Source of the DNA: Rhodospirillales bacterium | GTDB lineage: Bacteria > Pseudomonadota > Alphaproteobacteria > ATCC43930 > CGMCC-115725 | Direction of reading: 5' to 3' | DNA: 64,000 bases | NCBI GenBank assembly: GCA_028288725.1 | Contig: JAQGIC010000074.1 | Coordinates: 1-64,000, forward strand | Shown here: piece by piece, positions 1-64,000 of the stretch | Numbering within the stretch: the first letter of the stretch is position 1 | Layout: each line of letters begins with the position of its first letter | Program-made: the position numbers and the translations under genes | Notes under the pieces: model-generated | Databases searched by the model: none | What the model was told of the DNA's origin: nothing | The model's input: only the letters and a program-made list of their open reading frames with translations

Positions 1-679
1 CCGCCTCGGTCACGTTGCCGACCGGCTTGTCCCACCAGTTCGGGTTCGCGACCAGCACGGTGCGCACGTCCGGCACGCGTTCCTTCAGCATGAACGGGCC
101 GGTGCCCATGGCATTGCGGGTGGCGAAGCTTTCCTCGGTCACCTTGCCGAGGTCGGCCGGCACCGTCGCATTGTTCTTCTCGCACCATGCCTTCGACATG
201 ATGCCCCAGTTGGTCAGCTCCTCGGGCAGGATCGGGTCGGGGCCCTTGGTGTGGAAATCGACCGTGAAGTCATCGACCTTCACCAGGTCGGCGACCGTGA
301 CGAAATAGCTGCCCATGTTCGAGCTGGGCTGCCGCGCCCGATGATACGACAGGATCACGTCGTCGGCGGTGAAGGGCGTGCCGTCGGAGAACTTGACGCC
401 CTGGCGCAGCTTGAAGCGCCAGACGTCGGGTGCCGTCTGCGCCCATTCGGTCGCGAGCGACGGTTCGACCCTGAGATCCTTCGACCGGCGCACCAGCGGT
501 TCGTAGATGTTCTGCAGGAAAGTCAGGAGGAAGGTTTCATTGCGCGCATAGGGATCCATCGAATTGACGTCGCCGTCATTCGCCCAGCGCAGCGTCGCGG
601 CAGAGGCCGCTTCGGCCAATGGCAACGCCAGCCCGGCGACGATCAAGCCCGCCGCCAGGCGCTTGAATATCCTTCGCAT
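1..679 (-). CDS. ABC transporter solute-binding protein, family 5 (dipeptide/oligopeptide type), 3' end outside window
   Basis: The frame runs off the left edge of the window, so only the first ~226 residues are present. The N-terminus is a classical signal peptide (MRRIFKRLAAG..., ending near an ASA/ATL cleavage site), followed by the family-5 binding-protein pattern: LRWANDGDVNSMDPYARNE, NIYEPLVRR, WRFKLRQGVKFSDGTPFTADDV and a later GTGPF motif. Members are periplasmic receptors that deliver peptides or similar solutes to DppBCDF/OppBCDF-type importers. The ATG at 677-679 follows a purine-rich GAAGAGAGCGAG ribosome binding site. The permease genes, if linked, lie outside the window, so the substrate cannot be assigned. 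Confidence 0.9.
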   Translation of the reverse strand, partial: MRRIFKRLAAGLIVAGLALPLAEAASAATLRWANDGDVNSMDPYARNETFLLTFLQNIYEPLVRRSKDLRVEPSLATEWAQTAPDVWRFKLRQGVKFSDGTPFTADDVILSYHRARQPSSNMGSYFVTVADLVKVDDFTVDFHTKGPDPILPEELTNWGIMSKAWCEKNNATVPADLGKVTEESFATRNAMGTGPFMLKERVPDVRTVLVANPNWWDKPVGNVTEA

Positions 680-1227
680 CTCGCTCTCTTCCCCTAGATC
701 GGTGCAAGCCCCGGCGGATCGATCTTCATCGCCCCGCGCCCCTGTCGGGCGCCATGCTTCGTTTTGCCGGCATGGTCACCTTCGCAGCGCAAGATTGCGC
801 TATGCCGCGGCGCCCAAGTCAAATGTTTTGAGGGGCCTACCGTTCGATCTTTTATGTCGCATGCGAACCCGTCGGCGGCAGGACCAACTTAGAAGGGCCG
901 GATAGGGCAAATTTCCATAGGGATGAGGGTGATTTGACCGAATCTTGTTCGGGTCTGACGGCCGTCGGCCGGCGCGCGGATCGAAATTCGAGGGCCGGGT
1001 CGCCGGCATGAGGACTTGCCGGCGACGGAATCGCCCTTAAATCCGGCCATGCGCCCCCCGCATGGGAACTCGGCGCCGGGTGCGACAAGCCGCCTCGACG
1101 CTTGTGTTTCCAGGCGGGGCATGATGAGTCCGATTATCGGCCGTTTCCGGATGATCTGGATCAAACGGCCAAGTATGATCTTGCGGTCTGGTGACGGAAC
1201 GCCCTGTCATCCCTGGGACATGTGCCG
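680..1227. other. Non-coding gap between the binding protein and hemA
   Basis: About 550 bases between two divergently read genes. Several short frames are open here but none has a convincing ribosome binding site, codon bias or recognisable product. The leftward part must hold the promoter of the binding-protein gene. The rightward end carries an FNR-type dyad (1151-1164) and a TATGAT hexamer (1174-1179) in front of hemA. I see no strong terminator or RNA gene. Confidence 0.6.
1151..1164 (+). promoter_or_regulatory. Candidate FNR/FnrL box upstream of hemA
   Basis: The sequence ATGATCTGGATCAA matches the FNR consensus TTGAT-N4-ATCAA at 9 of 10 informative positions. It sits 64 bases before the hemA start, and a TATGAT hexamer (possible -10) follows at 1174-1179. 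FnrL control of hemA is established in Rhodobacter sphaeroides. If TATGAT is the true -10, the dyad would overlap the -35 region rather than the activating -41.5 position, so activation or repression cannot be decided from sequence. Confidence 0.6.
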
Positions 1228-2439
1228 ATGAACTACGAGCTTTTTTTCGCCGACCGGATCGATGCGCTCAAAGCGGAAGGGCGATACCGGGAATTCGCCG
1301 AGCTGGAGCGCCGGGTCGGAGCCTTTCCCCGCGCCTGGCATCATGGCACGGGCAGCGAGGTCACGGTCTGGTGCTCGAACGACTATCTGGGCATGGGCCA
1401 GCATCCGGCCGTGCTGGCCGCGATGCATGACGCGCTCGACCGGGTCGGCGCCGGCGCCGGCGGCACGCGCAACATTTCGGGCAACAGCCACGAGCATGTG
1501 AAGCTGGAGCGCGAGCTGGCCGACCTGCACGGCAAGGAAGCGGCATTGATCTTCGCGACCGGCTATGTCGCGAACGAAGCGGCGCTCTCGACATTGGCGA
1601 AGCATCTGCCGGGCTGCGTCGTGTTTTCCGACGCGCTCAACCATGCGTCCATGATCGAGGGCATCAAGCATTCCGGCGCCGAAAAGCGCATCTTCCGCCA
1701 CAACGACCCAGCCGATCTCGACCGGCTGCTGTCGGAATTCGGCCCCGAGCGCGCCAAGCTGGTCGCGTTCGAAAGCGTCTATTCGATGGACGGCGACATC
1801 GGCCGCATCGCCGAGCTGTGCGACGTGGCCGACGCCCATGGCGCCATGACCTATCTGGACGAGGTCCATGCGGTCGGCATGTACGGCCCGCGCGGCGCGG
1901 GCATCGCCGAGCGCGACGGCCTGATGGATCGGCTGACGGTGATCCAGGGGACGCTCGGCAAGGCGTTCGGCTGCCATGGCGGCTATGTCGCGGCCTCGGC
2001 GGCGCTGGTGGATTTCGTCCGCTCCTACGCCGCGGGCTTCATCTTCACCACCTCGATGACGCCGGTCACCGCCGCGGGCGCCCGCGCCTCGATCCGGCAT
2101 CTGAAGACGAGCCGGGCCGAGCGCGACGGGCAGCAGGCCGCCGTGGCCGAGGTCAAGCGCCGCCTGGTCGCCGCCGGCATTCCGGTGATGCCGAGTGAGA
2201 CCCATATCGTCCCGGTCATGGTCGGCGATGCCCATCTGGTCAAGCGCGCGTCCGACGATCTGTTGAAACGCCACCGCATCTATCTGCAGCCGATCAACTA
2301 CCCGACCGTGCCGCGCGGGGCCGAGCGCCTGCGCATCACACCGACGCCGCTGCACAGCGCCGCCGACATCGACCATCTGGTCGATGCCATGAGCGAGGTC
2401 TGGGGTCGCCTGATGCTGCGCCGCGCCGTCGCCGCCTGA
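1228..2439 (+). CDS. hemA: 5-aminolevulinate synthase
   Basis: A PLP-dependent enzyme that condenses glycine with succinyl-CoA to 5-aminolevulinate, the first step of tetrapyrrole synthesis in alphaproteobacteria. The 403-residue product carries the [12 protein letters not shown] loop (about residues 75-85), the [10 protein letters not shown] stretch with the PLP-contacting Asp/His, and GTLGKAFG with the Schiff-base lysine at K245. Length is normal for the family. I chose ATG 1228 because the protein then begins MNYELFF, the usual HemA start; a GTG two codons upstream is possible. An FNR-type dyad lies 64 bases upstream, consistent with oxygen control. The next gene starts 8 bases after the stop. 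Confidence 0.95.
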
Positions 2440-2447
2440 CCCGTCAG

Positions 2448-2990
2448 ATGTATCGCGACAATTCGCTCGTTCCGATCGAGACGGTAAGGATCGCCGCCCT
2501 GGGCGCGCTCGCGACCCAGCCCCGGACCTATGGCGAGATCGCGGCCGACGTCCGGCTGTTCACCAGCCGCATCGTCGGCCCGTCGCTCGACCTGATGGGC
2601 ATCTCGATCGAATTGCTGCGCGCCGAGGGCGTGGTGACCGAGCTGGCCGAGGATCAGGGCCAGAAGGACCCCCGCCTGACGCTGACGCCCGAGGGCGAGG
2701 CGATGCTGCTGAAGCTGCTGAAGGCGCCGATCCGCTCGCCCAACACCGAATTGAGCCGGCTGGTCGTCGCCCTCAAGATGCGCTTCCTGCATCTATTGAC
2801 CCCGCAGGAGCGGCTGGAGCAGATCGCGATCCTGCGCACGCTGACCGTGAGCGAACGCCAGCGCCTGGTCGAACTGGAAGAACAGAGCGACGGCGGCAAC
2901 CTGTTCAAGGACTGGCTGGCGCTGCAGATCCAGCTGCTGGACACGCGGTTGGCCTGGATCGACGGCTTCAGCCAAAGGTGTTGCGGGTAA
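2448..2990 (+). CDS. Hypothetical winged-helix-like protein
   Basis: A soluble 180-residue protein starting 8 bases after hemA and probably cotranscribed with it. The first ~85 residues (TVRIAALGALATQPRTYGEIAADVR ... LTLTPEGEAMLLKLL) have the look of a PadR/MarR-type winged helix: helices, then a strand-rich 'KDPRLTLTPEGE' wing. The second half is long amphipathic helices, as in PadR C-terminal dimerisation domains (RLEQIAILRTLTVSERQRLVELEEQ). No signal peptide or membrane segment is visible. The regulator reading is inference; a role tied to heme synthesis is suggested only by position. Confidence 0.6.
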   Translation: MYRDNSLVPIETVRIAALGALATQPRTYGEIAADVRLFTSRIVGPSLDLMGISIELLRAEGVVTELAEDQGQKDPRLTLTPEGEAMLLKLLKAPIRSPNTELSRLVVALKMRFLHLLTPQERLEQIAILRTLTVSERQRLVELEEQSDGGNLFKDWLALQIQLLDTRLAWIDGFSQRCCG

Positions 2991-3028
2991 AGCGCCGTCT
3001 ACCGCCGTTTGCGGGAGAGGTCGATCTC

Positions 3029-3766
3029 TTAAAACAGATGCTGCCCGCCGGTGACGTAGATCTCCGTCCCGGTGATGTAGGTCGATTCCGGCGCGCATAG
3101 ATAGAAGATCGTCGAGGCGACATCGTCCGGCTGGCCCAGGCGGTTCAAGGGAATGCGCGGGATGAGCACGTCCGTGTTGGGCGACAGCATCGCGGTTTCG
3201 ATCTCGCCCGGGGCGACCGCATTGACGCGGACACCCAGCTGAGCGAATTCGACCGCCATCTCGCGGGTCAGCGCCGACAGCGCCGCCTTCGAGGTCGAAT
3301 AGGCCGAGCCGGCGAAGGGATGCACCGCGTGGCCCGCGATCGAGGTCACGTTGACGATGGCCCCCTTGGCCTTCGCCAGGTTCGAGGCGAACGCGCGGCC
3401 CAAGGCCAGCGGCGTGAAGAAATTGAGCTGAAACACGCCGTGCCAGTCGGCCAGATCGCCGTTGAGACAACCCAGCCGTTCCTGGAACGGCGTCTTGGGC
3501 GAAATGCCGGCATTGTTGACCAGCGCGTGGAGCGCGCCGCCGGCCAGCTCGTCGCGCACATCGGCGATGAACTGGTCGAGTGCCGAGGCGTCGGCCAGAT
3601 CGGCCGTGATATGGCAGGTCCAGTTCGGATCGCGCCGGCATTCCGGCGGCACGACGTCTCGGCTGACGGTAATGACGCGCCAACCGGCGTCGCTGAAGCG
3701 TTTGACCGTGGCGTGACCGATACCGCGGCTGGCGCCGGTCAGGAGAAGGACGGGGCTTTCACTCAT
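3029..3766 (-). CDS. Short-chain dehydrogenase/reductase (SDR)
   Basis: A classical 245-residue SDR. The NAD(P) motif TGASRGIG is at residues 10-17, NNAGIS at 84-89, and the catalytic pair in Y156-S-T-S-K160, preceded by the active-site serine in NVTSIAG. The C-terminus (GTEIYVTGGQHLF) is the usual SDR ending. Such enzymes oxidise or reduce alcohols/ketones; the substrate cannot be told from sequence. It is convergent with the preceding gene and separated by only 38 bases. The next minus-strand gene upstream begins at 4184. Confidence 0.88.
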   Translation of the reverse strand: MSESPVLLLTGASRGIGHATVKRFSDAGWRVITVSRDVVPPECRRDPNWTCHITADLADASALDQFIADVRDELAGGALHALVNNAGISPKTPFQERLGCLNGDLADWHGVFQLNFFTPLALGRAFASNLAKAKGAIVNVTSIAGHAVHPFAGSAYSTSKAALSALTREMAVEFAQLGVRVNAVAPGEIETAMLSPNTDVLIPRIPLNRLGQPDDVASTIFYLCAPESTYITGTEIYVTGGQHLF

Positions 3767-3806
3767 GATGCCTCGAATGTAGGCGCTGCGACGACGCGGC
3801 GCTAGG

Positions 3807-4184
3807 TTACTTCGGCAAGGAGGCCAGGCCGATGCGCGCGAGGTCGGCCAGCGATTTGCCGGCGGCGCTGGGATCGGACACCCGCTCCGGGATCGCGTCG
3901 GCGCCCGTGTCGGCGACCTGCTGAAAATAGCCGCGCGCCTCGTCGAAGCGCCCGAGCCGCTGGGCGACCACGCCCAGGTTCAGCAGTACATAGGGATCTT
4001 CGGGAAACGCCTGCTTGGCCTGGATCAGATATTGCTGTGCCTTCAGCCAGTCGCCGTCGTTGAGCGCCTCGAAGCCGCGCCGATAGGCGAGCTGCGCCGC
4101 CGCCCCGTCGGTCGCGGGATCCTGGGCGCAGCCGCCCAGCGTCAGCATCAGACCGACGACGGCCAGCACGCGCCGACCGCTCAC
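3807..4184 (-). CDS. TPR-repeat lipoprotein
   Basis: A 125-residue envelope lipoprotein. The N-terminus has a signal peptide and a lipobox ending at C19 (LTLGGC). Residues ~33-95 hold a tetratricopeptide-type pair of helices ([56 protein letters not shown] pattern), typical of protein-protein scaffolds at the outer membrane. The start is a GTG at 4184; it overlaps the pdxH stop codon as GTGA, which both fixes the start and indicates translational coupling with pdxH. Longer readings from upstream lack a lipoprotein signal and run through pdxH. Confidence 0.75.
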
Positions 4185-4765
4185 GGGTAGAGCCGCTCGA
4201 TCGCCCAGCCGGCACCCTCGGGCGTGAAGACCAGCCGATCGTGCAGCCGGAACTGGCGGTCCTGCCAGAATTCGATTTTGGCTGGAGTCAGGCGGAAACC
4301 CGACCAGAACGGTGGGCGCGGCACGGCCTCGCCCGGATATTTCGCATCGAACTCCCGGAGGCGGCGCTCGAAGGTGGCGCGCGCGTCGAGCGGCCGCGAC
4401 TGGTCCGAGGCCCAGGCGCCGATCCGGCTGTCGCGCGGCCGCCCGGCGAAATAGGCATCCGCCTCGGCGTCCGTCGTGGGGTTGATCGGCCCTTCGACGC
4501 GAACCTGGCGCTTCAGGGATTTCCAGTGAAAGCACAAGGCCGCGCGCGGGTTGGCCCGCAATTCCTCGCCCTTGCGCGACTCGATGTTGGTGTAGAAGAC
4601 GAAGCCGCGCCGATCGAGCCCCTTCAGCAGCACGATTCGCACCGACGGAAAGCCGTCGGGCGTCGTGGTCGCCAGCGCCATGGCGTTGGGATCGGCCGGC
4701 TCGCTCGCCTTGGCCTCGGCAAACCAGGCGTCGAACAGATCATAGGGATCGCGGGCTTCGTCCAT
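4181..4765 (-). CDS. pdxH: Pyridoxamine 5'-phosphate oxidase
   Basis: The FMN enzyme that makes pyridoxal 5'-phosphate from pyridoxine or pyridoxamine phosphate, the last step of vitamin B6 supply. The 194-residue protein contains the diagnostic blocks: [23 protein letters not shown] (FMN/PLP site), [42 protein letters not shown] and the C-terminal [13 protein letters not shown] ... RLYP signature. It is a little shorter than the E. coli enzyme at the N-terminus. It is divergent from the DnaJ-like gene at 4888 and overlaps the downstream lipoprotein gene by 3 bases. It is functionally linked to PLP enzymes such as the nearby HemA. Confidence 0.95.
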
Positions 4766-4887
4766 GTCGTTCTCCAGGGAATTCGCCGCTTGATCTGGCG
4801 ATCGGGGGTGGCCCTGCCAACCCCTTGGGCGCTCGTCTCTTTTCGGGCGGGTTTACGGAATGCTAACCCGCTGGCAGGATAATCCCA

Positions 4888-5745
4888 ATGATGGACCCTT
4901 ACGCTACTCTTCAGGTCGGCCGCGATGCCAGTGCGGACGAGATCAAGCGGTCGTACCGCAAGCTCGCCAAGGAACTGCATCCGGACCTGCATCCGAACAA
5001 TCCGGTGAGCGCGCGGCGCTTCAACGACATCACGGCCGCCTATGACGTGCTGGGCGACGACGCCAAGCGGCGCCAGTACGACGGCCAATTGGCCGCTGCC
5101 GAGGCCGCGGCCCGCGCCGGGCGCGGTGGCGGGGGCAATCCGTTCGACGATGACGGGCTCGACAGTTTCTTCGGCCGCAGCCGCAACTGGGGCTTCAAGC
5201 GCGACACGGGTGGCGCCGGCCCGAAGCTGCGCGGCGCCGACATCTATCAATCGCTCACCATCTCGTTCACCGAAGCCGCGGTCGGCGCCAAGAAGCGCCT
5301 GGTCATCAAGGACCAGCGCGTGCTGGACATCAATATCCCGCCGCTGACCCAGGACAATCAGACCCTGCGCCTGAAGGGCCAGGGCGGCACCGGCGCCAAC
5401 GGCGGGCCCGCGGGCGACGTGTTCGTCGAAATCATGGTCGAGCCGCATCCGCTGTTCACCCGGCGCGACCACGACATTCTGATGACCCTGCCGGTCACCC
5501 TGCCCGAGGCGCTGCTGGGCGCCACCATCACGGTGCCGACCGTGCAGGGCATGGTGTCGCTGAAGGTGCCGAAGGGCTCCAACACCGACACGGTGCTGCG
5601 GCTGCGCGGCAAGGGGCTGGGCGGCCAGGGCGACCAGCTGGTGACGCTCAAGGTCGTGCTGCCGACCGCCAACGACGGCGAGCTGGCCGAACTGGTCGAG
5701 CAATGGTCGAAGCGCCACAGCTACAGCGTCCGCCCGAAATATTAA
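4888..5745 (+). CDS. DnaJ-class co-chaperone (CbpA-like, without zinc fingers)
   Basis: A 285-residue Hsp40 protein. The J-domain fills residues 1-70 with the HPD motif at 31-33 that stimulates DnaK ATPase. A Gly-rich linker (ARAGRGGGGNPFDD) follows, then the DnaJ C-terminal substrate-binding domains (ADIYQSLTISFTEAAVGAKKRLVI ... LRLKGQG ... GDVFVEIMVEPHPLFTRRDHDILMTLPVTLPEALLG). The four CxxCxGxG zinc motifs of true DnaJ are absent, so it is of the CbpA class. Two ATG codons stand in tandem; either may be used. The divergent pdxH neighbour is a common arrangement in related genomes. Confidence 0.92.
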   Translation: MMDPYATLQVGRDASADEIKRSYRKLAKELHPDLHPNNPVSARRFNDITAAYDVLGDDAKRRQYDGQLAAAEAAARAGRGGGGNPFDDDGLDSFFGRSRNWGFKRDTGGAGPKLRGADIYQSLTISFTEAAVGAKKRLVIKDQRVLDINIPPLTQDNQTLRLKGQGGTGANGGPAGDVFVEIMVEPHPLFTRRDHDILMTLPVTLPEALLGATITVPTVQGMVSLKVPKGSNTDTVLRLRGKGLGGQGDQLVTLKVVLPTANDGELAELVEQWSKRHSYSVRPKY

Positions 5746-5760
5746 CTGACCCTCATTGAT

Positions 5761-5798
5761 CGGATTGGATTATTCCAATCGGATTGGATTATTCCAAG
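5761..5798. repeat. Perfect tandem 19-bp duplication of a small palindrome
   Basis: The 19-mer at 5761-5779 (CGGATTGGATTATTCCAAT) is repeated head-to-tail at 5780-5798 with only the last base changed. Each unit contains the dyad ATTGGA-TTAT-TCCAAT or a near copy, so two small hairpins stand in tandem. They lie between the convergent DnaJ-like and YihY genes and the second unit contains the YihY stop codon (5789-5791). A weak bidirectional terminator is the simplest reading. Confidence 0.7.
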
Positions 5799-7060
5799 CC
5801 AAGTAGATCGGCGATCGGCACGTCGAGCGCCGCCTGTTCGGCCTCGGTCACCGGCTGCCATTGCCGGCCGAGCCGCGCGTTGCGCCGGCCGCGGCGATAG
5901 TCGGGCTCGGTCTCGACCGCCCGTTTCAGCTCGATCAGGCGGGTCTGGCTCAGATCGCGCGCGAGCACCCAGCCGCCGTCGACGCTGGCCGCGACGAAGC
6001 CCGCCACCAGCAGCCGGTCGAGGCAATTCGCCAGCACGCCCACCGGGGCCGTCAGCTCCGTCGCCAGGGCGCGAAACGACAGCGCGCCGCCGGTGCGGCC
6101 CTGATGCGCCAGCCGTCCGACCACGGCCAGGCCCAGGTCCAGATCGACCCGCTGGTGCGCCAGCACCTCGTCCGGCGCGGCGAGGCCCCAGAGCGGCACC
6201 GCCGCCGCGACCTCTGCGCCGAACAGCACGACGCTCCACGACAAATACATCCACAACAGGAAGATCGGGATCACCGCCAGCGCGCCATAGATCGCCTGAT
6301 AGGCGTTGAAATGGCCCAGATAGAGCGTGAAGCTGGCCTTGCAGCCCTCGAACAGCAGGGCTGCGACCACGGCGCCGACCGCCCCGTCGCGCCAGCGCAC
6401 CGGACAATGCGGGATCAGGCAGAACAGCAGGGTGAAGCCCAGCCACTCCAGCAGGAACGGCGCATAGGCGGCGAGCCGGCTCAGCCATTCCTCGACCTGA
6501 TGCTGAGAGGCGCCGACCACCGCGATCTCCTGGCTGAAGCCGTGCAGGCTGGTCGAGAGCGACAGGCCCACGCCGAACAGCAGCGGCCCCAGCGTCAGCA
6601 TGGTCCAGTAGGTCAGGATGCGCGCCATCCAGCGCCGGGGCGCGTGGACACGCCAGATCGCGTCGAGCCGATCCTCGATCGTCGCCAGCAGCATGACCGC
6701 GGTCACGGCCAGGACCAGCAGGCCGATCGCCGTGGTCTTGCCGGCGCTCTGGGCGAAGGTGCTGATATATTCCTCGATCGTGGCACCGACGGTCGGCACG
6801 AAATTGTCGAACATCAGCATCAGCGCGCGCTCGCGCAGTTTGTCGAAGATCGGAAAGGCCGAAAGCACCGCAAGGCTGATCGCCAGCAGCGGAACGATCG
6901 ACACCAGGGTCGTATAGCTCAAGGCACCGGCGGCGGCGAAGCAGCCATCCTCGATGAAGCGCTTGATGACATGACGCACGAAGCGGACCAGCCGGCTCCA
7001 GACGGTTTCGGCCCGCGCCCGGCGCACATGCTCTTGTTCGATCAGGTTGTGGTCGATCAT
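5789..7060 (-). CDS. YihY/BrkB family inner-membrane protein with C-terminal winged-helix-like extension
   Basis: A 423-residue integral membrane protein. Residues ~30-290 carry the YihY (old 'ribonuclease BN') family pattern: RFIEDGCFAAAGALSYTTLVSIVPLLAISLAVLSAFP at the start, several more hydrophobic helices, then GHFNAYQAIYGALAVIPIFLLWMYLSWSVVLFGAEVAAAV, the family hallmark. The last ~130 residues are soluble and resemble a winged helix (LSFRALATELTAPVGVLANCLDRLLVAGFV). Members are not true RNases; function is unsettled. It is convergent with the DnaJ-like gene and divergent from fabI. The stop codon falls inside the tandem 19-bp repeat. Confidence 0.88.
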   Translation of the reverse strand: MIDHNLIEQEHVRRARAETVWSRLVRFVRHVIKRFIEDGCFAAAGALSYTTLVSIVPLLAISLAVLSAFPIFDKLRERALMLMFDNFVPTVGATIEEYISTFAQSAGKTTAIGLLVLAVTAVMLLATIEDRLDAIWRVHAPRRWMARILTYWTMLTLGPLLFGVGLSLSTSLHGFSQEIAVVGASQHQVEEWLSRLAAYAPFLLEWLGFTLLFCLIPHCPVRWRDGAVGAVVAALLFEGCKASFTLYLGHFNAYQAIYGALAVIPIFLLWMYLSWSVVLFGAEVAAAVPLWGLAAPDEVLAHQRVDLDLGLAVVGRLAHQGRTGGALSFRALATELTAPVGVLANCLDRLLVAGFVAASVDGGWVLARDLSQTRLIELKRAVETEPDYRRGRRNARLGRQWQPVTEAEQAALDVPIADLLGLE

Positions 7061-7221
7061 GCCTTGCGCCTACCGCGTCGGCCGGAGAAAAATCTGCCCC
7101 AAGTCTACGGGCACAACCCGCCCATTCCAAGCGGCCTGCCACCAGGCATTCCCGCCGCCGGGTGGTTTCGTGTAGCATCGCGCCCAGTTTTGATCGTTAA
7201 GCATTCAGGAGCAGCCATCTT

Positions 7222-8049
7222 ATGGCGAACGTTGGGACCCTCATGGCCGGCAAGCGTGGCCTGATCATGGGCGTGGCGAATCACATGTCGCTCGCCTGGC
7301 ACATCGCGCAAGCCGTTCACGCACAGGGTGGGGAAGTCGCCTTCACCTATCAGGGCGAAGCGCTGGAAAAGCGCGTGCGGCCGCTGGCGGCCAGCATCGG
7401 GTCGGATTTCCTGGTCGAATGCGATGTGACCGACGAAGCCTCGATGGACAGGACCTTCACGGCGCTGGCCGATCGCTGGGGCTCTATCGATTTCGTCGTG
7501 CATGCCGTGGGATTTTCGGACAAGGAAGAGCTGAAGGGCCGCTATTGCGACACGAGCCGCGGCAATTTCCTGCGCACGATGGACATCTCGTGTTTTTCCT
7601 TCACCGATGTCTGCAAGCGGGCAAGCACGATCATGCCCAACGGCGGCAGCCTGGTTACGCTGACCTATCTGGGCGCCGAGCGGGTCATGCCGAACTACAA
7701 CGTCATGGGCGTCGCCAAGGCGGCACTCGAGGCGAGCGTGCGCTATCTGGCGGTCGACCTGGGCGGCCAGGGCATCCGCGTAAACGGCATTTCCTATGGT
7801 CCGGTCAAGACGCTGGCCGCCTCGGGCATCAGCGATTTCCGCTATATCCTGAAGTGGAACCAGTATAATTCGCCGCTGAAGCGCAATGTCGAGAGCGAGG
7901 ACGTCGGCGGCAGCGGGCTCTATTTCGTCAGCGGCCTGTCGAGCGGCGTGACGGGCGAGATCCATCACGTCGATTGCGGCTATCATGTCGTCGGCATGAA
8001 GGCGATCGACGCGCCGGATATCACCGTCGTGAATTCTCCGGCCGCTTGA
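7222..8049 (+). CDS. fabI: Enoyl-[acyl-carrier-protein] reductase (NADH)
   Basis: Catalyses the last reduction of each fatty-acid elongation cycle. The 275-residue protein shows the FabI-specific SDR variant: GVANHMSLAWHIA cofactor loop near residue 17, HAVGF, TYLGAERVMPNYNVMGVAKAAL with Y159-x6-K166 as the catalytic pair and Y149 as the second conserved tyrosine. The C-terminus GEIHHVDCGYHVVGM is standard. An AGGAG ribosome binding site lies about 10 bases before the ATG. aroC follows after 25 bases, a pairing common in alphaproteobacteria. The FabI type is the target of triclosan and related inhibitors. Confidence 0.95.
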   Translation: MANVGTLMAGKRGLIMGVANHMSLAWHIAQAVHAQGGEVAFTYQGEALEKRVRPLAASIGSDFLVECDVTDEASMDRTFTALADRWGSIDFVVHAVGFSDKEELKGRYCDTSRGNFLRTMDISCFSFTDVCKRASTIMPNGGSLVTLTYLGAERVMPNYNVMGVAKAALEASVRYLAVDLGGQGIRVNGISYGPVKTLAASGISDFRYILKWNQYNSPLKRNVESEDVGGSGLYFVSGLSSGVTGEIHHVDCGYHVVGMKAIDAPDITVVNSPAA

Positions 8050-8074
8050 AGCCGGGGCAGGGTAGGATCATTCC

Positions 8075-9145
8075 ATGGCCGGCAATAGTTTCGGCGCGCT
8101 GTTCCGCTTCACCACCTGGGGCGAGAGTCACGGGCCCGCGATCGGCTGCGTCGTCGACGGCGTACCGCCGCGCCTGGCCCTCGCCGAGGCCGACATCCAG
8201 CGGTGGCTCGACCGGCGCAAGCCCGGCCAGTCGCGATTCACCACCCAACGGCAGGAGCCGGACCGGGTCCGGATCCTGTCGGGCGTGTTCGAGGGTCTGA
8301 CCACAGGCACGCCGGTGGCGCTGGAAATCCAGAACGAGGACCAGCGGTCCAAGGACTATGGCGAGATCAAGGACAAGTTCCGTCCCGGTCACGCCGACTA
8401 TACCTATTGGGCGAAATACGGCATCCGCGACTATCGCGGCGGCGGCCGTTCGTCGGCGCGCGAAACCGCGTCGCGCGTCGCGGCCGGCGGGGTCGCGCGC
8501 GCCGTGCTGGGCGCCGGCATCACCATCCGCGGCGCCCTGGTTCAAATCGGGCCGCACAGGATCGACCGGTCGAGATGGGACTGGGCCGAGGTCGAACGGA
8601 ACCCGTTCTGGTGTCCCGATCCGGTCGCGGCAGCCCAGTGGGAGACCTATCTCGACGGCGTGCGCAAATCGGGCTCGTCGACCGGGGCGGTGATCGAGAT
8701 CGTCGCGTCCGGCGTGCCGGTCGGCCTGGGCAATCCGATCTATCGGAAGCTCGACGCCGATCTGGCGTCGGCCATGATGTCGATCAATGCCGTGAAGGCG
8801 GTCGAGATCGGCGACGGCTTCGCCGCGGCGGCGCTCACGGGCGAGGAGAATGCCGACGAGATGCGCATGGGCAACGACGGCGTGCGCTTCACCGCGAACC
8901 ATGCCGGCGGCATCCTGGGCGGCATTTCGACCGGCCAGGACGTCGTCGTACGCTTCGCGGTCAAGCCGACCAGTTCGATCCTGCAGCCGCGCAAGACGGT
9001 GACCATCCAGGGCGAAGAGACCGAGATCGTCACGAAGGGCCGTCACGATCCCTGCGTCGGCATCCGCGCCGTGCCGGTCGGCGAGGCGATGGCGGCGTTG
9101 GTGCTGGCCGATCATCTGCTGCAGCACCGCGCGCAGTGCGGGTAG
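8075..9145 (+). CDS. aroC: Chorismate synthase
   Basis: Converts 5-enolpyruvylshikimate 3-phosphate to chorismate with reduced FMN, ending the shikimate pathway. The 356-residue protein begins [25 protein letters not shown], the first family signature, followed by [37 protein letters not shown] and the [20 protein letters not shown] block; the catalytic histidines (H near the start, [12 protein letters not shown] near the end) are present. Length is normal. It follows fabI at a distance of 25 bases, so the two are probably one transcript. Confidence 0.96.
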
Positions 9146-9245
9146 TGCCGGCCGACATTCCGGTCGTCAACATCGACAATCCCGTCAACGCAAGCGCCGC
9201 GGGCGCGGCCGGCCTGCGGATGTCACGATCGTGCGAAAGTAAGGC

Positions 9246-9476
9246 TTAAGCGGTCACGGCCCATTGGACCTGGGTCGAGGCCGGGTCGTTGAAGCCGGCC
9301 TGCAAGGTGCGGGCGCGTGGATGGGCCGGCTTGCCCTGCTCGATCGGCTCGACGGGCATGAGGCGGGCGATCGGCTGGCCCGCCTTGACCACAATAATTT
9401 CCTCGCCTGCCGCCACATGCTCGACCAGGTCGGTCAGGTGCAGCTGGGCGTCGGCGAGCGCCAGAACGACGGTCAT
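9246..9476 (-). CDS. Phd/YefM-type antitoxin, apparently without a partner toxin
   Basis: A 76-residue protein with the Phd/YefM pattern: an N-terminal DNA-binding half (ALADAQLHLTDLVEHVAAGEEIIVVKAGQPIARLMPV) and a flexible C-terminal half that in this family wraps the toxin (PHPRART...). ATG 9476 gives the canonical MxxVxLADAQ start; upstream extensions are unrelated. Type II antitoxins normally precede a VapC or RelE/Doc toxin gene on the same strand, but the 100 bases downstream (below 9246) run into aroC on the other strand and no toxin is present on either side. It may be a solitary repressor or a relic. Confidence 0.8.
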   Translation of the reverse strand: MTVVLALADAQLHLTDLVEHVAAGEEIIVVKAGQPIARLMPVEPIEQGKPAHPRARTLQAGFNDPASTQVQWAVTA

Positions 9477-9681
9477 GGATAATCCTCCCGAGGGTTTTAA
9501 CCAAGAACACCCGATCCGGCAATCCGATCCCTGGCATTTTAGTCGGCCACCGTTACGGTCGGGCGATCGAGGCATAGGAGAACCATATCGCCGAGTCGGC
9601 CGAGGGTGGGGAGCGATGCTGACGGTCGCCGCGTTTGTGCTAGGGTCGCCCGAAATCAAACCGCGAGAGCGAGGAATTGGC

Positions 9682-10254
9682 ATGCCGCAACCCGACCGTA
9701 TCTCGGCCCTCGGCATCGGCGATCCGGCCGGGCTCGACGAAGATCTGCGCGCGATCTACGCGAAATGCGTCGAGAAGCTGGGCTTCGTGCCGAATGTGTT
9801 CCATGCCTATAGCTTGCGACCGGCCAAGCTGCGCAACTTCATCGCGATGTATAACGAGCTGATGCTGGCGCCCTCGGGGCTGAGCAAGCTGGAGCGCGAA
9901 ATGGTCGCGGTCACGGTCTCGTCCGCCAACCGCTGCTACTATTGCCTGGTCGCCCATGGCCAGGCCGTGCGCCGCCTGTCGGGCGATCCGCAGCTGGGCG
10001 AGATGATCGCGCTCAACTATCGGGTGGCTCCGCTCGACCGGCGGCAGCGCGCCATGCTGGATTTCGCGTGGAAACTGACGGTGACACCCCATCTGATCGA
10101 TGACGGGGACCGCGACGGGCTGCGCCGCGTGGCTTTAAGCGAGGAAGACATCTTCGATCTGGCCGAAACCGCCGCCTTCTTCAATCTGTCGAACCGCATG
10201 GCATCCGCGACCGACATGATGCCCAATCCCGAATATCACCAGCTCGATCGCTGA
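9682..10254 (+). CDS. Carboxymuconolactone decarboxylase / AhpD-like (peroxidase-related) protein
   Basis: A 190-residue protein of the AhpD superfamily. The core EREMVAVTVSSANRCYYCLVAHGQAVRR contains the C85-x2-C88 pair and H92 that form the thiol redox centre of AhpD-like hydroperoxidases. The N-terminal GLDEDLRAIYAKCVEKLGFVPNVFHAYSLRPAKL and C-terminal FFNLSNRMASATDMMPNPEYH blocks are typical of the 'uncharacterized peroxidase-related' subgroup. The ATG at 9682 follows a clear GAGGA ribosome binding site. A role in peroxide detoxification is inferred from the family. sppA follows after 24 bases. Confidence 0.85.
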   Translation: MPQPDRISALGIGDPAGLDEDLRAIYAKCVEKLGFVPNVFHAYSLRPAKLRNFIAMYNELMLAPSGLSKLEREMVAVTVSSANRCYYCLVAHGQAVRRLSGDPQLGEMIALNYRVAPLDRRQRAMLDFAWKLTVTPHLIDDGDRDGLRRVALSEEDIFDLAETAAFFNLSNRMASATDMMPNPEYHQLDR

Positions 10255-10278
10255 GCCTTTCCGACCAGGACCCCTTTC

Positions 10279-12060
10279 ATGCGCTTCTTCCTCTGGTTCT
10301 TCGCCGTGATCGGCGTGCTGGCCATCCTGATCGTTTCGGCCGGCGTCTATGCCAGCATCCATTTCAGCAGCAAGAAGCCCGAGATCGCCGATACGACGAT
10401 CCTGCGGTTCGATTTCGAGCGGCCGCAGACCGAGAAAGCGTCGGTCGGGCTGGCCGATGCGCTGCTGGGCGACCACAAGATCAGCTTTGCCGACACGATC
10501 GAGACGATCCGCCGCGCCGCCGACGACGGCCGCGTGCGCGGGCTGGTGGCGCGCACCGGTGCGGTGCCGCTGGGCCTGGGCCAGGTCCAGGAACTGCGCG
10601 ACGCGATCGCCGCCTTCCGCGCCAAGGGCAAGTTCGCCTATGCCTATGCCGAAACGTTCGGCGATCTGGGAGGCGGTACGCGCGCTTATTACCTATCGGC
10701 CGCCTTCGACGAGATCTGGCTGCAGCCGGTCGGTTCGGTCGGATTGACCGGCGTCGGCGCCGAACTGCCGTTCTTCAAGGGCACGCTCGACAAGCTGGGC
10801 GTCACCGCCGCGTTCGATCGGCGCGCCGAATATAAATCGGCCGAAACCCAGATGACCGAGACCCGGCTGCCCGACACCGACCGCGAGGCCTTCACCGGCC
10901 TGGTCAAATCGGTATTCGACCAGACCGCCGACGGCATCGCGCAGGACCGGAAGCTAGCCGGCGCCGACGTCCGCACGCTGATCGACAACGGCCCCTATCC
11001 AGGCGACGAGGCGCTGTCCAAGCATCTGATCGACCATATCGGCTATGCCGACGAAGCCATGGACGCCGCCCGCAAGAAGGCGGGTTCGGGCGTCAAGATC
11101 CTGACCGGCCCGCAATATCTGGACGCGATCAAGGTGGGCGCGCCGACCGGAGACGTCATCGCGCTGCTGCGCGCGGTCGGCGAAATCCGCAGCGGGCGCA
11201 GCCCGAGCGGCCCGGCCGGCGATAGCGACGGCGTCGCGGCCGACGATTTGGTCAAGGCGATCGGCGACGCGGCCCGCGACAGCTCGGTCAAGGCGATCGT
11301 GCTGCGCATCGACAGCCCGGGCGGCTCCGCCATCGCGTCGGAAACGATCTGGCGCGCCCTGAAGCGCGCCCATGACGGCGGCAAGCCGGTGATGGTCAGC
11401 ATGGGCGATACGGCCGCATCCGGCGGCTATTACATCGCCGCACCCGCCGACAAGATCGTAGCGGAGCCCGGCACACTGACCGGCTCGATCGGCGTGTTCA
11501 GCGGCAAGCTGGTCACGACCGGCCTATGGGACAAGATCGGCGTCAGCTGGGACGAGGTGAGCCAGGGCAAGAATGCCGGCATCGACAGCATGCTGCATGA
11601 CTACACCCCCGAACAGCACGCGCGCTTCGAGCATTCGCTGGACGAGGTCTACCGGGCCTTCATCGCCCATGTCGCCGACGGCAGGAAGCTGGATCCGGCC
11701 AAGGTCGAGGCCATCGCCAAGGGCCGCGTCTGGACCGGCGCCCAGGGCAAGGAGAACGGTTTGGTCGACGCGCTGGGCGGGCTGGACGTCGCGGTCAAGC
11801 TGGCCAAGGACGCCGCCCATATCGCCGCCGATCAGCCGGTGACGCTCCGCGCCTATCCGCAGCCGCGCTCGCCGATCCAGCAGATCATGGCCGGGCTGTC
11901 GGGCGAGGACGACGAAACCGGCGGCAGCATGGTCGGCGTCTCGCTGGGCCGGCTCGCAGCACTCGCACCGCTGCTGCGGCAGCTCGATGTCGTGTCCCGG
12001 GCCGCGGGTAAGACCGGCGGGGCGCGCGCCACGATGCAGCCGGTCGAGCTGACGCGCTGA
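10279..12060 (+). CDS. sppA: Signal peptide peptidase SppA, 67-kDa type
   Basis: An inner-membrane serine protease that degrades cleaved signal peptides. The 593-residue protein has one N-terminal membrane anchor (residues ~4-27) and the duplicated S49 architecture of the long SppA form. The Ser-Lys dyad is visible: K186 in RRAEYKSAETQMTE (N-terminal half) and S381 in GDTAASGGYYIAAPADKI (C-terminal half), as in E. coli SppA. IVLRIDSPGGSAIASE is the second-repeat signature. The stop codon overlaps the next start as TGATG, so the glycosylase gene downstream is probably translationally coupled. Confidence 0.93.
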   Translation: MRFFLWFFAVIGVLAILIVSAGVYASIHFSSKKPEIADTTILRFDFERPQTEKASVGLADALLGDHKISFADTIETIRRAADDGRVRGLVARTGAVPLGLGQVQELRDAIAAFRAKGKFAYAYAETFGDLGGGTRAYYLSAAFDEIWLQPVGSVGLTGVGAELPFFKGTLDKLGVTAAFDRRAEYKSAETQMTETRLPDTDREAFTGLVKSVFDQTADGIAQDRKLAGADVRTLIDNGPYPGDEALSKHLIDHIGYADEAMDAARKKAGSGVKILTGPQYLDAIKVGAPTGDVIALLRAVGEIRSGRSPSGPAGDSDGVAADDLVKAIGDAARDSSVKAIVLRIDSPGGSAIASETIWRALKRAHDGGKPVMVSMGDTAASGGYYIAAPADKIVAEPGTLTGSIGVFSGKLVTTGLWDKIGVSWDEVSQGKNAGIDSMLHDYTPEQHARFEHSLDEVYRAFIAHVADGRKLDPAKVEAIAKGRVWTGAQGKENGLVDALGGLDVAVKLAKDAAHIAADQPVTLRAYPQPRSPIQQIMAGLSGEDDETGGSMVGVSLGRLAALAPLLRQLDVVSRAAGKTGGARATMQPVELTR

Positions 12061-12725
12061 TGGTCCCGTTCGAACCGATCCTGGCCCGCGCGCTTGAACG
12101 CCACGGCCAGGCCGACGTGACGGCGCACCTGCCCGCGGTCAAGAATGCCGCCGAACTGGCCGCCGTGCCGGACGACCGCTACCTGTCACTGCTGTGCCTC
12201 CGGGTGTTTCGGGCCGGGATCAAGCATTCGGTCGTGGACCAGAAATGGCCGGCGTTCGAGGCCGCGTTCCACGGCTTCGAGCCCCACGCCGTCGCCGCCA
12301 TGACCGAGGAGGACCTGGAGGCGCTGATGAGCGACAGCGGCCTGATCCGCCATTGGGGCAAGCTGAAGTCGGTGCCGCCCAATGGCGCGGCCTTGCGGAC
12401 GATCTCGGACGAGGCGGGCGGTTTCGGGCGCTGGCTCGCGTCCTGGCCGGCCGACCGGACGCTGGAGCTGTGGGATGCGCTCGCCAAGCGCTTCAAGATG
12501 CTGGGCGGCGATTCGGCGCCGCGCTTCCTGCGCATGGCCGGGCGCGACAGCTTCATCTTCAGCCCGTCGGTCGAGGCGGCGTTGAAGCTCTGGGGCGTGA
12601 GCGACGGCGGCAGGGGCAAGGCGGCCCGCGCCCAGGCCGCCGCCCAGTTCACCGAATGGGCCCGCACGACCGGCCGGCCGCTCGCCCACCTGTCGATGAT
12701 CCTGGCCTATTCGGTGCCGGAGTAG
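12060..12725 (+). CDS. DNA-3-methyladenine glycosylase I family protein
   Basis: A 221-residue protein of the Tag/HhH-GPD-like family. Recognisable stretches are DDRYLSLLCLRVFRAGIKHSVVDQKWPAFEAAFHGFEPHAVAAMTEEDLEALMSDSGLIRHWGKL and the later FKMLGGDSAPRFLRMAGRDSFIFSPSVEAALK. Tag enzymes excise 3-methyladenine from alkylated DNA; this is a divergent branch and lacks the Cys/His zinc-site pattern I would expect in E. coli Tag, so I leave the symbol blank. The start codon shares one base with the sppA stop (TGATG). Confidence 0.75.
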   Translation: MVPFEPILARALERHGQADVTAHLPAVKNAAELAAVPDDRYLSLLCLRVFRAGIKHSVVDQKWPAFEAAFHGFEPHAVAAMTEEDLEALMSDSGLIRHWGKLKSVPPNGAALRTISDEAGGFGRWLASWPADRTLELWDALAKRFKMLGGDSAPRFLRMAGRDSFIFSPSVEAALKLWGVSDGGRGKAARAQAAAQFTEWARTTGRPLAHLSMILAYSVPE

Positions 12726-12798
12726 GTCTCATGGCGCGAAGCTTGGCATCATGACAGGGCCATTGAGGCCCCGCGTAGCGAGCCAAGCCCGCGGATTG

Positions 12799-12824
12799 TC
12801 GGCAAAGGCTTCGGCCTTTGCCGA
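12799..12824. terminator. Hairpin with an 11-bp perfect stem and TTCG loop
   Basis: The arms 12799-12809 (TCGGCAAAGGC) and 12814-12824 pair perfectly around a C(TTCG)G tetraloop, the most stable RNA loop known. It lies between the convergent glycosylase and oligopeptidase genes, where a shared terminator is expected. No long T-run follows on either strand, so termination efficiency is uncertain. Nothing else is evident in 12726-12876. Confidence 0.65.
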
Positions 12825-12876
12825 TGGGCGCCCGGCGCCTGAGGGCGTCACATAACAGAGAGATAAGCGGGCCTGG

Positions 12877-14940
12877 CTAGGTCCGCTTATCGAACGCGTC
12901 GATCACGAATGCGTATTCCTCGGCCACCTCGGTCAGCCGATCGAAGCGGCCGGACTTGCCGCCATGGCCGGCGCCCATGTTGGTCTTGGACACCAGCACA
13001 TTACCGTCGGTCTTGAGCGCGCGCAGCTTCGCCGCCCATTTCGCCGGTTCCCAATAGGTCACGCGCGGATCGTTCAACCCGGCGGTGATCATCAGCGGCG
13101 GATAGGGTTTGGCGGCCACCTGATCGTAAGGCGAATAGGACCGGATGAAGTCGAACGCCGCCTTGTCGGTGATCGGATTGCCCCATTCCGGCCATTCCGG
13201 CGGGGTCAACGGCAGGGTCGCGTCCTGCATGGTGTTGAGCGCGTCGACGAAGGGCACATGGGCGACGACGGCGCGCCACAGCGCCGGCGCGTCATTGACG
13301 ATGACGCCCATCAGCTGCCCGCCGGCCGACCCGCCCGAGGCCGAAATGCCGCCCGGGGCCGCGTAGCCTTGCTCGACCAGGAAGCGAGCCGCGTCGATGA
13401 AGTCGTTGAAGGTATTGGTGCGCCGGTCGAGCTTGCCGGCCTCGTACCAGCCATAGCCCAGCTCGTCGCCGCCACGGATATGGGCGATGGCATAGGCGAA
13501 GCCGCGATCCAGCAGCGACACGCGCGCCGAGGAAAAGCTGGGTGACATGCCGAGGCCATAGGCGCCATAGCCGTAGAGATGCAGCGGCTTGCCCCGACCC
13601 TTCGCCCAGCCTTTGCGGTAGACCAGCGAGATCGGCACCAGCACGCCGTCGCGCGCCGGCGCCATCAGCCGCTCGGTGACATAGTCGGCCGGATCGTAGC
13701 CGGACGGGATTTCCTGGACCTTGAGCACGGTCAGGGTCCGGTCGGCCACGGCATATTCATAGGTCGTGGCCGGCGTCGCCATCGAGGAATATTCCAGCCG
13801 GATCCGGACCGGGTCGATCGCCGGATTGTTGCCGAGCCCGGCCTGGTAGGCGGCCTCCGGAAACGCGACCGCCTGCTCGATGCCGTCGGCATGGCGCAGG
13901 ACGATCTGGTCCAGGCCGGCGTGGCGTTCCTCCAGCACCAGGAAGCGCTGGAACGCGGTCAAGCCGCGGATGTAGCGCGCGTCGCCACCGGCGATCAGCT
14001 CGACCCAATGCTCCGGCTCCGGCCGGTCGAGCGTCGCACGGACCACGCGGAAATTCTTATGGGTGTCGTTGACCCGGAGATAGAGCGCGCCGCCGCCATG
14101 ATCGGGGTGATATTCGCGGCCGGTCAGGCGCGGGGCGATCAGGCGCTGGACCGCGAACACGTCGGCGGCCGGCACGAAGCGGACCTCGCTGGTCACATGA
14201 TCGCCAGTGATCAGGAAGATCACCTCGCGGCTCTGGGACTTTCCGACGCCGACGCGGAAGCCCTCGTCGGCCTCCTCATAGAGCACGCGGTCGCTCGTCA
14301 CCGGCCGGCCCAGCACATGGGCGCGGATCTGGTAGGGCCGCCAGGACTGATTGACCACGCTATAGAGCAGCACCCGCCCGTCGGCCGACCAGACCGGCTG
14401 GCCGATCGTCTCCGGGATTTCGACCGGCAGCAGCTCGCCGGTGCCCAAGTCCTTGATGCGCAGCGTGAAGCGTTCCGAGCCATTGTCGTCGGCGCTGTAG
14501 GCGAGCAGCGTGCCGTCCGGGCTGACCGAGAAGCCGCTCAGGCGAAAGAAGCCCTTGCCCTCGGCCAGCGCCGGCTCGTCCAGCAGCAGTTCTTCCGGCC
14601 CGCCGCCCGTCGGGCGGCGATACCATTTGCGATATTGCCCGCCGGTCTCGAACCGCCACTGATAGAGGAAGCCGCCGTCCTCGACCGGAACCGAAGCATC
14701 GTCTTCCTTGATGCGGCCCTTCATCTCGGCGAACAGCGTGTCGACCAGCGGTTCCAGCGGCCGCATGATCGTACGGAAATAATCGTTCTCCGCCTCGAGA
14801 TGGGCCAGGATTTCGGGGTCATCGACCGTCGGATATTTCGGGTCGCGCAGCCAATGGTACGGATCCTCGATCGTGACGCCGTGCCTTGTGTAGCTGTGGG
14901 GTTTCAGGGTGGCGACGGGCGGAACGGGACGATCGGACAT
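12877..14940 (-). CDS. ptrB: Oligopeptidase B (S9A family)
   Basis: A 687-residue cytosolic prolyl-oligopeptidase-family serine peptidase; oligopeptidase B cleaves short peptides after Arg/Lys. The N-terminal IEDPYHWLRDPKYP and the beta-propeller half are followed by the alpha/beta-hydrolase domain (LYGYGAYGLGMSPSFSSARVSLLDRGFAYAIAHIRGGDELGYGWYEAGKL). The triad is in place: S538 in SGGSAGGQLMG, D624 in AGLNDPRVTYWEPAKW and H659 in GHGGKSGRFD. Length matches the family. The next gene in the same direction (15888-14956) ends 15 bases before this start, so they may be cotranscribed. Confidence 0.93.
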   Translation of the reverse strand: MSDRPVPPVATLKPHSYTRHGVTIEDPYHWLRDPKYPTVDDPEILAHLEAENDYFRTIMRPLEPLVDTLFAEMKGRIKEDDASVPVEDGGFLYQWRFETGGQYRKWYRRPTGGGPEELLLDEPALAEGKGFFRLSGFSVSPDGTLLAYSADDNGSERFTLRIKDLGTGELLPVEIPETIGQPVWSADGRVLLYSVVNQSWRPYQIRAHVLGRPVTSDRVLYEEADEGFRVGVGKSQSREVIFLITGDHVTSEVRFVPAADVFAVQRLIAPRLTGREYHPDHGGGALYLRVNDTHKNFRVVRATLDRPEPEHWVELIAGGDARYIRGLTAFQRFLVLEERHAGLDQIVLRHADGIEQAVAFPEAAYQAGLGNNPAIDPVRIRLEYSSMATPATTYEYAVADRTLTVLKVQEIPSGYDPADYVTERLMAPARDGVLVPISLVYRKGWAKGRGKPLHLYGYGAYGLGMSPSFSSARVSLLDRGFAYAIAHIRGGDELGYGWYEAGKLDRRTNTFNDFIDAARFLVEQGYAAPGGISASGGSAGGQLMGVIVNDAPALWRAVVAHVPFVDALNTMQDATLPLTPPEWPEWGNPITDKAAFDFIRSYSPYDQVAAKPYPPLMITAGLNDPRVTYWEPAKWAAKLRALKTDGNVLVSKTNMGAGHGGKSGRFDRLTEVAEEYAFVIDAFDKRT

Positions 14941-14955
14941 GGCAGGCGCGCACTC

Positions 14956-15888
14956 TCAAACGACGGGAGGCGGCACTTTAGCGAGGATCGAGCGGAAACG
15001 GAAAGGGTGCCGCGTCGCGGGCAAGGTCATCGCCGCGACGCCGATCAGCACCAGCACCAGGCCCCCGGCGGTCTGCCAGCCGGGCAGCTCGCCCAGGAAC
15101 AGGATGCCGATCGCGACCGACACGGCCGCGCGCAGATAGGCGACGCTGGCGGTGCCGATCGAGCCCAACGATCCGAGCAGCCGGAAATAGACGACGAAGG
15201 CGCCGGCGGTCGAGCAGGTACCGAGGATGACCAAGGCGAGAATGGATTCGGTCGACGGCAGCGGCAGCGTCCAGGGCCGATCGATCAGCAGCGCCGCCGG
15301 CACCATGACCAGGGCCGAGACCGCGGTCGAGCCGGCGGCCGGCACGATCGCCGGCAAGCCGGCGAAATTCCGGCCGAACAGCACGGCGACCGCATAGCAG
15401 AGCGTGGCCGCGACGATCGCCGCCTGGGCCGGCACCTCGCCGCTGAGGCCGGCCCCGAGCGCGCCCGGCCCGACGATGGCGACGATGCCGGCCAGTCCCA
15501 ACAGCGTGCCGCCGAGCTGGCGCAGGCTCGCCGGTTCCCCGCGCGTCCAGATCCGGGCGAACAGGAAGGCGAAGATCGGCGTGGTCGAATTCAGCACGCC
15601 GGCGAGACCGCTGTCGATCCGCTGCTCGCCCCAGGCGATCAGGCTGAACGGCAGGATGCCGTTCATCGCCGCCTGAATGGCGAAGCGCCGCCAGATCAGC
15701 GGCGAGCGCGGCAGGGCGGCACTCTGGCGCGCCATGACCAGTTGCAGCAGGACGGTCGCGATCGTGACGCGGACGGCCACGAGCGTCAGCGGCGGGATCG
15801 TCTCGACCGCGACGCGGATCAAGGCATAAGAGGCACCCCAGAGCAGGGACAGCAGCAGGAGCAGGGCGAGATCGGTGCGGCGGGACAT
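14956..15888 (-). CDS. DMT-superfamily (EamA) exporter
   Basis: A 310-residue inner-membrane transporter with about ten hydrophobic segments arranged as two EamA repeats. Typical stretches are LLLLLSLLWGASYALIRVAVETIPPLTLVAVRV near the start and GIVAIVGPGALGAGLSGEVPAQAAIVAATLCYAVAVLFGRNF in the middle. EamA proteins export amino acids or metabolites; the substrate is unknown. I start at ATG 15888, which has GGAG 8 bases upstream; a TTG seven codons earlier lacks such support. An ArsR-family gene is divergently placed 130 bases away and may regulate it. Confidence 0.87.
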   Translation of the reverse strand: MSRRTDLALLLLLSLLWGASYALIRVAVETIPPLTLVAVRVTIATVLLQLVMARQSAALPRSPLIWRRFAIQAAMNGILPFSLIAWGEQRIDSGLAGVLNSTTPIFAFLFARIWTRGEPASLRQLGGTLLGLAGIVAIVGPGALGAGLSGEVPAQAAIVAATLCYAVAVLFGRNFAGLPAIVPAAGSTAVSALVMVPAALLIDRPWTLPLPSTESILALVILGTCSTAGAFVVYFRLLGSLGSIGTASVAYLRAAVSVAIGILFLGELPGWQTAGGLVLVLIGVAAMTLPATRHPFRFRSILAKVPPPVV

Positions 15889-16018
15889 CGGGCGGCTCCG
15901 GAACGGCAAGGACCGCCGAACCTGTCACCTTCCGTCCCGATCCGTCCCCTCGAATGCTTCGTTCCCGCACGAAGCATCCTCGCTTGTCTCCGGCCGCGGC
16001 CCCGCCCATCATCGGACC

Positions 16019-16735
16019 ATGATCGCCGCCGCAAACCTTGCCGAAGTCGCCGCCCTGGTCGGCGATCCCGCCCGCGCCAACATGCTGGCCGCCTTGATGG
16101 ACGGCCGCGCGCTGACCGCGTCGGAACTGGCCTTCATGGCGCGGATCACGCCGCAGACGGCGAGCGCGCATCTGGCCAAGCTGACCCAGTCGCATCTGCT
16201 GTCCGTCGCCAAACAGGGCCGGCACCGCTATTTCCGGCTGGCCTCGCCGCTGGTCGGCCGGATGCTGGAAGGCATCATGGCGGTCGCCGCGATCGAGGCG
16301 CCGCAGCGCTATCGGCCGGCATCGCCCAAGGACGCCGCCCTGCGCCAGGCCCGAACCTGCTACGACCATCTGGCCGGCCGGGTCGGGGTCGCGCTGGCCG
16401 ACGCGCTGACCGCCAGGGGCCATGTCATCCTCGGCGAGGACGGCGGCAGCGTGACCGACGGCGGTGCGGCGTTTTTCCGCGGCATCGGCATCGATCTTTC
16501 GCCCGATCGGCCGCGTCAGCGCTGCTTTTGCCGGCCGTGCCTGGATTGGAGCGAGCGGCGCCCACATCTGGCCGGCGCGCTGGGCGCCGCCCTCGCCGCC
16601 ACCGCGTTCGAGCAGGGCTGGATCGAACGGCTGCGCGATACCCGCGCCGTCGCGGTCACCGAACCGGGCGAGGCGGCGATGACCGCGCTGTTCGGCCCGC
16701 TGATGGCGGCCGCATTTTTACCGATTGAAAATTAG
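16019..16735 (+). CDS. ArsR-family winged-helix transcriptional regulator
   Basis: A 238-residue regulator. Residues ~5-85 form an ArsR winged helix (EVAALVGDPARANMLAALMDGRALTASELAFMARITPQTASAHLAKLTQSHLLSVAKQGRHRYFRLA). The C-terminal ~150 residues contain RQRCFCRPCLDWSERRPHLAGALGAALAATAFEQGWIER, a block found in the longer ArsR proteins that accompany transporters; its clustered cysteines (C-F-C-x2-C) could bind metal or sense thiol chemistry. It is divergent from the DMT exporter at 15888. I start at ATG 16019, which gives the usual ArsR N-terminus. Confidence 0.85.
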   Translation: MIAAANLAEVAALVGDPARANMLAALMDGRALTASELAFMARITPQTASAHLAKLTQSHLLSVAKQGRHRYFRLASPLVGRMLEGIMAVAAIEAPQRYRPASPKDAALRQARTCYDHLAGRVGVALADALTARGHVILGEDGGSVTDGGAAFFRGIGIDLSPDRPRQRCFCRPCLDWSERRPHLAGALGAALAATAFEQGWIERLRDTRAVAVTEPGEAAMTALFGPLMAAAFLPIEN

Positions 16736-16740
16736 ACAGG

Positions 16741-16799
16741 CTCAACCGGCACAGGCAAAATCGGAACACATCCAGTCCGATATTCCCTGTGAGGTTGAG
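16741..16799 (+). promoter_or_regulatory. Long nested stem-loop covering the ribosome binding site of the next gene
   Basis: CTCAACCGGCACAGG (16741-16755) pairs with CCTGTGAGGTTGAG (16786-16799) apart from one bulged position, and an inner dyad ATCGGA/TCCGAT (16760-16765 with 16777-16782) extends the stem. The 3' arm contains the GAGG Shine-Dalgarno-like bases just before ATG 16802. It could be the terminator of the ArsR gene, a translational switch, or both. Confidence 0.5.
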
Positions 16800-16801
16800 A
16801 C

Positions 16802-17461
16802 ATGGTCGATACGGCACTTTTCCCGGCGATGCGGGCGGCGATCCGGCAGAACGAACTGGGCAACGCCTCGCCCTATCGCCTGTCCTATGCGCGCCTCGGC
16901 CAGAGCGGCGCCAGCTTCGGCATCTTCCAGGGCGACACCAACGTCAACCCGCTGGCCCGTTCGACCTTGAGCGAGGTGCTGAACGCGGCCGGTATCGCCG
17001 ATGCGATCGTCGGCGGCATCCTGGCGGCGGTCAGCCGGCCGTTGCCCGAGGGGTGCCCGCTATCGCCGGCCGACACGGCTTTGGCCGATGGCGCGCTCGC
17101 CGCCCCCTTCGGTCAGGCGATCGTCGATCGGATGGACGACCAGCTGATGCAGACCGTGCTGAATGGCATCGACAGCTGCCTCGCGGCCAGCGGCGCGCGC
17201 CCGATCGACCCCGTGGCGCAACTCTATCTGGCGCTGTGGATCAACATGACCGGCGCGCCGACCACGCTCGCCAAATGGCTGGGTGGCACGACCGAGGCCG
17301 GGCTGGCGCCGCCCGACGGCGCGACGGTGAGTGCCGCGGACCTGGAGAATTATCTCCAGGCCAGTGCTTATTTCCGCGAAAACCCCCGGAATTTCGCCCA
17401 TATGCAGGCTTCGGTCGCCGCCGGCACGGTGCTGTTGCCGACGGTCGAGGCGGCCGTCTAG
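16802..17461 (+). CDS. Conserved hypothetical protein, possibly lysozyme-like
   Basis: A 219-residue soluble protein with no signal peptide or membrane segment. The N-terminal stretch RQNELGNASPYRLSYARLGQSGASFGIFQGDTNVN has the spacing of acidic and glycine residues (E18, D45) seen in lysozyme/chitosanase-like folds, and LYLALWINMTGAPTTLAKWLGG looks like a buried helix of such a fold. I do not recognise a characterised homologue, so a muralytic role is only a guess. Its stop codon TAG is the same CTAG tetranucleotide (17458-17461) used in reverse by the convergent aldo/keto reductase. Confidence 0.6.
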   Translation: MVDTALFPAMRAAIRQNELGNASPYRLSYARLGQSGASFGIFQGDTNVNPLARSTLSEVLNAAGIADAIVGGILAAVSRPLPEGCPLSPADTALADGALAAPFGQAIVDRMDDQLMQTVLNGIDSCLAASGARPIDPVAQLYLALWINMTGAPTTLAKWLGGTTEAGLAPPDGATVSAADLENYLQASAYFRENPRNFAHMQASVAAGTVLLPTVEAAV

Positions 17462-18465
17462 CTGCGCGGCACCCGGCCCTCGATCGGATAGGCGGGATCG
17501 CTGTAGCCGGGGGTGGACGGATGGCCGGTCGGCACCAGCCGGTCGATCAATTCCTCGTCCTCGGCAGTGAAACGATAGTCGAGGGCGGCTACGTAATCGT
17601 CCCATTGTTCCATGGTCCGGGGGCCCGCGATCGGCGCGGTGACCAGCTTGTTGTTCAGCACCCAAGCAATGGCGAACTGGCCGGCGGCAATGCCGCGCGC
17701 TTCGGCATGGGCCTTGATCTCCTGCGCCAGCACCAGGGATTCGCGGCGCCATTCGGTCTGCAGGATGCGCTTGTCCTGGCGGGCGACCCGGCTGTCGTTG
17801 GGCGGCGGCGCATCGGGCGAATATTTGCCGGTCAGCACGCCGCGCGCGAGCGGGCTGTAGGGTACCACGCCCAGTCCGTAATAGGCGCAAGCCGGCAGAT
17901 GCTCGACCTCGGGTACCCGGTTCATGGCGTTGTAGTAGGGCTGGCTGACCACCGGCCGGTCGATACCCAGCTGATCGGTCAGCCGGCAGATCTCGGCGAC
18001 GCGCCAGGAACGATAGTTGGAGACGCCGAAATAGCGGATCTTGCCCTGGCGCACGAGATCGCCCATCGCACGGACCGTCTCGTCGAGCGGCGTCGCCGGA
18101 TCCTCCTTATGCAGGTAGTAGACGTCGATATAGTCGGTGCCGAGCCGCTTCAGGCTGGCTTCGGCCGCCTGCATCACCCATTTGCGGCTGAGGCCCCGCT
18201 CGTTCGGCCCGTCGCCCATCGCGCCGGACAGCTTGGTCGCCAACACCCAGCGATCGCGCTCGGGCGCGATGGCACGGCCGACGATCGCCTCGGACTTGCC
18301 GTCGTTATAGACGTCGGCGGTGTCGATGAAATTGAAGCCGGCATCCCGGGCCTTGGCGATGATGCGGGCGGCGTCGCCTTCCTCGGTCGGGCCGCCGAAC
18401 ATCATGGTGCCGAGACAGAGCCGCGGCACCTTGATGCCGCTGCGCCCCAGATTGCGGTAGTCCAT
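17458..18465 (-). CDS. Aldo/keto reductase
   Basis: A 335-residue NADPH-dependent TIM-barrel oxidoreductase. The family pattern is complete: LGRSGIKVPRLCLGTMMFGG, GFNFIDTADVYNDGKSE with the catalytic Asp/Tyr, LATKLSG with the lysine, DYIDVYYLHKEDP with the histidine, GVSNY and the cofactor block PIAGPRTMEQWDDY. It resembles the YajO/potassium-channel-beta subgroup. The substrate is unknown. It ends on the same CTAG that terminates the facing gene. Upstream lies the repeat-filled gap 18466-18834. Confidence 0.92.
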   Translation of the reverse strand: MDYRNLGRSGIKVPRLCLGTMMFGGPTEEGDAARIIAKARDAGFNFIDTADVYNDGKSEAIVGRAIAPERDRWVLATKLSGAMGDGPNERGLSRKWVMQAAEASLKRLGTDYIDVYYLHKEDPATPLDETVRAMGDLVRQGKIRYFGVSNYRSWRVAEICRLTDQLGIDRPVVSQPYYNAMNRVPEVEHLPACAYYGLGVVPYSPLARGVLTGKYSPDAPPPNDSRVARQDKRILQTEWRRESLVLAQEIKAHAEARGIAAGQFAIAWVLNNKLVTAPIAGPRTMEQWDDYVAALDYRFTAEDEELIDRLVPTGHPSTPGYSDPAYPIEGRVPRS

Positions 18466-18493
18466 CGAATGCCTCCCAGAGTTTCTTCTCGAT

Positions 18494-18827
18494 CGTCATT
18501 CCCGCGCAGGCGGGAATCCAGCGAAAGCCGCGTCCCGCGGCGATATGACTTTGCCGCCGCGCTGCCGCGCCTAACACTCCGTCATACCCGGGCTTGACCC
18601 GGGCATCCACGCCCCTCCGCCGGAGCCCTGTTTGGCCGTGAAATCGGCTTGCCCAACCACGTGGATGGCCGGGTCAAGCCCGGCCATGACGATGTAAAAG
18701 ACTAACCGTCTGAATAAAACAGAAAGATATGTACATAGCCTAGCGCGAAGGCTGGAATCCAGGGCGGCCGCAAAGGCTGTCAGTGACCGTTCACCTGCTC
18801 TGGAATCCCGCCTGCGCGGGAATGACG
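18494..18827. repeat. Outer pair of 28-bp inverted repeats (18494-18521 / 18800-18827)
   Basis: The left copy begins CGTCATTCCCGCGCAGGCGG and continues GAATCCAG; the right copy is its reverse complement except for a single transition. Each copy also contains its own small dyad (CCCGC...GCGGG). Copies of this 'GTCATTCCCGC' type are frequent extragenic repeats in proteobacterial genomes. Together they bracket most of the 369-bp gap between the aldo/keto reductase and glcF, with no gene inside. Confidence 0.85.
18581..18690. repeat. Inner pair of 30-bp inverted repeats (18581-18610 / 18661-18690)
   Basis: GTCATACCCGGGCTTGACCC... at 18581-18610 faces GTGGATGGCCGGGTCAAGCC... at 18661-18690; the arms agree at 27 of 30 positions. 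They are nested within the outer pair at 18494-18827, so the whole gap could fold as a cruciform or a long hairpin RNA. The sequence between them and the A+T-richer stretch 18690-18760 encodes nothing I can support. Confidence 0.8.
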
Positions 18828-18834
18828 GAGAAAA

Positions 18835-20124
18835 TTAAGCCCCCAACGCCGCCGGCTTCGGCCCGCCGGTCGCCCAATCCAGCAGCTCGACGGTGTGCAC
18901 GACCGGCACGCCGGTGCCGCTGGCGATCTGGGTAATGCAGCCGATATTGCCGGCGGCGATCAGGTCGGGCGTGGTCGCGAGAATATTCGCAACCTTGCGC
19001 GCCTTCAGCTGTTCGGCGATCTCCGGCTGCAGCAGATTGTAGGTCCCGGCCGATCCGCAGCAGAGATGAGCCTCCGGCACTTCCTTCACGGCGTACCCGG
19101 CCGCGGCGAGCAGTGCCTTGGGCTCGGTCCGGATCTGCTGGCCGTGCTGCAGCGAGCAGGCCGCGTGATAGGCCACGGTCAGGCCGGAGGGCGCCGCCAC
19201 GGCACCCAGGCCCAGTTCTGCCATTACCTCGCTCACATCCTTGGCCAGCGCCGCGACGGCGGCGGCCTTCGCGGCATAGGCCGGATCCTCGCGCAGCATG
19301 AAGCCGTAGTCCTTCAGCGTCGTGCCGCAGCCGGATGTGTTGACGATGATCGCGTCGAGCCCCGCGCCGTCGACCTCGCGTGTCCAGGCGTCGATATTGG
19401 CCCGGGCCGCATCGTGCGACGCGTCGGTCTTGCCCATGTGATGAACCAGCGCGCCGCAACAGCCCGCCCCTTGCGCGACGACCACCTCGCAGCCGTGACG
19501 GGTCAGCAGCCGGATCGTCGCTTCGTTGATGCTGGGCGCCAGCACCTGCTGGGCGCAGCCGTTGAGCAGGGCCACGCGCTTGCGTCGCGGCCCGTCGGCC
19601 GCGAAGACCTGCGGCTTGTCGACCGCCGAGGGGGTCGGCAGATGCCCCGGGGCCAGCCGCAGCATCGGGCGCAAGCGCTTCGGCAGCAGCGGCGCCAAAG
19701 GCCTGGCCAGGATCGCGCCCATCAGGGCCAAGCGGAACAGGCCGGGGCGCGGCAGGACGAGGGCCAACAGCCGGCGCAGCTGCCGGTCGAGCCAGGGCCG
19801 CTGATAGGTCCGCTCGATCCAGGCGCGCCCATGGTCGACCAGATGCATGTAGTTGACGCCCGACGGACAGGTCGTCATGCAGGACAGGCACGACAGGCAG
19901 CGGTCGACATGCTTCACGATCTGTTCGGTCGCGGGCTTGTTCTGCTCCAGCATGTCCTTGATCAGGTAGATCCGGCCACGCGGGCTGTCGAGTTCGTCGC
20001 CCAGCAGCACATAGGTCGGACAGGTCGCGGTGCAAAAGCCGCAATGGACGCAGGCCCGCAGGATCTTGTCCGACTCGCGGACGTCCGGATCGGCGAGCTG
20101 AACGAAGGAGAAATGCGTCTGCAT
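18835..20124 (-). CDS. glcF: Glycolate oxidase iron-sulfur subunit
   Basis: The electron-transfer subunit of membrane-associated glycolate oxidase, which converts glycolate to glyoxylate. The 429-residue protein has two [4Fe-4S] ferredoxin motifs, C25-x2-C28-x2-C31-x3-C35 (CVHCGFCTATCP) and C76-x2-C79-x2-C82-x3-C86, then two CCG domains (GAGCCGALVHHMG and AHLCCGSAGTYN). ATG 20124 gives the normal GlcF N-terminus MQTHFSFVQLADP. It lies 5 bases after the glcE stop, so the two are cotranscribed. The partner glcD is about 5 kb away on the same strand, separated by three opposite-strand genes. Confidence 0.94.
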   Translation of the reverse strand: MQTHFSFVQLADPDVRESDKILRACVHCGFCTATCPTYVLLGDELDSPRGRIYLIKDMLEQNKPATEQIVKHVDRCLSCLSCMTTCPSGVNYMHLVDHGRAWIERTYQRPWLDRQLRRLLALVLPRPGLFRLALMGAILARPLAPLLPKRLRPMLRLAPGHLPTPSAVDKPQVFAADGPRRKRVALLNGCAQQVLAPSINEATIRLLTRHGCEVVVAQGAGCCGALVHHMGKTDASHDAARANIDAWTREVDGAGLDAIIVNTSGCGTTLKDYGFMLREDPAYAAKAAAVAALAKDVSEVMAELGLGAVAAPSGLTVAYHAACSLQHGQQIRTEPKALLAAAGYAVKEVPEAHLCCGSAGTYNLLQPEIAEQLKARKVANILATTPDLIAAGNIGCITQIASGTGVPVVHTVELLDWATGGPKPAALGA

Positions 20125-20129
20125 CTGGG

Positions 20130-21320
20130 TTAAACCCCTTCGACCATGCGGCCGGGATTGAGAATGCCGAGCGGATCGAAGCTCGCCTTGACGCGCCGGC
20201 TGAGGGCCGCGAGCGGTGCCGGTTCCGGCTCGAACACCGCGACCCGCGCGCGGACATCGGCCGCCGCCCGCACCAGCGTCGCATGGCCCGACGGCCCCTT
20301 GGCCTGGCGTATCCGCGCCGAGTTGCCGTCCGGGGCGGCCGGCAGCGCCAGCCAGACCAAGCCGCCGGCCCAGTCGAGATAGGCTTCCGCCTCGGGCAGC
20401 GCCGCGACCAGCCGGGCACCGTCCAAGGGCGCCACCGACACGCGCCAGACATCGCGCGACGGATCCGCCCCGAAGGGCTCGGCATCGCGGACCCGGCACC
20501 AGAAATCATCCGATCGGGCGCCATCCAGGCGGGACGCCGCCCCGCCGATCAGCCCCATCAGCGCGTCCAGGCGAAAGTCGACCGACGCGTCCAGGCCTTC
20601 GAAGCGCAGGGCGGTCACCGCCGCCCCCTCGCCCACGCCCACGCGCTGGGCCAGCAGGGCCGGCAGCCAGGCGGCGCCCGAGACCTCGTTGGAGCTGCCG
20701 AGCGCCGCCGCCATCGACCCGGCCGCGGTCGCCGCGTCCTGGTCCAGCAGCAACAGGGTCGCCGTCCGCTCCGGCCGGGGCAGCACCTTCAGCGTCACCT
20801 CGCTCATCACGGCGAGCGTGCCGAACGAACCGGCCAGCAGTTTCGACAGGTCGAACCCGGTGACGTTCTTGACGACCCGGCCGCCGGCCTTGAACAGCTC
20901 GCCCCGGCCGCTGACCGCCTGGAAGCCCAGCAGATGGTCGCGCGCGGCCCCCGCCGTCAGGCGGCGGGGCCCGGCCAGATTCGCGGCGACGATGCCGCCG
21001 ATCGTCTGGGTGCCCGGCGCCGTGCCGAGCAGCCGGGCCCAATCCGGCGGCTCGAACGCCAGCTGCTGGCCCTTCTGCGCCAGGGACTGCTCGATCTCGA
21101 TCAGCGTCGTGCCGGCATGGGCCGAGATCACCAGCTCCTCCGGCTCATAGAGCATGATGCCGCGCAAGGCGCTCAGCGACAGGCGATGGGTGGCTTCGAC
21201 CGGACGGCCCATGCCGCGTTTGGTGCCGGCGCCCGATATTTCCAACGGTAACCGTTCAGCCGACGCGGTCGCGACGGCATCGGTCAGCGCCGCGATGCTT
21301 TCAGGCCTCAACTCACTCAT
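20130..21320 (-). CDS. glcE: Glycolate oxidase FAD-binding subunit
   Basis: A 396-residue FAD_binding_4 protein, the second flavin subunit of the GlcDEF complex. The FAD motifs are visible in ISGAGTKRGMGRP, YEPEELVISAHAGTTLIEIEQSLAQKGQQLAFEPPDWA, GGIVAANLAGPRRLTAGAARDHLLGFQAVSGRGELFKAGGRVVKNVTGFDLSKLLAGSFGTL and the closing FDPLGILNPGRM. The start at 21320 gives the compact GlcE N-terminus MSELRPESIAAL. It begins the glcEF unit and is divergent from the TonB-dependent receptor gene, with a 259-bp shared upstream region. Confidence 0.94.
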   Translation of the reverse strand: MSELRPESIAALTDAVATASAERLPLEISGAGTKRGMGRPVEATHRLSLSALRGIMLYEPEELVISAHAGTTLIEIEQSLAQKGQQLAFEPPDWARLLGTAPGTQTIGGIVAANLAGPRRLTAGAARDHLLGFQAVSGRGELFKAGGRVVKNVTGFDLSKLLAGSFGTLAVMSEVTLKVLPRPERTATLLLLDQDAATAAGSMAAALGSSNEVSGAAWLPALLAQRVGVGEGAAVTALRFEGLDASVDFRLDALMGLIGGAASRLDGARSDDFWCRVRDAEPFGADPSRDVWRVSVAPLDGARLVAALPEAEAYLDWAGGLVWLALPAAPDGNSARIRQAKGPSGHATLVRAAADVRARVAVFEPEPAPLAALSRRVKASFDPLGILNPGRMVEGV

Positions 21321-21490
21321 CGTTCGGCTTCTCTTTTCGGCGCGAATGGGTGACGGGACCGCCCCCCTCAGGCCGTTCCTTTTAGCCCGATCGTGGCCGT
21401 CTTGCACCATCTCGTAACGACCCGCCGATTGCGACGACTTCGCCATCCAATCGTGCTCAAAGCCGGCCAAATCGGCGCGACCGGCCCAAT

Positions 21491-21509
21491 TGTGACAGGC
21501 ATCGTCACA
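21491..21509. promoter_or_regulatory. Inverted repeat in the glcE / receptor divergent promoter region
   Basis: TGTGAC (21491-21496) and GTCACA (21504-21509) form a 6-bp perfect dyad separated by 7 bases. It resembles a CRP-type half-site pair (TGTGA/TCACA) but the spacing is 9 rather than 6, so a CRP site is unlikely. It lies 71 bases before the receptor start and 170 before glcE, a sensible operator position for either. Confidence 0.4.
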
Positions 21510-21579
21510 CAAATGACGCGGATCGAGGGGCCGAAGCATCATCTCCGGATCCGCGGTCGGGGACATATTGGGGGTTCAT

Positions 21580-24500
21580 ATGTTGTCTTTTCACGGGGGA
21601 AAAATCCGCCCGAAGCTGGACTATCGACTTAAGGGCTCTGTCGCCCTGGTCGTGCTGCTGGGGCTGTTGCCGGCGGTTTCCGCGTTCGCGCAGACCGCGC
21701 CACAAACTGAAACAATCGAAGTAACCGGTTCGCGCCTGAAGAACAGCGACGCGGCGAGCGCCAACCCGATCACGGTCGTGTCGAGCGAAGACATTTCCAA
21801 AATGTCGGCGACGTCGGTCGAGCAGGTCCTGATGAAGCTGCCGTCGGTCGATTTCACCGCCGGATTCACCGCCAACAGCTCAAACGGCGGCGTCGGCGCC
21901 TCCCAGGCCAGCTTGCGCAATCTGGGTCCGGTGCGCACGCTCATCCTGCTGAACGGCCAGCGCTTTCCGTTCACCGACGTCCAACAGGCGACCAATTCGG
22001 TCGATCTCGATAACATTCCCGTGTCGATGATCGACCATATCGAAGTGCTGCGCGACGGCGCCTCGTCGATCTACGGTGCCGATGCGATCGGCGGCGTGAT
22101 CAACATCATCACCAAGCAGCACTTCAACGGCGTCGAGATCGGCGGCGGCGTCGGCGAGACCAGCTACGGCGACGGTCTGCGCCACAACGTCTATTCGACC
22201 ATCGGCGCCGACTTCGACCGCGGCAATGTCCTGATCAATGTCGGCACCGATCATACCGACGCCATCTCCCAGGGCGCCCGTGCCTGGGCCATCAGCCAGC
22301 ATCCGGAAGCCGATGCCTATAATTACACGCAGATCTCCAGCCGCCTCACCGGCGCTGTCGGCCTGATCAATTCGGGCCCGATCGACCCGAAGACGGGGCT
22401 CGCGACACCGCAACAGTGGTACTATGGCACCAATGGTATCAACAACCCGATCCTGTCCAAGAATTCCTATCTGCTCGGCACGACCCAGATCTCGCCAGGC
22501 GTCTTCACCGGCGGCGGCATCAGCCCGGGCGATCTCGGCGTCGCGGGCGTCGGCACCTACTTCAACTACCTGCCGACGCAGGGCCTGACGGCCGGCCTCG
22601 ATCGTCAGCAGATCAACTTCACGACCCACTATGACCTGGCGCCGAATATCACGGCGGTGGTCGAGGCTTTCTATACCGACCGCCAGTCGAACGAGATCCT
22701 GAACCCGGAGCCGCTCGGCTATAACGTGACGACGCCGCAGTTCCCGAACGGTCTGTATGTGGCGGCCCGTCTGCCGGACGGCACGCTGAACCCGTATAAT
22801 CCGACGAACGCGGCCAACGCCGCGGCGCTCTATGGCGCGGGCAACGTCAATACCAACGTGCCGATCCTGACCCGCCGGTTCGAGAACGGTCCGCGCTACT
22901 ACACGGACGACGTGCAGACTTACCGGATCCGTGCCGCCCTGCAGGGTACCCTGATGGGCAAATACGACTGGGAAGTCGGCTACATGTACGGCAAGTCGTC
23001 CGCGACCTACAACGTGGCGAACGAGGCGAATTTCTACAAGCTCTCCCAGGAAATGGGCATCAACCCCTGCGGCAGCTCGCCAGGCTGCTCGCTCGCCAAT
23101 TTCTTCGGCTACAACACGCTGACCCCGGCCCAGGCCAAGTATTTCTCGTTCACCAATACGGACACGAGCGAATACACCGAGCAGGACGTCTACGGCCATA
23201 TCGGCGGTACGGTCTATCAGTTGCCGGCGGGTCCGCTCGGCGTCGTCGTCGGCTTCGAATATCGTCCCGATACGCTGTTCGACCATCCGAGTTCGATCAC
23301 CAGCCAGGGCGATGGTGCGACCTACTCGCTGCCGACATCGGGCAGCTATGCCACGTCGTCGGGTTACGTCGAAGTCAACGCGCCGCTGCTGTCGAACCTG
23401 CCGTTCGTCAAAATGCTGACGGTCGACGCCTCGGGCCGGTACGACTACAACACGACCTTCGGTCAGGCGACGACCTATAAGGTCGGCCTCGACTACGCCA
23501 TCAACGACGATTGGCGTCTGCGGGGCAGTCATTCGACCGGCTTCCGGGCCCCGCAGCTCCGCGAACTCTACAGCGGTGCATCGCAAGGTCAGATCGGCGG
23601 CGCCGATCCTTGCGCAACCGGCCAGGCCTATGCCAACAGTGCCGCCTGCCTGGCCTCGCTCCCGGCCGGGGTGACCACGACCAGCCTGATCGCGGGCAAC
23701 CAGGTCACGGAGGCGACCGGCGGCAACCCGCAGCTGCATCCGGAAACCTCGCAGGAATGGTCCCTCGGTGGCGTGGCAACGCCGCATTGGATCCCGGGCC
23801 TGTCGGTTTCGACCGATTTCTACACCGTGCTGATCCGCAATGAGATCAGCAACTACAATGCCAACTCGCTGCTGGCCGCCTGCTTCGGCGGGGTGCCGTA
23901 CCTGGTTTCCCAGACGGTCGCCTGTCAGCTGGTCGGCCCGCGGACCACGAGCGGCGCGCTCGGCCCGATCAAGGCGATCAACGCCAATATCGGTGCCGAA
24001 AACACCGACGGCATCGACATCGACCTGGCCTATGGCATCGATACCGCGAAGCTGGGCCTGCCGGCTTGGGGCCATCTGGCGTTCAATGGCCAAGTCAATT
24101 ACCTGCTGAGCGACAATGTCTCTGCCGGCGGCGTGACGCAGCAGCAAGCCGGGACTTGGAACGGCGACAATGGCGAGCCGCGCTTCAAGGCCCTTATGAA
24201 CCTGCAGTTCGCCCGCGACAGCTGGTCGGTCGGTTGGACCACGCGCTACTACGGCGGTCTGAAGGCTGCCCCCGGTACCGTGACGCCGGATCCGGCCCTC
24301 GCATCGAGCTACGATGCGGCCGGCAACCTGTTGAGCTGCGCTGCGGCCGGCGTCGCAAAGAGCTGCGGCGATTGGGAAGGCAATCACGCGGCTGGTATCT
24401 TCTATCATGACATCAGCGGCAACTTTCAATACAAGAACGTCAATCTGACGGTCGGTGTCGACAACCTGTTCGACAAGGCCCCGCCGTTCCTTTATCCCAC

Positions 24501-24582
24501 GGGCCAGTCAAACGCCCCGGGTTCCGCCGGTTATGACTTCACCGGCCGGTTCATCTACATGAAAGCGTCGATCAAGTTCTAA
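21580..24582 (+). CDS. TonB-dependent outer-membrane receptor
   Basis: A 1000-residue outer-membrane gated channel. The signal peptide (RLKGSVALVVLLGLLPAVSAFAQ) is followed by a TonB-box-like ETIEVTGSRL, the plug domain (SVEQVLMKLPSVDF ... LRNLGPVRTLILLNGQRFP ... IDHIEVLRDGASSIYGADAIGGVINIIT) and a large beta-barrel ending in the aromatic terminus FIYMKASIKF. Four pairs of cysteines in predicted loops are notable. Members import siderophores, cobalamin, sugars or other large solutes; the substrate cannot be told. ATG 21580 has a GGGG ribosome binding site; an upstream TTG is in frame. A hairpin terminator follows at 24592. The two regulator genes downstream are candidates for its control. Confidence 0.93.
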   Translation: MLSFHGGKIRPKLDYRLKGSVALVVLLGLLPAVSAFAQTAPQTETIEVTGSRLKNSDAASANPITVVSSEDISKMSATSVEQVLMKLPSVDFTAGFTANSSNGGVGASQASLRNLGPVRTLILLNGQRFPFTDVQQATNSVDLDNIPVSMIDHIEVLRDGASSIYGADAIGGVINIITKQHFNGVEIGGGVGETSYGDGLRHNVYSTIGADFDRGNVLINVGTDHTDAISQGARAWAISQHPEADAYNYTQISSRLTGAVGLINSGPIDPKTGLATPQQWYYGTNGINNPILSKNSYLLGTTQISPGVFTGGGISPGDLGVAGVGTYFNYLPTQGLTAGLDRQQINFTTHYDLAPNITAVVEAFYTDRQSNEILNPEPLGYNVTTPQFPNGLYVAARLPDGTLNPYNPTNAANAAALYGAGNVNTNVPILTRRFENGPRYYTDDVQTYRIRAALQGTLMGKYDWEVGYMYGKSSATYNVANEANFYKLSQEMGINPCGSSPGCSLANFFGYNTLTPAQAKYFSFTNTDTSEYTEQDVYGHIGGTVYQLPAGPLGVVVGFEYRPDTLFDHPSSITSQGDGATYSLPTSGSYATSSGYVEVNAPLLSNLPFVKMLTVDASGRYDYNTTFGQATTYKVGLDYAINDDWRLRGSHSTGFRAPQLRELYSGASQGQIGGADPCATGQAYANSAACLASLPAGVTTTSLIAGNQVTEATGGNPQLHPETSQEWSLGGVATPHWIPGLSVSTDFYTVLIRNEISNYNANSLLAACFGGVPYLVSQTVACQLVGPRTTSGALGPIKAINANIGAENTDGIDIDLAYGIDTAKLGLPAWGHLAFNGQVNYLLSDNVSAGGVTQQQAGTWNGDNGEPRFKALMNLQFARDSWSVGWTTRYYGGLKAAPGTVTPDPALASSYDAAGNLLSCAAAGVAKSCGDWEGNHAAGIFYHDISGNFQYKNVNLTVGVDNLFDKAPPFLYPTGQSNAPGSAGYDFTGRFIYMKASIKF

Positions 24583-24591
24583 AATTTAGGG

Positions 24592-24640
24592 TGGCGCGCG
24601 GAGGAATCCGCGCGCCATTGCTTACAAGCACTTTCTTTTC
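24592..24640 (+). terminator. Rho-independent terminator after the receptor gene
   Basis: Arms 24592-24602 (TGGCGCGCGGA) and 24607-24617 pair perfectly around a GGAA tetraloop, and a T-rich run (TTGCTTACAAGCACTTTCTTTT) follows. It starts 9 bases after the receptor stop codon. It separates the receptor transcript from the RepL-like gene, which may therefore depend on its own promoter or on read-through. Confidence 0.8.
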
Positions 24641-24668
24641 CTCAATCCTGACAGAGGGCGAGAGTGAC

Positions 24669-24980
24669 ATGAACCACCTGAACGGCATGATGATTGCCCG
24701 GTCTCCGGCCTTTGGCCGCGAAGCCTATAAGATTCTCTGGTACCTGACGGAACAGCTCGAGTTCGACAACTTCGCCGTCCTCAATATCGGCGAGATTTCG
24801 TCCGACCTCGGGCTCAAATCCCAGGCCGTGAGCCGCGCGTTGCGCACGCTGATCGACGGCGGCGTCGTCGAACGGGGTCCGCGGGTCGGCCAGCGGAGTT
24901 CATTTCGCTTCGTGCCGGCAGCAGCGCCGTATTCGCAACGCAGGGATCTAAAAATAGAGCAACCGCCGGCGATGACTTGA
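24669..24980 (+). CDS. RepL-like winged-helix DNA-binding protein
   Basis: A 103-residue protein made almost wholly of one winged helix: GREAYKILWYLTEQLEFDNFAVLNIGEISSDLGLKSQAVSRALRTLIDGGVVERGPRVGQRSSFRFVP. The layout (single helix, 'YL...L.FDNF..L...EI...LG....VSRAL..L...G...RGP.VG....FR') matches the RepL family, first known as replication initiators of small rolling-circle plasmids. Here it sits in the chromosome with no plasmid genes, between a TonB-dependent receptor and an AraC regulator, so a transcription-factor role is more likely. The ATG at 24669 follows GAGGGCGAGA. Family assignment is by pattern only. Confidence 0.7.
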   Translation: MNHLNGMMIARSPAFGREAYKILWYLTEQLEFDNFAVLNIGEISSDLGLKSQAVSRALRTLIDGGVVERGPRVGQRSSFRFVPAAAPYSQRRDLKIEQPPAMT

Positions 24981-25116
24981 GTAATTTGAGGTATTCAGAG
25001 ACCGTGCGACAGTATGTCCATGGGACTCGTTAGCATAAATATAAATAGTCTAAGCTCAGATAATGTCTTCCTTCATAGCTCCATTCGGTGAGCTTTTCGC
25101 GAAAGGAGGGGATGTA
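24981..25116 (+). promoter_or_regulatory. A+T-rich promoter region and strong Shine-Dalgarno of the AraC gene
   Basis: This gap is markedly richer in A+T than its surroundings (TAGCATAAATATAAATAGTC around 25031-25050), as expected of a promoter. AAGGAGG at 25103-25109, 7 bases before ATG 25117, is the best Shine-Dalgarno in the window and decides the start of the regulator against an upstream in-frame ATG at 25063. Confidence 0.6.
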
Positions 25117-25983
25117 ATGGGCCGAGACGAAAGGATTGTCGCGATACCCGGTACGGTCCGCCGTATCGCGGTACCCGCGGATCCGATTTTGCCCGGCCTG
25201 ACAGTCGGTCTCTACGCCACCGGTCGCGGTCGGTTCGAGGCCGCGCCCGCCCCGGAACATCGCCTGATCGTACAGATGGGCGCCGCGGCCATGACCGATT
25301 GCCGCGTCGACGATCAGCAGCAGACCCGCCCCCAGATGCACGGCGATATCGACCTGCTGCCGGCGGGATCGACCGCCAGCTGGGAGATCGATCCGTCGGC
25401 GATCTCCATTCGGTTCCGGTTCACCCCCGCCCTGCTGCGGCGTATGGCGGCGGATATCGGGCTCAATCCCGATCTGATCGACCTTACGCCGCAATTGCAG
25501 GCGCGCGACGCCCAGATCGAGCATATCGCGTCGGCCCTCCATGCGGCGCTGACGACCGAGGGATCGCTCGGGCGGCTGTACGGCGAGAGCCTCGGCACGG
25601 CGTTCATGGCGCGCGCGGTCAGCCGCTTCGTCGCCGAGACGCCGGTCAAGGTCAAGGGCGGCCTGCCGAAGCGGCAGTTGCAGCGCGTCATCGACTATGT
25701 CGACGCGTTCACGGATGAGGCCCTGTCGCTGATCGATCTCGCCGCGATCGCCGGCGTCAGCGTCTCGCACTTCAAAAGCCAGTTCCGCCGCTCGATGGGC
25801 GTGCCGGTGCATCAATATGTGATCCAGCGTCGGGTCGAGAAGGCCAAGTCCCTGCTGATGCAGGGCCGCGCCATCAGCCAGGTGGCGCTCGACGTCGGCT
25901 TCTCGCACCAGAGCCACATGGCCCGCTGCATGCGCCGCGTGCTGGGCCTGTCCCCGATGGAGGTCTCCCGCCTGGCGGGCTGA
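25117..25983 (+). CDS. AraC-family transcriptional regulator
   Basis: A 288-residue regulator. The C-terminal ~100 residues hold the two AraC helix-turn-helix units (LSLIDLAAIAGVSVSHFKSQFRRSMGVPVHQYVIQRRVEKAKSLLMQGRAISQVALDVGFSHQSHMARCMRRVLGLSPMEV), a textbook match. The N-terminal ~180 residues have no domain I can name and probably sense a ligand. The start at 25117 is set by the ideal AAGGAGG site. The gene is convergent with glcD (10 bases apart) and reads in the same direction as the RepL-like and receptor genes, so it is a candidate regulator of the receptor or of glc. Confidence 0.9.
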   Translation: MGRDERIVAIPGTVRRIAVPADPILPGLTVGLYATGRGRFEAAPAPEHRLIVQMGAAAMTDCRVDDQQQTRPQMHGDIDLLPAGSTASWEIDPSAISIRFRFTPALLRRMAADIGLNPDLIDLTPQLQARDAQIEHIASALHAALTTEGSLGRLYGESLGTAFMARAVSRFVAETPVKVKGGLPKRQLQRVIDYVDAFTDEALSLIDLAAIAGVSVSHFKSQFRRSMGVPVHQYVIQRRVEKAKSLLMQGRAISQVALDVGFSHQSHMARCMRRVLGLSPMEVSRLAG

Positions 25984-25992
25984 GCGGAATGC

Positions 25993-27480
25993 TCAGAACC
26001 GCGGCAGGTCCGGAAACGCCAGTTCGCCGTGATGGACATGCAGGTGCCCCAGCTCGGCGCAACGGCGCAGCTGCGGGAACACCTTGCCGGGGTTCAGCAG
26101 ATGGTCCGGATCGAAGGCGCATTTGAGCCGCATCTGATGGTCCAGATCCTGCTCGTTAAACATCACCGGCATCAGATCGCGCTTTTCGACGCCCACGCCA
26201 TGCTCGCCGGTCAGCACGCCGCCGACCTCGACGCACAGGCGCAGGATATCGGCGCCGAACCGCTCGCAGCGGTCGAGTTCGCCCGGCTGGTTGGCATCAT
26301 AGAGAATCAGCGGATGCAGATTGCCGTCGCCGGCGTGGAACACGTTCGCGACCCGCAAGCCGTATTGCTGGGACAGCACCTCCATGCGCGCCAGCACCTC
26401 GGACAGGCGGCGGCGCGGGATCGTCCCGTCCATGCAGAGATAATCGGGCGAGATGCGCCCGACCGCCGGAAACGCCGCCTTGCGCCCGGCCCAGAAGCCG
26501 AGCCGCTCCGCCTCGGTCGTGCTGACCCGGCACGAGACCGCGCCACAGTCGCCGGCGATCGCTTCGATGCGCGCCATATAGGCGTCGATCTCGCATTCCG
26601 GCCCGTCCAGTTCGACGATCAGCAGCGCCTCGACATCCAGCGGATAACCGACCCGGACGAAGGCTTCGGCGGCGTGGATCGCCGGTCTGTCCATCATTTC
26701 CATGCCGGCCGGGATGATGCCGCCTGCGATGATCCGGGCGACGCAATCGCCGGCGCTCTCGCTGGTCGGAAAGCCAATCATCATCGCCTTCAGATGCGCC
26801 GGTTTCGCCAGCACCCGCACGGTAACCTCGGTCACCACGCCCAGTAGCCCCTCGGACCCGGTCAGCACGCCCAGCAGGTCATAGCCGCCCGAATCCAGAT
26901 GCTTGCCGCCGATGCGCAGAACGTCGCCGTTCATCAGCACGAATTCGAGCCCCAGCACGTTGTTCGTGGTCAGGCCGTATTTCAGGCAATGCACGCCGCC
27001 CGAATTCTCGGCGATATTGCCGCCGATCGTGCAGGCGATCTGGCTCGACGGATCCGGCGCGTAATAGAAGCCCGCATGCTCGACGGCGCGCGTGATGCCC
27101 AGGTTGGTGACGCCGGGCTGGACCGTGACCGCGCGGTTGGGCAGATCGACCTCGATCACCCGATTGAGCTTGCCGAGCCCGAGCGTGATCGCGTCCGCCA
27201 ACGGCAGCGCGCCGCCGGACAGCGAGGTGCCGGCGCCGCGCGGCACGATCTTGATGCCCTCCTGCTGGCAATAGGCCATGACCGCCGACACTTCGGCGGT
27301 CGAGCCGGGCAGCACGGCGATCAGCGGCGGCTGGCGATAGGCGGTCAGCCCGTCGCTTTCGTAGACGCGACGCTCGTCTTCGTGATCGATCACCGACTCG
27401 GGCTTCAACAGGGTGCGCAGGTGAGCGGCGATCTCGCGCCGACGCGCGACGATGGCGGCATCCGGAGTCGGCATCTTCAT
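25993..27480 (-). CDS. glcD: Glycolate oxidase subunit GlcD (FAD-linked)
   Basis: The 495-residue catalytic flavoprotein of glycolate oxidase. FAD_binding_4 motifs are clear: LIAVLPGSTAEVSAVMAYCQQEGIKIVPRGAGTSLSGGALP, GVTNLGITRAVEHAGFYYAPDPSSQIACTIGGNIAENSGGVHCLKYGLTTNNVLGLEFVLMNGD and the C-terminal VFHAGDGNLHPLILYD ... GGVLTGEHGVGVEKRDLM ... FDPDHLLNPGKVFP with the conserved catalytic histidines. It normally heads a glcDEF operon. Here glcEF lie 4.7 kb downstream on the same strand beyond three genes of the opposite orientation, so a single transcript is unlikely. Confidence 0.94.
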   Translation of the reverse strand: MKMPTPDAAIVARRREIAAHLRTLLKPESVIDHEDERRVYESDGLTAYRQPPLIAVLPGSTAEVSAVMAYCQQEGIKIVPRGAGTSLSGGALPLADAITLGLGKLNRVIEVDLPNRAVTVQPGVTNLGITRAVEHAGFYYAPDPSSQIACTIGGNIAENSGGVHCLKYGLTTNNVLGLEFVLMNGDVLRIGGKHLDSGGYDLLGVLTGSEGLLGVVTEVTVRVLAKPAHLKAMMIGFPTSESAGDCVARIIAGGIIPAGMEMMDRPAIHAAEAFVRVGYPLDVEALLIVELDGPECEIDAYMARIEAIAGDCGAVSCRVSTTEAERLGFWAGRKAAFPAVGRISPDYLCMDGTIPRRRLSEVLARMEVLSQQYGLRVANVFHAGDGNLHPLILYDANQPGELDRCERFGADILRLCVEVGGVLTGEHGVGVEKRDLMPVMFNEQDLDHQMRLKCAFDPDHLLNPGKVFPQLRRCAELGHLHVHHGELAFPDLPRF

Positions 27481-27569
27481 CGGCGGGTCCCATCTCTAAA
27501 GATCAGGGCCGCATGATCTCAGCCAAGGCCTACCGATGGCAAGGTCGGATGTGCCGCACCGAAACGACG

Positions 27570-27601
27570 AAAGGCCGACGGGTGGTGACCCGTCAGCCTT
27601 T
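27570..27601 (-). terminator. Terminator downstream of rpmJ
   Basis: AAAGGC/GCCTTT (27570-27575 with 27596-27601) and GACGGGT/ACCCGTC (27577-27583 with 27588-27594) build a 13-bp stem with one C-A mismatch and a GGTG loop. Read on the minus strand it is followed by TTTCGTCGTTTC. It lies 78 bases past the rpmJ stop and also ahead of the glcD start region. No other feature is evident in 27481-27679. Confidence 0.7.
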
Positions 27602-27679
27602 GGCCTGGAACAGCGGTAGAAGGCTTGATCCCTGATGGGGCGGGGCGCGAACGCGCCCGGCCCGAACGGGACCGCCGGC

Positions 27680-27805
27680 TCAGCCCTGGCGGGCCTTGAA
27701 GCGCGGGTTGGCCTTGTTGATCACGTAGACGCGCCCCTTGCGGCGCACCACGCGGCAGTTCTTGTCCCGCTTCTTCAGCGACTTCAGCGAATTCACGATC
27801 TTCAT
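27680..27805 (-). CDS. rpmJ: 50S ribosomal protein L36
   Basis: A 41-residue, highly basic ribosomal protein: [20 protein letters not shown] then [20 protein letters not shown]. It is the longer, zinc-independent (C-minus) form standard in alphaproteobacteria: only one cysteine remains of the zinc-binding C-x2-C-x12-C-x4-H set. It binds 23S rRNA in the large subunit. The ATG at 27805 gives the universal MKI/V start; an in-frame upstream extension is not part of the gene. It stands alone, as is usual for this L36 type, with a hairpin terminator downstream. Confidence 0.96.
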
Positions 27806-27937
27806 GACGAGCCCTGGCGATGCGGCATGGATAACTTGGAAGCCGCGGAACCTATGGTAAGCCCCGCCCCCTGTCAATCCACCGTTACCCTCTTTCGACG
27901 CAAAGCCCGCCTGCGCGCACGGCAGGGACGGCTGAAC

Positions 27938-28915
27938 TCACGAAATCGCGCCATAGGTCGACACCGCATAGAAGCGATAGACCCGTAGCACGCCGCCGTG
28001 GACCGCTGCCATGCGGGTCATCCACAGATCGCCCTCTTCGGCAATTGCCGTCTGGTTGCCGCGCGTCATCAGCTTCACATCGTAATTTTCGACGAACTGG
28101 GCCCAGCCCTGGTTCACGTGCTGCACGTACAGGTCGGTATGATCCTCGGTGATGCGAACGTCGAAGCCGCTTGCGGTCAGGCAATCGGTATATTGCTTGA
28201 TGGTCCAGGGCACGGGTGGGTACCGCTCGATGGTGCGCAGGGCTTCGAGGTTCTTGTCTTCCAGGTCGCCGTCGTCGGACAGCACGAAATCGACGAAGCT
28301 GAACTGACCGCGCGCCTTGAGCGCCTTGCCGATCTCGCGAAACAGCCGCTCCTTGGCCACGACCGACACGGTCAGATATTCGGCATAGGCGCAGTCGAAG
28401 GCGTGGGATTTCAGCTCGACCGTTTCCGGGTCATAGGCCGTGACCGGCACCTTCTTGCTCAAGCCAGCGTCGATCGACATGGAATGACCCCGCTTGGCGA
28501 TCTCGGGCGCCCGCTCCATCGCGGTGATATAGACGTCGAAGAAGTGCGAAACATGCCGGGACGGACCGCCCAGACCCGCCGTCAGATCGAGCAGGCTCAT
28601 CGCCGGATTGACGCCGAACGGCTTCACCATCGTCATCACATAGTCGACGCCGCCCGGCACCAGGAAGCCCGGCCCCCAGATCTTCTGCGACAGTGCCAGA
28701 CGGTCCACCGGCTCCTCGGCGATATCGACCGTGTCCTCGACGACAATCTCGGGTTCCTGACGCGCGACCGCATGCGGATCGTAGCCGTACCACCAGAAGC
28801 GGAGGCGATGGAACATGACGTCGTCGGCACGGTCCAGCACCGCGTCGAACCGGGCGTGAGAGAGGGGATTTTTCAAAAGCACCGAACGGACACCCGCATT
28901 GCCGGGCGCCAGCAT
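27938..28915 (-). CDS. Class I SAM-dependent methyltransferase
   Basis: A 325-residue cytosolic protein. Motif I of the Rossmann methyltransferases is seen in MSLLDLTAGLGGPSRHVSHFFDVYITAMERAPEIA, followed by an acidic motif and KERLFREIGKALKARGQFSFVDFVLSDDG (post-motif strand and helix). The first ~100 residues (FHRLRFWWYGYDP ... LSQKIWGPGFLVPGGVDYV) resemble small-molecule methyltransferases of the sterol/quinone type, as does the WTIKQYTDCLTASGFDVRITED block. The substrate is unknown. The true start may be a later codon, since the first residues are not conserved-looking. A sensor kinase gene lies just upstream on the same strand. Confidence 0.8.
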   Translation of the reverse strand: MLAPGNAGVRSVLLKNPLSHARFDAVLDRADDVMFHRLRFWWYGYDPHAVARQEPEIVVEDTVDIAEEPVDRLALSQKIWGPGFLVPGGVDYVMTMVKPFGVNPAMSLLDLTAGLGGPSRHVSHFFDVYITAMERAPEIAKRGHSMSIDAGLSKKVPVTAYDPETVELKSHAFDCAYAEYLTVSVVAKERLFREIGKALKARGQFSFVDFVLSDDGDLEDKNLEALRTIERYPPVPWTIKQYTDCLTASGFDVRITEDHTDLYVQHVNQGWAQFVENYDVKLMTRGNQTAIAEEGDLWMTRMAAVHGGVLRVYRFYAVSTYGAIS

Positions 28916-28931
28916 ACCCGGAAAATGCCCA

Positions 28932-31187
28932 TCATGCGCCTGCCGAGATGCCTTGGCGCCGGGACGTCTCGTTCAGCACCCGGGTCGGCGGGAACCAAAG
29001 CGTCACGATTGTGCCTTCGCCGATCGTGCTGGCGATGTCGAGGTGACCCTCGTGCAGCCGCATCTGGGCGTCGGTGATGGCGAGCCCCAGACCGGAGCCC
29101 TGATATTTACGCGACAGATGATTCTCGACCTGCCGGAACGGCTCGCGCACCAGCGCCAGATCGCCCGTCTCGATGCCGATACCGGTATCGTTCACCTCGA
29201 TCCGCAGCCAGCCGGACCGCTCGCCGCCCGCCGGCTCGATCCGGGCGCCGACCGTAACCGTCCCGCCCTCGGGCGTGAACTTGACCGCGTTCGACAGCAG
29301 ATTGAGCACCATCTGCCGAACCTTGAGGATGTCGAGCCAGCAATATGGCAGGTCTGGCTGGTAATCCTTGCGCAGCGTCAGCGCACCCTGCGCCGCGCGG
29401 GGCGCCATGACCGAGATCTGGCTGTCGATCAGCTCGACCAGATCGACCGTCTCCTCCCGCAACTCGGTGTGCCCCGCTTCGATCTTCGACAGATCGAGCA
29501 CGTCGTTGATGACCTCGAGCAGATGGGCGCCGGACCCCCTGATATCCTCGACATATTCAGTCTGCTTGCCGTTGAGCGGACCGAATACCTGGAGCTTCAG
29601 CAATTCGGCGAAGCCGATCACCGCGTTGAGCGGGGTGCGCAGTTCGTGACTCATGTTGGCGAGGAACTGGCTCTTGGCCCGGTTGGCGACCTCTGCGCGG
29701 TCGCGTGCGGCCGCGAGATCCCCTGCCAGCTTGGTCACGTCGTCCGTCTGCCGCTGCGCCTCGGCCCGGGCGTCCTCCAGGGCGTCGATCGTCCTGGTCA
29801 GCTGATCTTCGTTCTGCCGGAGGCGCTCCTGATGCTCTTTCGCCCGCGTGATGTCCGTGCGCACGCCGACCGTGCCGCCGCCGGAGGTCCGCTGTTCGGA
29901 AATCCGGAGCCAATGGCCGTTGGCCAGCTGGCCCTCGACCATGGTACCGACGATGCCGCGATGCTCGACGAGTTTAGACGCAAGCCAGCCGTCGATATCG
30001 TCGGCCGGCACGTCCGGATATTCGCCCCGTTCCGCGCCGACGCGCATGATCTGCTCCAGCGTCGCGCCCGGCACCATGGCATGGGCGCTTCGCGCATAGA
30101 TCTCGCGGAACCGGCTGTTGCACATGATCAGACGCTCATCGGCATCGAACAGCACGAAGCCCTCGCTCAGATGTTCGAGCGCGTCCTGCAGCAGGGCCTG
30201 GGCGCGCCGCTGCCGGCGCAGCAGCGCCACCAGCATCAGGGTGAACCCGGCGCAGCCGACGGTGCCGGTCAGGAACACGAAGGCGAGAACCCGCGCCTCC
30301 TCGTTCCAGGCGGCGAGCGCTGCCGGCAGATCGATGCTGGCCCGGACCACGAGCGGCCGAAGCGGCACGGCCTTCGACGAGATGATGGCCCGGATACCGT
30401 CCATCGGATCGGTTTCGACGACCGTCGCCATCGCTTGCGAAACAACCTTCGTCAGATGGTCCGCGGTCAACAGCCGTTCGCCGATCTTGCCGTCGGTCGG
30501 CGGATCGTTCGCCAGCAGGGTCCCGTCGGCGGCATAGAGGCTGATCTTGGTCGCCTTGCCGGCGTCGAGCTTGTCGTAGAAATCCCTGAAGGTTTCGATC
30601 GGCACCTCCGCCGCGATCCGCCCGACGAAAGATCCGTCGCGCAAACTGATCGGCCGGCTCACGAAGATCGACCAGCTTTCCGTCACCGGCGAGCGCGCGG
30701 GCCGGCCGATGAACATGGCCTGGGCATCCGGCCCGCTGTCGTGCCCCTGCGCGAAATCGCGCTCGGCCAGCGAGCGCGGTTTACGCAGGGTCGAGGCCGA
30801 ATCATTGACCTGAAACCCGCGCCCGTCGATCAGCAGGATGTCTCTGACCGAGAAATTCTGATCGTCGAACAGCCGCAGCAGGTCGTGGACGGCCGGACCC
30901 TGGAGCGGCGGATCTCCCGGCATCTTGTCGAGCGCTTCGGCCACCGCCGACAGCATCGCATCGATCGACAGCACCGTGCGCGCGGTCGCCGTTTCGGCCG
31001 CCACCGCCAGGCTGCGCGTGGTGGCGACCGAGCTGTCGAGCGCGCCACGGCGGCTGCGGTCGAGCGTGAAGGCCAGCACGGCACCGAAGGCCAGCACCGC
31101 CAGGATGCCGAAGCCGATGATGGCGGCCTCCAGATCGAGCCAGCGATGGGCGCCGTGCCAGGCCCGCGACTTGTCGGTAGCACTCAT
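28932..31187 (-). CDS. Hybrid-free sensor histidine kinase with extracytoplasmic and PAS domains
   Basis: A 751-residue inner-membrane kinase. Two membrane segments (about residues 19-43 and 297-320) flank a ~250-residue periplasmic domain of double-Cache character. A PAS domain follows ([32 protein letters not shown]), then a coiled coil, the HisKA box [23 protein letters not shown] with phospho-acceptor H514, and a HATPase_c domain ([32 protein letters not shown]). No receiver domain and no response regulator lie nearby. ATG 31187 overlaps the stop of the TRAP-type binding protein as ATGA, so the two are made together and the binding protein is a plausible ligand-presenting partner. Confidence 0.9.
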
Positions 31188-32245
31188 TCTGGGGGCGCCT
31201 CGGCGATCAGGCCCATCCGGACGCCGACGGTCCGGTTCCATTCGGCGGCACATTCCTCGCCGCACCGCGCTGCCCATTTCGGCAGGATGACCGTCCGCAG
31301 AATTCGGTCGAGCAAGGCGCGATCGGACGGGGCCGCCTCGACCAGCACCATGTCGCCCTTGGTCCCGTTGGGACAATCGCCATGCCCGGTGTCGCACGCC
31401 AGACCCTCGATCGTCGCAGTCTCGGTCCGGGTCCAGAAGCTTCGTTCCAGATCGGCCATCTCGCGGGTCATGAAATCCCGCACCTCGGGGTTCAGCCCCA
31501 GCCAGGTTGCCCGATTCGCGACCACGATCTGAACGCCCCAATTGATCGCCAGCGCATGCACGTAGTGGGTAACACTGGGCAGGCCGATCGAGTTGCCGGT
31601 CAAAGTCCCGGTGATCGTGCAGTCGACGGTGTTGTTCAGGAGCGCTGTCCGGATTTCCGCGAACGGCAGCACGGTCCCGCGCGCGCCCAGCGCGCTCATC
31701 AACCCGGCCTGGGCGCCGCTCGCGACCCGAATGTTCCGGCCGGCCAGATCGGACAGGCGTTCGAACCGCTCCTTGCAGAACAGCACCTGCGCCGGATAGC
31801 TGACCATGGCCAGCGGTTCCAGCCGGTAGCGCGTGCGGTAGAGCTCGGTCAGGATCGGACGATAGGCCGCCAGATTGGCCTTCATCGTCTCGATCGAGGG
31901 GTTGAGGCCCGGAAGATCGGGGGCGTTCGCTTCGGGATCTTCACTGGAAATCAGCGAGAGGGGCACCGTCAGGAAGCTGATGACGCCGAGCCGCGCCATC
32001 TGCAGGGCTTCGACGCCCTTCAGCCCGGCTTGGTCGAACGGCGTCACCTCCGCGGTGATTCGACCGCCGGAATCGGCCGCGAGCTGATGCGTCCAGAACG
32101 GCTCTTCGACATCGCGGTATTGCGCCGTGCCGCCCAGCGACCCCATGACGGTCAGGTGGGTGACGGGCAGCTCAGCCGCCTGCGCGCCTGACAGCGCGAG
32201 CATCGCCTGCATCAGGATCCCGAAACCTGCACCGCTCGATTTCAT
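31184..32245 (-). CDS. TRAP-type (DctP family) periplasmic solute-binding protein
   Basis: A 353-residue secreted receptor. It has a signal peptide ending near AQAAEL and the DctP fold pattern: [103 protein letters not shown] and [15 protein letters not shown]. The conserved arginine (here NIRVASG) binds carboxylates in this family. No DctQ/DctM permease genes are present; instead the stop overlaps a histidine kinase start. This argues for a sensory role, as known for some TRAP binding proteins that feed two-component systems. ATG 32245 is chosen because the signal peptide begins there. Confidence 0.85.
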
Positions 32246-32350
32246 CACCGCCGCCCCTTTCAGGACCGTGACTGCCCGATCGGGCGCGATCGCCGCCGAC
32301 GCGAGAGATCGCACCAAGAATGTTCGATGTTTAGCAAAGCGATGAAGTCC

Positions 32351-32365
32351 GGGCTTTACAAGCCC
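32351..32365. promoter_or_regulatory. Small palindrome in the divergent promoter region
   Basis: GGGCTT (32351-32356) and AAGCCC (32360-32365) are separated by three bases. The site is the only evident dyad in the 207-bp region between the divergent binding-protein genes (32246-32452) and may be an operator. The evidence is position and symmetry only. Confidence 0.35.
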
Positions 32366-32452
32366 TAAACGCGCGCGCTGCCCATTGCGCCGCCACGAAC
32401 CGGGTCGCAATCTGTCGGACGGAAAATCATTGCGCAAGGGGGCGGACGACGA

Positions 32453-33691
32453 ATGAAGGCGCGATTGCCGGTGCTGGTCGCCCTCGGCCTCGTCGCGATG
32501 GCCGGCCCGTCGCCGGCCGGAACCGATCCGGCCGCGGCATCGGACGGGGTGGCATCGGACGGAGCGGCGCCGGTCCGGATCGGCATCCTGACCGATGAGG
32601 CCGGCCCCTATGCCGAGAACGGCGGCCTCGGCAATGTGGCGGCGGCACGGCTTGCCATCGCCGATTATGGCGGCCGGGTGCTGGGGCGGCCGATCGCCTT
32701 GCAGGATGCCGATCACAAGAACGATCCGGCCGTCGGTGCCGCCATCCTGAAAGGCTGGTTCGACCAGGCGGGCGTCGATGTCGTCGCCGGCCTGTCGACC
32801 TCCAGCGTGGCGCTGGCCGCCCAGGAAATCGCCAGAACCCGCGACAAGACGCTGCTGATCGCCGGCGCGCCCGATTCCGATCTGACCGGCAAAGCCTGCT
32901 CGGCGACCTCATCGCATTGGGCCGAGGATACCTATGCGCTCGCCCGCGCCACGACCGAGGCCGTCGTGCAGAGCGGCGGCGACAGCTGGTTCTTTCTGAC
33001 GGTCGACTACGCCTTCGGCGTCGCCATGGAGCGGGACGCGATCACGGCCGTGAGGAGCCAGGGCGCCCTGGTGCTGGGTCGGGTCCGCCATCCGCTCGCG
33101 ACCACCGACTTTTCGTCGTATCTGGCGTCGGCCAGGGCATCCCAGGCCAAGGTCGTCGCCCTCGCCAATGCCGGCACCGACACGATCGCCGCGATCAAGC
33201 AGGCCAATGGCCCCGGCGCGCTGACGGCGAAGCAGTCGTTGGCGGGCCTGCTGGTCTATATCACCGACATCAACGCCATCGGCCTCGCCGCAGCACAGCG
33301 GCTCTACGTAACCGAGGGCTTCTACTGGGATCAGAACGACCAGGCCCGCGCCTTCGCCCGACGCTTCAACGAGGCGGCCCATCATATGCCGACGAAGCAG
33401 CAGGCGGCGACCTATGCCTCGATCATCCATTATCTGAAGGCGGCCGATGCCGCAGGCACGATCGACGCCCAGGCTGTCAATGCCAAGATGCGCGCGATGC
33501 CGGTCGATTTCTTCGGCCGCGCCGGCTCGATCCGCCCGGATGGCCGCGTGCTCTACGACCTGACGCTCTACCAGGTGAAAAGCCCGGACGAGTCCCAATA
33601 TGCCTGGGACTATTACAAGAAAGTCCGCGACATCCCGGCGGCGACCGCGTTTCGCCCCTCGGCCGAGGGCGACTGCCCGCTGGTCAAATAG
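32453..33691 (+). CDS. Branched-chain amino-acid-type (LivJ-like) ABC solute-binding protein
   Basis: A 412-residue periplasmic protein with a signal peptide (residues 1-22) and the Peripla_BP_6 pattern: VRIGILTDEAGPYAENGGLGNVAAARLAIADYGGRVLGRPIALQDADHKNDPAVGAAI, a GLSTSSVALAAQEIA hinge-proximal loop and DSWFFLTVDYAFGVAMERD. Four cysteines are scattered, as in relatives. No LivHMGF permease genes accompany it. Solitary members often bind aromatic or aliphatic acids. It is divergent from the TRAP-type receptor and kinase, suggesting a shared signalling or uptake task. The ligand is unknown. Confidence 0.87.
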   Translation: MKARLPVLVALGLVAMAGPSPAGTDPAAASDGVASDGAAPVRIGILTDEAGPYAENGGLGNVAAARLAIADYGGRVLGRPIALQDADHKNDPAVGAAILKGWFDQAGVDVVAGLSTSSVALAAQEIARTRDKTLLIAGAPDSDLTGKACSATSSHWAEDTYALARATTEAVVQSGGDSWFFLTVDYAFGVAMERDAITAVRSQGALVLGRVRHPLATTDFSSYLASARASQAKVVALANAGTDTIAAIKQANGPGALTAKQSLAGLLVYITDINAIGLAAAQRLYVTEGFYWDQNDQARAFARRFNEAAHHMPTKQQAATYASIIHYLKAADAAGTIDAQAVNAKMRAMPVDFFGRAGSIRPDGRVLYDLTLYQVKSPDESQYAWDYYKKVRDIPAATAFRPSAEGDCPLVK

Positions 33692-33765
33692 CGCCATAAA
33701 CCGCGCTCGACATTGCGGCCCCCTTGCAGTTGAATTCGACCGCAAGGGGCTTTGATGAGAATCGG

Positions 33766-34461
33766 ATGATGGCCAATTCGCTGGAAATCGGTGACGACGA
33801 CGTGACGGACGCGCTAGCCGCGCTGGAGCGGTCGCTCGGCTTTCAGTTCGATGAGGACGAACTGACAAGATGCCGGACCGTCGGGGACATCCATCGCATC
33901 ATCTCGCGGCAATTAGCCGGTACCGGCGGCGAGGCCTGCGCCAACGCGCTGGCCTTCTACCGTCTTCGTCGTGCCCTGGCGCCGCATGCCGGCGGCGAAA
34001 AGCTCAGGCCATCCCATGTTCTGGCCGAGTTGATCGCCGGTTCGCCCAAGCAGGTCGTCAAGCAGTTAGAACTCGAAACCGGCCTTCACTTACCGCCGCT
34101 CGCGAGTTCCTGGCTCGGGAAAGCCGCCTTTTCGACCGCTGCGATCGCGCTGCTGAGCATCATTCCGGTCCACATGCTCTATCCGGGCTGGACGCTGCTT
34201 GCGATCGCCCTCATCCCGGCATCGATCTGGGTCCTGTCGGTCGATCCCGGCCGATTTGCCAAAGACTGCCGGACGCTGGGAGATCTCACCAAGAAGGTTG
34301 TCTCCCTGAATTTCGGCCATTTTCTGGAAGCCGGCGCCCGACCGCGCCCGAGTGATCAATGGGAAGTGCTCACCGAGATATTGTCGAAATACACCGCAGT
34401 TCCAAGGACCGACATGAGACCGGAAATGTTGGTCCTGCCCGCCAAGCGCTACGCCGCCTAA
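33766..34461 (+). CDS. Hypothetical membrane protein with an acyl-carrier-like N-terminal domain
   Basis: A 231-residue protein with two parts. Residues ~8-50 (DDVTDALAALERSLGFQFDEDELTRCRTVGDIHRIISRQL) follow the helix pattern of acyl-carrier proteins, but the phosphopantetheine serine motif is absent, so it is ACP-like at most. After a conserved AFYRLRRALAPH segment come two hydrophobic helices (TAAIALLSIIPVHMLYPGWTLLAIALIPASIWVL) and a soluble tail. I recognise the layout from uncharacterised proteobacterial proteins but not a function. Two tandem ATG codons (33766, 33769) are both possible. It is convergent with the SDR at 34493. Confidence 0.65.
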   Translation: MMANSLEIGDDDVTDALAALERSLGFQFDEDELTRCRTVGDIHRIISRQLAGTGGEACANALAFYRLRRALAPHAGGEKLRPSHVLAELIAGSPKQVVKQLELETGLHLPPLASSWLGKAAFSTAAIALLSIIPVHMLYPGWTLLAIALIPASIWVLSVDPGRFAKDCRTLGDLTKKVVSLNFGHFLEAGARPRPSDQWEVLTEILSKYTAVPRTDMRPEMLVLPAKRYAA

Positions 34462-34489
34462 AGGCCCGAACGGACCCTCAGGCGGCGTA
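34450..34489. terminator. Hairpin between convergent genes
   Basis: TACGCCGCCT (34450-34459) pairs perfectly with AGGCGGCGTA (34480-34489) across a 20-base loop. The left arm includes the last codons of the ACP-like membrane protein gene. Position between convergent genes suggests a shared terminator. Confidence 0.5.
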
Positions 34490-34492
34490 CAA

Positions 34493-35392
34493 TCAGCCGA
34501 TGACCCGCGGCTGCAGGATATCCGCCAGCCCGATGCGGCGCAGCAGTTCGGCGCGGACACGGTCGGCCATGCCGTTGACGATCTCAGCCCCGTCCTGGGA
34601 CGGGTCGATATGGACCCGGAACGGCCGCCTGCCGAACGGGGTGTCGACCACGCGGACGATGGCGTCGGCGACCGTGCCGGCATCGGCATCTTCCGGCTCG
34701 AGCGAGGCCAGGCCTTTCAACGCGACATCCGGCATGCCCGCCGTCGGGCCAAGGTCATATTCCGCGGCCCGGGCCTCGTCCGCCGGCTTGCCGGCATGGA
34801 CGAAGTGGTTGGTGCCTTTGGTGAAGGGGCCGGGCACGATGATCGAGGTCTCGATGCCCCAGCGCGCCAATTCGCCGGCATAGGTCACCGCCAGGGAATC
34901 CATCGCCGCCTTGGCCGCGAAATAGGGGGCCAGATAGGGCGGCGTACCGCCGCGGGCGCTGCTGGACGTGACCCACAGCACCAGGCCCCTGCCCTGTCTG
35001 CGCAACTGCGGCAGCGCCGCGCGGTTGACCCGCTGAGTGCTGAGCACGTTGATGTCGTAGAGCTGCGCGAACTGTTCCGGCGTGAAGGCCTCGGCCGGCC
35101 CGAACGACATATGGCCGGCATTATGGACGACCACGTCGAGCCGGCCGTGATCGGCGACCAGCTTAGCGATGGCCGCGTCGGCCGACCCCTGGGCGGCGAC
35201 GTCCAGCTCGACCGTTCTGAGATCGACGCCATGCTCCTTGGCATAGGCCAAGACCGAGGCGACCTGCGGCGCGTTGCGCCCCTCGGTCTCGCGCATGCTG
35301 GCATAGACCGTATGGCCGGCATGGGCGAGCGCCTTGGAGGCCAGGAGACCGAAGCCGCTCGAGGCCCCGGTGACGAGGATGATGTCTTTCAT
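34493..35392 (-). CDS. Short-chain dehydrogenase/reductase (SDR)
   Basis: A 299-residue SDR with the cofactor motif TGASSGFG (residues 8-15), HNAGHMSFG, the serine in WVTSSSARGG and the Y-F-A-A-K catalytic pair. It is longer than the classical 250 residues owing to a C-terminal extension with a PEDADAGTVADAIVRVVDTPFGRRPFRVHIDPSQDGAEIV block typical of the 'SDR family oxidoreductase' group that regulators of the LysR type often control. It follows the second SDR (36155-35415) by 22 bases and is read in the same direction, so the two form an operon. Confidence 0.88.
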   Translation of the reverse strand: MKDIILVTGASSGFGLLASKALAHAGHTVYASMRETEGRNAPQVASVLAYAKEHGVDLRTVELDVAAQGSADAAIAKLVADHGRLDVVVHNAGHMSFGPAEAFTPEQFAQLYDINVLSTQRVNRAALPQLRRQGRGLVLWVTSSSARGGTPPYLAPYFAAKAAMDSLAVTYAGELARWGIETSIIVPGPFTKGTNHFVHAGKPADEARAAEYDLGPTAGMPDVALKGLASLEPEDADAGTVADAIVRVVDTPFGRRPFRVHIDPSQDGAEIVNGMADRVRAELLRRIGLADILQPRVIG

Positions 35393-35414
35393 GATCCGTT
35401 CCTTACTCTTTCGC

Positions 35415-36155
35415 TCAGACGATGCCGCCGTTGGCGCGCAGGATTTGGCCGTTGATCCAGCCGGCATCGGGACCGACCAGGAAGGCGACCGTGTTGGCGA
35501 TATCCTCGGGCTCGCCCAGCCGCTCCAGCGGGGCCAGCTTCGACAGATGGTCGACGACCGCCTGCGGCTTGCCTTTGAGGAACAGGTCGGTCGCCGTCGG
35601 CCCCGGCGCCACGGCATTGACCGTGATATTGCGGCCGCGCAGCTCCTTGGACAGGATGTGGGTCAACGCCTCGGCACCCGCCTTGGTCGCGGCATAGACG
35701 CCATAGGTCGGCTGATAGAGCCCGACGACGCTGGAGGAGAAATTCACGATCCGGCCGCCGCTGCGCAGCCGCTTGGCCGCTTCGCGCAACGTGTTGAACG
35801 TGCCTTTCAGGTTGACCGCGATCAGACGGTCGAAGGCGTCGTCCCCCATCTCTGCCAGATTGGCCAGCGCCATGATGCCGGCGTTGTTCACCAGCACGTC
35901 GACCCCGCCGAACGCCGCCTCGGCCGCGTCGAACAGGCGACGGACCGCGGCCGGATCGCTGACGTCGGCCTGGGCGGCACGGGCACGGCCGCCGGCCGCC
36001 TCGATCTGTTCGACCAGGGCCTCGGCCGGGACGGCATCGCCGGAATAATTGACCAGAACGGTGAAGCCGTCCCGCCCCAGGCGCTGGGCAATGGCGGCAC
36101 CGATGCCGCGCGAGGCGCCGGTCACGATCGCGACTTTATTCGATTGGCTGCTCAT
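35415..36155 (-). CDS. Short-chain dehydrogenase/reductase (SDR)
   Basis: A 246-residue classical SDR: TGASRGIG at residues 12-19, NNAGIMALANL, NFSSSVVGLYQPTYGVYAATKAGAEALT with the Ser-Tyr-Lys triad, and the usual C-terminus DAGWINGQILRANGGIV. It most resembles 3-oxoacyl-ACP reductase-like enzymes, but the substrate is open. It is first in a two-SDR operon whose promoter region is shared with a divergent LysR regulator and contains a perfect 9-bp dyad. Confidence 0.9.
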   Translation of the reverse strand: MSSQSNKVAIVTGASRGIGAAIAQRLGRDGFTVLVNYSGDAVPAEALVEQIEAAGGRARAAQADVSDPAAVRRLFDAAEAAFGGVDVLVNNAGIMALANLAEMGDDAFDRLIAVNLKGTFNTLREAAKRLRSGGRIVNFSSSVVGLYQPTYGVYAATKAGAEALTHILSKELRGRNITVNAVAPGPTATDLFLKGKPQAVVDHLSKLAPLERLGEPEDIANTVAFLVGPDAGWINGQILRANGGIV

Positions 36156-36228
36156 CTCTGCTCTCCTTCATCGGGCGGCGGGCTTGGTGCAACCGCCGCC
36201 GTTCCCGGAAGATGAGCCTTCGCACGAT

Positions 36229-36251
36229 CCGGATAATCAGGCATTATCCGG
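36229..36251. promoter_or_regulatory. Perfect inverted repeat, likely LysR operator
   Basis: CCGGATAAT (36229-36237) and ATTATCCGG (36243-36251) are perfect 9-bp arms with a 5-base spacer CAGGC, and the core contains the T-N11-A spacing of LysR-type sites. It sits 34 bases before the LysR gene and 74 before the SDR operon, next to a TATATTATTC stretch that may be a -10 element. Autoregulation and control of the SDRs are the natural reading. Confidence 0.75.
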
Positions 36252-36284
36252 CTATATTATTCGGAATCAGCGAACAGAGAGCCG

Positions 36285-37193
36285 ATGGACCGTTTCGACG
36301 CCATGCGGGTATTCACGCGGATCGTGGAGCGGCGCAGCTTCACGTTGGCGGCGCAGGATCTGGGCCTGCCGCGCTCGACCGTGACCGAGGTCGTGCAGCA
36401 GCTGGAGGCGCGGGTCGGCGTCCGCCTGCTGCAGCGGACGACGCGCCACGTCACCCCGACGCTCGACGGTGAAGCGTATCATCGGCGCTGCCTGGCGATC
36501 ATCGCCGACGTCGAGGATGCGGATGCGGCTTTCGGCGATGCCAAGCCCAAGGGCCTGCTGCGCGTCGATGTTCACGGCACGCTCGCCCGGCATTTCCTCC
36601 TGCCCGGGCTGCCGGCCTTCCTCGAGCGTTATCCGGGACTGGAGCTGCATCTGGGCGAAGGCGACCGGCTGGTCGATCTGGTGCGCGAAGGGGTCGACTG
36701 CGTGCTGCGGGCGGGCGACCTGCAGGACAGCGGCATGGTCGCGCGTCGCGTCGCGATGCTGGCGGAAGCGACCTGCGCCAGCCCAGCCTATCTCGCCCGG
36801 GAGGGCATCCCCCGGACGCCGGACGAGCTCGACGGTCATCGCATGATCGGGTTCGTCTCGTCGGCGACCGGGAATTTCCTCCCGCTGGAATTCATCGTCG
36901 CGGGCGTGCTCCGCCGCATCACGCTGCCGGCGACCGTCTCGGTGGTGAACGCGGAGACCAATGTGATGGCGGCACGGCTCGGTCTCGGCATCATTCAGGT
37001 GCCGCGCTACCACGTCGAGGCGGACTTGCGCGCCGGAACCCTGGTCGAGCTGCTGCCGGAGTTTCCGCCCGACCTGATGCCGGTTTCGCTGCTCTATCCC
37101 CACAGCCGGCAACTATCGCCGCGCGTGCGGGTGTTCATCGAGTGGCTGACCCGGGAATTCGCCCGCCATGCCGGTGCCGCCCGATCACTTTAG
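36285..37193 (+). CDS. LysR-family transcriptional regulator
   Basis: A 302-residue regulator. The N-terminal winged helix (MRVFTRIVERRSFTLAAQDLGLPRSTVTEVVQQLEARVGVRLLQRTTRHVTPTLDGEAYHRRC) is the classical LysR signature; the rest is the periplasmic-binding-like effector domain (GLLRVDVHGTLARHFLLPGLPAFLERYPGLELHLGEGDRLVDLVREGVDCVLRAGDL). It belongs to the DsdC/AaeR-like 'CrgA' subgroup judging from that block. It is divergent from the two-SDR operon and the intervening 129 bases contain a perfect dyad at 36229-36251. The inducer is unknown. Confidence 0.93.
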   Translation: MDRFDAMRVFTRIVERRSFTLAAQDLGLPRSTVTEVVQQLEARVGVRLLQRTTRHVTPTLDGEAYHRRCLAIIADVEDADAAFGDAKPKGLLRVDVHGTLARHFLLPGLPAFLERYPGLELHLGEGDRLVDLVREGVDCVLRAGDLQDSGMVARRVAMLAEATCASPAYLAREGIPRTPDELDGHRMIGFVSSATGNFLPLEFIVAGVLRRITLPATVSVVNAETNVMAARLGLGIIQVPRYHVEADLRAGTLVELLPEFPPDLMPVSLLYPHSRQLSPRVRVFIEWLTREFARHAGAARSL

Positions 37194-37285
37194 AGCATAC
37201 GCGCCCCTCGCGGGCTGCTTGGCTGGCCGGCGCCGGAGGGTGATAGGTTAGCTCTCGTACCATTTTGTCGCAGCCTGGTTTTACC

Positions 37286-38239
37286 ATGTCCGAGAGCGCC
37301 CTACCGATCGCCAAGGCCGGCCCCGCCGCATCGATACAGGCGCATCCGGCGGTGACCCGCCAGATCGATGATCCGGTGAAGGGCATTCTGCTGATCGTCG
37401 CGGCCATGGTGTTCTTCTCCATGTCCGATGCCTGTTCCAAGCTGCTGGGCCAGATGCTGCCGCCGATCGAGGTCGTGTGGCTGCGCTACAGCGGCTTCAC
37501 GCTGTTGATGCTGCCGGCGCTGCTCCGGCAGCCGGCACGGTTCCGCTCGTCGGCACCGGTGCTGCAGGTCGGCCGCGGATTGGGCCTGATGGGATCGGCG
37601 CTGTTCTTCACGGTGGGCCTGCGTTTCCTTGCGATGGCCGATGCGACCGCCATGAGTTTCGTTTCGCCGCTGTTCATCACCGCGCTGTCGATCCCGGTGC
37701 TGGGCGAAAAGGTCGGCTTGAGGCGCTGGAGCGCCATCGTGGTCGGATTGATCGGCGTGCTTATCGTGGTCCGTCCCGGTACCAGCGCGTTCAACCCGGC
37801 CTCGATCTTTCCGCTGCTCTCGTCGGTCAGCTGGGCCTGCGGCATCGTCCTGACCCGCAAGATGAGCCACAGCAACGACGACATCGTCACCACGCTCGGC
37901 TACGCCGCGATCACCGGCTTCGTGGTCGTGAGCGTGATGCTGCCGTTCGTCTGGGTCGTCCCCAGTTGGCAGGCGGTCGCGATCGGCGGGTTCATGGCCA
38001 GCGTCTCGACCGCGGCGCAATGGCTGGTCGTGATGGGCTATCGCCGGGCCAATGCCTCGGTCCTGGCGCCGTTTTCCTATACCCAGCTGGTCTGGGCGAG
38101 CTTCGCGGGCTACTTCTTGTTCAGCATGGTGCCCGACCTGATGACGCTGGCCGGGGCGGCGGTCATCATCGCCAGCGGGCTTTATACCGTGCATCGCGAA
38201 CGCATCGTCGCCCGCCAGCAGCTGATGGACCTGAAATAG
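37286..38239 (+). CDS. DMT-superfamily (EamA) transporter
   Basis: A 317-residue inner-membrane protein with about ten hydrophobic helices in two EamA repeats (GILLIVAAMVFFSMSDACSKLLGQMLPPIEVVWLRYSGF; FPLLSSVSWACGIVLTRKMSHSNDDIVTTLGYAAITGFVVVSVMLPFVWVV; ANASVLAPFSYTQLVWASFAGYFLFSMVPDLMTLAGAAVIIASGLY). The pattern is that of the RhaT/S-adenosylmethionine-uptake-like branch. Substrate unknown. I start at ATG 37286; a TTG seven codons upstream is weaker. A strong terminator hairpin follows. Confidence 0.87.
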   Translation: MSESALPIAKAGPAASIQAHPAVTRQIDDPVKGILLIVAAMVFFSMSDACSKLLGQMLPPIEVVWLRYSGFTLLMLPALLRQPARFRSSAPVLQVGRGLGLMGSALFFTVGLRFLAMADATAMSFVSPLFITALSIPVLGEKVGLRRWSAIVVGLIGVLIVVRPGTSAFNPASIFPLLSSVSWACGIVLTRKMSHSNDDIVTTLGYAAITGFVVVSVMLPFVWVVPSWQAVAIGGFMASVSTAAQWLVVMGYRRANASVLAPFSYTQLVWASFAGYFLFSMVPDLMTLAGAAVIIASGLYTVHRERIVARQQLMDLK

Positions 38240-38240
38240 C

Positions 38241-38266
38241 GAAGGGCGGCCTTGCGGCCGCCCTTC
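38241..38266. terminator. Terminator hairpin, 11-bp perfect stem
   Basis: GAAGGGCGGCC (38241-38251) pairs perfectly with GGCCGCCCTTC (38256-38266) around TTGC. It starts right after the stop of the EamA gene and faces the convergent small secreted-protein gene, so it may act in both directions. Confidence 0.8.
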
Positions 38267-38286
38267 CATCGTTCGAGCCGGTCCGG

Positions 38287-38571
38287 TCAGCGGATCGGGA
38301 AGAACAGATTGATGCCGGCCGAGGGTCTCGGCGGTGGCGCGTAATAGACCGGCGGCGGGGGAGCATAGTAGTAGCCGCCCTGATCACGGTACTCCCCGCG
38401 ATCATGATTCCAGCCGCGATGCTCGCCGCGATCGTGCTGTTCGCGATGGTCCGCGCGCCGGTAGTGATTGTCACCGTCGGCTCTGGCGGCACTCGGCAGC
38501 GTCGCCATCGCCAACGGTGCCAGCGCCAGGACGAACGCCAAGCGCCGGAGCCATCTATTGGTCGTACTCAT
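38287..38571 (-). CDS. Small secreted hypothetical protein, His/Tyr/Pro-rich
   Basis: A 94-residue protein with a signal peptide (residues ~1-31, ending PSAARAD). The mature part is of low complexity: an Arg/His/Asp-rich segment (HYRRADHREQHDRGEHRGWNHDRGEYR, written here as positions ~35-62) and a tyrosine/proline stretch (YYYAPPPPVYYAPPP). Such small exported proteins are common in alphaproteobacteria; metal binding by the His/Asp run is conceivable but unproven. It is followed on the same strand (upstream) by the Spy-like gene. Confidence 0.65.
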   Translation of the reverse strand: MSTTNRWLRRLAFVLALAPLAMATLPSAARADGDNHYRRADHREQHDRGEHRGWNHDRGEYRDQGGYYYAPPPPVYYAPPPRPSAGINLFFPIR

Positions 38572-38632
38572 ATTATCGTTCCTTTCAAAGGAATGATCGG
38601 ATCGCGGGAAGCCAGACTATTCGCGGAGGCGA

Positions 38633-39160
38633 CTAGCTCTTCTTCTTGCCGCCATCCATCTTCCCGTGGCGCGTATGCTCGAACATCGTGTCGGCGTTCT
38701 TCTTCTGCTCGGGCGACAGGGTGTCGTAAACCGGCTGGAAGGCGGCGGCGAGCTTCTGCGCGCCATCGGCATGGACCTGGGCGACCTTCGCGTAGGACTG
38801 CAGATCATGGATCGCGTCGAGATTCTTGCTGGCATCGCGTTCCTGCACGGCGGCCTCGATCGCCTCGCCATTGTCGCGCATGACCTCGGCGAACGTGTTC
38901 CAGGCCGAATCCTGCGCGGGCGTGATCATCAGCTTCTTCTTGAGATTGGCGATGTGGGCCTCGACGGCGGCCGAATGCTTGGCTTCCTTGCCGGCGGCAG
39001 GGGAGGCCGCGGTCGCGGTGGCGGACGAAGCCGGTGCGCTGGCTGCGGGCGCGGCGCCGGCCGCCGGCGAGGTCTGAGCCAGGGCCGGCAACGCGGCGAA
39101 GCTGGTCAACAAAGCCGCGACGGCGACCGCACGGACCGCGGGACGATATGCTTGGAACAT
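38633..39160 (-). CDS. Secreted Spy/CpxP-like (LTxxQ) protein
   Basis: A 175-residue periplasmic protein. The signal peptide (AVRAVAVAALLTSFAALPALAQ) is followed by an Ala/Ser/Pro-rich linker (to residue ~58) and a helical domain: VEAHIANLKKKLMITPAQDSAWNTFAEVMRDNGEAIEAA ... FQPVYDTLSPEQKKNADTMFEH. The 'L.ITPAQ..AW..F' and 'LSPEQKK.AD' repeats are the LTxxQ motifs of the Spy/CpxP periplasmic chaperone family, which bind unfolded proteins or metals. ATG 39160 gives the signal peptide. Control by envelope stress is possible but I see no sigma-E-like site. Confidence 0.8.
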   Translation of the reverse strand: MFQAYRPAVRAVAVAALLTSFAALPALAQTSPAAGAAPAASAPASSATATAASPAAGKEAKHSAAVEAHIANLKKKLMITPAQDSAWNTFAEVMRDNGEAIEAAVQERDASKNLDAIHDLQSYAKVAQVHADGAQKLAAAFQPVYDTLSPEQKKNADTMFEHTRHGKMDGGKKKS

Positions 39161-39243
39161 TTTTGGACCCACTCTACGTTGTGATTCGAGGGCAGCCTGA
39201 AGGCCGCCTGCTCCACCAACGCTATAGCGAGCCAATCGTCCCG

Positions 39244-39996
39244 CTACCCTAAAAAAGGCCCATAGAGCCGGACGACCCAGATCGAGATCGCGAGCGCCGG
39301 ACCGAAAGGCAGTTCGGCCGGGCCGGCGACCGGCGTCTCGTCGGACCTCGCCGGCGGCCGGGTCGCGACGAACCACAGAATGCCGACGAGCGCCGCGCCC
39401 AGCACCACGTCGCCCAGCGCCTGCCAGCCGAGCCAGGCGCCACCTGCGGCCAGCAGCTTGGCATCGCCCGTCCCGAGCCCCTCGCGGCCGCGGACCCGGC
39501 GATAGGCCAGCGCCAACAGACGAAAAGTCAGATAGCCCGCGGCCGCTCCCGCCGCCGCATCGACCAGCGGCGGCCAGCGCAGGAACCAGGCGGCGGCCAA
39601 ACCGAGCAGGATCAGCGGCAGGGTCAGGATATCGGGCAGCAGCAGATGCTCCGCATCGATCCAGGCGAGTGTCAGCAGGGCCCAGCCGAGCAGGCAGTCG
39701 AGCCAGAGGGCGGCGCCGGAATCGAACGTGCCGGCCCAAAGCGCCACCGCGAGGGCCGCCAGTTCGACCAGCGGATAGAATTCGCCGATCGGCGCCCGGC
39801 AATGCCGGCAGCGCCCCCGCGCGGCGAGCCAGCTCACGAGCGGCACAAGGTCGCGCGGGCCGAGCCGCGTCCCACAATGGTCACAGCAGGATCGGCCGTA
39901 GACGACCGGGCGACCGGTCGGCCAGCGACGGATCAGCACCCCCAGAAAACTGCCGATGAGCGGGGCCAGCACGTAGACGATCCAGTCCGGGATCAC
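39244..39996 (-). CDS. gspO: Type IV prepilin / type II pseudopilin peptidase
   Basis: A 250-residue membrane aspartyl peptidase (A24) that cleaves and N-methylates pseudopilins. It has the cytoplasmic four-cysteine motif (CDHCGTRLG ... CRHCRAPIGE), several membrane helices, and the two catalytic aspartates in TLAWIDAEHLLLPD and GLGTGDAKLLAAGGAWLGW. I choose the GTG at 39996, which has a strong GAGGAGGG site 6-8 bases upstream, over a longer reading. It is divergent from gspE, the first gene of the secretion operon, with 110 bases between them. It should process GspH, I, J, K and G of this locus. Confidence 0.92.
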   Translation of the reverse strand: MIPDWIVYVLAPLIGSFLGVLIRRWPTGRPVVYGRSCCDHCGTRLGPRDLVPLVSWLAARGRCRHCRAPIGEFYPLVELAALAVALWAGTFDSGAALWLDCLLGWALLTLAWIDAEHLLLPDILTLPLILLGLAAAWFLRWPPLVDAAAGAAAGYLTFRLLALAYRRVRGREGLGTGDAKLLAAGGAWLGWQALGDVVLGAALVGILWFVATRPPARSDETPVAGPAELPFGPALAISIWVVRLYGPFLG

Positions 39997-40106
39997 AGTC
40001 ACCCTCCTCGTCGGTGGTGCCGGCATGACGCTTTCCACTTGCCACCGGTCCCGTCCTCTACACAGTCTGTGGCCCATTCGACAATCAGATTGGCGCGCAC
40101 AAGCCG

Positions 40107-41834
40107 ATGACCGACCTGGCTCACAATCCCCCGCCTTCCGCCGCGGCCGGCGATCGCCTGGAAGCCTTGAGCGCCGTGCTGCTCGAACGCGGGCTGGTCG
40201 ATGACAAGACGCTGGAGCGCGCCCGCCGGGTCTCGGGCGAGACCGGCCAGCGCCTCGATTCGGTGCTGACGCAGCTCGGTCTCGTATCGGAGCGCGGCCT
40301 GGCCGAGGCGCTCGCGGCCTTTCTGGGCCTGCCGCTGGTCGCGGCCGACCGCTATCCCGAAACCCCCCTGCTGGTCGATCGGCTGAAAGCGCGTTTCCTG
40401 CGCAAGGTTCACGCGCTGCCGATCGCGGTCGAGGCCGACCGGCTGGTCCTGGCCATGGCCGATCCGCTCGACCAATTCACCCGGACCGCCGTCGCCGCCG
40501 CCACCGGCCGCAAGGTCGCGATCGAAATCGCATTGCCGATCGAGCTGGACGCGGCGTTGAACCGGCTTTATCCCGATGCCGAGGGCGCGCATCCGGAGCC
40601 CGCCGCCGGCGGCAATGACGAACCGCTCGAGGAAGACGCCGAACGGCTGAAGGATCTGGCGAGCGAGGCGCCGGTCATCCGTCTGGTCAACCAGATGATC
40701 GCCCGCGCGGTCGAAACCCAGGCTTCCGACATTCATATCGAGCCGTTCGAGGATCGGTTGCGCGTGCGCTACCGCTATGACGGCGTGCTGCACGAGGCGG
40801 AGGCGCCGGCGACGCGCCTGACCGCCGCCATCACGTCCCGCATCAAGATCATGGCGCGGCTCGACATCGCCGAGCGGCGCCTGCCGCAGGACGGGCGCCT
40901 GAAGCTGGCCGTGCGCGGCCAGGAGGTCGATTTCCGCGTCTCGACCGTCCCGTCGCTCTATGGCGAGACCGTCGTGCTGCGCGTGCTCGATCGGACCGCG
41001 GTCGAGTTCGACTATGCCAAGCTCGGCCTGCCGCCCAAGGTGACCGCCGACCTGCAGCGCCTGCTGGACCTGCCGAACGGCATGGTGCTGGTCACCGGCC
41101 CGACCGGCAGCGGCAAGACGACGACGCTCTATACCGGTCTGCTGAACCTCAACTCGATCGCCCGCAAGATCGTGACCGTCGAGGACCCGATCGAATTTCA
41201 GCTGACCGGCATCAACCAGATCCAGGTGAAGCCCCAGATCGGCCTCGACTTCGCCAACCTGCTGCGCTCGATCCTGCGCCAGGATCCGGATGTGATCATG
41301 ATCGGCGAAATCCGCGATCTGGAAACGGCGCAGATCGCGGTGCAGGCCTCGTTGACCGGCCATCTGGTGCTGTCGACGCTGCATACCAATTCCGCCGCCG
41401 CCACGGTCACCCGCCTGCGCGACATGGGGCTGGAGGATTACCTGATCACCGCCGTGATCAAGGGGGTTCTGGCCCAGCGCCTGGTGCGCCGGCTATGCCC
41501 GCACTGCAAGCGGCCGGCCGAGGCTCCACCGGAGATGATCGAACGGTTCGGGCTCGCCCGCCGCACGACGGCCCGCCCGATCATGCTGCATCACGCGGTC
41601 GGCTGCCCGCAGTGCCGCGGCACCGGCTATCGCGGCCGACAGGCGATCGCGGAGCTGCTGGTTCCGAACGACGAGATCGAACGGCTGATTTTCGCCCGCG
41701 CCGACCATAGCGCGATCGAGCGCGCTGCCATCGCCGGCGGCATGCATTCGATGTTCGACGCCGGCATCGACGCGGCGCTCGACGGCATCACGACCGTGGA
41801 AGAGGTCGTCCGCTCGATCCGCGCAGAGGGCTGA
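40107..41834 (+). CDS. gspE: Type II secretion ATPase
   Basis: The 575-residue cytoplasmic motor of the secretion machine. It has an N-terminal GspE_N domain (ALSAVLLERGLVDDKTLERARRVSGETGQRLDSVLTQLGLVSERGLAEALAAFLGLPLV), the Asp-box region SDIHIEPFEDRLRVRYRYDG, Walker A GPTGSGKT at residues 331-338 (K337), the Walker B / His-box segments (DPDVIMIGEIRDLETAQIAVQASLTGHLVLSTLHTN) and a zinc site CPHC ... CPQC near the C-terminus. All motor motifs are intact. gspF follows 8 bases downstream. The motor opens a run of closely packed gsp genes. Confidence 0.96.
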   Translation: MTDLAHNPPPSAAAGDRLEALSAVLLERGLVDDKTLERARRVSGETGQRLDSVLTQLGLVSERGLAEALAAFLGLPLVAADRYPETPLLVDRLKARFLRKVHALPIAVEADRLVLAMADPLDQFTRTAVAAATGRKVAIEIALPIELDAALNRLYPDAEGAHPEPAAGGNDEPLEEDAERLKDLASEAPVIRLVNQMIARAVETQASDIHIEPFEDRLRVRYRYDGVLHEAEAPATRLTAAITSRIKIMARLDIAERRLPQDGRLKLAVRGQEVDFRVSTVPSLYGETVVLRVLDRTAVEFDYAKLGLPPKVTADLQRLLDLPNGMVLVTGPTGSGKTTTLYTGLLNLNSIARKIVTVEDPIEFQLTGINQIQVKPQIGLDFANLLRSILRQDPDVIMIGEIRDLETAQIAVQASLTGHLVLSTLHTNSAAATVTRLRDMGLEDYLITAVIKGVLAQRLVRRLCPHCKRPAEAPPEMIERFGLARRTTARPIMLHHAVGCPQCRGTGYRGRQAIAELLVPNDEIERLIFARADHSAIERAAIAGGMHSMFDAGIDAALDGITTVEEVVRSIRAEG

Positions 41835-41842
41835 CGAGGATC

Positions 41843-43066
41843 ATGCCCGCCTTCCGCTTCACAGCGATCGACGCCCAGGGACAGGTCCAGCGCGGCACGA
41901 TGGAGGCGCCCGACCAGGCGACCGTGATCGACCGGCTGCAGCGCCAGGGCCATGTGCCGATGCGCGCGGAGCCGGCCGAGGCCGGCAGCCGCTGGGCCGA
42001 GATCTTCACCGCCGACCTCGGCCGCCGGCGCGGCCTCGGCCGGCAGGACGTGACCGACGTCACCCGCGAGCTCGCGACCATGCTCGCCGCCGGCCAGGAT
42101 CTGGACCGCGCGCTGCGCTTCATCGTCGAAACGGCGCCCAGCAAGCGCGTTGCCACGGTCATGGACCGGGTGCGCGAAAAGGTCCGCGGCGGCAGCTCGC
42201 TGGCGGCAGCGCTGGCGCAGGAGCCGCAGAGCTTCCCCAAGCTGCATGTCGGCCTGGTCCGGGCCGGCGAAGCCGGCGGCGCGCTGGCCGAGACGCTGGA
42301 CCGGCTTGCCGGATTGCTGGAGCGCGAGCGCAGCCTGGCCGCCACGGTGCAGTCCGCCCTGGTCTATCCGGCCCTCCTGCTGGTCGCCGCCATCGGCTCG
42401 ATCACCGTGCTGATCGGCTATGTGCTGCCGCAATTCGTGCCGCTGTTCGCCGAATCCGGCGCCGAATTGCCGACCATGACCAAAATGCTGATCGCGTTCG
42501 GCACCACGATGCAGGTCGCCGGTCCCTGGCTGCTGGTCCTGCTCGCCGTCCTGGCGCTCGCGCTGCGCCAAGCCCTGAAGAACGACGGCTTCCGCCGGCC
42601 GGTCGATCGGTTCCTGCTGCGCGTGCCGGTCCTGGGCGGCCTGCTGCGCGAAAGCCTGGCCGCGCGTTTCACCCGCACGCTCGGCACGCTCTTGAAGAAC
42701 GGCGTGCCGCTGATCGCGGCGCTGACCATCGTGACGGAGACGATCGGCAATCTGGCCGCGGTCGCCGCGATCCAGACCGCGAGCGACAGCGCCAAGGGCG
42801 GCGCGGGCCTGTCGAAGCCGCTGGGCGAAGCCCGGATCTTTCCACCGCGTACCATCCATCTGCTGCGCCTGGGCGAAGAGACCGCGCAGCTGTCGGCCAT
42901 GGCCTTGAAGGCCGCCGAGATCCATGAGGAACGCACGCGCATCGCCGTGCAGCGCATGGTCGCCCTGCTGGTGCCGACCATCACCATCGCCATGGGCGCC
43001 GCCGTCGCCGCCATCGTCGGCTCGCTGATGATGGCCATGCTGGGCTTGAATGACCTGGCGCTCTAA
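41843..43066 (+). CDS. gspF: Type II secretion inner-membrane platform protein
   Basis: A 407-residue polytopic protein with two GspF/PilC repeats (TRELATMLAAGQDLDRALRFIVE ... ; RFTRTLGTLLKNGVPLIAALTIVTETIG) and three membrane segments, including ALVYPALLLVAAIGSITVLIGYVLPQFVPLFAESGAELP and the C-terminal LLVPTITIAMGAAVAAIVGSLMMAMLGLNDLAL. It transmits the motion of GspE to the pseudopilus. Length is standard. Its last 17 bases overlap the start of gspH. Confidence 0.95.
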   Translation: MPAFRFTAIDAQGQVQRGTMEAPDQATVIDRLQRQGHVPMRAEPAEAGSRWAEIFTADLGRRRGLGRQDVTDVTRELATMLAAGQDLDRALRFIVETAPSKRVATVMDRVREKVRGGSSLAAALAQEPQSFPKLHVGLVRAGEAGGALAETLDRLAGLLERERSLAATVQSALVYPALLLVAAIGSITVLIGYVLPQFVPLFAESGAELPTMTKMLIAFGTTMQVAGPWLLVLLAVLALALRQALKNDGFRRPVDRFLLRVPVLGGLLRESLAARFTRTLGTLLKNGVPLIAALTIVTETIGNLAAVAAIQTASDSAKGGAGLSKPLGEARIFPPRTIHLLRLGEETAQLSAMALKAAEIHEERTRIAVQRMVALLVPTITIAMGAAVAAIVGSLMMAMLGLNDLAL

Positions 43067-43505
43067 CGCGACGCGCGGCTTCACGCTGGTCGAAATGATC
43101 GTCGTGGTCGCGATCCTGGGCCTCGTCCTGGCCATGGTCGCGGCGCGCGGCCCCCTGGGCCTGCATACGCTGACCGCGCGCGCGGCCGCGAACGAGCTGG
43201 CTTCCGGCTTCCGCCAGGCCCGCGCCCGCGCCATCGCCGACAATCGGACGGTCGCGGTCAACATCGACCTGGCCGGCCATCGCTGGCGCGTCGGTGCCGA
43301 CAGGCCGACCGAGCTGCCGCGCGATCTGGATATCGCCGTCCTGACGATCGCCGGCCAGTCGGCGGGCGGGACCGCGGCCGACATCCGGTTCCTGCCCGAT
43401 GGCAGCTCGACCGGTGGCCGGGTCGAGCTCAGGGACGCCGGCCGCCGGATGCGGATCGGGGTCGATTGGCTCAACGGCCGGGTCAGTGTCGGCGATGCGG
43501 ACTGA
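43050..43505 (+). CDS. gspH: Minor pseudopilin GspH
   Basis: A 151-residue pseudopilin. The prepilin motif R-GFTLVEMIVVVAILGLVLAM begins at residue 9, with cleavage after the glycine and the key Glu at +5. The remainder fits the GspH beta-rich head (AAANELASGFRQARARAIADNRTVAVNIDL). Minor pseudopilins H, I, J and K form the tip of the pseudopilus. It overlaps gspF by 17 bases and gspI by 11, so translation of the set is probably coupled. Confidence 0.92.
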   Translation: MTWRSNATRGFTLVEMIVVVAILGLVLAMVAARGPLGLHTLTARAAANELASGFRQARARAIADNRTVAVNIDLAGHRWRVGADRPTELPRDLDIAVLTIAGQSAGGTAADIRFLPDGSSTGGRVELRDAGRRMRIGVDWLNGRVSVGDAD

Positions 43506-43902
43506 GCGCGGCTTCACCCTGCTGGAGGTGCTGATCGCGTTCGCGATCGCGGCACTGGCGCTCGGCCTGCTGTTCCGCGCGGCATCGGGGGGATTGCTGT
43601 CGGTCGAGACGGCCGGCAAATACGAGGAGGCCGTGTCCCGGGCGCGCTCGCACATGGCCGAGATCGGCCGGGACACGAGCCCGGTTGCAGGCGAAAGCGG
43701 AGGCGACGACGGGGGCGGCTATCGCTGGCATCTGCGGATCACGCCGATCGCCCGCGGCCAGGCCACGACCAATGGCCCGGTCGCCGGGGCGCCGCCGGCG
43801 GCGCTCTATGCGATCGTGGTCTCCATCGCCTGGCACGATGCCGGCAAGGAGCGCGAATTCGTGCTGCGCAGCGAACGGATGGGGCTGGCCTATGCGCAGT
43901 GA
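43495..43902 (+). CDS. gspI: Minor pseudopilin GspI
   Basis: A 135-residue pseudopilin starting at ATG 43495 inside the end of gspH. The leader is MRTERG and the methylated helix is FTLLEVLIAFAIAALALGLLF, with Glu at +5. The head domain is short with a Gly/Asp-rich loop (AGESGGDDGGGYRW) and the RITPI block typical of GspI. In known systems GspI seeds tip assembly with J and K. It overlaps gspJ by 11 bases, continuing the chain of overlaps. Confidence 0.92.
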   Translation: MRTERGFTLLEVLIAFAIAALALGLLFRAASGGLLSVETAGKYEEAVSRARSHMAEIGRDTSPVAGESGGDDGGGYRWHLRITPIARGQATTNGPVAGAPPAALYAIVVSIAWHDAGKEREFVLRSERMGLAYAQ

Positions 43903-44482
43903 CCGCGGCTTCACCCTGATGGAGGTGCTGGTGGCGCTGGTCGTCCTGGGCATCCTGATGGCCGGCCTCAGCCAGGGCATGCGGTTCGGCATGACCGCCT
44001 GGACGCGACAGGCCGCCCTGGTCGACCGGACCGCCGATCTGGACGCGGTCGATCGGACCGTGCGGGGCCTGCTCGGCAATGCCACCAGCGGCGTCGCCCA
44101 TGGCCGCAACGATTTTGTCGGCACGGCCGATGGCGTGACCTTCGACAGCGTGCTGCCGCTTGCCGTCGCGACCGGCACGCGGCGCGCCAAGATCACGCTC
44201 AAACTCGATGATCGGCACCGTTTGATGCTACATTGGGACAGCGCGCTGATCGATCCGGCCACCGCGGCGCCGGCCACGGGCGACGCGGTGATCGTCGATC
44301 ATCTGGAGAGCGTCTCCTTTGCCTATTGGCAGGCCGGCGGCGACGGATCGGGCTGGCGCGATCGCTGGACCATGGTCGCCGCACCCCCTCTAATCCGCCT
44401 GCGCCTCGTTTTTGCCAAGGGCGACCGTCGGCATTGGCCGGATATGATCGTTGCGCCGTTGATCGCAGAAGGCGGCGGCTGA
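43892..44482 (+). CDS. gspJ: Minor pseudopilin GspJ
   Basis: A 196-residue pseudopilin with leader MRSDRG and helix FTLMEVLVALVVLGILMAGLSQG, Glu at +5. The head contains WTRQAALVDRTADLDAVDRTVRGLLGN and the FAYWQAGGDGSGWRDRW segment seen in GspJ proteins, near the expected length. It joins I and K at the tip. It is the last gene of the tightly overlapping E-F-H-I-J group; a ~116-bp gap precedes gspL. Confidence 0.92.
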   Translation: MRSDRGFTLMEVLVALVVLGILMAGLSQGMRFGMTAWTRQAALVDRTADLDAVDRTVRGLLGNATSGVAHGRNDFVGTADGVTFDSVLPLAVATGTRRAKITLKLDDRHRLMLHWDSALIDPATAAPATGDAVIVDHLESVSFAYWQAGGDGSGWRDRWTMVAAPPLIRLRLVFAKGDRRHWPDMIVAPLIAEGGG

Positions 44483-44598
44483 AAAGCATCCTCTTTCATC
44501 TGTCGTCGGACACGGCTAATACTCTTGAAGCCGTGCGTGCGGCGCGCCGCGAGTACGTTGATTTAACGAATGATTCCGGGGGGGCCGCGCGAAACATC
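44483..44598 (+). promoter_or_regulatory. Gap inside the gsp operon, possible internal promoter
   Basis: This is the only gap of more than a few bases between gspE and gspD, where neighbouring genes overlap. It is lower in G+C than its surroundings and contains TAATAC (around 44517-44522), a fair -10 hexamer. A second promoter for gspL-M-N-D is plausible; alternatively gspL starts further upstream at GTG 44533. Confidence 0.35.
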
Positions 44599-45627
44599 GT
44601 GACCATCGGCGACTTCTTTACATGGTGGGGCGATCAGCTCCGTGCCTTGCTGCCGACCGGACTGGCCGGTGCGACGCCGCTCGACCACGACGCCGTCCTG
44701 ATCGCGATCGGCGACGCGCCCGATCTGGTCGATGTGGCCGTGCGCAAACGCGGTCAGATCAGCCGGCTCGGACGCTTCACGCTCGACCCGGCCGGCATCC
44801 GCACGATGAAGCAGGCCTGCGCGCTCCCCGGCCGGCCGAATGCGATCGTTCTGCGCCTCGCCGCCGACTTCCTGCTCGAGAAGCAGCTGACCCTGCCGCT
44901 CGCCGCCGAGCGCGACCTGGATCGGGTGCTGGGCTTCGAGATGGACCGGGAGACGCCCTTCGCAATCGACGAAGTCTATTGGGATGCGACGATTCTGGAG
45001 CGGGATCGGCGTCAGGGTCGGCTCAAGGTCCTGCTCTCGCTCGTGCCGCGCGCGCCTTTGGCCGAGTTGATCCAGACCTTGAGCGCGGCCGATCTCGCAC
45101 CGAGCATGCTGGCGCCGGTTCTGGCCGACGGCTCGGTTCGACCGATTCAGCTCGATCACAGCGCGCCGCGCGGCAGCGGCCGGGCCGTGCCGCTGCTGGC
45201 GACGGTGACCGCGGTGCTGGCGCTGGTCGCGATCGCGCTGCCCTTCGCCAAGCAGGCGATCGCCCTGCATTCGGCTGATGCCGCCATCGCGGCGCTGCAA
45301 CCGACCGTCGACGAGGCCGCCCAGCTGCGGCGGCAGATCACCGGCGGGGGTGGCGAGGCGATCGCGGCCGAACGCACGAAGCTGCCCAATCCGCTGAAGG
45401 TGCTTGCCGCCGCGACCCAGGCCCTGCCCGACGACACGCATCTGACCGATCTGTCGCTGAAGAACCACCGGCTGTCGCTGATCGGCCAGTCGGCCGCGGC
45501 CGCCCGCCTGCTGGGCGCGCTGGCCGCCGACCCGACCTTCAAGGACCCGGCCTTCGCCGCCCCGGTTACCAAGCTGGAAGCGAATCGTCAGGAGATCTTC
45601 TCGATCGCGACGGAGGTCACCCCCTGA
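44599..45627 (+). CDS. gspL: Type II secretion assembly protein GspL
   Basis: A 342-residue bitopic protein: an actin-like cytoplasmic domain (VLIAIGDAPDLVDVAVRKRGQISRLGRFTLDP ... LRLAADFLLEKQLTLPLAAERDLDRVLGFEMDRETPFAIDEVYWD), one membrane helix near residues 200-220 (LLATVTAVLALVAIALPFAKQAI) and a periplasmic ferredoxin-like PilN-type domain. The EMDRETPF(A/S) stretch is diagnostic of the GspL/PilM-PilN-like fusion. It recruits GspE to the membrane with GspM. I start at GTG 44599 because the protein then begins VTIGDFFTWWGDQLR like relatives; no good ribosome binding site decides it. It shares one base with gspM. Confidence 0.85.
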   Translation: MTIGDFFTWWGDQLRALLPTGLAGATPLDHDAVLIAIGDAPDLVDVAVRKRGQISRLGRFTLDPAGIRTMKQACALPGRPNAIVLRLAADFLLEKQLTLPLAAERDLDRVLGFEMDRETPFAIDEVYWDATILERDRRQGRLKVLLSLVPRAPLAELIQTLSAADLAPSMLAPVLADGSVRPIQLDHSAPRGSGRAVPLLATVTAVLALVAIALPFAKQAIALHSADAAIAALQPTVDEAAQLRRQITGGGGEAIAAERTKLPNPLKVLAAATQALPDDTHLTDLSLKNHRLSLIGQSAAAARLLGALAADPTFKDPAFAAPVTKLEANRQEIFSIATEVTP

Positions 45628-46196
45628 TGGCCGCCGCCCTTCCGACCGGCCGCCAGGGCCGGATGCTGGCGCTGGGCCTGCTGGTCCTGGCGGCGATCGT
45701 GGTCTGGCTCGGCGTGGCTGCCCCCTTGATGGATCTGTACGACGCGCAGACGGCCAAGCTGGCGCAACGTCTGGCGCTGGCCGATCGCATGGCCGCGCTG
45801 GCGGCCGAGGTGCCCGACCTGAAGACCCGCGCCGCGGCCGTTCCGGCCAACAACGGCACCGCGACCTTCGAGGGTGCCACCGACGCATTGGCGGGGGCCA
45901 CGCTGCAGTCGCAATTGCAGTCGCTCGCCGCCACCGCCGGCGCGACCCTGTCGAGCATGGAAACGCTGACCGCCGAACAGTCCGGTCCCTATCGCCGGAT
46001 CGGCGTCAAGCTGAGCATCAGCGCGCCGCTGCCGGTGCTGGCCCAACTGCTCGCCCAGATCGACCAGGCCCGCCCGCCGATGCTGGTGGACGATCTGCAG
46101 ATCCATGGCTCGCCGATCGTCCTGCCGGGCATCGCGGCCTCGGCGCTCGATGTCGGCTTTACCGTCTACGGCTTCCGCAGCGGGAGCGCGCCATGA
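45627..46196 (+). CDS. gspM: Type II secretion assembly protein GspM
   Basis: A 189-residue bitopic protein with one N-terminal membrane helix (MLALGLLVLAAIVVWLGVAAPLMDLY), a coiled coil (AQTAKLAQRLALADRMAALAAEVPDLKTRAA) and a periplasmic ferredoxin-like domain (ATLQSQLQSLAATAGATLSSMETL ... VGFTVYGF). This is the GspM/PilO layout. It pairs with GspL. The start overlaps the gspL stop as TGATG and its stop overlaps the next gene as ATGA. Confidence 0.88.
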   Translation: MAAALPTGRQGRMLALGLLVLAAIVVWLGVAAPLMDLYDAQTAKLAQRLALADRMAALAAEVPDLKTRAAAVPANNGTATFEGATDALAGATLQSQLQSLAATAGATLSSMETLTAEQSGPYRRIGVKLSISAPLPVLAQLLAQIDQARPPMLVDDLQIHGSPIVLPGIAASALDVGFTVYGFRSGSAP

Positions 46197-46864
46197 CCCC
46201 GCGCGACCTGAGCCTGGCCGGGCTGGGGCTGATTTCGGTCGCCTTGCTGGGCGTGATCGCGATGGAGGCGTTCCGGGCGCCGGCCCCTGCCGCCACCGCC
46301 GCGGCACCGATCCAGGCGAGCCGACTGCCGGATGCCGCCGTCGATGACGCTGCCAGCTTCGTTCCGATCATTCTGGCGCGGCCGTTGTTCGCGATCGACC
46401 GGCGGCCCAAGGCCGGCCCGACGCCCGTCGGCGCGCCGTCCGACGACCTGCCGCGGCTGGCCGGCATTCTGATCGATCGCACCCAGCGCCGCGCGATCTT
46501 TCAGCCACCGGGCGACGGCAAGCCGGCCACCCTGGTCGAGGGCGACCAGATCGCCGGCTGGCAGATCCAGAAAATCGCCGCCGACGGCGTGACCTTGACG
46601 GGGCCGAAGGGCACGCTAACCCTGCAGCCCAAGGCCGACCCGTCGCTGACGCCCGCATCGACCGTCGATCCGACGGCGCCGGGCGCCGCGCCGCGGCCGC
46701 CACCGAATAGTCCGCGCCAATTCCTCCCGGGCGGCATGCAATTGCCGCCTGGCGTCCCGAACCCGTTCGCCGGGCAGACCGCGCCCGCTCAAACCCGCCC
46801 CGCCGTCCCGCAACCCGCTAGTCGCCAGCCAGGGGGCGCGCCCGTCGCGCCGAACCGCAGATGA
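46193..46864 (+). CDS. Type II secretion protein, GspC/GspN-like
   Basis: A 223-residue protein with an N-terminal membrane anchor (LAGLGLISVALLGVIAMEAF), an HR-like domain (about residues 55-150: VPIILARPLFAIDRRPKAGPTP ... LPRLAGILIDRTQRRAIFQPPGDGKPATLVEGDQIAGWQIQKIAADGVTLTGPKGTLTL) and a Pro/Ala-rich tail. The HR domain of GspC contacts the secretin; the PDZ domain of classical GspC is absent, and relatives are often called GspN. It occupies the slot just before gspD, where gspC would be expected functionally. It overlaps gspM and gspD by 4 bases each. Confidence 0.75.
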   Translation: MTPRDLSLAGLGLISVALLGVIAMEAFRAPAPAATAAAPIQASRLPDAAVDDAASFVPIILARPLFAIDRRPKAGPTPVGAPSDDLPRLAGILIDRTQRRAIFQPPGDGKPATLVEGDQIAGWQIQKIAADGVTLTGPKGTLTLQPKADPSLTPASTVDPTAPGAAPRPPPNSPRQFLPGGMQLPPGVPNPFAGQTAPAQTRPAVPQPASRQPGGAPVAPNRR

Positions 46865-49113
46865 AGCTTCGTCAGATCGTTCCCGCCGTCCTGCTGTCCC
46901 TCGCCGCCTGCAATACGCATCCGGTCGAGCCCCTGACGCCGCTGCCCGGCGATCCCGCAGGCGATCGCGGCGCCGCCGGTGCCCGGATCAGCGGCGGGCT
47001 GGCTGCCGACCAGGCCACGACGCCGGGGGCGGAGGTGGCGCTCGGTACCAACGTCGCGACCGCGCCGGGGCGCCGGCCGAGCCTCGGCGGCCCGGCCGAT
47101 GTGACGCTGAATTTCGTCGATACCGATATCCGCGAGATCGCCCGCTCGATCCTGGGCGGCACGCTCAAGGTCAATTACACGATCGATCCGGCGGTGCGCG
47201 GCACGGCGACGATCGAAACCGCCCAGCCGGTCGCGCGCGACCAGCTGCTGGGCATCCTGCAGACGCTGCTGGCCCAGAACGGCGCCACGCTGAACGAGCA
47301 GAACGGTCTCTACCGCGTGCTGCCGTCCAATGGCCCCGGCGCCAACGCCGCCCTGGTCGGCGCCGACGGTGTCGGCTCCGGCACCCAGATGATCACGCTG
47401 CGCTACGCCTCGGCCAAGGACCTGGCCAAGGTGCTGGAGCCGTTCGTGACCGAGGGCGGCAAGGTCAGCCCCGACCCGGCCCATAACGCGATCGTCGTCA
47501 GCGGCGATCCGGCGGCGCGCGAAAGCCTGATCGGCCTGATCCGCGCGTTCGACATCGATCTGCTGGCCGGTCAATCCTACGCGGTCTTCCCGGTCAATAC
47601 CGGCGATCCGACCAAGCTCGCCGGCGATCTGTCCAAGGCATTCGGCAGCGAACAGGACGGCCCGGTCGCCGGCATGGTCAAGGTCATTCCGATGGAGCGG
47701 GTCAATGCGGTGCTCGTCGTGTCGTCGCAAGCCCGCTACATCCAGGATGCCCGTCGCCTGTTCGCGCTGATCGATCGCGCCAAGAGCGCGAGCGCGCGCA
47801 ATTGGCACGTCTATTACGTCCAGAACGGCGACAGCCGGGATCTGGAAAACCTGCTGCAGCGTGCCTTCACGCCCGGCCATGTCACCGGCGGCGGCGACAG
47901 CGGCTCCGGTTCGACCGCACCCAATTTCGACCAGATCTCGCTGAATTCGAATTCGGGGGGCCAGAGCGGCGGGATCGGCGGCACCGGCGGGATCGGCGGC
48001 ACCAGCGGGATCGGCGGTACGGGCGGGATCGGCGGCACCGGCGGGACGACCGGCGGATTGGCCGGCAGCAGCAGCACCTCCCAGAGCCAGTTCGGCGCCG
48101 GCACGCCGCAAAGCAATGCATCGCCGTCCCAGGACGCGCTGTCGAGCCCGTCGGGCAACGACAAGGAGCAGGACACCAACAGCATCCGCATCATCGCCAA
48201 CCGGCACAATAATGCGCTGCTGATCTACGGAACGCCCCAAGAACAGAGCCTGATTTCGGCCATGCTGCACAAGATCGACATCCTGCCGCTGCAGGTCCGC
48301 ATCGACGCGACCATCGCCGAGGTCACGCTGACGGACAATCTGCAATATGGCACCCAGTTCTTCTTCAAGAACGGCGGGCTGAACGGGACTCTGTCGAATG
48401 CCACGACCGGCGCCACCACGGGGGCCTTCCCCGGCTTCGTGCTGGCCAAGACCACGAGTGCCGTGCGGGCGACCTTGAGCGCGCTGCAGGCGGTGACGAA
48501 CGTGCGCGTGCTGTCCTCGCCCCAGCTGATGGTGCTCGACAATGAAAAGGCCAGCCTGCAGGTCGGTGACAACGTGCCGATCCTGACCCAGAGCACGACC
48601 TCGCAGGTCACCACGACCCCGGCGACGGTCAACAGCATCACCTATCTGCAGACCGGCGTGATCCTGCAGGTCATCCCCAGGGTCAACGCCGGCGGCCTGG
48701 TCTCGCTCGACATCTCGCAGGAGGTGAGCGAACCGTCGACCGTCACAAGCTCGACCATCGGCTCGCCGACCATCTCCGAGCGCAAGGTGCAAAGCCGGGT
48801 CGTGATCCAGGACGGCCAGACCGTCGGCCTGGCCGGCCTGATCCGCGACAATGCCAGCGTGGGCAATTCGGGCATACCCTGGCTGAAGGACATCCCGCTG
48901 CTGGGCAGTCTGCTGGGAACCCAGGACAATACAAGGACCCGAACCGAGCTCCTGGTACTGATCACGCCGCACGTGATCCATGATCAGCGCGACGCCCGGG
49001 CGCTGACCGAGGATCTGCGGCTCAACCTCGGCCATGCCGGCCTGGTGCCGCAGGAGCTGGACGCCCTGCCGCTGTCCGGATCGACCAACCCGAATGCCGT
49101 GCTCGGCCGCTAG
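46861..49113 (+). CDS. gspD: Type II secretion secretin, lipoprotein type
   Basis: The 750-residue outer-membrane channel. It begins with a lipoprotein signal peptide (lipobox LAAC, C17) instead of a plain signal peptide, so the secretin is probably self-targeting, as known for the liposecretin HxcQ of Pseudomonas; no GspS pilotin is seen. N0-N3 domains (VTLNFVDTDIREIARSILGGTLKVNYTIDP ..., ARDQLLGILQTLLAQNG) precede the secretin core (LQVGDNVPILTQSTTSQVTTTPATVNSITYLQTGVILQVIPRVN ... VVIQDGQTVGLAGLIRD). Residues ~371-394 are a tandem GIGGTG/S repeat inside an N3 loop. The TAG stop is part of a palindrome. Confidence 0.94.
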   Translation: MKLRQIVPAVLLSLAACNTHPVEPLTPLPGDPAGDRGAAGARISGGLAADQATTPGAEVALGTNVATAPGRRPSLGGPADVTLNFVDTDIREIARSILGGTLKVNYTIDPAVRGTATIETAQPVARDQLLGILQTLLAQNGATLNEQNGLYRVLPSNGPGANAALVGADGVGSGTQMITLRYASAKDLAKVLEPFVTEGGKVSPDPAHNAIVVSGDPAARESLIGLIRAFDIDLLAGQSYAVFPVNTGDPTKLAGDLSKAFGSEQDGPVAGMVKVIPMERVNAVLVVSSQARYIQDARRLFALIDRAKSASARNWHVYYVQNGDSRDLENLLQRAFTPGHVTGGGDSGSGSTAPNFDQISLNSNSGGQSGGIGGTGGIGGTSGIGGTGGIGGTGGTTGGLAGSSSTSQSQFGAGTPQSNASPSQDALSSPSGNDKEQDTNSIRIIANRHNNALLIYGTPQEQSLISAMLHKIDILPLQVRIDATIAEVTLTDNLQYGTQFFFKNGGLNGTLSNATTGATTGAFPGFVLAKTTSAVRATLSALQAVTNVRVLSSPQLMVLDNEKASLQVGDNVPILTQSTTSQVTTTPATVNSITYLQTGVILQVIPRVNAGGLVSLDISQEVSEPSTVTSSTIGSPTISERKVQSRVVIQDGQTVGLAGLIRDNASVGNSGIPWLKDIPLLGSLLGTQDNTRTRTELLVLITPHVIHDQRDARALTEDLRLNLGHAGLVPQELDALPLSGSTNPNAVLGR
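47971..48042 (+). repeat. Four tandem 18-bp units inside gspD
   Basis: Units at 47971, 47989, 48007 and 48025 read GGGATCGGCGGCACCGGC with one or two changes and encode GIGGT(G/S) four times. The flanks are also Gly/Ser-rich (NSNSGGQSG before, GTTGGLAGSSSTSQ after). The array lies in the N3 insertion loop of the secretin. Unit number may vary by slippage. Confidence 0.9.
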
Positions 49114-49215
49114 AGCATGGCTCGATTTCTCGAAATCGAACCATGCTCGGATGTTATCGATCTGGCGCGAATTCTTTCCGTTCGGATGAAGGCATCCGAA
49201 CGGAAAGCACGCTAG
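49111..49215. repeat. Two palindromes between gspD and gspK (TAGAG-type element R1)
   Basis: The gspD stop TAG (49111-49113) opens the element TAGAGCATGG. Hairpin A pairs 49113-49120 with 49141-49148 and 49122-49128 with 49133-49139, loop CTCG. Hairpin B pairs CTTTCCGTTCGGATG (49174-49188) perfectly with 49193-49207, loop AAGG. The element closes with GCTAGA 5 bases before the gspK ATG, and no Shine-Dalgarno is visible there. Such structure could attenuate expression between gspD and gspK. Confidence 0.8.
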
Positions 49216-49219
49216 ACCC

Positions 49220-50041
49220 ATGGCGGCGGTCGCGGCACGCCCCGGCAACCGCGGCTTCGCGCTGCTGATCGTGCTGTGGGCGCTGGTGCTGCTGGCGCTG
49301 ATCGTGACCGAGCTGGGCACGAGCGGGCGGATGGAATCGAAGATCGCCCGCAATCTGATGGCCAATGCCGAGGCCGAGGCGGCGGCCGACGGGGCGGTGC
49401 ATCAGGCGATCTTTCACCTGGCCGACAGCTCGGGTCAGGCCTGGCAAGCCGACGGCGCGCTGCGCCATCTGACCGTCGGCCCGATACCGGTCGATGTCCG
49501 CATGGACGACGACGCCGGCAAGGTCAACCCGAACCTGGCCGACCCCGCCCTGCTCCAGGCGCTGCTGGTCGTGCTGGGCGCCGACCAGCGCCAAGCCCAG
49601 ACCGTGACCCAGGGCATCATCGAGTGGCGCGGCGGCGCCCCGCCCGAACAGCAGGCGACCATCGCCCAGCGCTATCAGACGGCCGGCCTCAAGTATCAGC
49701 CGAGCTTCGCGCCGTTCGAGTCGGTCGACGACGTCGGCTTGGTCCTGGGCCTGCCGCATGACCTGGCGGCCCGGCTGGAGCCGCATCTGTCGGTCCATCA
49801 GATCGGCATCGCCGATCCGGCGCGGGCCGACCCGGTCGTGGCCCGCGCGCTGGCCCAATTGCCGGGAACCGCGTCGGCGGCAAATCCGGCCGTGCCGATG
49901 GCCTATCGCAGCGTCTCGATCACCGCGGTCGCCCGCCCCGCCAACGGCGCTCAATTCACCCGCCGCGCCGTGATCCGGATCGGTCCGGGCCTACCGCGCG
50001 GCTATGCCCTGCTGGTGTGGGATGCGCCGGCCGGGGACTAG
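49220..50041 (+). CDS. gspK: Minor pseudopilin GspK
   Basis: A 273-residue pseudopilin, the largest of the tip set. The leader ends RG and the helix is FALLIVLWALVLLALIVTEL; the usual Glu at +5 is replaced by Ile, as is normal for GspK, which caps the tip. The head contains an alpha-helical insert and the GspK blocks MDDDAGKVNPNLADPALLQALL and AIAQRYQTAGLKYQPSFAPFESVDDVGLVLG. It is separated from gspD by two hairpins and lacks a visible Shine-Dalgarno. Its TAG stop starts the palindromic element R2. Confidence 0.92.
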   Translation: MAAVAARPGNRGFALLIVLWALVLLALIVTELGTSGRMESKIARNLMANAEAEAAADGAVHQAIFHLADSSGQAWQADGALRHLTVGPIPVDVRMDDDAGKVNPNLADPALLQALLVVLGADQRQAQTVTQGIIEWRGGAPPEQQATIAQRYQTAGLKYQPSFAPFESVDDVGLVLGLPHDLAARLEPHLSVHQIGIADPARADPVVARALAQLPGTASAANPAVPMAYRSVSITAVARPANGAQFTRRAVIRIGPGLPRGYALLVWDAPAGD

Positions 50042-50112
50042 AGTGCGATTCAGATATGAGGCCTGCTCGGCCTCATATCTGAATCGCACTCTGAATCAAA
50101 TATTTAGAGCCC
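50039..50112. repeat. TAGAG-type palindromic element R2 with a 23-bp perfect stem
   Basis: Arms 50041-50063 and 50069-50091 pair without a mismatch around the loop TGCTC. The left end supplies the TAG stop of gspK; after the hairpin comes CTCTGAATCAAATATTTAGAG (imperfect small dyad) reaching the convergent gspG stop. Reverse-complemented, the element aligns along its length with R3 (56162-56234) and R4 (58705-58776). As RNA it would be an efficient shared terminator. Confidence 0.9.
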
Positions 50113-50567
50113 TATTGACTGTTGCAGACGGTCGCGTTCTCGCCGCTGCCGCCGGGCTGCCCCGAGGCGCCGTAGCTGCAGATGTCGAACGGCAGGCCGG
50201 TGCGGGCGCTGGGATTGCGGTATTGAAACGGCCGGCCCCACGGATCGACCGGGGCCTTGCCGTCCTTCAGGTACGGGCCATGCCAATTGGCCACGCCCGA
50301 TGGCGCCGCCACCAACGCGTCCAGCCCCTGATCGGTCGAGGGATAGGCGCCGACATCCAGCCGGTAGAATTCGAGCACATCGGTCAACTGGCCGATCGAT
50401 TGGGCCGCGATCTTCTGTTTGGCATTGCCGAACAGCGTCATGACGCGCGGCGCCACCAGTGCCGCCAACAGACCGAGGATCGCGATCACGACCAGCAGTT
50501 CGAGCAAGGTGAAGCCGCGCTGACGGCGACGATCGACGGGCGCTGAGACGGGCATGGAGCGAGACAT
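50112..50567 (-). CDS. gspG: Major pseudopilin GspG
   Basis: A 151-residue pseudopilin, the main subunit of the pseudopilus. The leader ends QRG and the helix is FTLLELLVVIAILGLLAALV with Glu at +5; YRLDVGAYPSTDQGLDALV, WHGPYLKDG and DPWGRPFQYRNP are the GspG signatures. In the C-terminal loop the usual 'ADG' calcium ligand reads ASG, and cysteines C130 and C148 bracket the loop, which suggests a disulfide in place of bound calcium. It is on the opposite strand, convergent with gspK, not in the usual E-F-G-H order. An AAGGA site precedes ATG 50567. Confidence 0.93.
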   Translation of the reverse strand: MSRSMPVSAPVDRRRQRGFTLLELLVVIAILGLLAALVAPRVMTLFGNAKQKIAAQSIGQLTDVLEFYRLDVGAYPSTDQGLDALVAAPSGVANWHGPYLKDGKAPVDPWGRPFQYRNPSARTGLPFDICSYGASGQPGGSGENATVCNSQ

Positions 50568-50726
50568 CCGGGATCCTTGAGAGACGGGCCGGAGTGTGGC
50601 GACATTCCCCGGCGGAGACAACCCGCGAGGGCGCCCTTGCCAAGCGAACGGCGTGGCGGTCAAAATCCCTCCAGCCAAATTCGGACCGGTCCGATAATTC
50701 TTCAGGCGCCCGATTGGAGCTGTCTC

Positions 50727-51419
50727 TTGAGCGCAAGCCCCCCGTCCCCTTCTGCCTGGCGCACGCGCTGGTTCTTCGTCTGTCCGGTCGATCTGCTGGC
50801 CGAGGATGATTGTCACGTGACCGTCGATCTGCCGGAGCTGTCGATCACGCTGCAGAACTTCCGCGGCACGCTGTCGGGCTTCCGCAATATCTGCTCGCAC
50901 CAGCAGCTGCCGATGCGCGCGGCGGGTCTGGGCCGGGGCCCCCTGCGCTGCCAGCAGCATGGCTGGACCTATAATGCCGACGGCATTCCGGTCGGCATTC
51001 CCGACGGCGACGAGACGATCGAGACCGACGTCGCCACCCGGCGCCTGCTCGCCCTGCGGCCGATTGGCGTCGCCGCGATCGAGGGCGGCATCTTTGCCCG
51101 GGTCGAGGATGACGGCAGCCTGCCGGATGCCAAATGGTTCGCCGATGCCGAGCTGGCGGGTGCCACACGGCGCCAGGCCGTGACGCGGCGACTGCCGGCC
51201 GGCAGCCCACCGCCGATCGACGGCCCGACCTTGAGCAACCTCTCGATCGAGCTGATGGGCGATTTCGCACTTTTGGGCTGGGTCGTGCCGCAGGGGCCGG
51301 ACGCGATCAGCGCGACGGTGGCGCTCTATGCGCTGGCCGAGGCGCCGGAAGAGATTCCGGCCGAGACCCGCGCGGTCTATGACAAGGCGGCCCTGGCACT
51401 GGAACAGGCCGCCGCCTGA
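50727..51419 (+). CDS. Rieske [2Fe-2S] domain protein
   Basis: A 230-residue cytosolic protein. The Rieske cluster ligands are C56-x-H58 in NICSHQQLPMR and C75-x2-H78 in LRCQQHGWTYNADG, as in the oxygenase alpha-subunit N-terminal domain, but the protein is far too short to include the mononuclear-iron catalytic domain. The remainder (RLLALRPIGVAAIEGGIFARVED ... FALLGWVVPQGPDAISATVALYALAE) has no assigned role. A redox carrier function is inferred. The start is probably TTG 50727, with GGAG about 10 bases upstream; no ATG is available in frame near the N-terminus. It is divergent from gspG. Confidence 0.75.
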   Translation: MSASPPSPSAWRTRWFFVCPVDLLAEDDCHVTVDLPELSITLQNFRGTLSGFRNICSHQQLPMRAAGLGRGPLRCQQHGWTYNADGIPVGIPDGDETIETDVATRRLLALRPIGVAAIEGGIFARVEDDGSLPDAKWFADAELAGATRRQAVTRRLPAGSPPPIDGPTLSNLSIELMGDFALLGWVVPQGPDAISATVALYALAEAPEEIPAETRAVYDKAALALEQAAA

Positions 51420-51520
51420 CCTGCCTGGCCGCACCCATCCTGCTGTCAATGGACCCTTAAGCGGCAAACTGTCATGATCCGCTTCCCACCAAGCCCGCAC
51501 GAGACGGGTATCGGAGCGGC

Positions 51521-53305
51521 ATGACCAACGACGTAACGAGTCGCGACCCGGACGAGACCATCGGCAGCCATTGGCCGACGCTCGCGGATCTGCCTCCACT
51601 CGAATATCTCGATCCTCAGACCCTGGCGGCACTCCAGCAGGAGTTGCCGTGGATCAACCTGCCCGGAGGGCGCGCGTTGTTCGGGCCGGGCGAGACGGCC
51701 GATGCGCTCTATATCGTCGTCTCCGGCATTCTGGGCGTCGTCGTCACCACCCCGGAAAGGGGCCAGCACCTGGTCGCCTCGATCCGCGCCGGGGAGACGG
51801 TCGGCGAGATGTCGCTGATCACCGGCGAGCCTCATAGCGCCACGGTCGTGGCGCTGCGCGACAGCGAACTGGTGGTCGTGCCCAAGGCGACGTTCGACCG
51901 GCTGATGGCCGAACAGCCGAAGTTTCTGATCTGGCTCAATCGCCTGCTGATTGATCGCCTGCATCAGACCACGTTGCACAAATCGGCGCCCGCGCCCAAC
52001 CGGGCGGTCGCCGTGGTGCCGATCGATCGATCCGTCCCGATCGAAGAGCTGATCGGCGTGCTGATCGACAGCCTGAAACGGTCCGGCAAGCGGGTTCATC
52101 GCTTCTCGGCGGAGATGGGCGGCCAGCCGATCGAATGGTACGACGAAATCGAGCAGAGCCACGACCTGGTGCTGTATCAGGCCGGGCCGGCCGAGCCGGA
52201 CCTGGACGGCTGGAGCCGGTTCTGCCTGCGTCAGGCCGACCGGATCATCCTGGTCGGGCGGCCGTTGAGCCGTATCCCGGATCCGCTGCCGATCGCGCCG
52301 ACCGACGCGGGCGGACGCATCCTGCCGATCGAACTGGTCGTGATCGAGCCCGATCGGGCCGGCCGGCGCGCGCACGCACCGCGCGGGCCCCAGCGCTTCA
52401 CCGCGATCCATCACATCCGCCTGCATGAGCCGACCGACATGCACCGTCTGGCCCGTCACATGGCCGGGATCGCCGTCGGCCTGGTTCTGGCCGGCGGCGC
52501 GTCGCGCGGCTTCGCCCATATCGGCGCGATCCGCGCCTTGCGCGAGGCCGGCATTCCGATCGACCGCGTGGGCGGCACCAGCATGGGCGCCATCGTCGGC
52601 GCCTGCGTCGCGGCAGATTGGGACGATGACGAGATCACCGAACGGATGCATGGCGCCTTCGTCCGGAACAATCCGCTCGACGATTACAACCTGCCCTGGG
52701 TGGCGCTGTTCCGCGGCAAGTCGGTCGATCGGCTGCTGCAGGAATATTTCGGCGAAACCGAGATCGAGGCGCTGTGGCGGCCGTTCTATGCGGTCTCGAC
52801 CAACCTCACCCGCGGCGGCATGACCATCCATCGCGACGGGCCGGTGTGGAAGGCGCTCCGCGCCAGCGTCGCCATCCCGGGCGTGCTGCCGCCGGTGCTG
52901 CTGGACGGCGAGGTGCTGGTCGACGGCGGCGTCGTCGACAATTTCCCGGTCGACGTCATGGCGGCCGAGCGCAAGGGGCCGATCATCGGCATCGATGTCG
53001 CCGGCGATCGCGCGCTGATGCCGGGCAGCGAGGTGCCGCTCAACCGCCATGGCATCATCGGCTGGTTCAGGCCCGACACGCGGCCGCTGCCCGGCATCGT
53101 CAGCATCCTGATGCGGGCCGGGACCGTCAGTTCGCAACTGCAGATGACGGTGGCCAGATCCCAGACGACCCTGCTGATTGAGCCGGCGCTGAGCGAGGTG
53201 CCGCTGCTCGACTGGCATTCGTTCGACCGCGCGGTCGAGGCAGGTTATCGCCAGACGCGCAAGGTGCTGGAACGGGCCGATCTGCCGGCCCTGGGACTCA
53301 TATAA
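51521..53305 (+). CDS. Patatin-like phospholipase with N-terminal cyclic-nucleotide-binding domain (NTE/RssA type)
   Basis: A 594-residue protein. Residues ~40-150 form a cNMP-binding domain (LFGPGETADALYIVVSGILGVVV ... LVASIRAGETVGEMSLITGEPHSATVVALRDSELVVV). A middle region precedes the patatin domain with the oxyanion loop GGASRGFAHIGAIRALREAGI (from residue 325), the nucleophile GGTSMG (S354) and the catalytic aspartate in DGG (D468). The arrangement equals that of neuropathy-target-esterase-like proteins, which hydrolyse lysophospholipids. It is a single gene. A role in membrane lipid turnover is inferred. Confidence 0.92.
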   Translation: MTNDVTSRDPDETIGSHWPTLADLPPLEYLDPQTLAALQQELPWINLPGGRALFGPGETADALYIVVSGILGVVVTTPERGQHLVASIRAGETVGEMSLITGEPHSATVVALRDSELVVVPKATFDRLMAEQPKFLIWLNRLLIDRLHQTTLHKSAPAPNRAVAVVPIDRSVPIEELIGVLIDSLKRSGKRVHRFSAEMGGQPIEWYDEIEQSHDLVLYQAGPAEPDLDGWSRFCLRQADRIILVGRPLSRIPDPLPIAPTDAGGRILPIELVVIEPDRAGRRAHAPRGPQRFTAIHHIRLHEPTDMHRLARHMAGIAVGLVLAGGASRGFAHIGAIRALREAGIPIDRVGGTSMGAIVGACVAADWDDDEITERMHGAFVRNNPLDDYNLPWVALFRGKSVDRLLQEYFGETEIEALWRPFYAVSTNLTRGGMTIHRDGPVWKALRASVAIPGVLPPVLLDGEVLVDGGVVDNFPVDVMAAERKGPIIGIDVAGDRALMPGSEVPLNRHGIIGWFRPDTRPLPGIVSILMRAGTVSSQLQMTVARSQTTLLIEPALSEVPLLDWHSFDRAVEAGYRQTRKVLERADLPALGLI

Positions 53306-53442
53306 AATTACCCTCTAGCACTCCGCCGCAGGTCTGCCCATATCCGGTTCGCGGGGCAAGGGTGGCGCGACACGCCCTTCGGCAAACCGCGCCGCTACCC
53401 GTTCGGAAATCGGGAAGCTGGTTCTCTCGGAGAGAGCACGAA

Positions 53443-54420
53443 ATGTCGTTTCCTCGTCGTCTTCTGGCTTCGTTTCTCGCCGCCATGCTGGCCCTGGCGC
53501 CCGTGGTCGCCGATGCCCGCGCCTCGGCCTCCGGCGGCGGCTCCAGCTATTCGAGCATGGGCAGTCGCGGCAGCCGAACCTATTCGGCCGTCCCCGGCGC
53601 CCAGACCGTCCAGCGCAGCCTGACGCCGTCCGCCGGTCCGTCGGGCTCGACCGGCCCGGCCGCGCCGGTCGGCCCGCGCTATGCCGGCGGCTCCCCCTAT
53701 GGCTATGGCCAGCCGGGCTTCGCCCAGCGGCATCCGTTCGTCACCGGCATCCTGGGCGGCATCGCCGGCTCCTGGATCGGCAGCATGATCTTCGGCGGCT
53801 CGAGCTACGCCTATGGCGGCGGCATGGGCCATGCGGGCGGCGCGCTCGGCTCGTTCATCATGCTGTTCGTGCTGTTCGGCATCGGCTGGGCCGTGTTCCG
53901 GGCCATTCGCTTCAGCAATCGGGAATTCGCGTTGATGGCTCAGCCGGGCCCCACGGTGATGGGCGGCTTTGCGGCTACGGCCGGACGCGCGCCGCAGACC
54001 GGCATCACGCTGACCGACAGCGACTTCAACGCCTTCGCCGATGCGCTGAACCAGGTCCAGACGGCCTGGGGCAACGGCGATCTGGCCCAGTTGCAGCGCT
54101 TCGTGACGCCGGAGATGCTCAGCTATTTCTCCGAGCAGCTGGCGAACAACCAGAGCCAGGCACTGCAGAACCGCGTGCATCACGTCGTGCTGCTGCGCGG
54201 CGAACCGCGCGAGGCCTGGGTCGAGGGCGTCACCGAATATGCCACGGTCTATCTGCGCTGGAGCGCAGTCGACTACACGGTCCGAATCGACCGTCGCCCG
54301 ACCGAGGCGGATTTCGTCGTCGAAGGCGATCCGCAGCGCCCGGTCGAGGCGGAAGAGGTCTGGAGCTTCCGCCGCAGCCGGGGCGGCCGCTGGCTCTTGT
54401 CGGCGATCCAGCAGATTTGA
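53443..54420 (+). CDS. Tim44-like domain membrane protein
   Basis: A 325-residue exported or membrane protein. A signal peptide (residues ~1-25) precedes a Gly/Ser/Pro/Tyr-rich linker (SGGGSSYSSMGSRGSRTY ... YGYGQPGF), a glycine-zipper-like stretch (FVTGILGGIAGSWIGSMIFGG), a membrane helix (LGSFIMLFVLFGIGWAVFRAI) and a C-terminal Tim44-like domain (DFNAFADALNQVQTAWGNGDLAQLQRFVTPEMLSYFSEQL ... ATVYLRWSAVDYTV ... VEEVWSFRRS). Bacterial homologues are widespread and uncharacterised. ATG 53443 opens a signal peptide and follows a GAGAGAG sequence. Confidence 0.85.
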   Translation: MSFPRRLLASFLAAMLALAPVVADARASASGGGSSYSSMGSRGSRTYSAVPGAQTVQRSLTPSAGPSGSTGPAAPVGPRYAGGSPYGYGQPGFAQRHPFVTGILGGIAGSWIGSMIFGGSSYAYGGGMGHAGGALGSFIMLFVLFGIGWAVFRAIRFSNREFALMAQPGPTVMGGFAATAGRAPQTGITLTDSDFNAFADALNQVQTAWGNGDLAQLQRFVTPEMLSYFSEQLANNQSQALQNRVHHVVLLRGEPREAWVEGVTEYATVYLRWSAVDYTVRIDRRPTEADFVVEGDPQRPVEAEEVWSFRRSRGGRWLLSAIQQI

Positions 54421-54545
54421 CTTTCTTCGTCATTTTTGAAATCAGCCGGTTATCACCATACTCCACCATGCCCGGGTCAGGTCCGGGGATCGTGGAAGTA
54501 GAGCGAAAACCGGAATGGCGTAACGGTTTGTAAGGTGTCTGACAA

Positions 54546-55022
54546 ATGAGCGGAAAGCTCCATCAATACGCGGTCGACGTGACCTGGACCGGAAATCGCG
54601 GCACCGGCACGTCCGGCTACCGTGACTATGGCCGCGACCACGAGATCGCTGCGGCGGGCAAGCCCGCGATCCCCGGTTCGTCCGACCCGGCCTTTCGCGG
54701 CGATCCCGCCCGCTGGAACCCCGAGGAGCTGCTGGTTGCCTCGGTCTCGACCTGCCACCAGCTCTGGTACCTGCATCTGGCGTCGGCCGCGGGCATCGTG
54801 GTCGTCGCCTATGAGGACAGGCCGGCCGGCACCATGGCGGAAGACCCGAACGGCGGCGGTCGCTTCACCGGCGTCACGCTGCACCCGACCGTGACGATCG
54901 CGCCGGGCGGCGACGCGGCCAAGGCGGCGGCCCTGCATCACGACGCCCATGCCATGTGCTTTGTCGCCAACTCGGTCAATTTCGCAATCGACTGCATTCC
55001 GGAGATAACGGTCCAGAAATAA
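54546..55022 (+). CDS. OsmC/Ohr-family peroxide reductase
   Basis: A 158-residue thiol peroxidase-fold protein. Conserved active-site features are the glutamate/arginine region (WNPEELLVASVSTCHQLWYL) with the peroxidatic cysteine C70, and the resolving cysteine C138 in HDAHAMCFVANSVNFAIDC. The order is that of OsmC rather than Ohr. Such enzymes reduce organic hydroperoxides with lipoyl or thioredoxin partners in the cytoplasm. It stands alone, 125 bases after the Tim44-like gene. An adjacent AhpD-like gene lies elsewhere in the window. Confidence 0.9.
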   Translation: MSGKLHQYAVDVTWTGNRGTGTSGYRDYGRDHEIAAAGKPAIPGSSDPAFRGDPARWNPEELLVASVSTCHQLWYLHLASAAGIVVVAYEDRPAGTMAEDPNGGGRFTGVTLHPTVTIAPGGDAAKAAALHHDAHAMCFVANSVNFAIDCIPEITVQK

Positions 55023-55125
55023 GTCGCGCCCGGCGACGGTGTGTGTGCCATCGGGAAGATTCCATTAGCAAAATCGGGCCTATGCTCGTTTTCTAAAGCC
55101 GTTACGAAGACGAGGCTCACGTCCC

Positions 55126-55572
55126 ATGCGTCGCTGGTTGGCTCTGCCACTCATCATCCTCTGCCTGTCGGGCAATGTGCCGGCCCGGGCGGCCGACCCC
55201 GCCTGGACGGCCGATGAACAGGCCGTCGCCGCAACCGATACGGCCTTCTATAACGCGACGCTCGCGAGACATGGCCAGGGCTGGTCGGATTTCGCCGACG
55301 AGACCGCGACGACCCAGGCTGGCCACGGCAAAGCCGAGATCGGCGCCGCTTTCGAAAAGCTCTACGCCCGGCCGGGCTTCCGGCTGGCCTGGCACCCCGT
55401 GTTCGCCAAGGTGGTCGGCGACGTGGGCATCACGAGCGGGCCCTATGAATCCCATGTGACGGACGCCAAGGGCGACGACCATCGGTCCGCCGGGAACTAC
55501 GTCACCGTCTGGCAGCGCCAACCCGATGGGCAATGGCGCTTCGTTTGGGACGGCGGGACGCCGGATAAATGA
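55126..55572 (+). CDS. Secreted SnoaL/DUF4440-like protein
   Basis: A 148-residue protein with a signal peptide (MRRWLALPLIILCLSGNVPARA). The mature part follows the cone-like NTF2/SnoaL fold of DUF4440: DTAFYNATLARHGQGWSDFADETATTQAGHGKAEIGAAFEKLYARPGF ... YVTVWQRQPDGQWRFVWDGG. Family members bind small molecules or act as isomerases, with no fixed function. It overlaps the PAS protein gene downstream by 4 bases (ATGA). Confidence 0.75.
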   Translation: MRRWLALPLIILCLSGNVPARAADPAWTADEQAVAATDTAFYNATLARHGQGWSDFADETATTQAGHGKAEIGAAFEKLYARPGFRLAWHPVFAKVVGDVGITSGPYESHVTDAKGDDHRSAGNYVTVWQRQPDGQWRFVWDGGTPDK

Positions 55573-56120
55573 CGGACGCGGTCGATCTGGACGCGTATGG
55601 GCTTGAGACTGCGGCGAGCCGCCTGCTGCTCGGCCATTGGCTCGACGCCCGCGGCACGGAACCGGTGCCGGTGCGCGCCAGCATCGACCCCTGCATGCTC
55701 AAGTGCGCCCTGCCCCATGTCTTCATGCTGGACATAGTCGATCCGCAGACCGCGGTCTATCGGCTGGTCGGCACCGCGCACCGGGCTCGCTGGGGCATCG
55801 AGCTAACCGGCCATATCTGGGGCGAATTCCTGGACGACGCGCTGCGGATCGAACGGACGCGCCGCTTGTGGCGGACGGTGGAGCAGCCCTGTGGGTTTTC
55901 GGCGCGCTACGAGGTGGTGTTCGCCTCCGGGGCGCACGATCCGGTCGAAACGCTGCTGCTGCCACTGCGGCCGAACCATCCGTCGGCCTGCCCGATCATG
56001 ATCGGGGTCAGCATTTCGATCCGGCAGGTCGAATGGGTCAATCAGTCCGGCTCCGTCGCGTCGCGCACGGCGGAGCGGGCCCGCTTCCTGGATCTGGGCT
56101 ACGGCGTGCCGTCGGTCTAG
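55569..56120 (+). CDS. PAS-domain protein
   Basis: A 183-residue protein comprising essentially one PAS fold: LPHVFMLDIVDPQTAVYRLVGTAHRARWGIELTGHIWGEFLDD ... RRLWRTVEQPCGFSARYEVVFASG ... VETLLLPLRPN ... IMIGVSISIRQVEW. This is the PAS_5-type cytosolic sensor common in alphaproteobacteria, with no attached effector. Partner and ligand are unknown. Start at 55569 overlaps the upstream stop. Its TAG stop is the start of the palindromic element R3. Confidence 0.75.
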   Translation: MTDAVDLDAYGLETAASRLLLGHWLDARGTEPVPVRASIDPCMLKCALPHVFMLDIVDPQTAVYRLVGTAHRARWGIELTGHIWGEFLDDALRIERTRRLWRTVEQPCGFSARYEVVFASGAHDPVETLLLPLRPNHPSACPIMIGVSISIRQVEWVNQSGSVASRTAERARFLDLGYGVPSV

Positions 56121-56234
56121 AGCCTGATCCGATCAAGCCTGCTCGGCTTGATCGGTGAATCAGTCTCTAAATATATGATTTAGAGTGCGATTCAGATATG
56201 AGGCCGAGCAGTCCTCATATCATCGCGCTCTAGA
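56118..56234. repeat. TAGAG-type palindromic element R3 (two hairpins)
   Basis: The element begins with the TAG stop of the PAS gene. Hairpin a: CCGATCAAGCC (56129-56139) with GGCTTGATCGG (56145-56155), loop TGCTC. Then a small dyad CTCTAAAT/ATTTAGAG (56165-56172, 56178-56185). Hairpin b: GATATGAGG with CCTCATATC in 56183-56230, loop containing GAGCA. The right border TCTAGA (56229-56234) is the target of the IS481-type element; before insertion it held the stop codon of the membrane-protein gene at 57271-57687. Confidence 0.88.
56229..56234. repeat. Left target-site duplication TCTAGA of the IS element
   Basis: TCTAGA at 56229-56234 is repeated at 57270-57275 on the other side of the element. 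Six-base duplications of the form NCTAGN are the recognised signature of IS481-family insertion. Confidence 0.85.
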
Positions 56235-57186
56235 TGTGGAGCCTCAATAGGTTGTCCGCGTCCAAGCGGATGCGGCTGATGGGCGTTTGGGATTTTATGC
56301 CGCCGTGGGGTCGATGCCAATTGTAGCGATGCAGCCAGATCGGCAGCTCGTCGGCGCGGTGGTTTGAGGTCGGATAGGCCTGGGCATAGGCCCATTCCCG
56401 AAGGGCGGTCTGGATGAAGCGCTCGGCCTTGCCGTTGGTCTTTGGCGTGTAGGACCTGGTCCGGATGTGCCGGAGCCCAAGCGCTTTGCAGGTGTCGCGG
56501 AAGGCGAAGGACTTGTAGCAGGATCCGTTGTCGGTCATGACCCTGGTGACGGTAACGCCGAGGCTTTGGTAGTAAGCGAAGGCTGCCTTCAGGAAGGCCG
56601 TGGCGCTTTCCTTTTTCTCGTCGGGCAGGATCCGGGAGAAGGCGATGCGCGAGGCATCGTCGATCGAGACATGAACGAACTCCCAGCCGACGCCGCGGCT
56701 GTTGCTTTGGCCGGTGCGGTCGCCGGTGATGCGGTGGCCGACCTTTTCGAAGCGGCCGAGCTTCTTGATGTCGATATGGATCAGATCGCCGGGGGCGTCG
56801 CGCTCGTAACGGCGGATCGGTTCGGCCGGCTCCAAATCCCGGATCCGGCTCAGGCCCAACCGTCTCAGCACCCGGCTGACCGTCGCCGGCGAGACCCCGG
56901 TCTCCTTGGCGATCTGCTGGCCGGTCCAGCGCCGGCGGCGCAGCGCCTCGATCCGCACAGCGGTGGCATCGGCGGTGGGCCGGTGCAGCCGGTGCGGCCG
57001 CGAGGATCGGTCGATCAGACCGGCCGCGCCGCCGTCGGTAAAGCGCGCGACCCATTTGTGGACGGTTTTGAGTGTCACGCCCATGGCCGTGGCCACGGCC
57101 ATGGGCGCCTGGCCTTCGACCAGCACCCGCCGCACCAACTCGGCTCGACTATGCGGCGTCAGACGGGCATTCTTGTGGATGTCCAT
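56230..57186 (-). CDS. IS481-family transposase
   Basis: A 318-residue DDE transposase. The N-terminal helix-turn-helix (PMAVATAMGVTLKTVHKWVARF) is followed by HTH_Tnp-like residues and a retroviral-integrase catalytic core with the three acidic residues in DLIHIDIKKLGRF, VMTDNGSCYKS and NGKAERFIQTALREWAYAQ. The pattern is IS481-specific. The stop codon TAG (56230-56232) is not in the element itself but in the duplicated target TCTAGA. A perfect 30-bp palindrome (57078-57107) lies in the HTH coding region. The frame is intact, so the element may be active. Confidence 0.92.
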   Translation of the reverse strand: MDIHKNARLTPHSRAELVRRVLVEGQAPMAVATAMGVTLKTVHKWVARFTDGGAAGLIDRSSRPHRLHRPTADATAVRIEALRRRRWTGQQIAKETGVSPATVSRVLRRLGLSRIRDLEPAEPIRRYERDAPGDLIHIDIKKLGRFEKVGHRITGDRTGQSNSRGVGWEFVHVSIDDASRIAFSRILPDEKKESATAFLKAAFAYYQSLGVTVTRVMTDNGSCYKSFAFRDTCKALGLRHIRTRSYTPKTNGKAERFIQTALREWAYAQAYPTSNHRADELPIWLHRYNWHRPHGGIKSQTPISRIRLDADNLLRLHI

Positions 57187-57269
57187 CCGGTCCCTCCCGG
57201 CTCGCTAAAGACTCGACACCTTCAGCTTCACCGACCGGGATCGGATGGACAACCTATTGAGAGCTCAGA
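56235..57269. mobile_element. Complete IS481-family insertion sequence
   Basis: The 1035-bp element has terminal inverted repeats: TGTGGAGCCTCAATAGGTTG... at the left end (56235-56257) and its counterpart at 57247-57269, agreeing at 18 of 23 positions and identical over the inner CTCAATAGGTTGTCC. The ends resemble those of Bordetella IS481 (TGTGAAGATTCAATAGGTTG...). It is flanked by the 6-bp duplication TCTAGA and encodes one intact transposase reading leftward. Excision in silico restores an unbroken TCTAGA that ends the membrane-protein gene. Confidence 0.93.
57078..57107. repeat. Perfect 30-bp palindrome within the transposase gene
   Basis: The dyad CGCCCATGGCCGTGG / CCACGGCCATGGGCG is centred between 57092 and 57093 with no loop and no mismatch. 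It encodes the MAVATAMG part of the N-terminal HTH. It may be an artefact of codon usage or may matter for expression control of the transposase, since it would fold near the 5' end of the mRNA. Confidence 0.9.
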
Positions 57270-57275
57270 TCTAGA
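57270..57275. repeat. Right target-site duplication TCTAGA of the IS element
   Basis: Second copy of the TCTAGA duplication. Its CTA (57271-57273) is read on the minus strand as the TAG stop of the membrane-protein gene that begins at 57687. Confidence 0.85.
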
Positions 57276-57687
57276 CGCTCTCGGCTCGGTCGAAACAGGC
57301 CTTGATACTGCCGAGTGCCATCAGGAACGCGGCAATGGCGCCGCCCAGCCCGGCATAATAGCCGGTTCCGCCCTGCTGCCCCGCCGCGACGAACAGGCAG
57401 GCAATGCCGAACACGCCGAGCAGCGGCAGTCCGACCCACAAGGTACCGAAATCATCGATCAGCAGATCGCCCGGCGCCAACGGCGGCAGCCCGTCGAAAT
57501 GTCGCTTGATCTCCAGAAACAGGATAAGACAGGCCGCGACGAAGGCGCCGAGGCCGCAATGATACCCGGCCGGATCGGCGGCCCCGGAGGCGCCGACCAG
57601 ACCCGTCAATCCGACGACGACCACGATCGCGCGCCGGACGGCCAGGCGGACACCGCGCCAGAATTCCTGATTTGCCGCCGGATCCAT
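57271..57687 (-). CDS. Hypothetical small membrane protein
   Basis: A 138-residue protein with about four hydrophobic helices (AIVVVVGLTGLVGASGA; LGAFVAACLILFLEI; LWVGLPLLGVFGIACLFVA; GYYAGLGGAIAAFLMALGSI). No family is recognised. The stop codon lies in the TCTAGA duplicated by the IS481-type insertion, so the gene keeps its original end: the IS landed immediately after the coding sequence, in the shared hairpin element. The start at 57687 has no competitor. Confidence 0.6.
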   Translation of the reverse strand: MDPAANQEFWRGVRLAVRRAIVVVVGLTGLVGASGAADPAGYHCGLGAFVAACLILFLEIKRHFDGLPPLAPGDLLIDDFGTLWVGLPLLGVFGIACLFVAAGQQGGTGYYAGLGGAIAAFLMALGSIKACFDRAESV

Positions 57688-57905
57688 CGTGTCGCCCTTC
57701 GTGTCTCGCTGCCCGGATGGCCGACTATAGCATGGAAATCAACGACTTCGGCACCAACGCGGGGGACCGTTACGGTCCCTGGTGCGCGCGCATCCCCAAA
57801 ATAATTCCTGGCGATTTCGGGGATGAAACACCCGCCATCCCTCGTTTGATAAGGGAGAGACGCAGACCCAATGGTCGCTCTCCGCCAAACCTGGAGGTTT
57901 TAGTC

Positions 57906-58067
57906 ATGTCCGCCGAAACACCCCGTCCCTCCCGCACTTGGACGAAGCGGATTGCCAATGTCGTGATCTTCGGTGTCATCGCCGGTGTGCTGTCGGCCTG
58001 CTATGTCTATCCCGTGGCACCCTATCGGCCGCATCCCTATTACTATGGCGGCTACTACTACCGCTGA
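57906..58067 (+). CDS. Small lipoprotein
   Basis: A 53-residue protein. It has a cytoplasmic head, one hydrophobic segment (ANVVIFGVIAGVLSAC) and a lipobox ending at C32 (VLSAC), leaving a short mature tail rich in Tyr and Pro (YVYPVAPYRPHPYYYGGYYYR). The ATG at 57906 follows GGAGG about 10 bases upstream. The 218-bp leader from 57688 contains a small hairpin (GGGACCG-TTA-CGGTCCC, 57763-57779) and no other gene. Confidence 0.65.
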   Translation: MSAETPRPSRTWTKRIANVVIFGVIAGVLSACYVYPVAPYRPHPYYYGGYYYR

Positions 58068-58132
58068 CGCGCGCTTTGCCGGAGGGGCGTCTTGGTCGTA
58101 GGATCGTGGCCTCCCTCCGGTGAAAGAACGCC

Positions 58133-58642
58133 ATGCCGCTCCCTCAGCCAAGTCCGCTCATTCTCGCCCTCCTGCTCGCCACCACGGGGGCGGAGGCGGG
58201 CGAGATGCTCGATCCGGCCGACGAATCCTTTCGGGCGGCGAGCTATGCCCAAGCCTGGGCAGGCCCGCTGAATGCGGATCATCGCTGGTCGAACCCGGCG
58301 AGCGGGCATAGCGGCCGGGTGCGGGCGACCAAGGAACGGATCGACCCCGCCAGCCGCCAGCCCTGTCGTGAAATTCAGGAAGATGTCATGGCCGGCGATC
58401 GGCCCGCGACCGGCTATGCCGTCGGCTGTCGCGGCTCGGACGGCGCCTGGCGCATCGTGCAGTCGAGCGCCGCCAGCGCGATCGTGCCCGCCGACGTCAC
58501 GCCCTATGTGGCACCCGCCGATATCAATGCCGCTGGCAGCGGCGGCGCCAGCGACCTGTCCGGGCTGCCGCCGCAAGTGCGCATTCTGGTGCCGATGCCC
58601 GCGCGCGGCACCGCCGGCACTACGCCCCCCGCGCCACGATGA
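58133..58642 (+). CDS. Secreted 17-kDa surface-antigen-like protein
   Basis: A 169-residue exported protein with a signal peptide (LILALLLATTGAEA). The mature part carries the C-terminal motif of the rickettsial 17-kDa surface antigen family: HRWSNPASGHSGRVRATKE ... QPCREIQEDVMAGDRPATGYAVGCRGSDGAWRIV. The glycine-zipper part of that family is absent. An outer-membrane or periplasmic structural role is inferred. It is followed, after a non-coding stretch, by element R4. Confidence 0.72.
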   Translation: MPLPQPSPLILALLLATTGAEAGEMLDPADESFRAASYAQAWAGPLNADHRWSNPASGHSGRVRATKERIDPASRQPCREIQEDVMAGDRPATGYAVGCRGSDGAWRIVQSSAASAIVPADVTPYVAPADINAAGSGGASDLSGLPPQVRILVPMPARGTAGTTPPAPR

Positions 58643-58704
58643 TCAAACGGGTTCGGCGCGCCGGGCTCAGGGCCGGGCGCGTCGAGACGCTTTCAAACGA
58701 TGGC

Positions 58705-58776
58705 AGTCTCTAGATATTTGGTTTAGAGGGCGATTTAGATATGAAGCCAGCAGGCCTCATATCATCGCACATCTAG
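58705..58776. repeat. TAGAG-type palindromic element R4
   Basis: CAGTCTCTAGATATTTGGTT... aligns base by base with R3 (56162-56234) at most positions. The main stem pairs GCGAT..GATATGA(A)GCC with GGCCTCATATC..ATCGC around AGCA. Its TCTAGA border (58771-58776) supplies the TAG stop of the small minus-strand gene that starts at 58958. Confidence 0.85.
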
Positions 58777-58958
58777 ACGACGAGATTGACGACCTGTCCG
58801 CGACCGCTGGTGTTGAGCGGTTGGGCGCCGGTCGTGTTCGACGAGCTCGACGACGTGCTGGAGCTGCTTGACGCATGGGTCTGCGGCTGCTTGTTCTGGA
58901 CCTGGGTATTGGTTTTGATCGGTAAGACCGGACCCTGGCCGACGCTCGAGATGCTCAT
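58773..58958 (-). CDS. Small Ser/Thr-rich hypothetical protein
   Basis: A 61-residue protein: a moderately hydrophobic N-terminus (MSISSVGQGPVLPIKTNTQV), a serine/threonine homopolymer run (residues ~30-45) and a C-terminal GRGQVVNLVV. No known family. A GAAGGCGAG ribosome-binding-like sequence precedes the ATG. Its stop codon TAG belongs to the palindromic element R4, the same arrangement as gspK and the 57271 gene, which is mild support that the frame is real. Confidence 0.45.
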   Translation of the reverse strand: MSISSVGQGPVLPIKTNTQVQNKQPQTHASSSSSTSSSSSNTTGAQPLNTSGRGQVVNLVV

Positions 58959-59105
58959 GATGTACTCGCCTTCAAGACCCGGCGGAGAGATGCGACTTTG
59001 TCGCGAGCGCGCCGGCGATCAGGCAGGGATTTATCCCTTTCGACTTCGCACATATACCGCGACTCGACGTTAAGAGTCCATGAAGGGCGGGCCTGCCATT
59101 CAAAT

Positions 59106-60164
59106 TTAGAGGCGCTTGCCCGTCGCGCGATCGAACAGATGCAGCTGTTCCGGCGGGAATCCCAACGGCAGGCGGGTGCCGGCGGCGATCTGGGCAATGC
59201 CGGCGAGGCGCAGCAGCAGCGCCGGCCCGCCTTCGCCCAGCGTCCCATAGACGATCGTGTCGGCGCCCAGCAGCTCGACCATGTCGACATGCAGATGCGC
59301 CGCAGCCTCGCTTTCGGCAGCGGGGACGAGATGTTCCGGGCGGATGCCGACCGTGACGCCCGAGCCGGCCGGGGCCGTCGCCGCCAGCACCGTGCCGCCG
59401 GCAAGCACGACCCGGCCGTCGTCGCCGGCGGCACCATCAAGGAAATTCATCGCCGGCGAGCCGATGAAGCCGGCGACAAAGAGACTGGCCGGACGCTCGT
59501 AGAGCTCGATCGGCCGGCCGATCTGTTCTGCAATGCCGCCGTTCAGCACGATCAGCCGGTCGGCGAGCGTCATCGCCTCGGTCTGGTCATGGGTGACATA
59601 GATCGAGGTCGTGCCGAGCCGCTGCTGCAGCCGCTTGATCTCGACCCGCATCTGCACGCGCAGCTTGGCATCGAGGTTCGACAAGGGCTCGTCGAACAGG
59701 AACACCTGCGGCTCGCGCACGATGGCGCGGCCCATGGCGACGCGCTGGCGCTGGCCGCCGGACAATTGCCGCGGCGTGCGCTCCAAGAGCGCGCCCAGTT
59801 GCAGGATCTCGGCCGCCTTGTCGACGCGGGCGCGGATCGCGTCCCTGCTGAGGCCGCGGATCTTCAAGCCATAGGCCATGTTCTGGAACACGGTCATATG
59901 CGGATAGAGCGCGTAATTCTGGAACACCATGGCGATGTCCCGGTCCTTCGGCTCGACCTGATTCACCACCCGGTCACCGATCGCGATGGTGCCGCCGGTG
60001 ATCGCCTCCAGCCCCGCCACCATGCGCAGCAAGGTGGACTTGCCGCAGCCGGACGGGCCGACGATGACGACGAACTCGCCATCCTCGATCACGCAATCGA
60101 TGCCATGGATCACGGCATTGCCGGCATAGGATTTGGTGACGGCGGAAAGGGTGACGGTCGCCAT
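59106..60164 (-). CDS. ugpC: sn-Glycerol-3-phosphate ABC importer, ATP-binding subunit
   Basis: A 352-residue ATPase of the MalK/UgpC type. Walker [10 protein letters not shown] is at residues 36-44, the ABC signature LSGGQ at 134-138 and Walker B FLFDEP at ~155-160; the C-terminal TOBE/MalK regulatory domain follows ([14 protein letters not shown] ...). Assignment to UgpC rests on its place as the last gene of a ugpB-A-E-C cluster. The ATPase powers uptake of glycerol 3-phosphate and glycerophosphodiesters. It starts 15 bases after ugpE. Confidence 0.9.
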
Positions 60165-60179
60165 GGGGGATATTCTCGC

Positions 60180-61028
60180 TTATTTCTCGGCGTCGACCAG
60201 GCCTTTGACGAACCAGCGCTGCATCAGCAGCACCACGGCCGCCGGCGGCGCCATGGCCAGGATCGCCATCGCCATCACCAGATGCCAGGGCGTGTTGGCA
60301 TCGACGGTCAGCATGCTTTTGATCCCGACCACGAGGGTCGTCATCGAAGCGGTGTTGGTCACCAGCAGCGGCCACAGATACTGGTTCCAGCCATAGACGA
60401 ACAAAATCACGAACAAGGCCGCCAGATTGGTGCGCGACAGCGGCAGCAGCACGTCCCAGAGGAAGCGCAGCGGGCCGGCGCCGTCGAGCCGAGCCGCCTC
60501 GATCAGTTCGTCCGGGATGGTCAGGAAGAACTGCCGGAACAAGAGCGTCGCCGTCGCGGACGCGATCAGCGGAATGGCGAGGCCGCCGTAGGTGTCGATC
60601 AGGCCCAGATTCGCGGTCACCTGGAACGTCGGCACGATGCGCACCTCGACCGGCAGCATCAGCGTCAGGAAGATCATCCAGAAGCAGACCATGCGACCCG
60701 GAAACCGGAAGAACACGATCGCATAGGCCGATAGGAACGAGATCAGCATTTTGCCGAGCGCGATCGACAGCGCCATGATCAGGCTGTTCAGCATCAGGCG
60801 CGCGACCGGCACGCCCGACAGCTGCGGCATGCCCTGGGTCAGCGCCGCCAGGTAATTCTCGACGAAATGCCCGCCGGGGATCAGCGACATATGGCCCGAC
60901 AGGATCTCGGGCGTGGTCATGGTCGAGCCGACGAAAGTGACATAGATCGGAAAGCCGACCAGAGCCAAGCCCAGCACCAGGATCAGATGCGGCAGCCACG
61001 ACAGATGCCCAGAACGGCTTTCCATCAA
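60180..61028 (-). CDS. ugpE: sn-Glycerol-3-phosphate ABC importer, permease
   Basis: A 282-residue membrane permease with six helices and the EAA loop ([27 protein letters not shown]) that contacts the ATPase. It belongs to the MalG/UgpE branch. Its start overlaps the ugpA stop by 4 bases. With UgpA it forms the translocation channel for glycerol 3-phosphate. Confidence 0.92.
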
Positions 61029-61906
61029 TAATGCACCCGGCGCTCGACATAGCGGAACTGCACCGCCGTCAGCGCGATCACGATGATCATCAGCACGACC
61101 GACTGGGCCGACGAGCCGCCCAGGTCGAGCCCGACCACGCCGTCGTAATAGACCTTGTAGATCAGGATCTCGGTCGCCTTCGACGGGCCGCCGCCGGTCA
61201 CGGCATGGATCACGCCGAAGGTCTCGAAGAAGGCATAGACCACGTCGACCACGAACAGAAAGAAAGTGGTCGGCGACAGCAGCGGCAGCACGATGGTGCG
61301 GAAACGAAGGAAGCCGCCGGCGCCGTCGATCGAGGCCGCTTCGAGCAGCGATTTCGGGATCGCCTGCAGCCCGGCCAGGAAGAACAGGAAATTATAGCTG
61401 AGCTGCTTCCAGGCCGCGGCGACGATGACGAGCAGCAGCGCCTGATTGCCGTTCAGCAGATAATTCCAATCGATCCCCAGCCACTTCAGCGCATTGGCGA
61501 CGATGCCGATGCCGGGCGCGAACAGGAACAGCCACAGCACGCCGGCGATCGCCGGTGCCACCGCGTAGGGCAGCATCAACGCGGTCTTGTAGACCGACGC
61601 GAAGCGCACGACCCGGTCGGCCATGACCGCCAGCAGCAGCGCCGGCAGCATGGCGAGCAGGGTGACCGCGACCGAGAAGATCGCGGTGACCTGGAAACTA
61701 TGCAGATAGCCCGGATCGGCGAACACCGCGGCGAAGTTCTCGAACCCGACGAAGACGGTCGAGAGCCCGAACGCGTCCTGCCGCTGGGTCGAGAAATAGA
61801 CCGCTTCCGCCGCCGGCCAGAAAAAGAAGACGAGGGTCACGGCAAGCTGCGGCGCTACCAGCAGGTAGGGCAGCAGCTTGCCGTCGAACACCACGCGACG
61901 CTGCAT
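61025..61906 (-). CDS. ugpA: sn-Glycerol-3-phosphate ABC importer, permease
   Basis: A 293-residue membrane permease of the MalF/UgpA branch, with six helices and the EAA loop ([26 protein letters not shown]). The N-terminal [34 protein letters not shown] is the family opening. Its gene follows ugpB by 23 bases and overlaps ugpE by 4 bases (ATGA). Confidence 0.92.
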
Positions 61907-61929
61907 CGGGTGTCTTTCCGATCAAAGAC

Positions 61930-63252
61930 TTACGATGCGGTCTTCTCAAAGGTCCGCAGCAGCGCATTGCCGCGGGTGACGGCATTGTCGAGCGCCTGCT
62001 TCGGGGTCTTGGTGCCGTTCAGGGCGCCCTCGACCTCTTCGGCCACGATGTCGCGGATCTGCACCAGATTGCCCAGGCGCAGGCCCTTGGAATTCGCCGT
62101 CGGCGGCTTGCCGGTCAGTTCCTTGATCGCCACGTCGAAGCCCGGGGTCTTTTCGTAGAAGCCGTCCTTCTGGGTCTGCTCGTAGGCGGCCTTGGTGATC
62201 GGCAGATAGCCGGTCGTCTCATGCCACTGCACCTGGATCGGCGTCTGGCTGAGGAAGGTCATGAACTTGGCGACGCCCTTGTATTCCGCCGGCGTCTTGC
62301 CGCCCATGACCCACAGGCTGGCCCCGCCGATGATCGTATTCTGCGGCGCGCCGGCGACATCCGGATAATAGGGCAGCGGCGCCACGCCGAATTCGAACTT
62401 CGCGTTGTTCTTGAACACGCTGTAGCCGCCCGACGAGGTCTGGATCATGGCGCAATCGCCCGACACGAACTTCGCCTCCGGCTCGGTCGTGCGGCCGGCA
62501 TAGTCGAAGCTCTTGTTCTTGGCGGCATCGACCAGGTCCTGCAGATGACGCACCTGCAGCGGGCCGTTGATTTCGAGCGTGGCACCCGGGCCGCCGATGC
62601 CGTTTTCCTCGGTCGCGATCGGCTGGTTGTGCCAGGCGCTGAACACTTCGAGCTGGGTCCAGGCCATCCAGCCCAGGGTGAAGCCGCAGGCGCTGCCGCC
62701 GGCCTTCAGCTTCTTCGCATCCTCGAAGAACTCGGGCCAGGTCTTGGGCGGCGCATTGGGGTCCAGGCCCGCCTTCTTGAAGGCGTCCTTGTTGATGTAC
62801 ATGACCGGGGTCGAGCTGTTGAACGGAAAGGACAGCATCTTGCCGTCCTTGGTCGAGTAATAGCCCGTGATCGCCGGCAGGTAGGATTGCGGATCGAAGT
62901 TCTCGCCCGCGTCGGCCATCACCTGATAGACCGGCTTGATGGCGCCCTTGGCCGCCATCATCGTTGCGGTGCCGACCTCGAACACCTGCAGGATCGCCGG
63001 CGCCTGGCCCGCGCGGAACGCGGCGATGCCGGCCTGCAGCGTATCGGCATAGCCGCCCTTGAACACCGGCACGACCTTGTAGTCGGCCTGGGCTTTGTTG
63101 AAGTCGTCGGCGAACTGATTGAGCAGCTCCCCATTCTTGCCGGCCATGGCGTGCCACCACTGGATCTCGACCGGCGCCGCGAAGGCGGGCGCGGTCAGCG
63201 CGGTGGTGCAAAGGGCCGCGGCGGCGACGACGAGCGTGCGAATGGGCAGCAT
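61930..63252 (-). CDS. ugpB: sn-Glycerol-3-phosphate-binding periplasmic protein
   Basis: A 440-residue periplasmic binding protein. The signal peptide (LVVAAAALCTTALTAPAFAA) is followed by EIQWWHAMAGKNGELLNQFADDFNKAQADYKVVPVFKGGYADTLQAGIAAFRAGQAPAILQVFEVGTATMMAAKGAIKPVYQVMADAGENFDP, the UgpB hallmark, and by WMAWTQLEVFSAWHNQPIATEENG and STPVMYINKDAFKKAGLDPNAPPKTWPEF. It is the first gene of ugpBAEC. The ATG at 63252 opens the signal peptide; longer readings upstream are unrelated. GGGGAGGGG is the ribosome binding site. A Pho-box-like site lies 59 bases upstream. Confidence 0.93.
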   Translation of the reverse strand: MLPIRTLVVAAAALCTTALTAPAFAAPVEIQWWHAMAGKNGELLNQFADDFNKAQADYKVVPVFKGGYADTLQAGIAAFRAGQAPAILQVFEVGTATMMAAKGAIKPVYQVMADAGENFDPQSYLPAITGYYSTKDGKMLSFPFNSSTPVMYINKDAFKKAGLDPNAPPKTWPEFFEDAKKLKAGGSACGFTLGWMAWTQLEVFSAWHNQPIATEENGIGGPGATLEINGPLQVRHLQDLVDAAKNKSFDYAGRTTEPEAKFVSGDCAMIQTSSGGYSVFKNNAKFEFGVAPLPYYPDVAGAPQNTIIGGASLWVMGGKTPAEYKGVAKFMTFLSQTPIQVQWHETTGYLPITKAAYEQTQKDGFYEKTPGFDVAIKELTGKPPTANSKGLRLGNLVQIRDIVAEEVEGALNGTKTPKQALDNAVTRGNALLRTFEKTAS

Positions 63253-63310
63253 GGGTTCCCCTCCCCGAAAACGAGCGTGAGCGCTTGGGTACGCTCTTAT
63301 CGCGCAGGAC

Positions 63311-63339
63311 ATTGCCGTTTTGTGACGGTCTTGTGAAGC
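63311..63339 (-). promoter_or_regulatory. Candidate Pho box upstream of ugpB
   Basis: Read on the minus strand, three heptamers repeat every 11 bases: GCTTCAC (63339-63333), CCGTCAC (63328-63322) and CGGCAAT (63317-63311), with A-rich 4-base spacers AAGA and AAAA. The middle copy matches the PhoB consensus CTGTCAT at 5 of 7 positions. The array ends about 10 bases before a GATAAG sequence that could be the -10, the layout expected for PhoB activation; ugp operons are Pho-controlled in E. coli and rhizobia. Confidence 0.5.
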
Positions 63340-63397
63340 CTGCAAACTTGGGGCGTCCCCATCGCGCCCGCGGGGAATTTGCGCTATCACGGAATTG

Positions 63398-64000
63398 ATG
63401 TGGTTCCGCCCCGCCCCTCGCGAGATTCCGCCGCTGCGCCTGCCGAACGGCAACACGATTCCGGTGACGGTCCGCGTCAGCCCGCGTGCCCGCCGGATGG
63501 CGCTGCGCCTGCATCCCGCCGTCGATTCGGTCGAGCTGGTCTTGCCGGCCGGCGCGTCGCTGGCCGTGGCGCTCGGCTTCCTCGACGGCAAGCGCGGCTG
63601 GATCGCGGCCCAGCTGGCGCGGATGCCGCCGCGCGTCCCCTTCATCGACGGGGCCACCATCCCGGTGCTGGGCACGGACCGGGAACTGATGCTGCAGGAG
63701 CTGGGGCGCGGACGACAGCCGGTGTTCCAATTGAAATCGACCAGCATCGAGGTGACCGGCGACGAGGCCAGCCTGGCGCGGCGCACCCGCGCCGGCCTCG
63801 CCGATCTGGCGCGCGAGATGATGGCCGCCAAAAGCCGCGCGGTCGCCCTGCAGCTGGGCAAGCCGGTCGCCAGGATCAGCGTCGGCGATCCGCACAGCCG
63901 CTGGGGCAGTTGCGCGTCCAGCGGCAATATCCGCTATTCCTGGCGCCTGGTCCTGGCCCCGGAGCCGATCATGGACTACGTCGTCGCCCATGAGGTCGCC
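63398..64000 (+). CDS. YgjP/SprT-like metallopeptidase (DUF45, M48 clan), 3' end outside window
   Basis: The first ~201 residues of a gene that continues past the window. The start (RLPNGNTIPVTVRVSPRARRMALRLHPAVDSVELVLPAGASL) and the later SVGDPHSRWGSCASSGNIRYSWRLVLAPEPIMDYVVAHEVA are the YgjP pattern: the RWGSC motif and the beginning of the HExxH zinc motif (HEVA...), which must be completed outside the window. Homologues are metal-dependent hydrolases of unknown substrate. It is divergent from ugpB across 145 bases, so the ugp Pho box lies close to its own start. Confidence 0.9.
   Translation, partial: MWFRPAPREIPPLRLPNGNTIPVTVRVSPRARRMALRLHPAVDSVELVLPAGASLAVALGFLDGKRGWIAAQLARMPPRVPFIDGATIPVLGTDRELMLQELGRGRQPVFQLKSTSIEVTGDEASLARRTRAGLADLAREMMAAKSRAVALQLGKPVARISVGDPHSRWGSCASSGNIRYSWRLVLAPEPIMDYVVAHEVA

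Follow-up and report, generated by a model that had tools for sequence, protein, structure and literature searches.

Why glcD, which encodes the FAD subunit of glycolate oxidase, lies apart from glcE and glcF in this genome is a question with two parts: whether the separation is an old arrangement or the result of a later insertion, and whether it ties glycolate metabolism to the genes now found in between. Within the window (the whole stretch of 64,000 nucleotides that was analysed) all three genes are on the − strand, and no contiguous glcDEF operon is present, as 4,672 bp filled by three + strand genes separate glcE from glcD. The original prediction had described this arrangement with correct coordinates and strands, placing three opposite genes in about 4.7 kb, and had regarded the intervening cassette as an outer-membrane receptor together with two DNA-binding proteins, which agrees with the Pfam domains and HTH matches obtained. 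The features of the locus are the following:

18835–20133, − strand: glcF, iron-sulfur subunit of glycolate oxidase (NF008434, over the cut-off), overlapping glcE by 4 nt
20130–21320, − strand: glcE, glycolate oxidase subunit, intact (NF008439, over the cut-off), head to head with the receptor gene
21321–21567: divergent intergenic region of 247 bp, the new 5′ region of glcEF and of the receptor gene
21336–25992: inserted segment of about 4,657 bp, bounded by the ribosome-binding region of glcE on one side and the stop codon of glcD on the other
21580–24582 (alternative start TTG 21568), + strand: TonB-dependent receptor (TBDR), with PF07715 plug and PF00593 barrel
24591–24618, + strand: GC-rich hairpin with a 12-bp stem, 8 nt past the receptor stop, terminator-like with a poor T-tract
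24669–24980, + strand: 103-aa winged-helix DNA-binding protein with a RepL/MarR-like HTH
24981–25062, + strand: spacer upstream of araC, 82 bp, 39% GC
25063–25983 (alternative start 25117), + strand: AraC-family regulator, 9 nt from glcD, tail to tail
25993–27480, − strand: glcD, FAD subunit of glycolate oxidase, ancestral first gene of the operon, intact

Elsewhere in the window there is a Type II secretion gene cluster (39244–50041; T2SSE, T2SSF, secretin and T2SSK) that includes a prepilin peptidase gene (39244–39996), and an IS481-like transposase gene (56230–57186), no other mobile-element gene being recognised in a scan that covered 50 of the 64 predicted window genes.

Integrity of the enzyme genes and their order in relatives

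Open reading frames were found for all three subunits. In family profile searches GlcF scored 481 bits (cut-off 333) and GlcE 302 (cut-off 284), and the best two families for GlcD were both GlcD families, at scores under their cut-offs (652 vs 897 and 499 vs 568). By best family match these are the same three subunits as those of E. coli glcDEF and Paracoccus denitrificans Pden_4397-99, the order glcD-glcE-glcF being ancestral. Identity to the congener G001 is 90% for glcD, 77–79% for glcE and 84% for glcF, with NG86 dN/dS values of 0.063/0.584, 0.144/0.633 and 0.110/0.473, respectively (ratios of about 0.11, 0.23 and 0.23). Nine relative-rate tests (three genes with three outgroups) revealed no significant rate excess in glcDEF (chi-square at most 2.31); for glcF against one outgroup, 22 unique changes were counted here vs 14 in the congener (chi-square 1.78). 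Neither stops nor other signs of decay were seen in the three genes, and since all three subunits are intact and constrained, the enzyme is probably still made from the split genes.

The order of these genes was compared using a glcD search of 99 genomes including the source genome, 82 of which gave some match at E ≤ 0.001; 57 relatives (the source genome not being counted) carry an orthologue-like match, above paralogues near 33% identity. The comparison used wider loci for 56 of the 57 and a short locus (L032) for G028. According to a scripted count, 48 of the 56 loci have a same-strand glcE no more than 594 nt beyond glcD (median 17). G058 was also counted as contiguous, its glcE starting 129 nt past the glcD match and being broken off by the contig end after 40 residues, and G028 is contiguous too, giving 50 of 57 relatives with adjoining glcD and glcE, including the congener, in which the order is glcD-glcE-glcF with 25 nt from the glcD stop codon to the glcE start. 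In three relatives the contig stops too early for a judgement, inside glcD or where glcD ends (G022 and G012) or 583 nt farther on (G077), and four are arranged otherwise (G029, G020, G011 and G033). No receptor, small HTH or AraC gene follows glcD in any of the 54 assessable relatives, and no matches to the three proteins were obtained in the 56 glcD loci or in L032, several of these loci being short.

The four deviating genomes differ among themselves. G029 (L042:7236-10108; genome 77% complete) has glcF adjoining glcD and no glcE at good identity, and in G020 (L044), G011 (L205) and G033 (L217) other genes lie downstream of glcD, glcE and glcF being on other contigs (on two different ones in G020). 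The separation of glcD from glcEF therefore recurs, without this cassette, in three family members belonging to two genera.

Synteny among the relatives thus did not reveal the same split order throughout the clade, and the expectation that glcDEF is normally a single operon, put forward in the original prediction along with that of a later insertion, is borne out by the ancestral glcD-glcE-glcF order seen in relatives and by the uninterrupted site in the congener. We regard the split as a derived, lineage-specific insertion into a contiguous glcDEF ancestor, with a probability of about 0.85 as judged from these comparisons. The insertion is unique to the source genome within the sample and, G001 being the single congener returned, the event can be placed only on the branch since the split of both genomes.

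Boundaries and composition of the inserted segment

The boundaries can be traced by comparison with the congener, with which blastn yields two collinear blocks (18847–21335 and 25995–28842) that are 12 nt apart in the congener. When the window flanks are joined and aligned, homology extends beyond the start codon of glcE and through its ribosome-binding region as far as 21335 and resumes at the glcD stop codon (25993), while about 10–12 nt of the congener's glcD-glcE gap are without counterpart in the source genome. The comparison shows that about 4.66 kb carrying the TBDR, RepL/MarR-like winged-helix and AraC genes on the opposite strand entered this short gap. No target-site duplication or terminal repeat was found at the junctions, by eye or in the repeat listing, a search that a very old or short-repeat element could escape, and the three cassette proteins contain no mobile-element Pfam domain (transposase, integrase or relaxase). 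The segment is therefore without the features of a transposon or integrative element, and because no mobile-element hallmark was found, illegitimate recombination would be the default route of entry.

A second break in synteny lies beyond glcF, 2.5 kb from the insertion, and window positions 12000–18846 gave no blastn match in the 56 kb around the congener locus. Between the aldo/keto reductase gene and glcF (gap 18465–18835), nested inverted dispersed repeats with 28-nt and 32-nt arms occupy positions 18494–18827, similar copies being present in other loci.

As had been predicted, the middle of the cassette is A+T-rich, region 24600–25080 having 55.1% GC compared with 66.8% for the window and reaching its lowest value, 39%, in 24981–25062. 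The cassette (measured on 21338–25992) has 62.7% GC, with 62.7% for the TBDR gene, 60.6% for the small HTH gene, 67.2% for araC, and 55% and 39% for the two spacers. By codon index the small HTH gene is the most atypical, at 0.507, a value made noisy by its shortness; the index is 0.705 for the receptor and 0.665 for AraC, compared with 0.637–0.781 for eight neighbouring genes, which also served as the reference and are favoured by this. The receptor's relatives are likewise low in GC (61–65%), and because of this, and since the 67.2% of araC is not anomalous, composition is no proof of a foreign origin of the cassette.

Origin of the three cassette genes

The receptor has both a plug domain and a beta-barrel (PF07715 and PF00593, over the cut-offs), as well as a signal-peptide-like N-terminus and an ETIEVTG sequence, which we take to be a TonB-box-like motif. 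Closest to it are two tandem genes of the congener (G001:C32; 74% and 64%) and one gene in the source genome itself (G000:C142; 52%). They belong to the same receptor family and adjoin oligopeptide-transporter (opp) genes, for which Pfam identified OppB-, OppC- and OppD-type proteins in G000 and an OppF-type protein in G001, the other G001 counterparts being recognised by similar sequence starts. As the 74% identity to the congener's first copy is within the range of identities between neighbouring genes of the two genomes (72–90%), the body of the receptor looks native to the genus. Unlike its opp-linked relatives, the inserted copy lacks adjoining transporter genes, and no nucleotide homology between its upstream DNA and theirs was detected; the idea that it moved together with its promoter from the opp locus was accordingly abandoned. 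All plasmid matches to the receptor (2,317 records) were under 60% identity.

The opp loci show an arrangement of their own. In the congener the tandem TBDR genes are located upstream of the oligopeptide ABC transporter genes (L191:9487-15936), the source genome having one such gene, and the opp-linked receptors of the two congeners (L191:12979-16300 and L192:10019-13200) share promoter and N-terminal sequence: the first 100 alignment columns are 90% identical and the rest 32–66% per 100-column window, a pattern that would fit an exchange of receptor bodies downstream of a promoter and signal peptide that stayed conserved. A common operator, TTGTGACGATCG with at most 1 mismatch, was considered for these promoters and the divergent region and dropped. 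With that tolerance the pattern occurs 40 times in G000 and 54 times in G001 vs 3 and 3 times for its reversed form, which is not a matched control; two of its six exact matches are upstream of the opp-linked receptors (G000:C142 and G001:C32) and four elsewhere, none of them in the window. The literature search returned no paper joining a TonB-dependent receptor, an oligopeptide ABC transporter and peptide uptake.

The small winged-helix protein had been labelled RepL-like, a label that proved to be weak. The protein does show partial similarity to small enterobacterial plasmid proteins (about 36% identity over residues 18–81 in tblastn), some of which are annotated as RepL or replication protein, but its match to Pfam RepL (PF05732; E 0.041) reaches 13.8 bits vs a cut-off of 20.3. 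Matches were found in 3 of 61 genomes, including the source genome, and the better two (G000:C16, 38%; G001:C2, 43%) lie among neighbouring genes common to both genomes, for which reason they look chromosomal. Its plasmid matches (150 records) were all under 60% identity.

The third protein has a C-terminal AraC-type HTH (PF12833, HTH_18, E 3.7e-21, and PF00165, HTH_AraC, over the cut-off), and AAAGGAGG, a ribosome-binding-like site, precedes the in-frame ATG at 25117, a candidate start. Its best relatives have 46% identity in the 61 genomes. A large genome collection yielded 52 loci with best-segment identities of 35–65%, the closest of the longer matches being at about 48%; by title, 46 of the 52 are from myxobacteria, Variovorax or Eremiobacterota. 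TBDR, small HTH or glcDEF matches were present near none of these 52 (flanks of up to 10 kb, often shorter). A receptor-HTH-AraC cassette travelling as a unit was rejected on the grounds of this lack of co-occurrence and of plasmid matches below 60% identity. Because the kin of the receptor adjoin opp genes in the genus and those of the AraC and small proteins lie elsewhere, the cassette looks composite.

Expression of the divided operon and competing explanations

It had been proposed that the insertion forced glcD onto a separate promoter. This is not right, since glcD opens the operon and the DNA upstream of it is collinear with that of the congener; glcD keeps its original upstream region, and glcEF is the part that was cut off. 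As transcription from the glcD promoter can hardly run through 4.66 kb of opposite-strand genes, glcEF presumably relies on a new promoter within the 247-bp divergent region. A sigma-70-like scan of 21300–26100 gave one site vs 1.4 expected and none in the divergent region, a simple promoter scan being weak evidence in a GC-rich genome. The receptor and the two regulator genes are probably separate transcription units because a strong hairpin follows the receptor stop (24583–24640 folds at −28.1 kcal/mol, z −5.2; the terminator scan did not report it), and the 39% GC spacer at 24981–25062 is likely the araC promoter region. Most likely AraC would act on itself and/or on the receptor gene.

The divergent region contains a direct repeat, CCGGCCAAAT/CCGGCCCAAT, with 18-nt spacing at 21463–21490, and an inverted repeat, TGTGAC-N7-GTCACA, at 21491–21509. 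They were rejected as regulator sites, as the direct repeat was equalled in 46 of 500 shuffles and at least as many inverted repeats occurred in 274 of 500. In Paracoccus denitrificans, a GntR-type gene, glcR, adjoins glcDEF (Pden_4397-99) and is described as encoding its repressor (PMC11323563). The present locus differs in the three-gene insert that parts glcD from glcEF and in the absence of a detected GntR-family gene, none having been found at the thresholds used among 50 of the 64 predicted window genes. AraC might have taken over glc regulation, which stays speculative because the repeats are no better than those of shuffled sequences. No paper combining glycolate oxidase and glcD with a TonB-dependent receptor and AraC was returned by the literature search.

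These observations bear on the possibility that the cassette has been recruited, with the AraC and/or RepL-like protein controlling the divergent promoter and glcEF being co-expressed with uptake of the receptor's ligand. Such an arrangement would be in keeping with the head-to-head position of glcEF and the receptor gene over 247 bp, with two regulator genes adjacent and the repeats between them. It is nevertheless very unlikely, as neither repeat beats chance, this receptor is without linkage to the AraC family or to glc in the other loci examined, and glcD would stay outside such control. Very unlikely, too, is a regulatory fusion created by the insertion, by which an AraC-type or RepL-like sensor of the cassette would drive the divergent promoter and glcEF would be made only when the receptor ligand is present; were it true, the ligand could perhaps be peptide-like, a compound that phototrophs release together with glycolate. 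The functional link between imported ligand and glycolate suggested by the original prediction was likewise not upheld, the receptor's kin adjoining oligopeptide-transporter genes and the association recurring in 0 of the 52 AraC loci and 0 of the 54 relatives.

The two other explanations concern how the segment came to be there. If a small replicon or transposon had integrated, with the RepL-like gene as the replication gene of a small plasmid that brought the receptor and AraC genes along, this would explain the roughly 36% identity over 64 residues to small-plasmid proteins, part of which carry a RepL or replication-protein annotation; yet the protein is under the Pfam RepL cut-off, its relatives in G000:C16 and G001:C2 look chromosomal, and the cassette has no integrase, relaxase or transposase and no junction repeats that could be seen, which makes this origin very unlikely. 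An assembly artefact joining unrelated sequences within the glc operon must be considered in a draft assembly of 146 contigs, where the window almost fills its contig (C95, 64,061 bp). Against this, the flanks correspond to opposite sides of a single 25-nt gap in the congener, two breakpoints of a chimeric join would have to meet in that one short gap, and the closest relative of the receptor comes from this genus, arguing against contamination; we regard such an artefact as extremely improbable. The preferred reading therefore remains a derived insertion, after which the receptor gene with its own hairpin and the two regulators would function as separate units and glcEF would be read from a new divergent promoter.

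The case is one of ordinary operon break-up, and no new system is indicated. The splitting of gene blocks is named among frequently observed changes in bacteria (PMC4481853), and the locus resembles the splitting described there in that a conserved block is broken up; there is no difference in kind from it, only the cargo and the site being particular to the source genome in the sample. What the locus offers is a sharply bounded break-up of an operon, for which one of two congeners preserves the uninterrupted site and both keep the enzyme genes under constraint, and it could serve to study how the cut-off pair glcEF regains a promoter.
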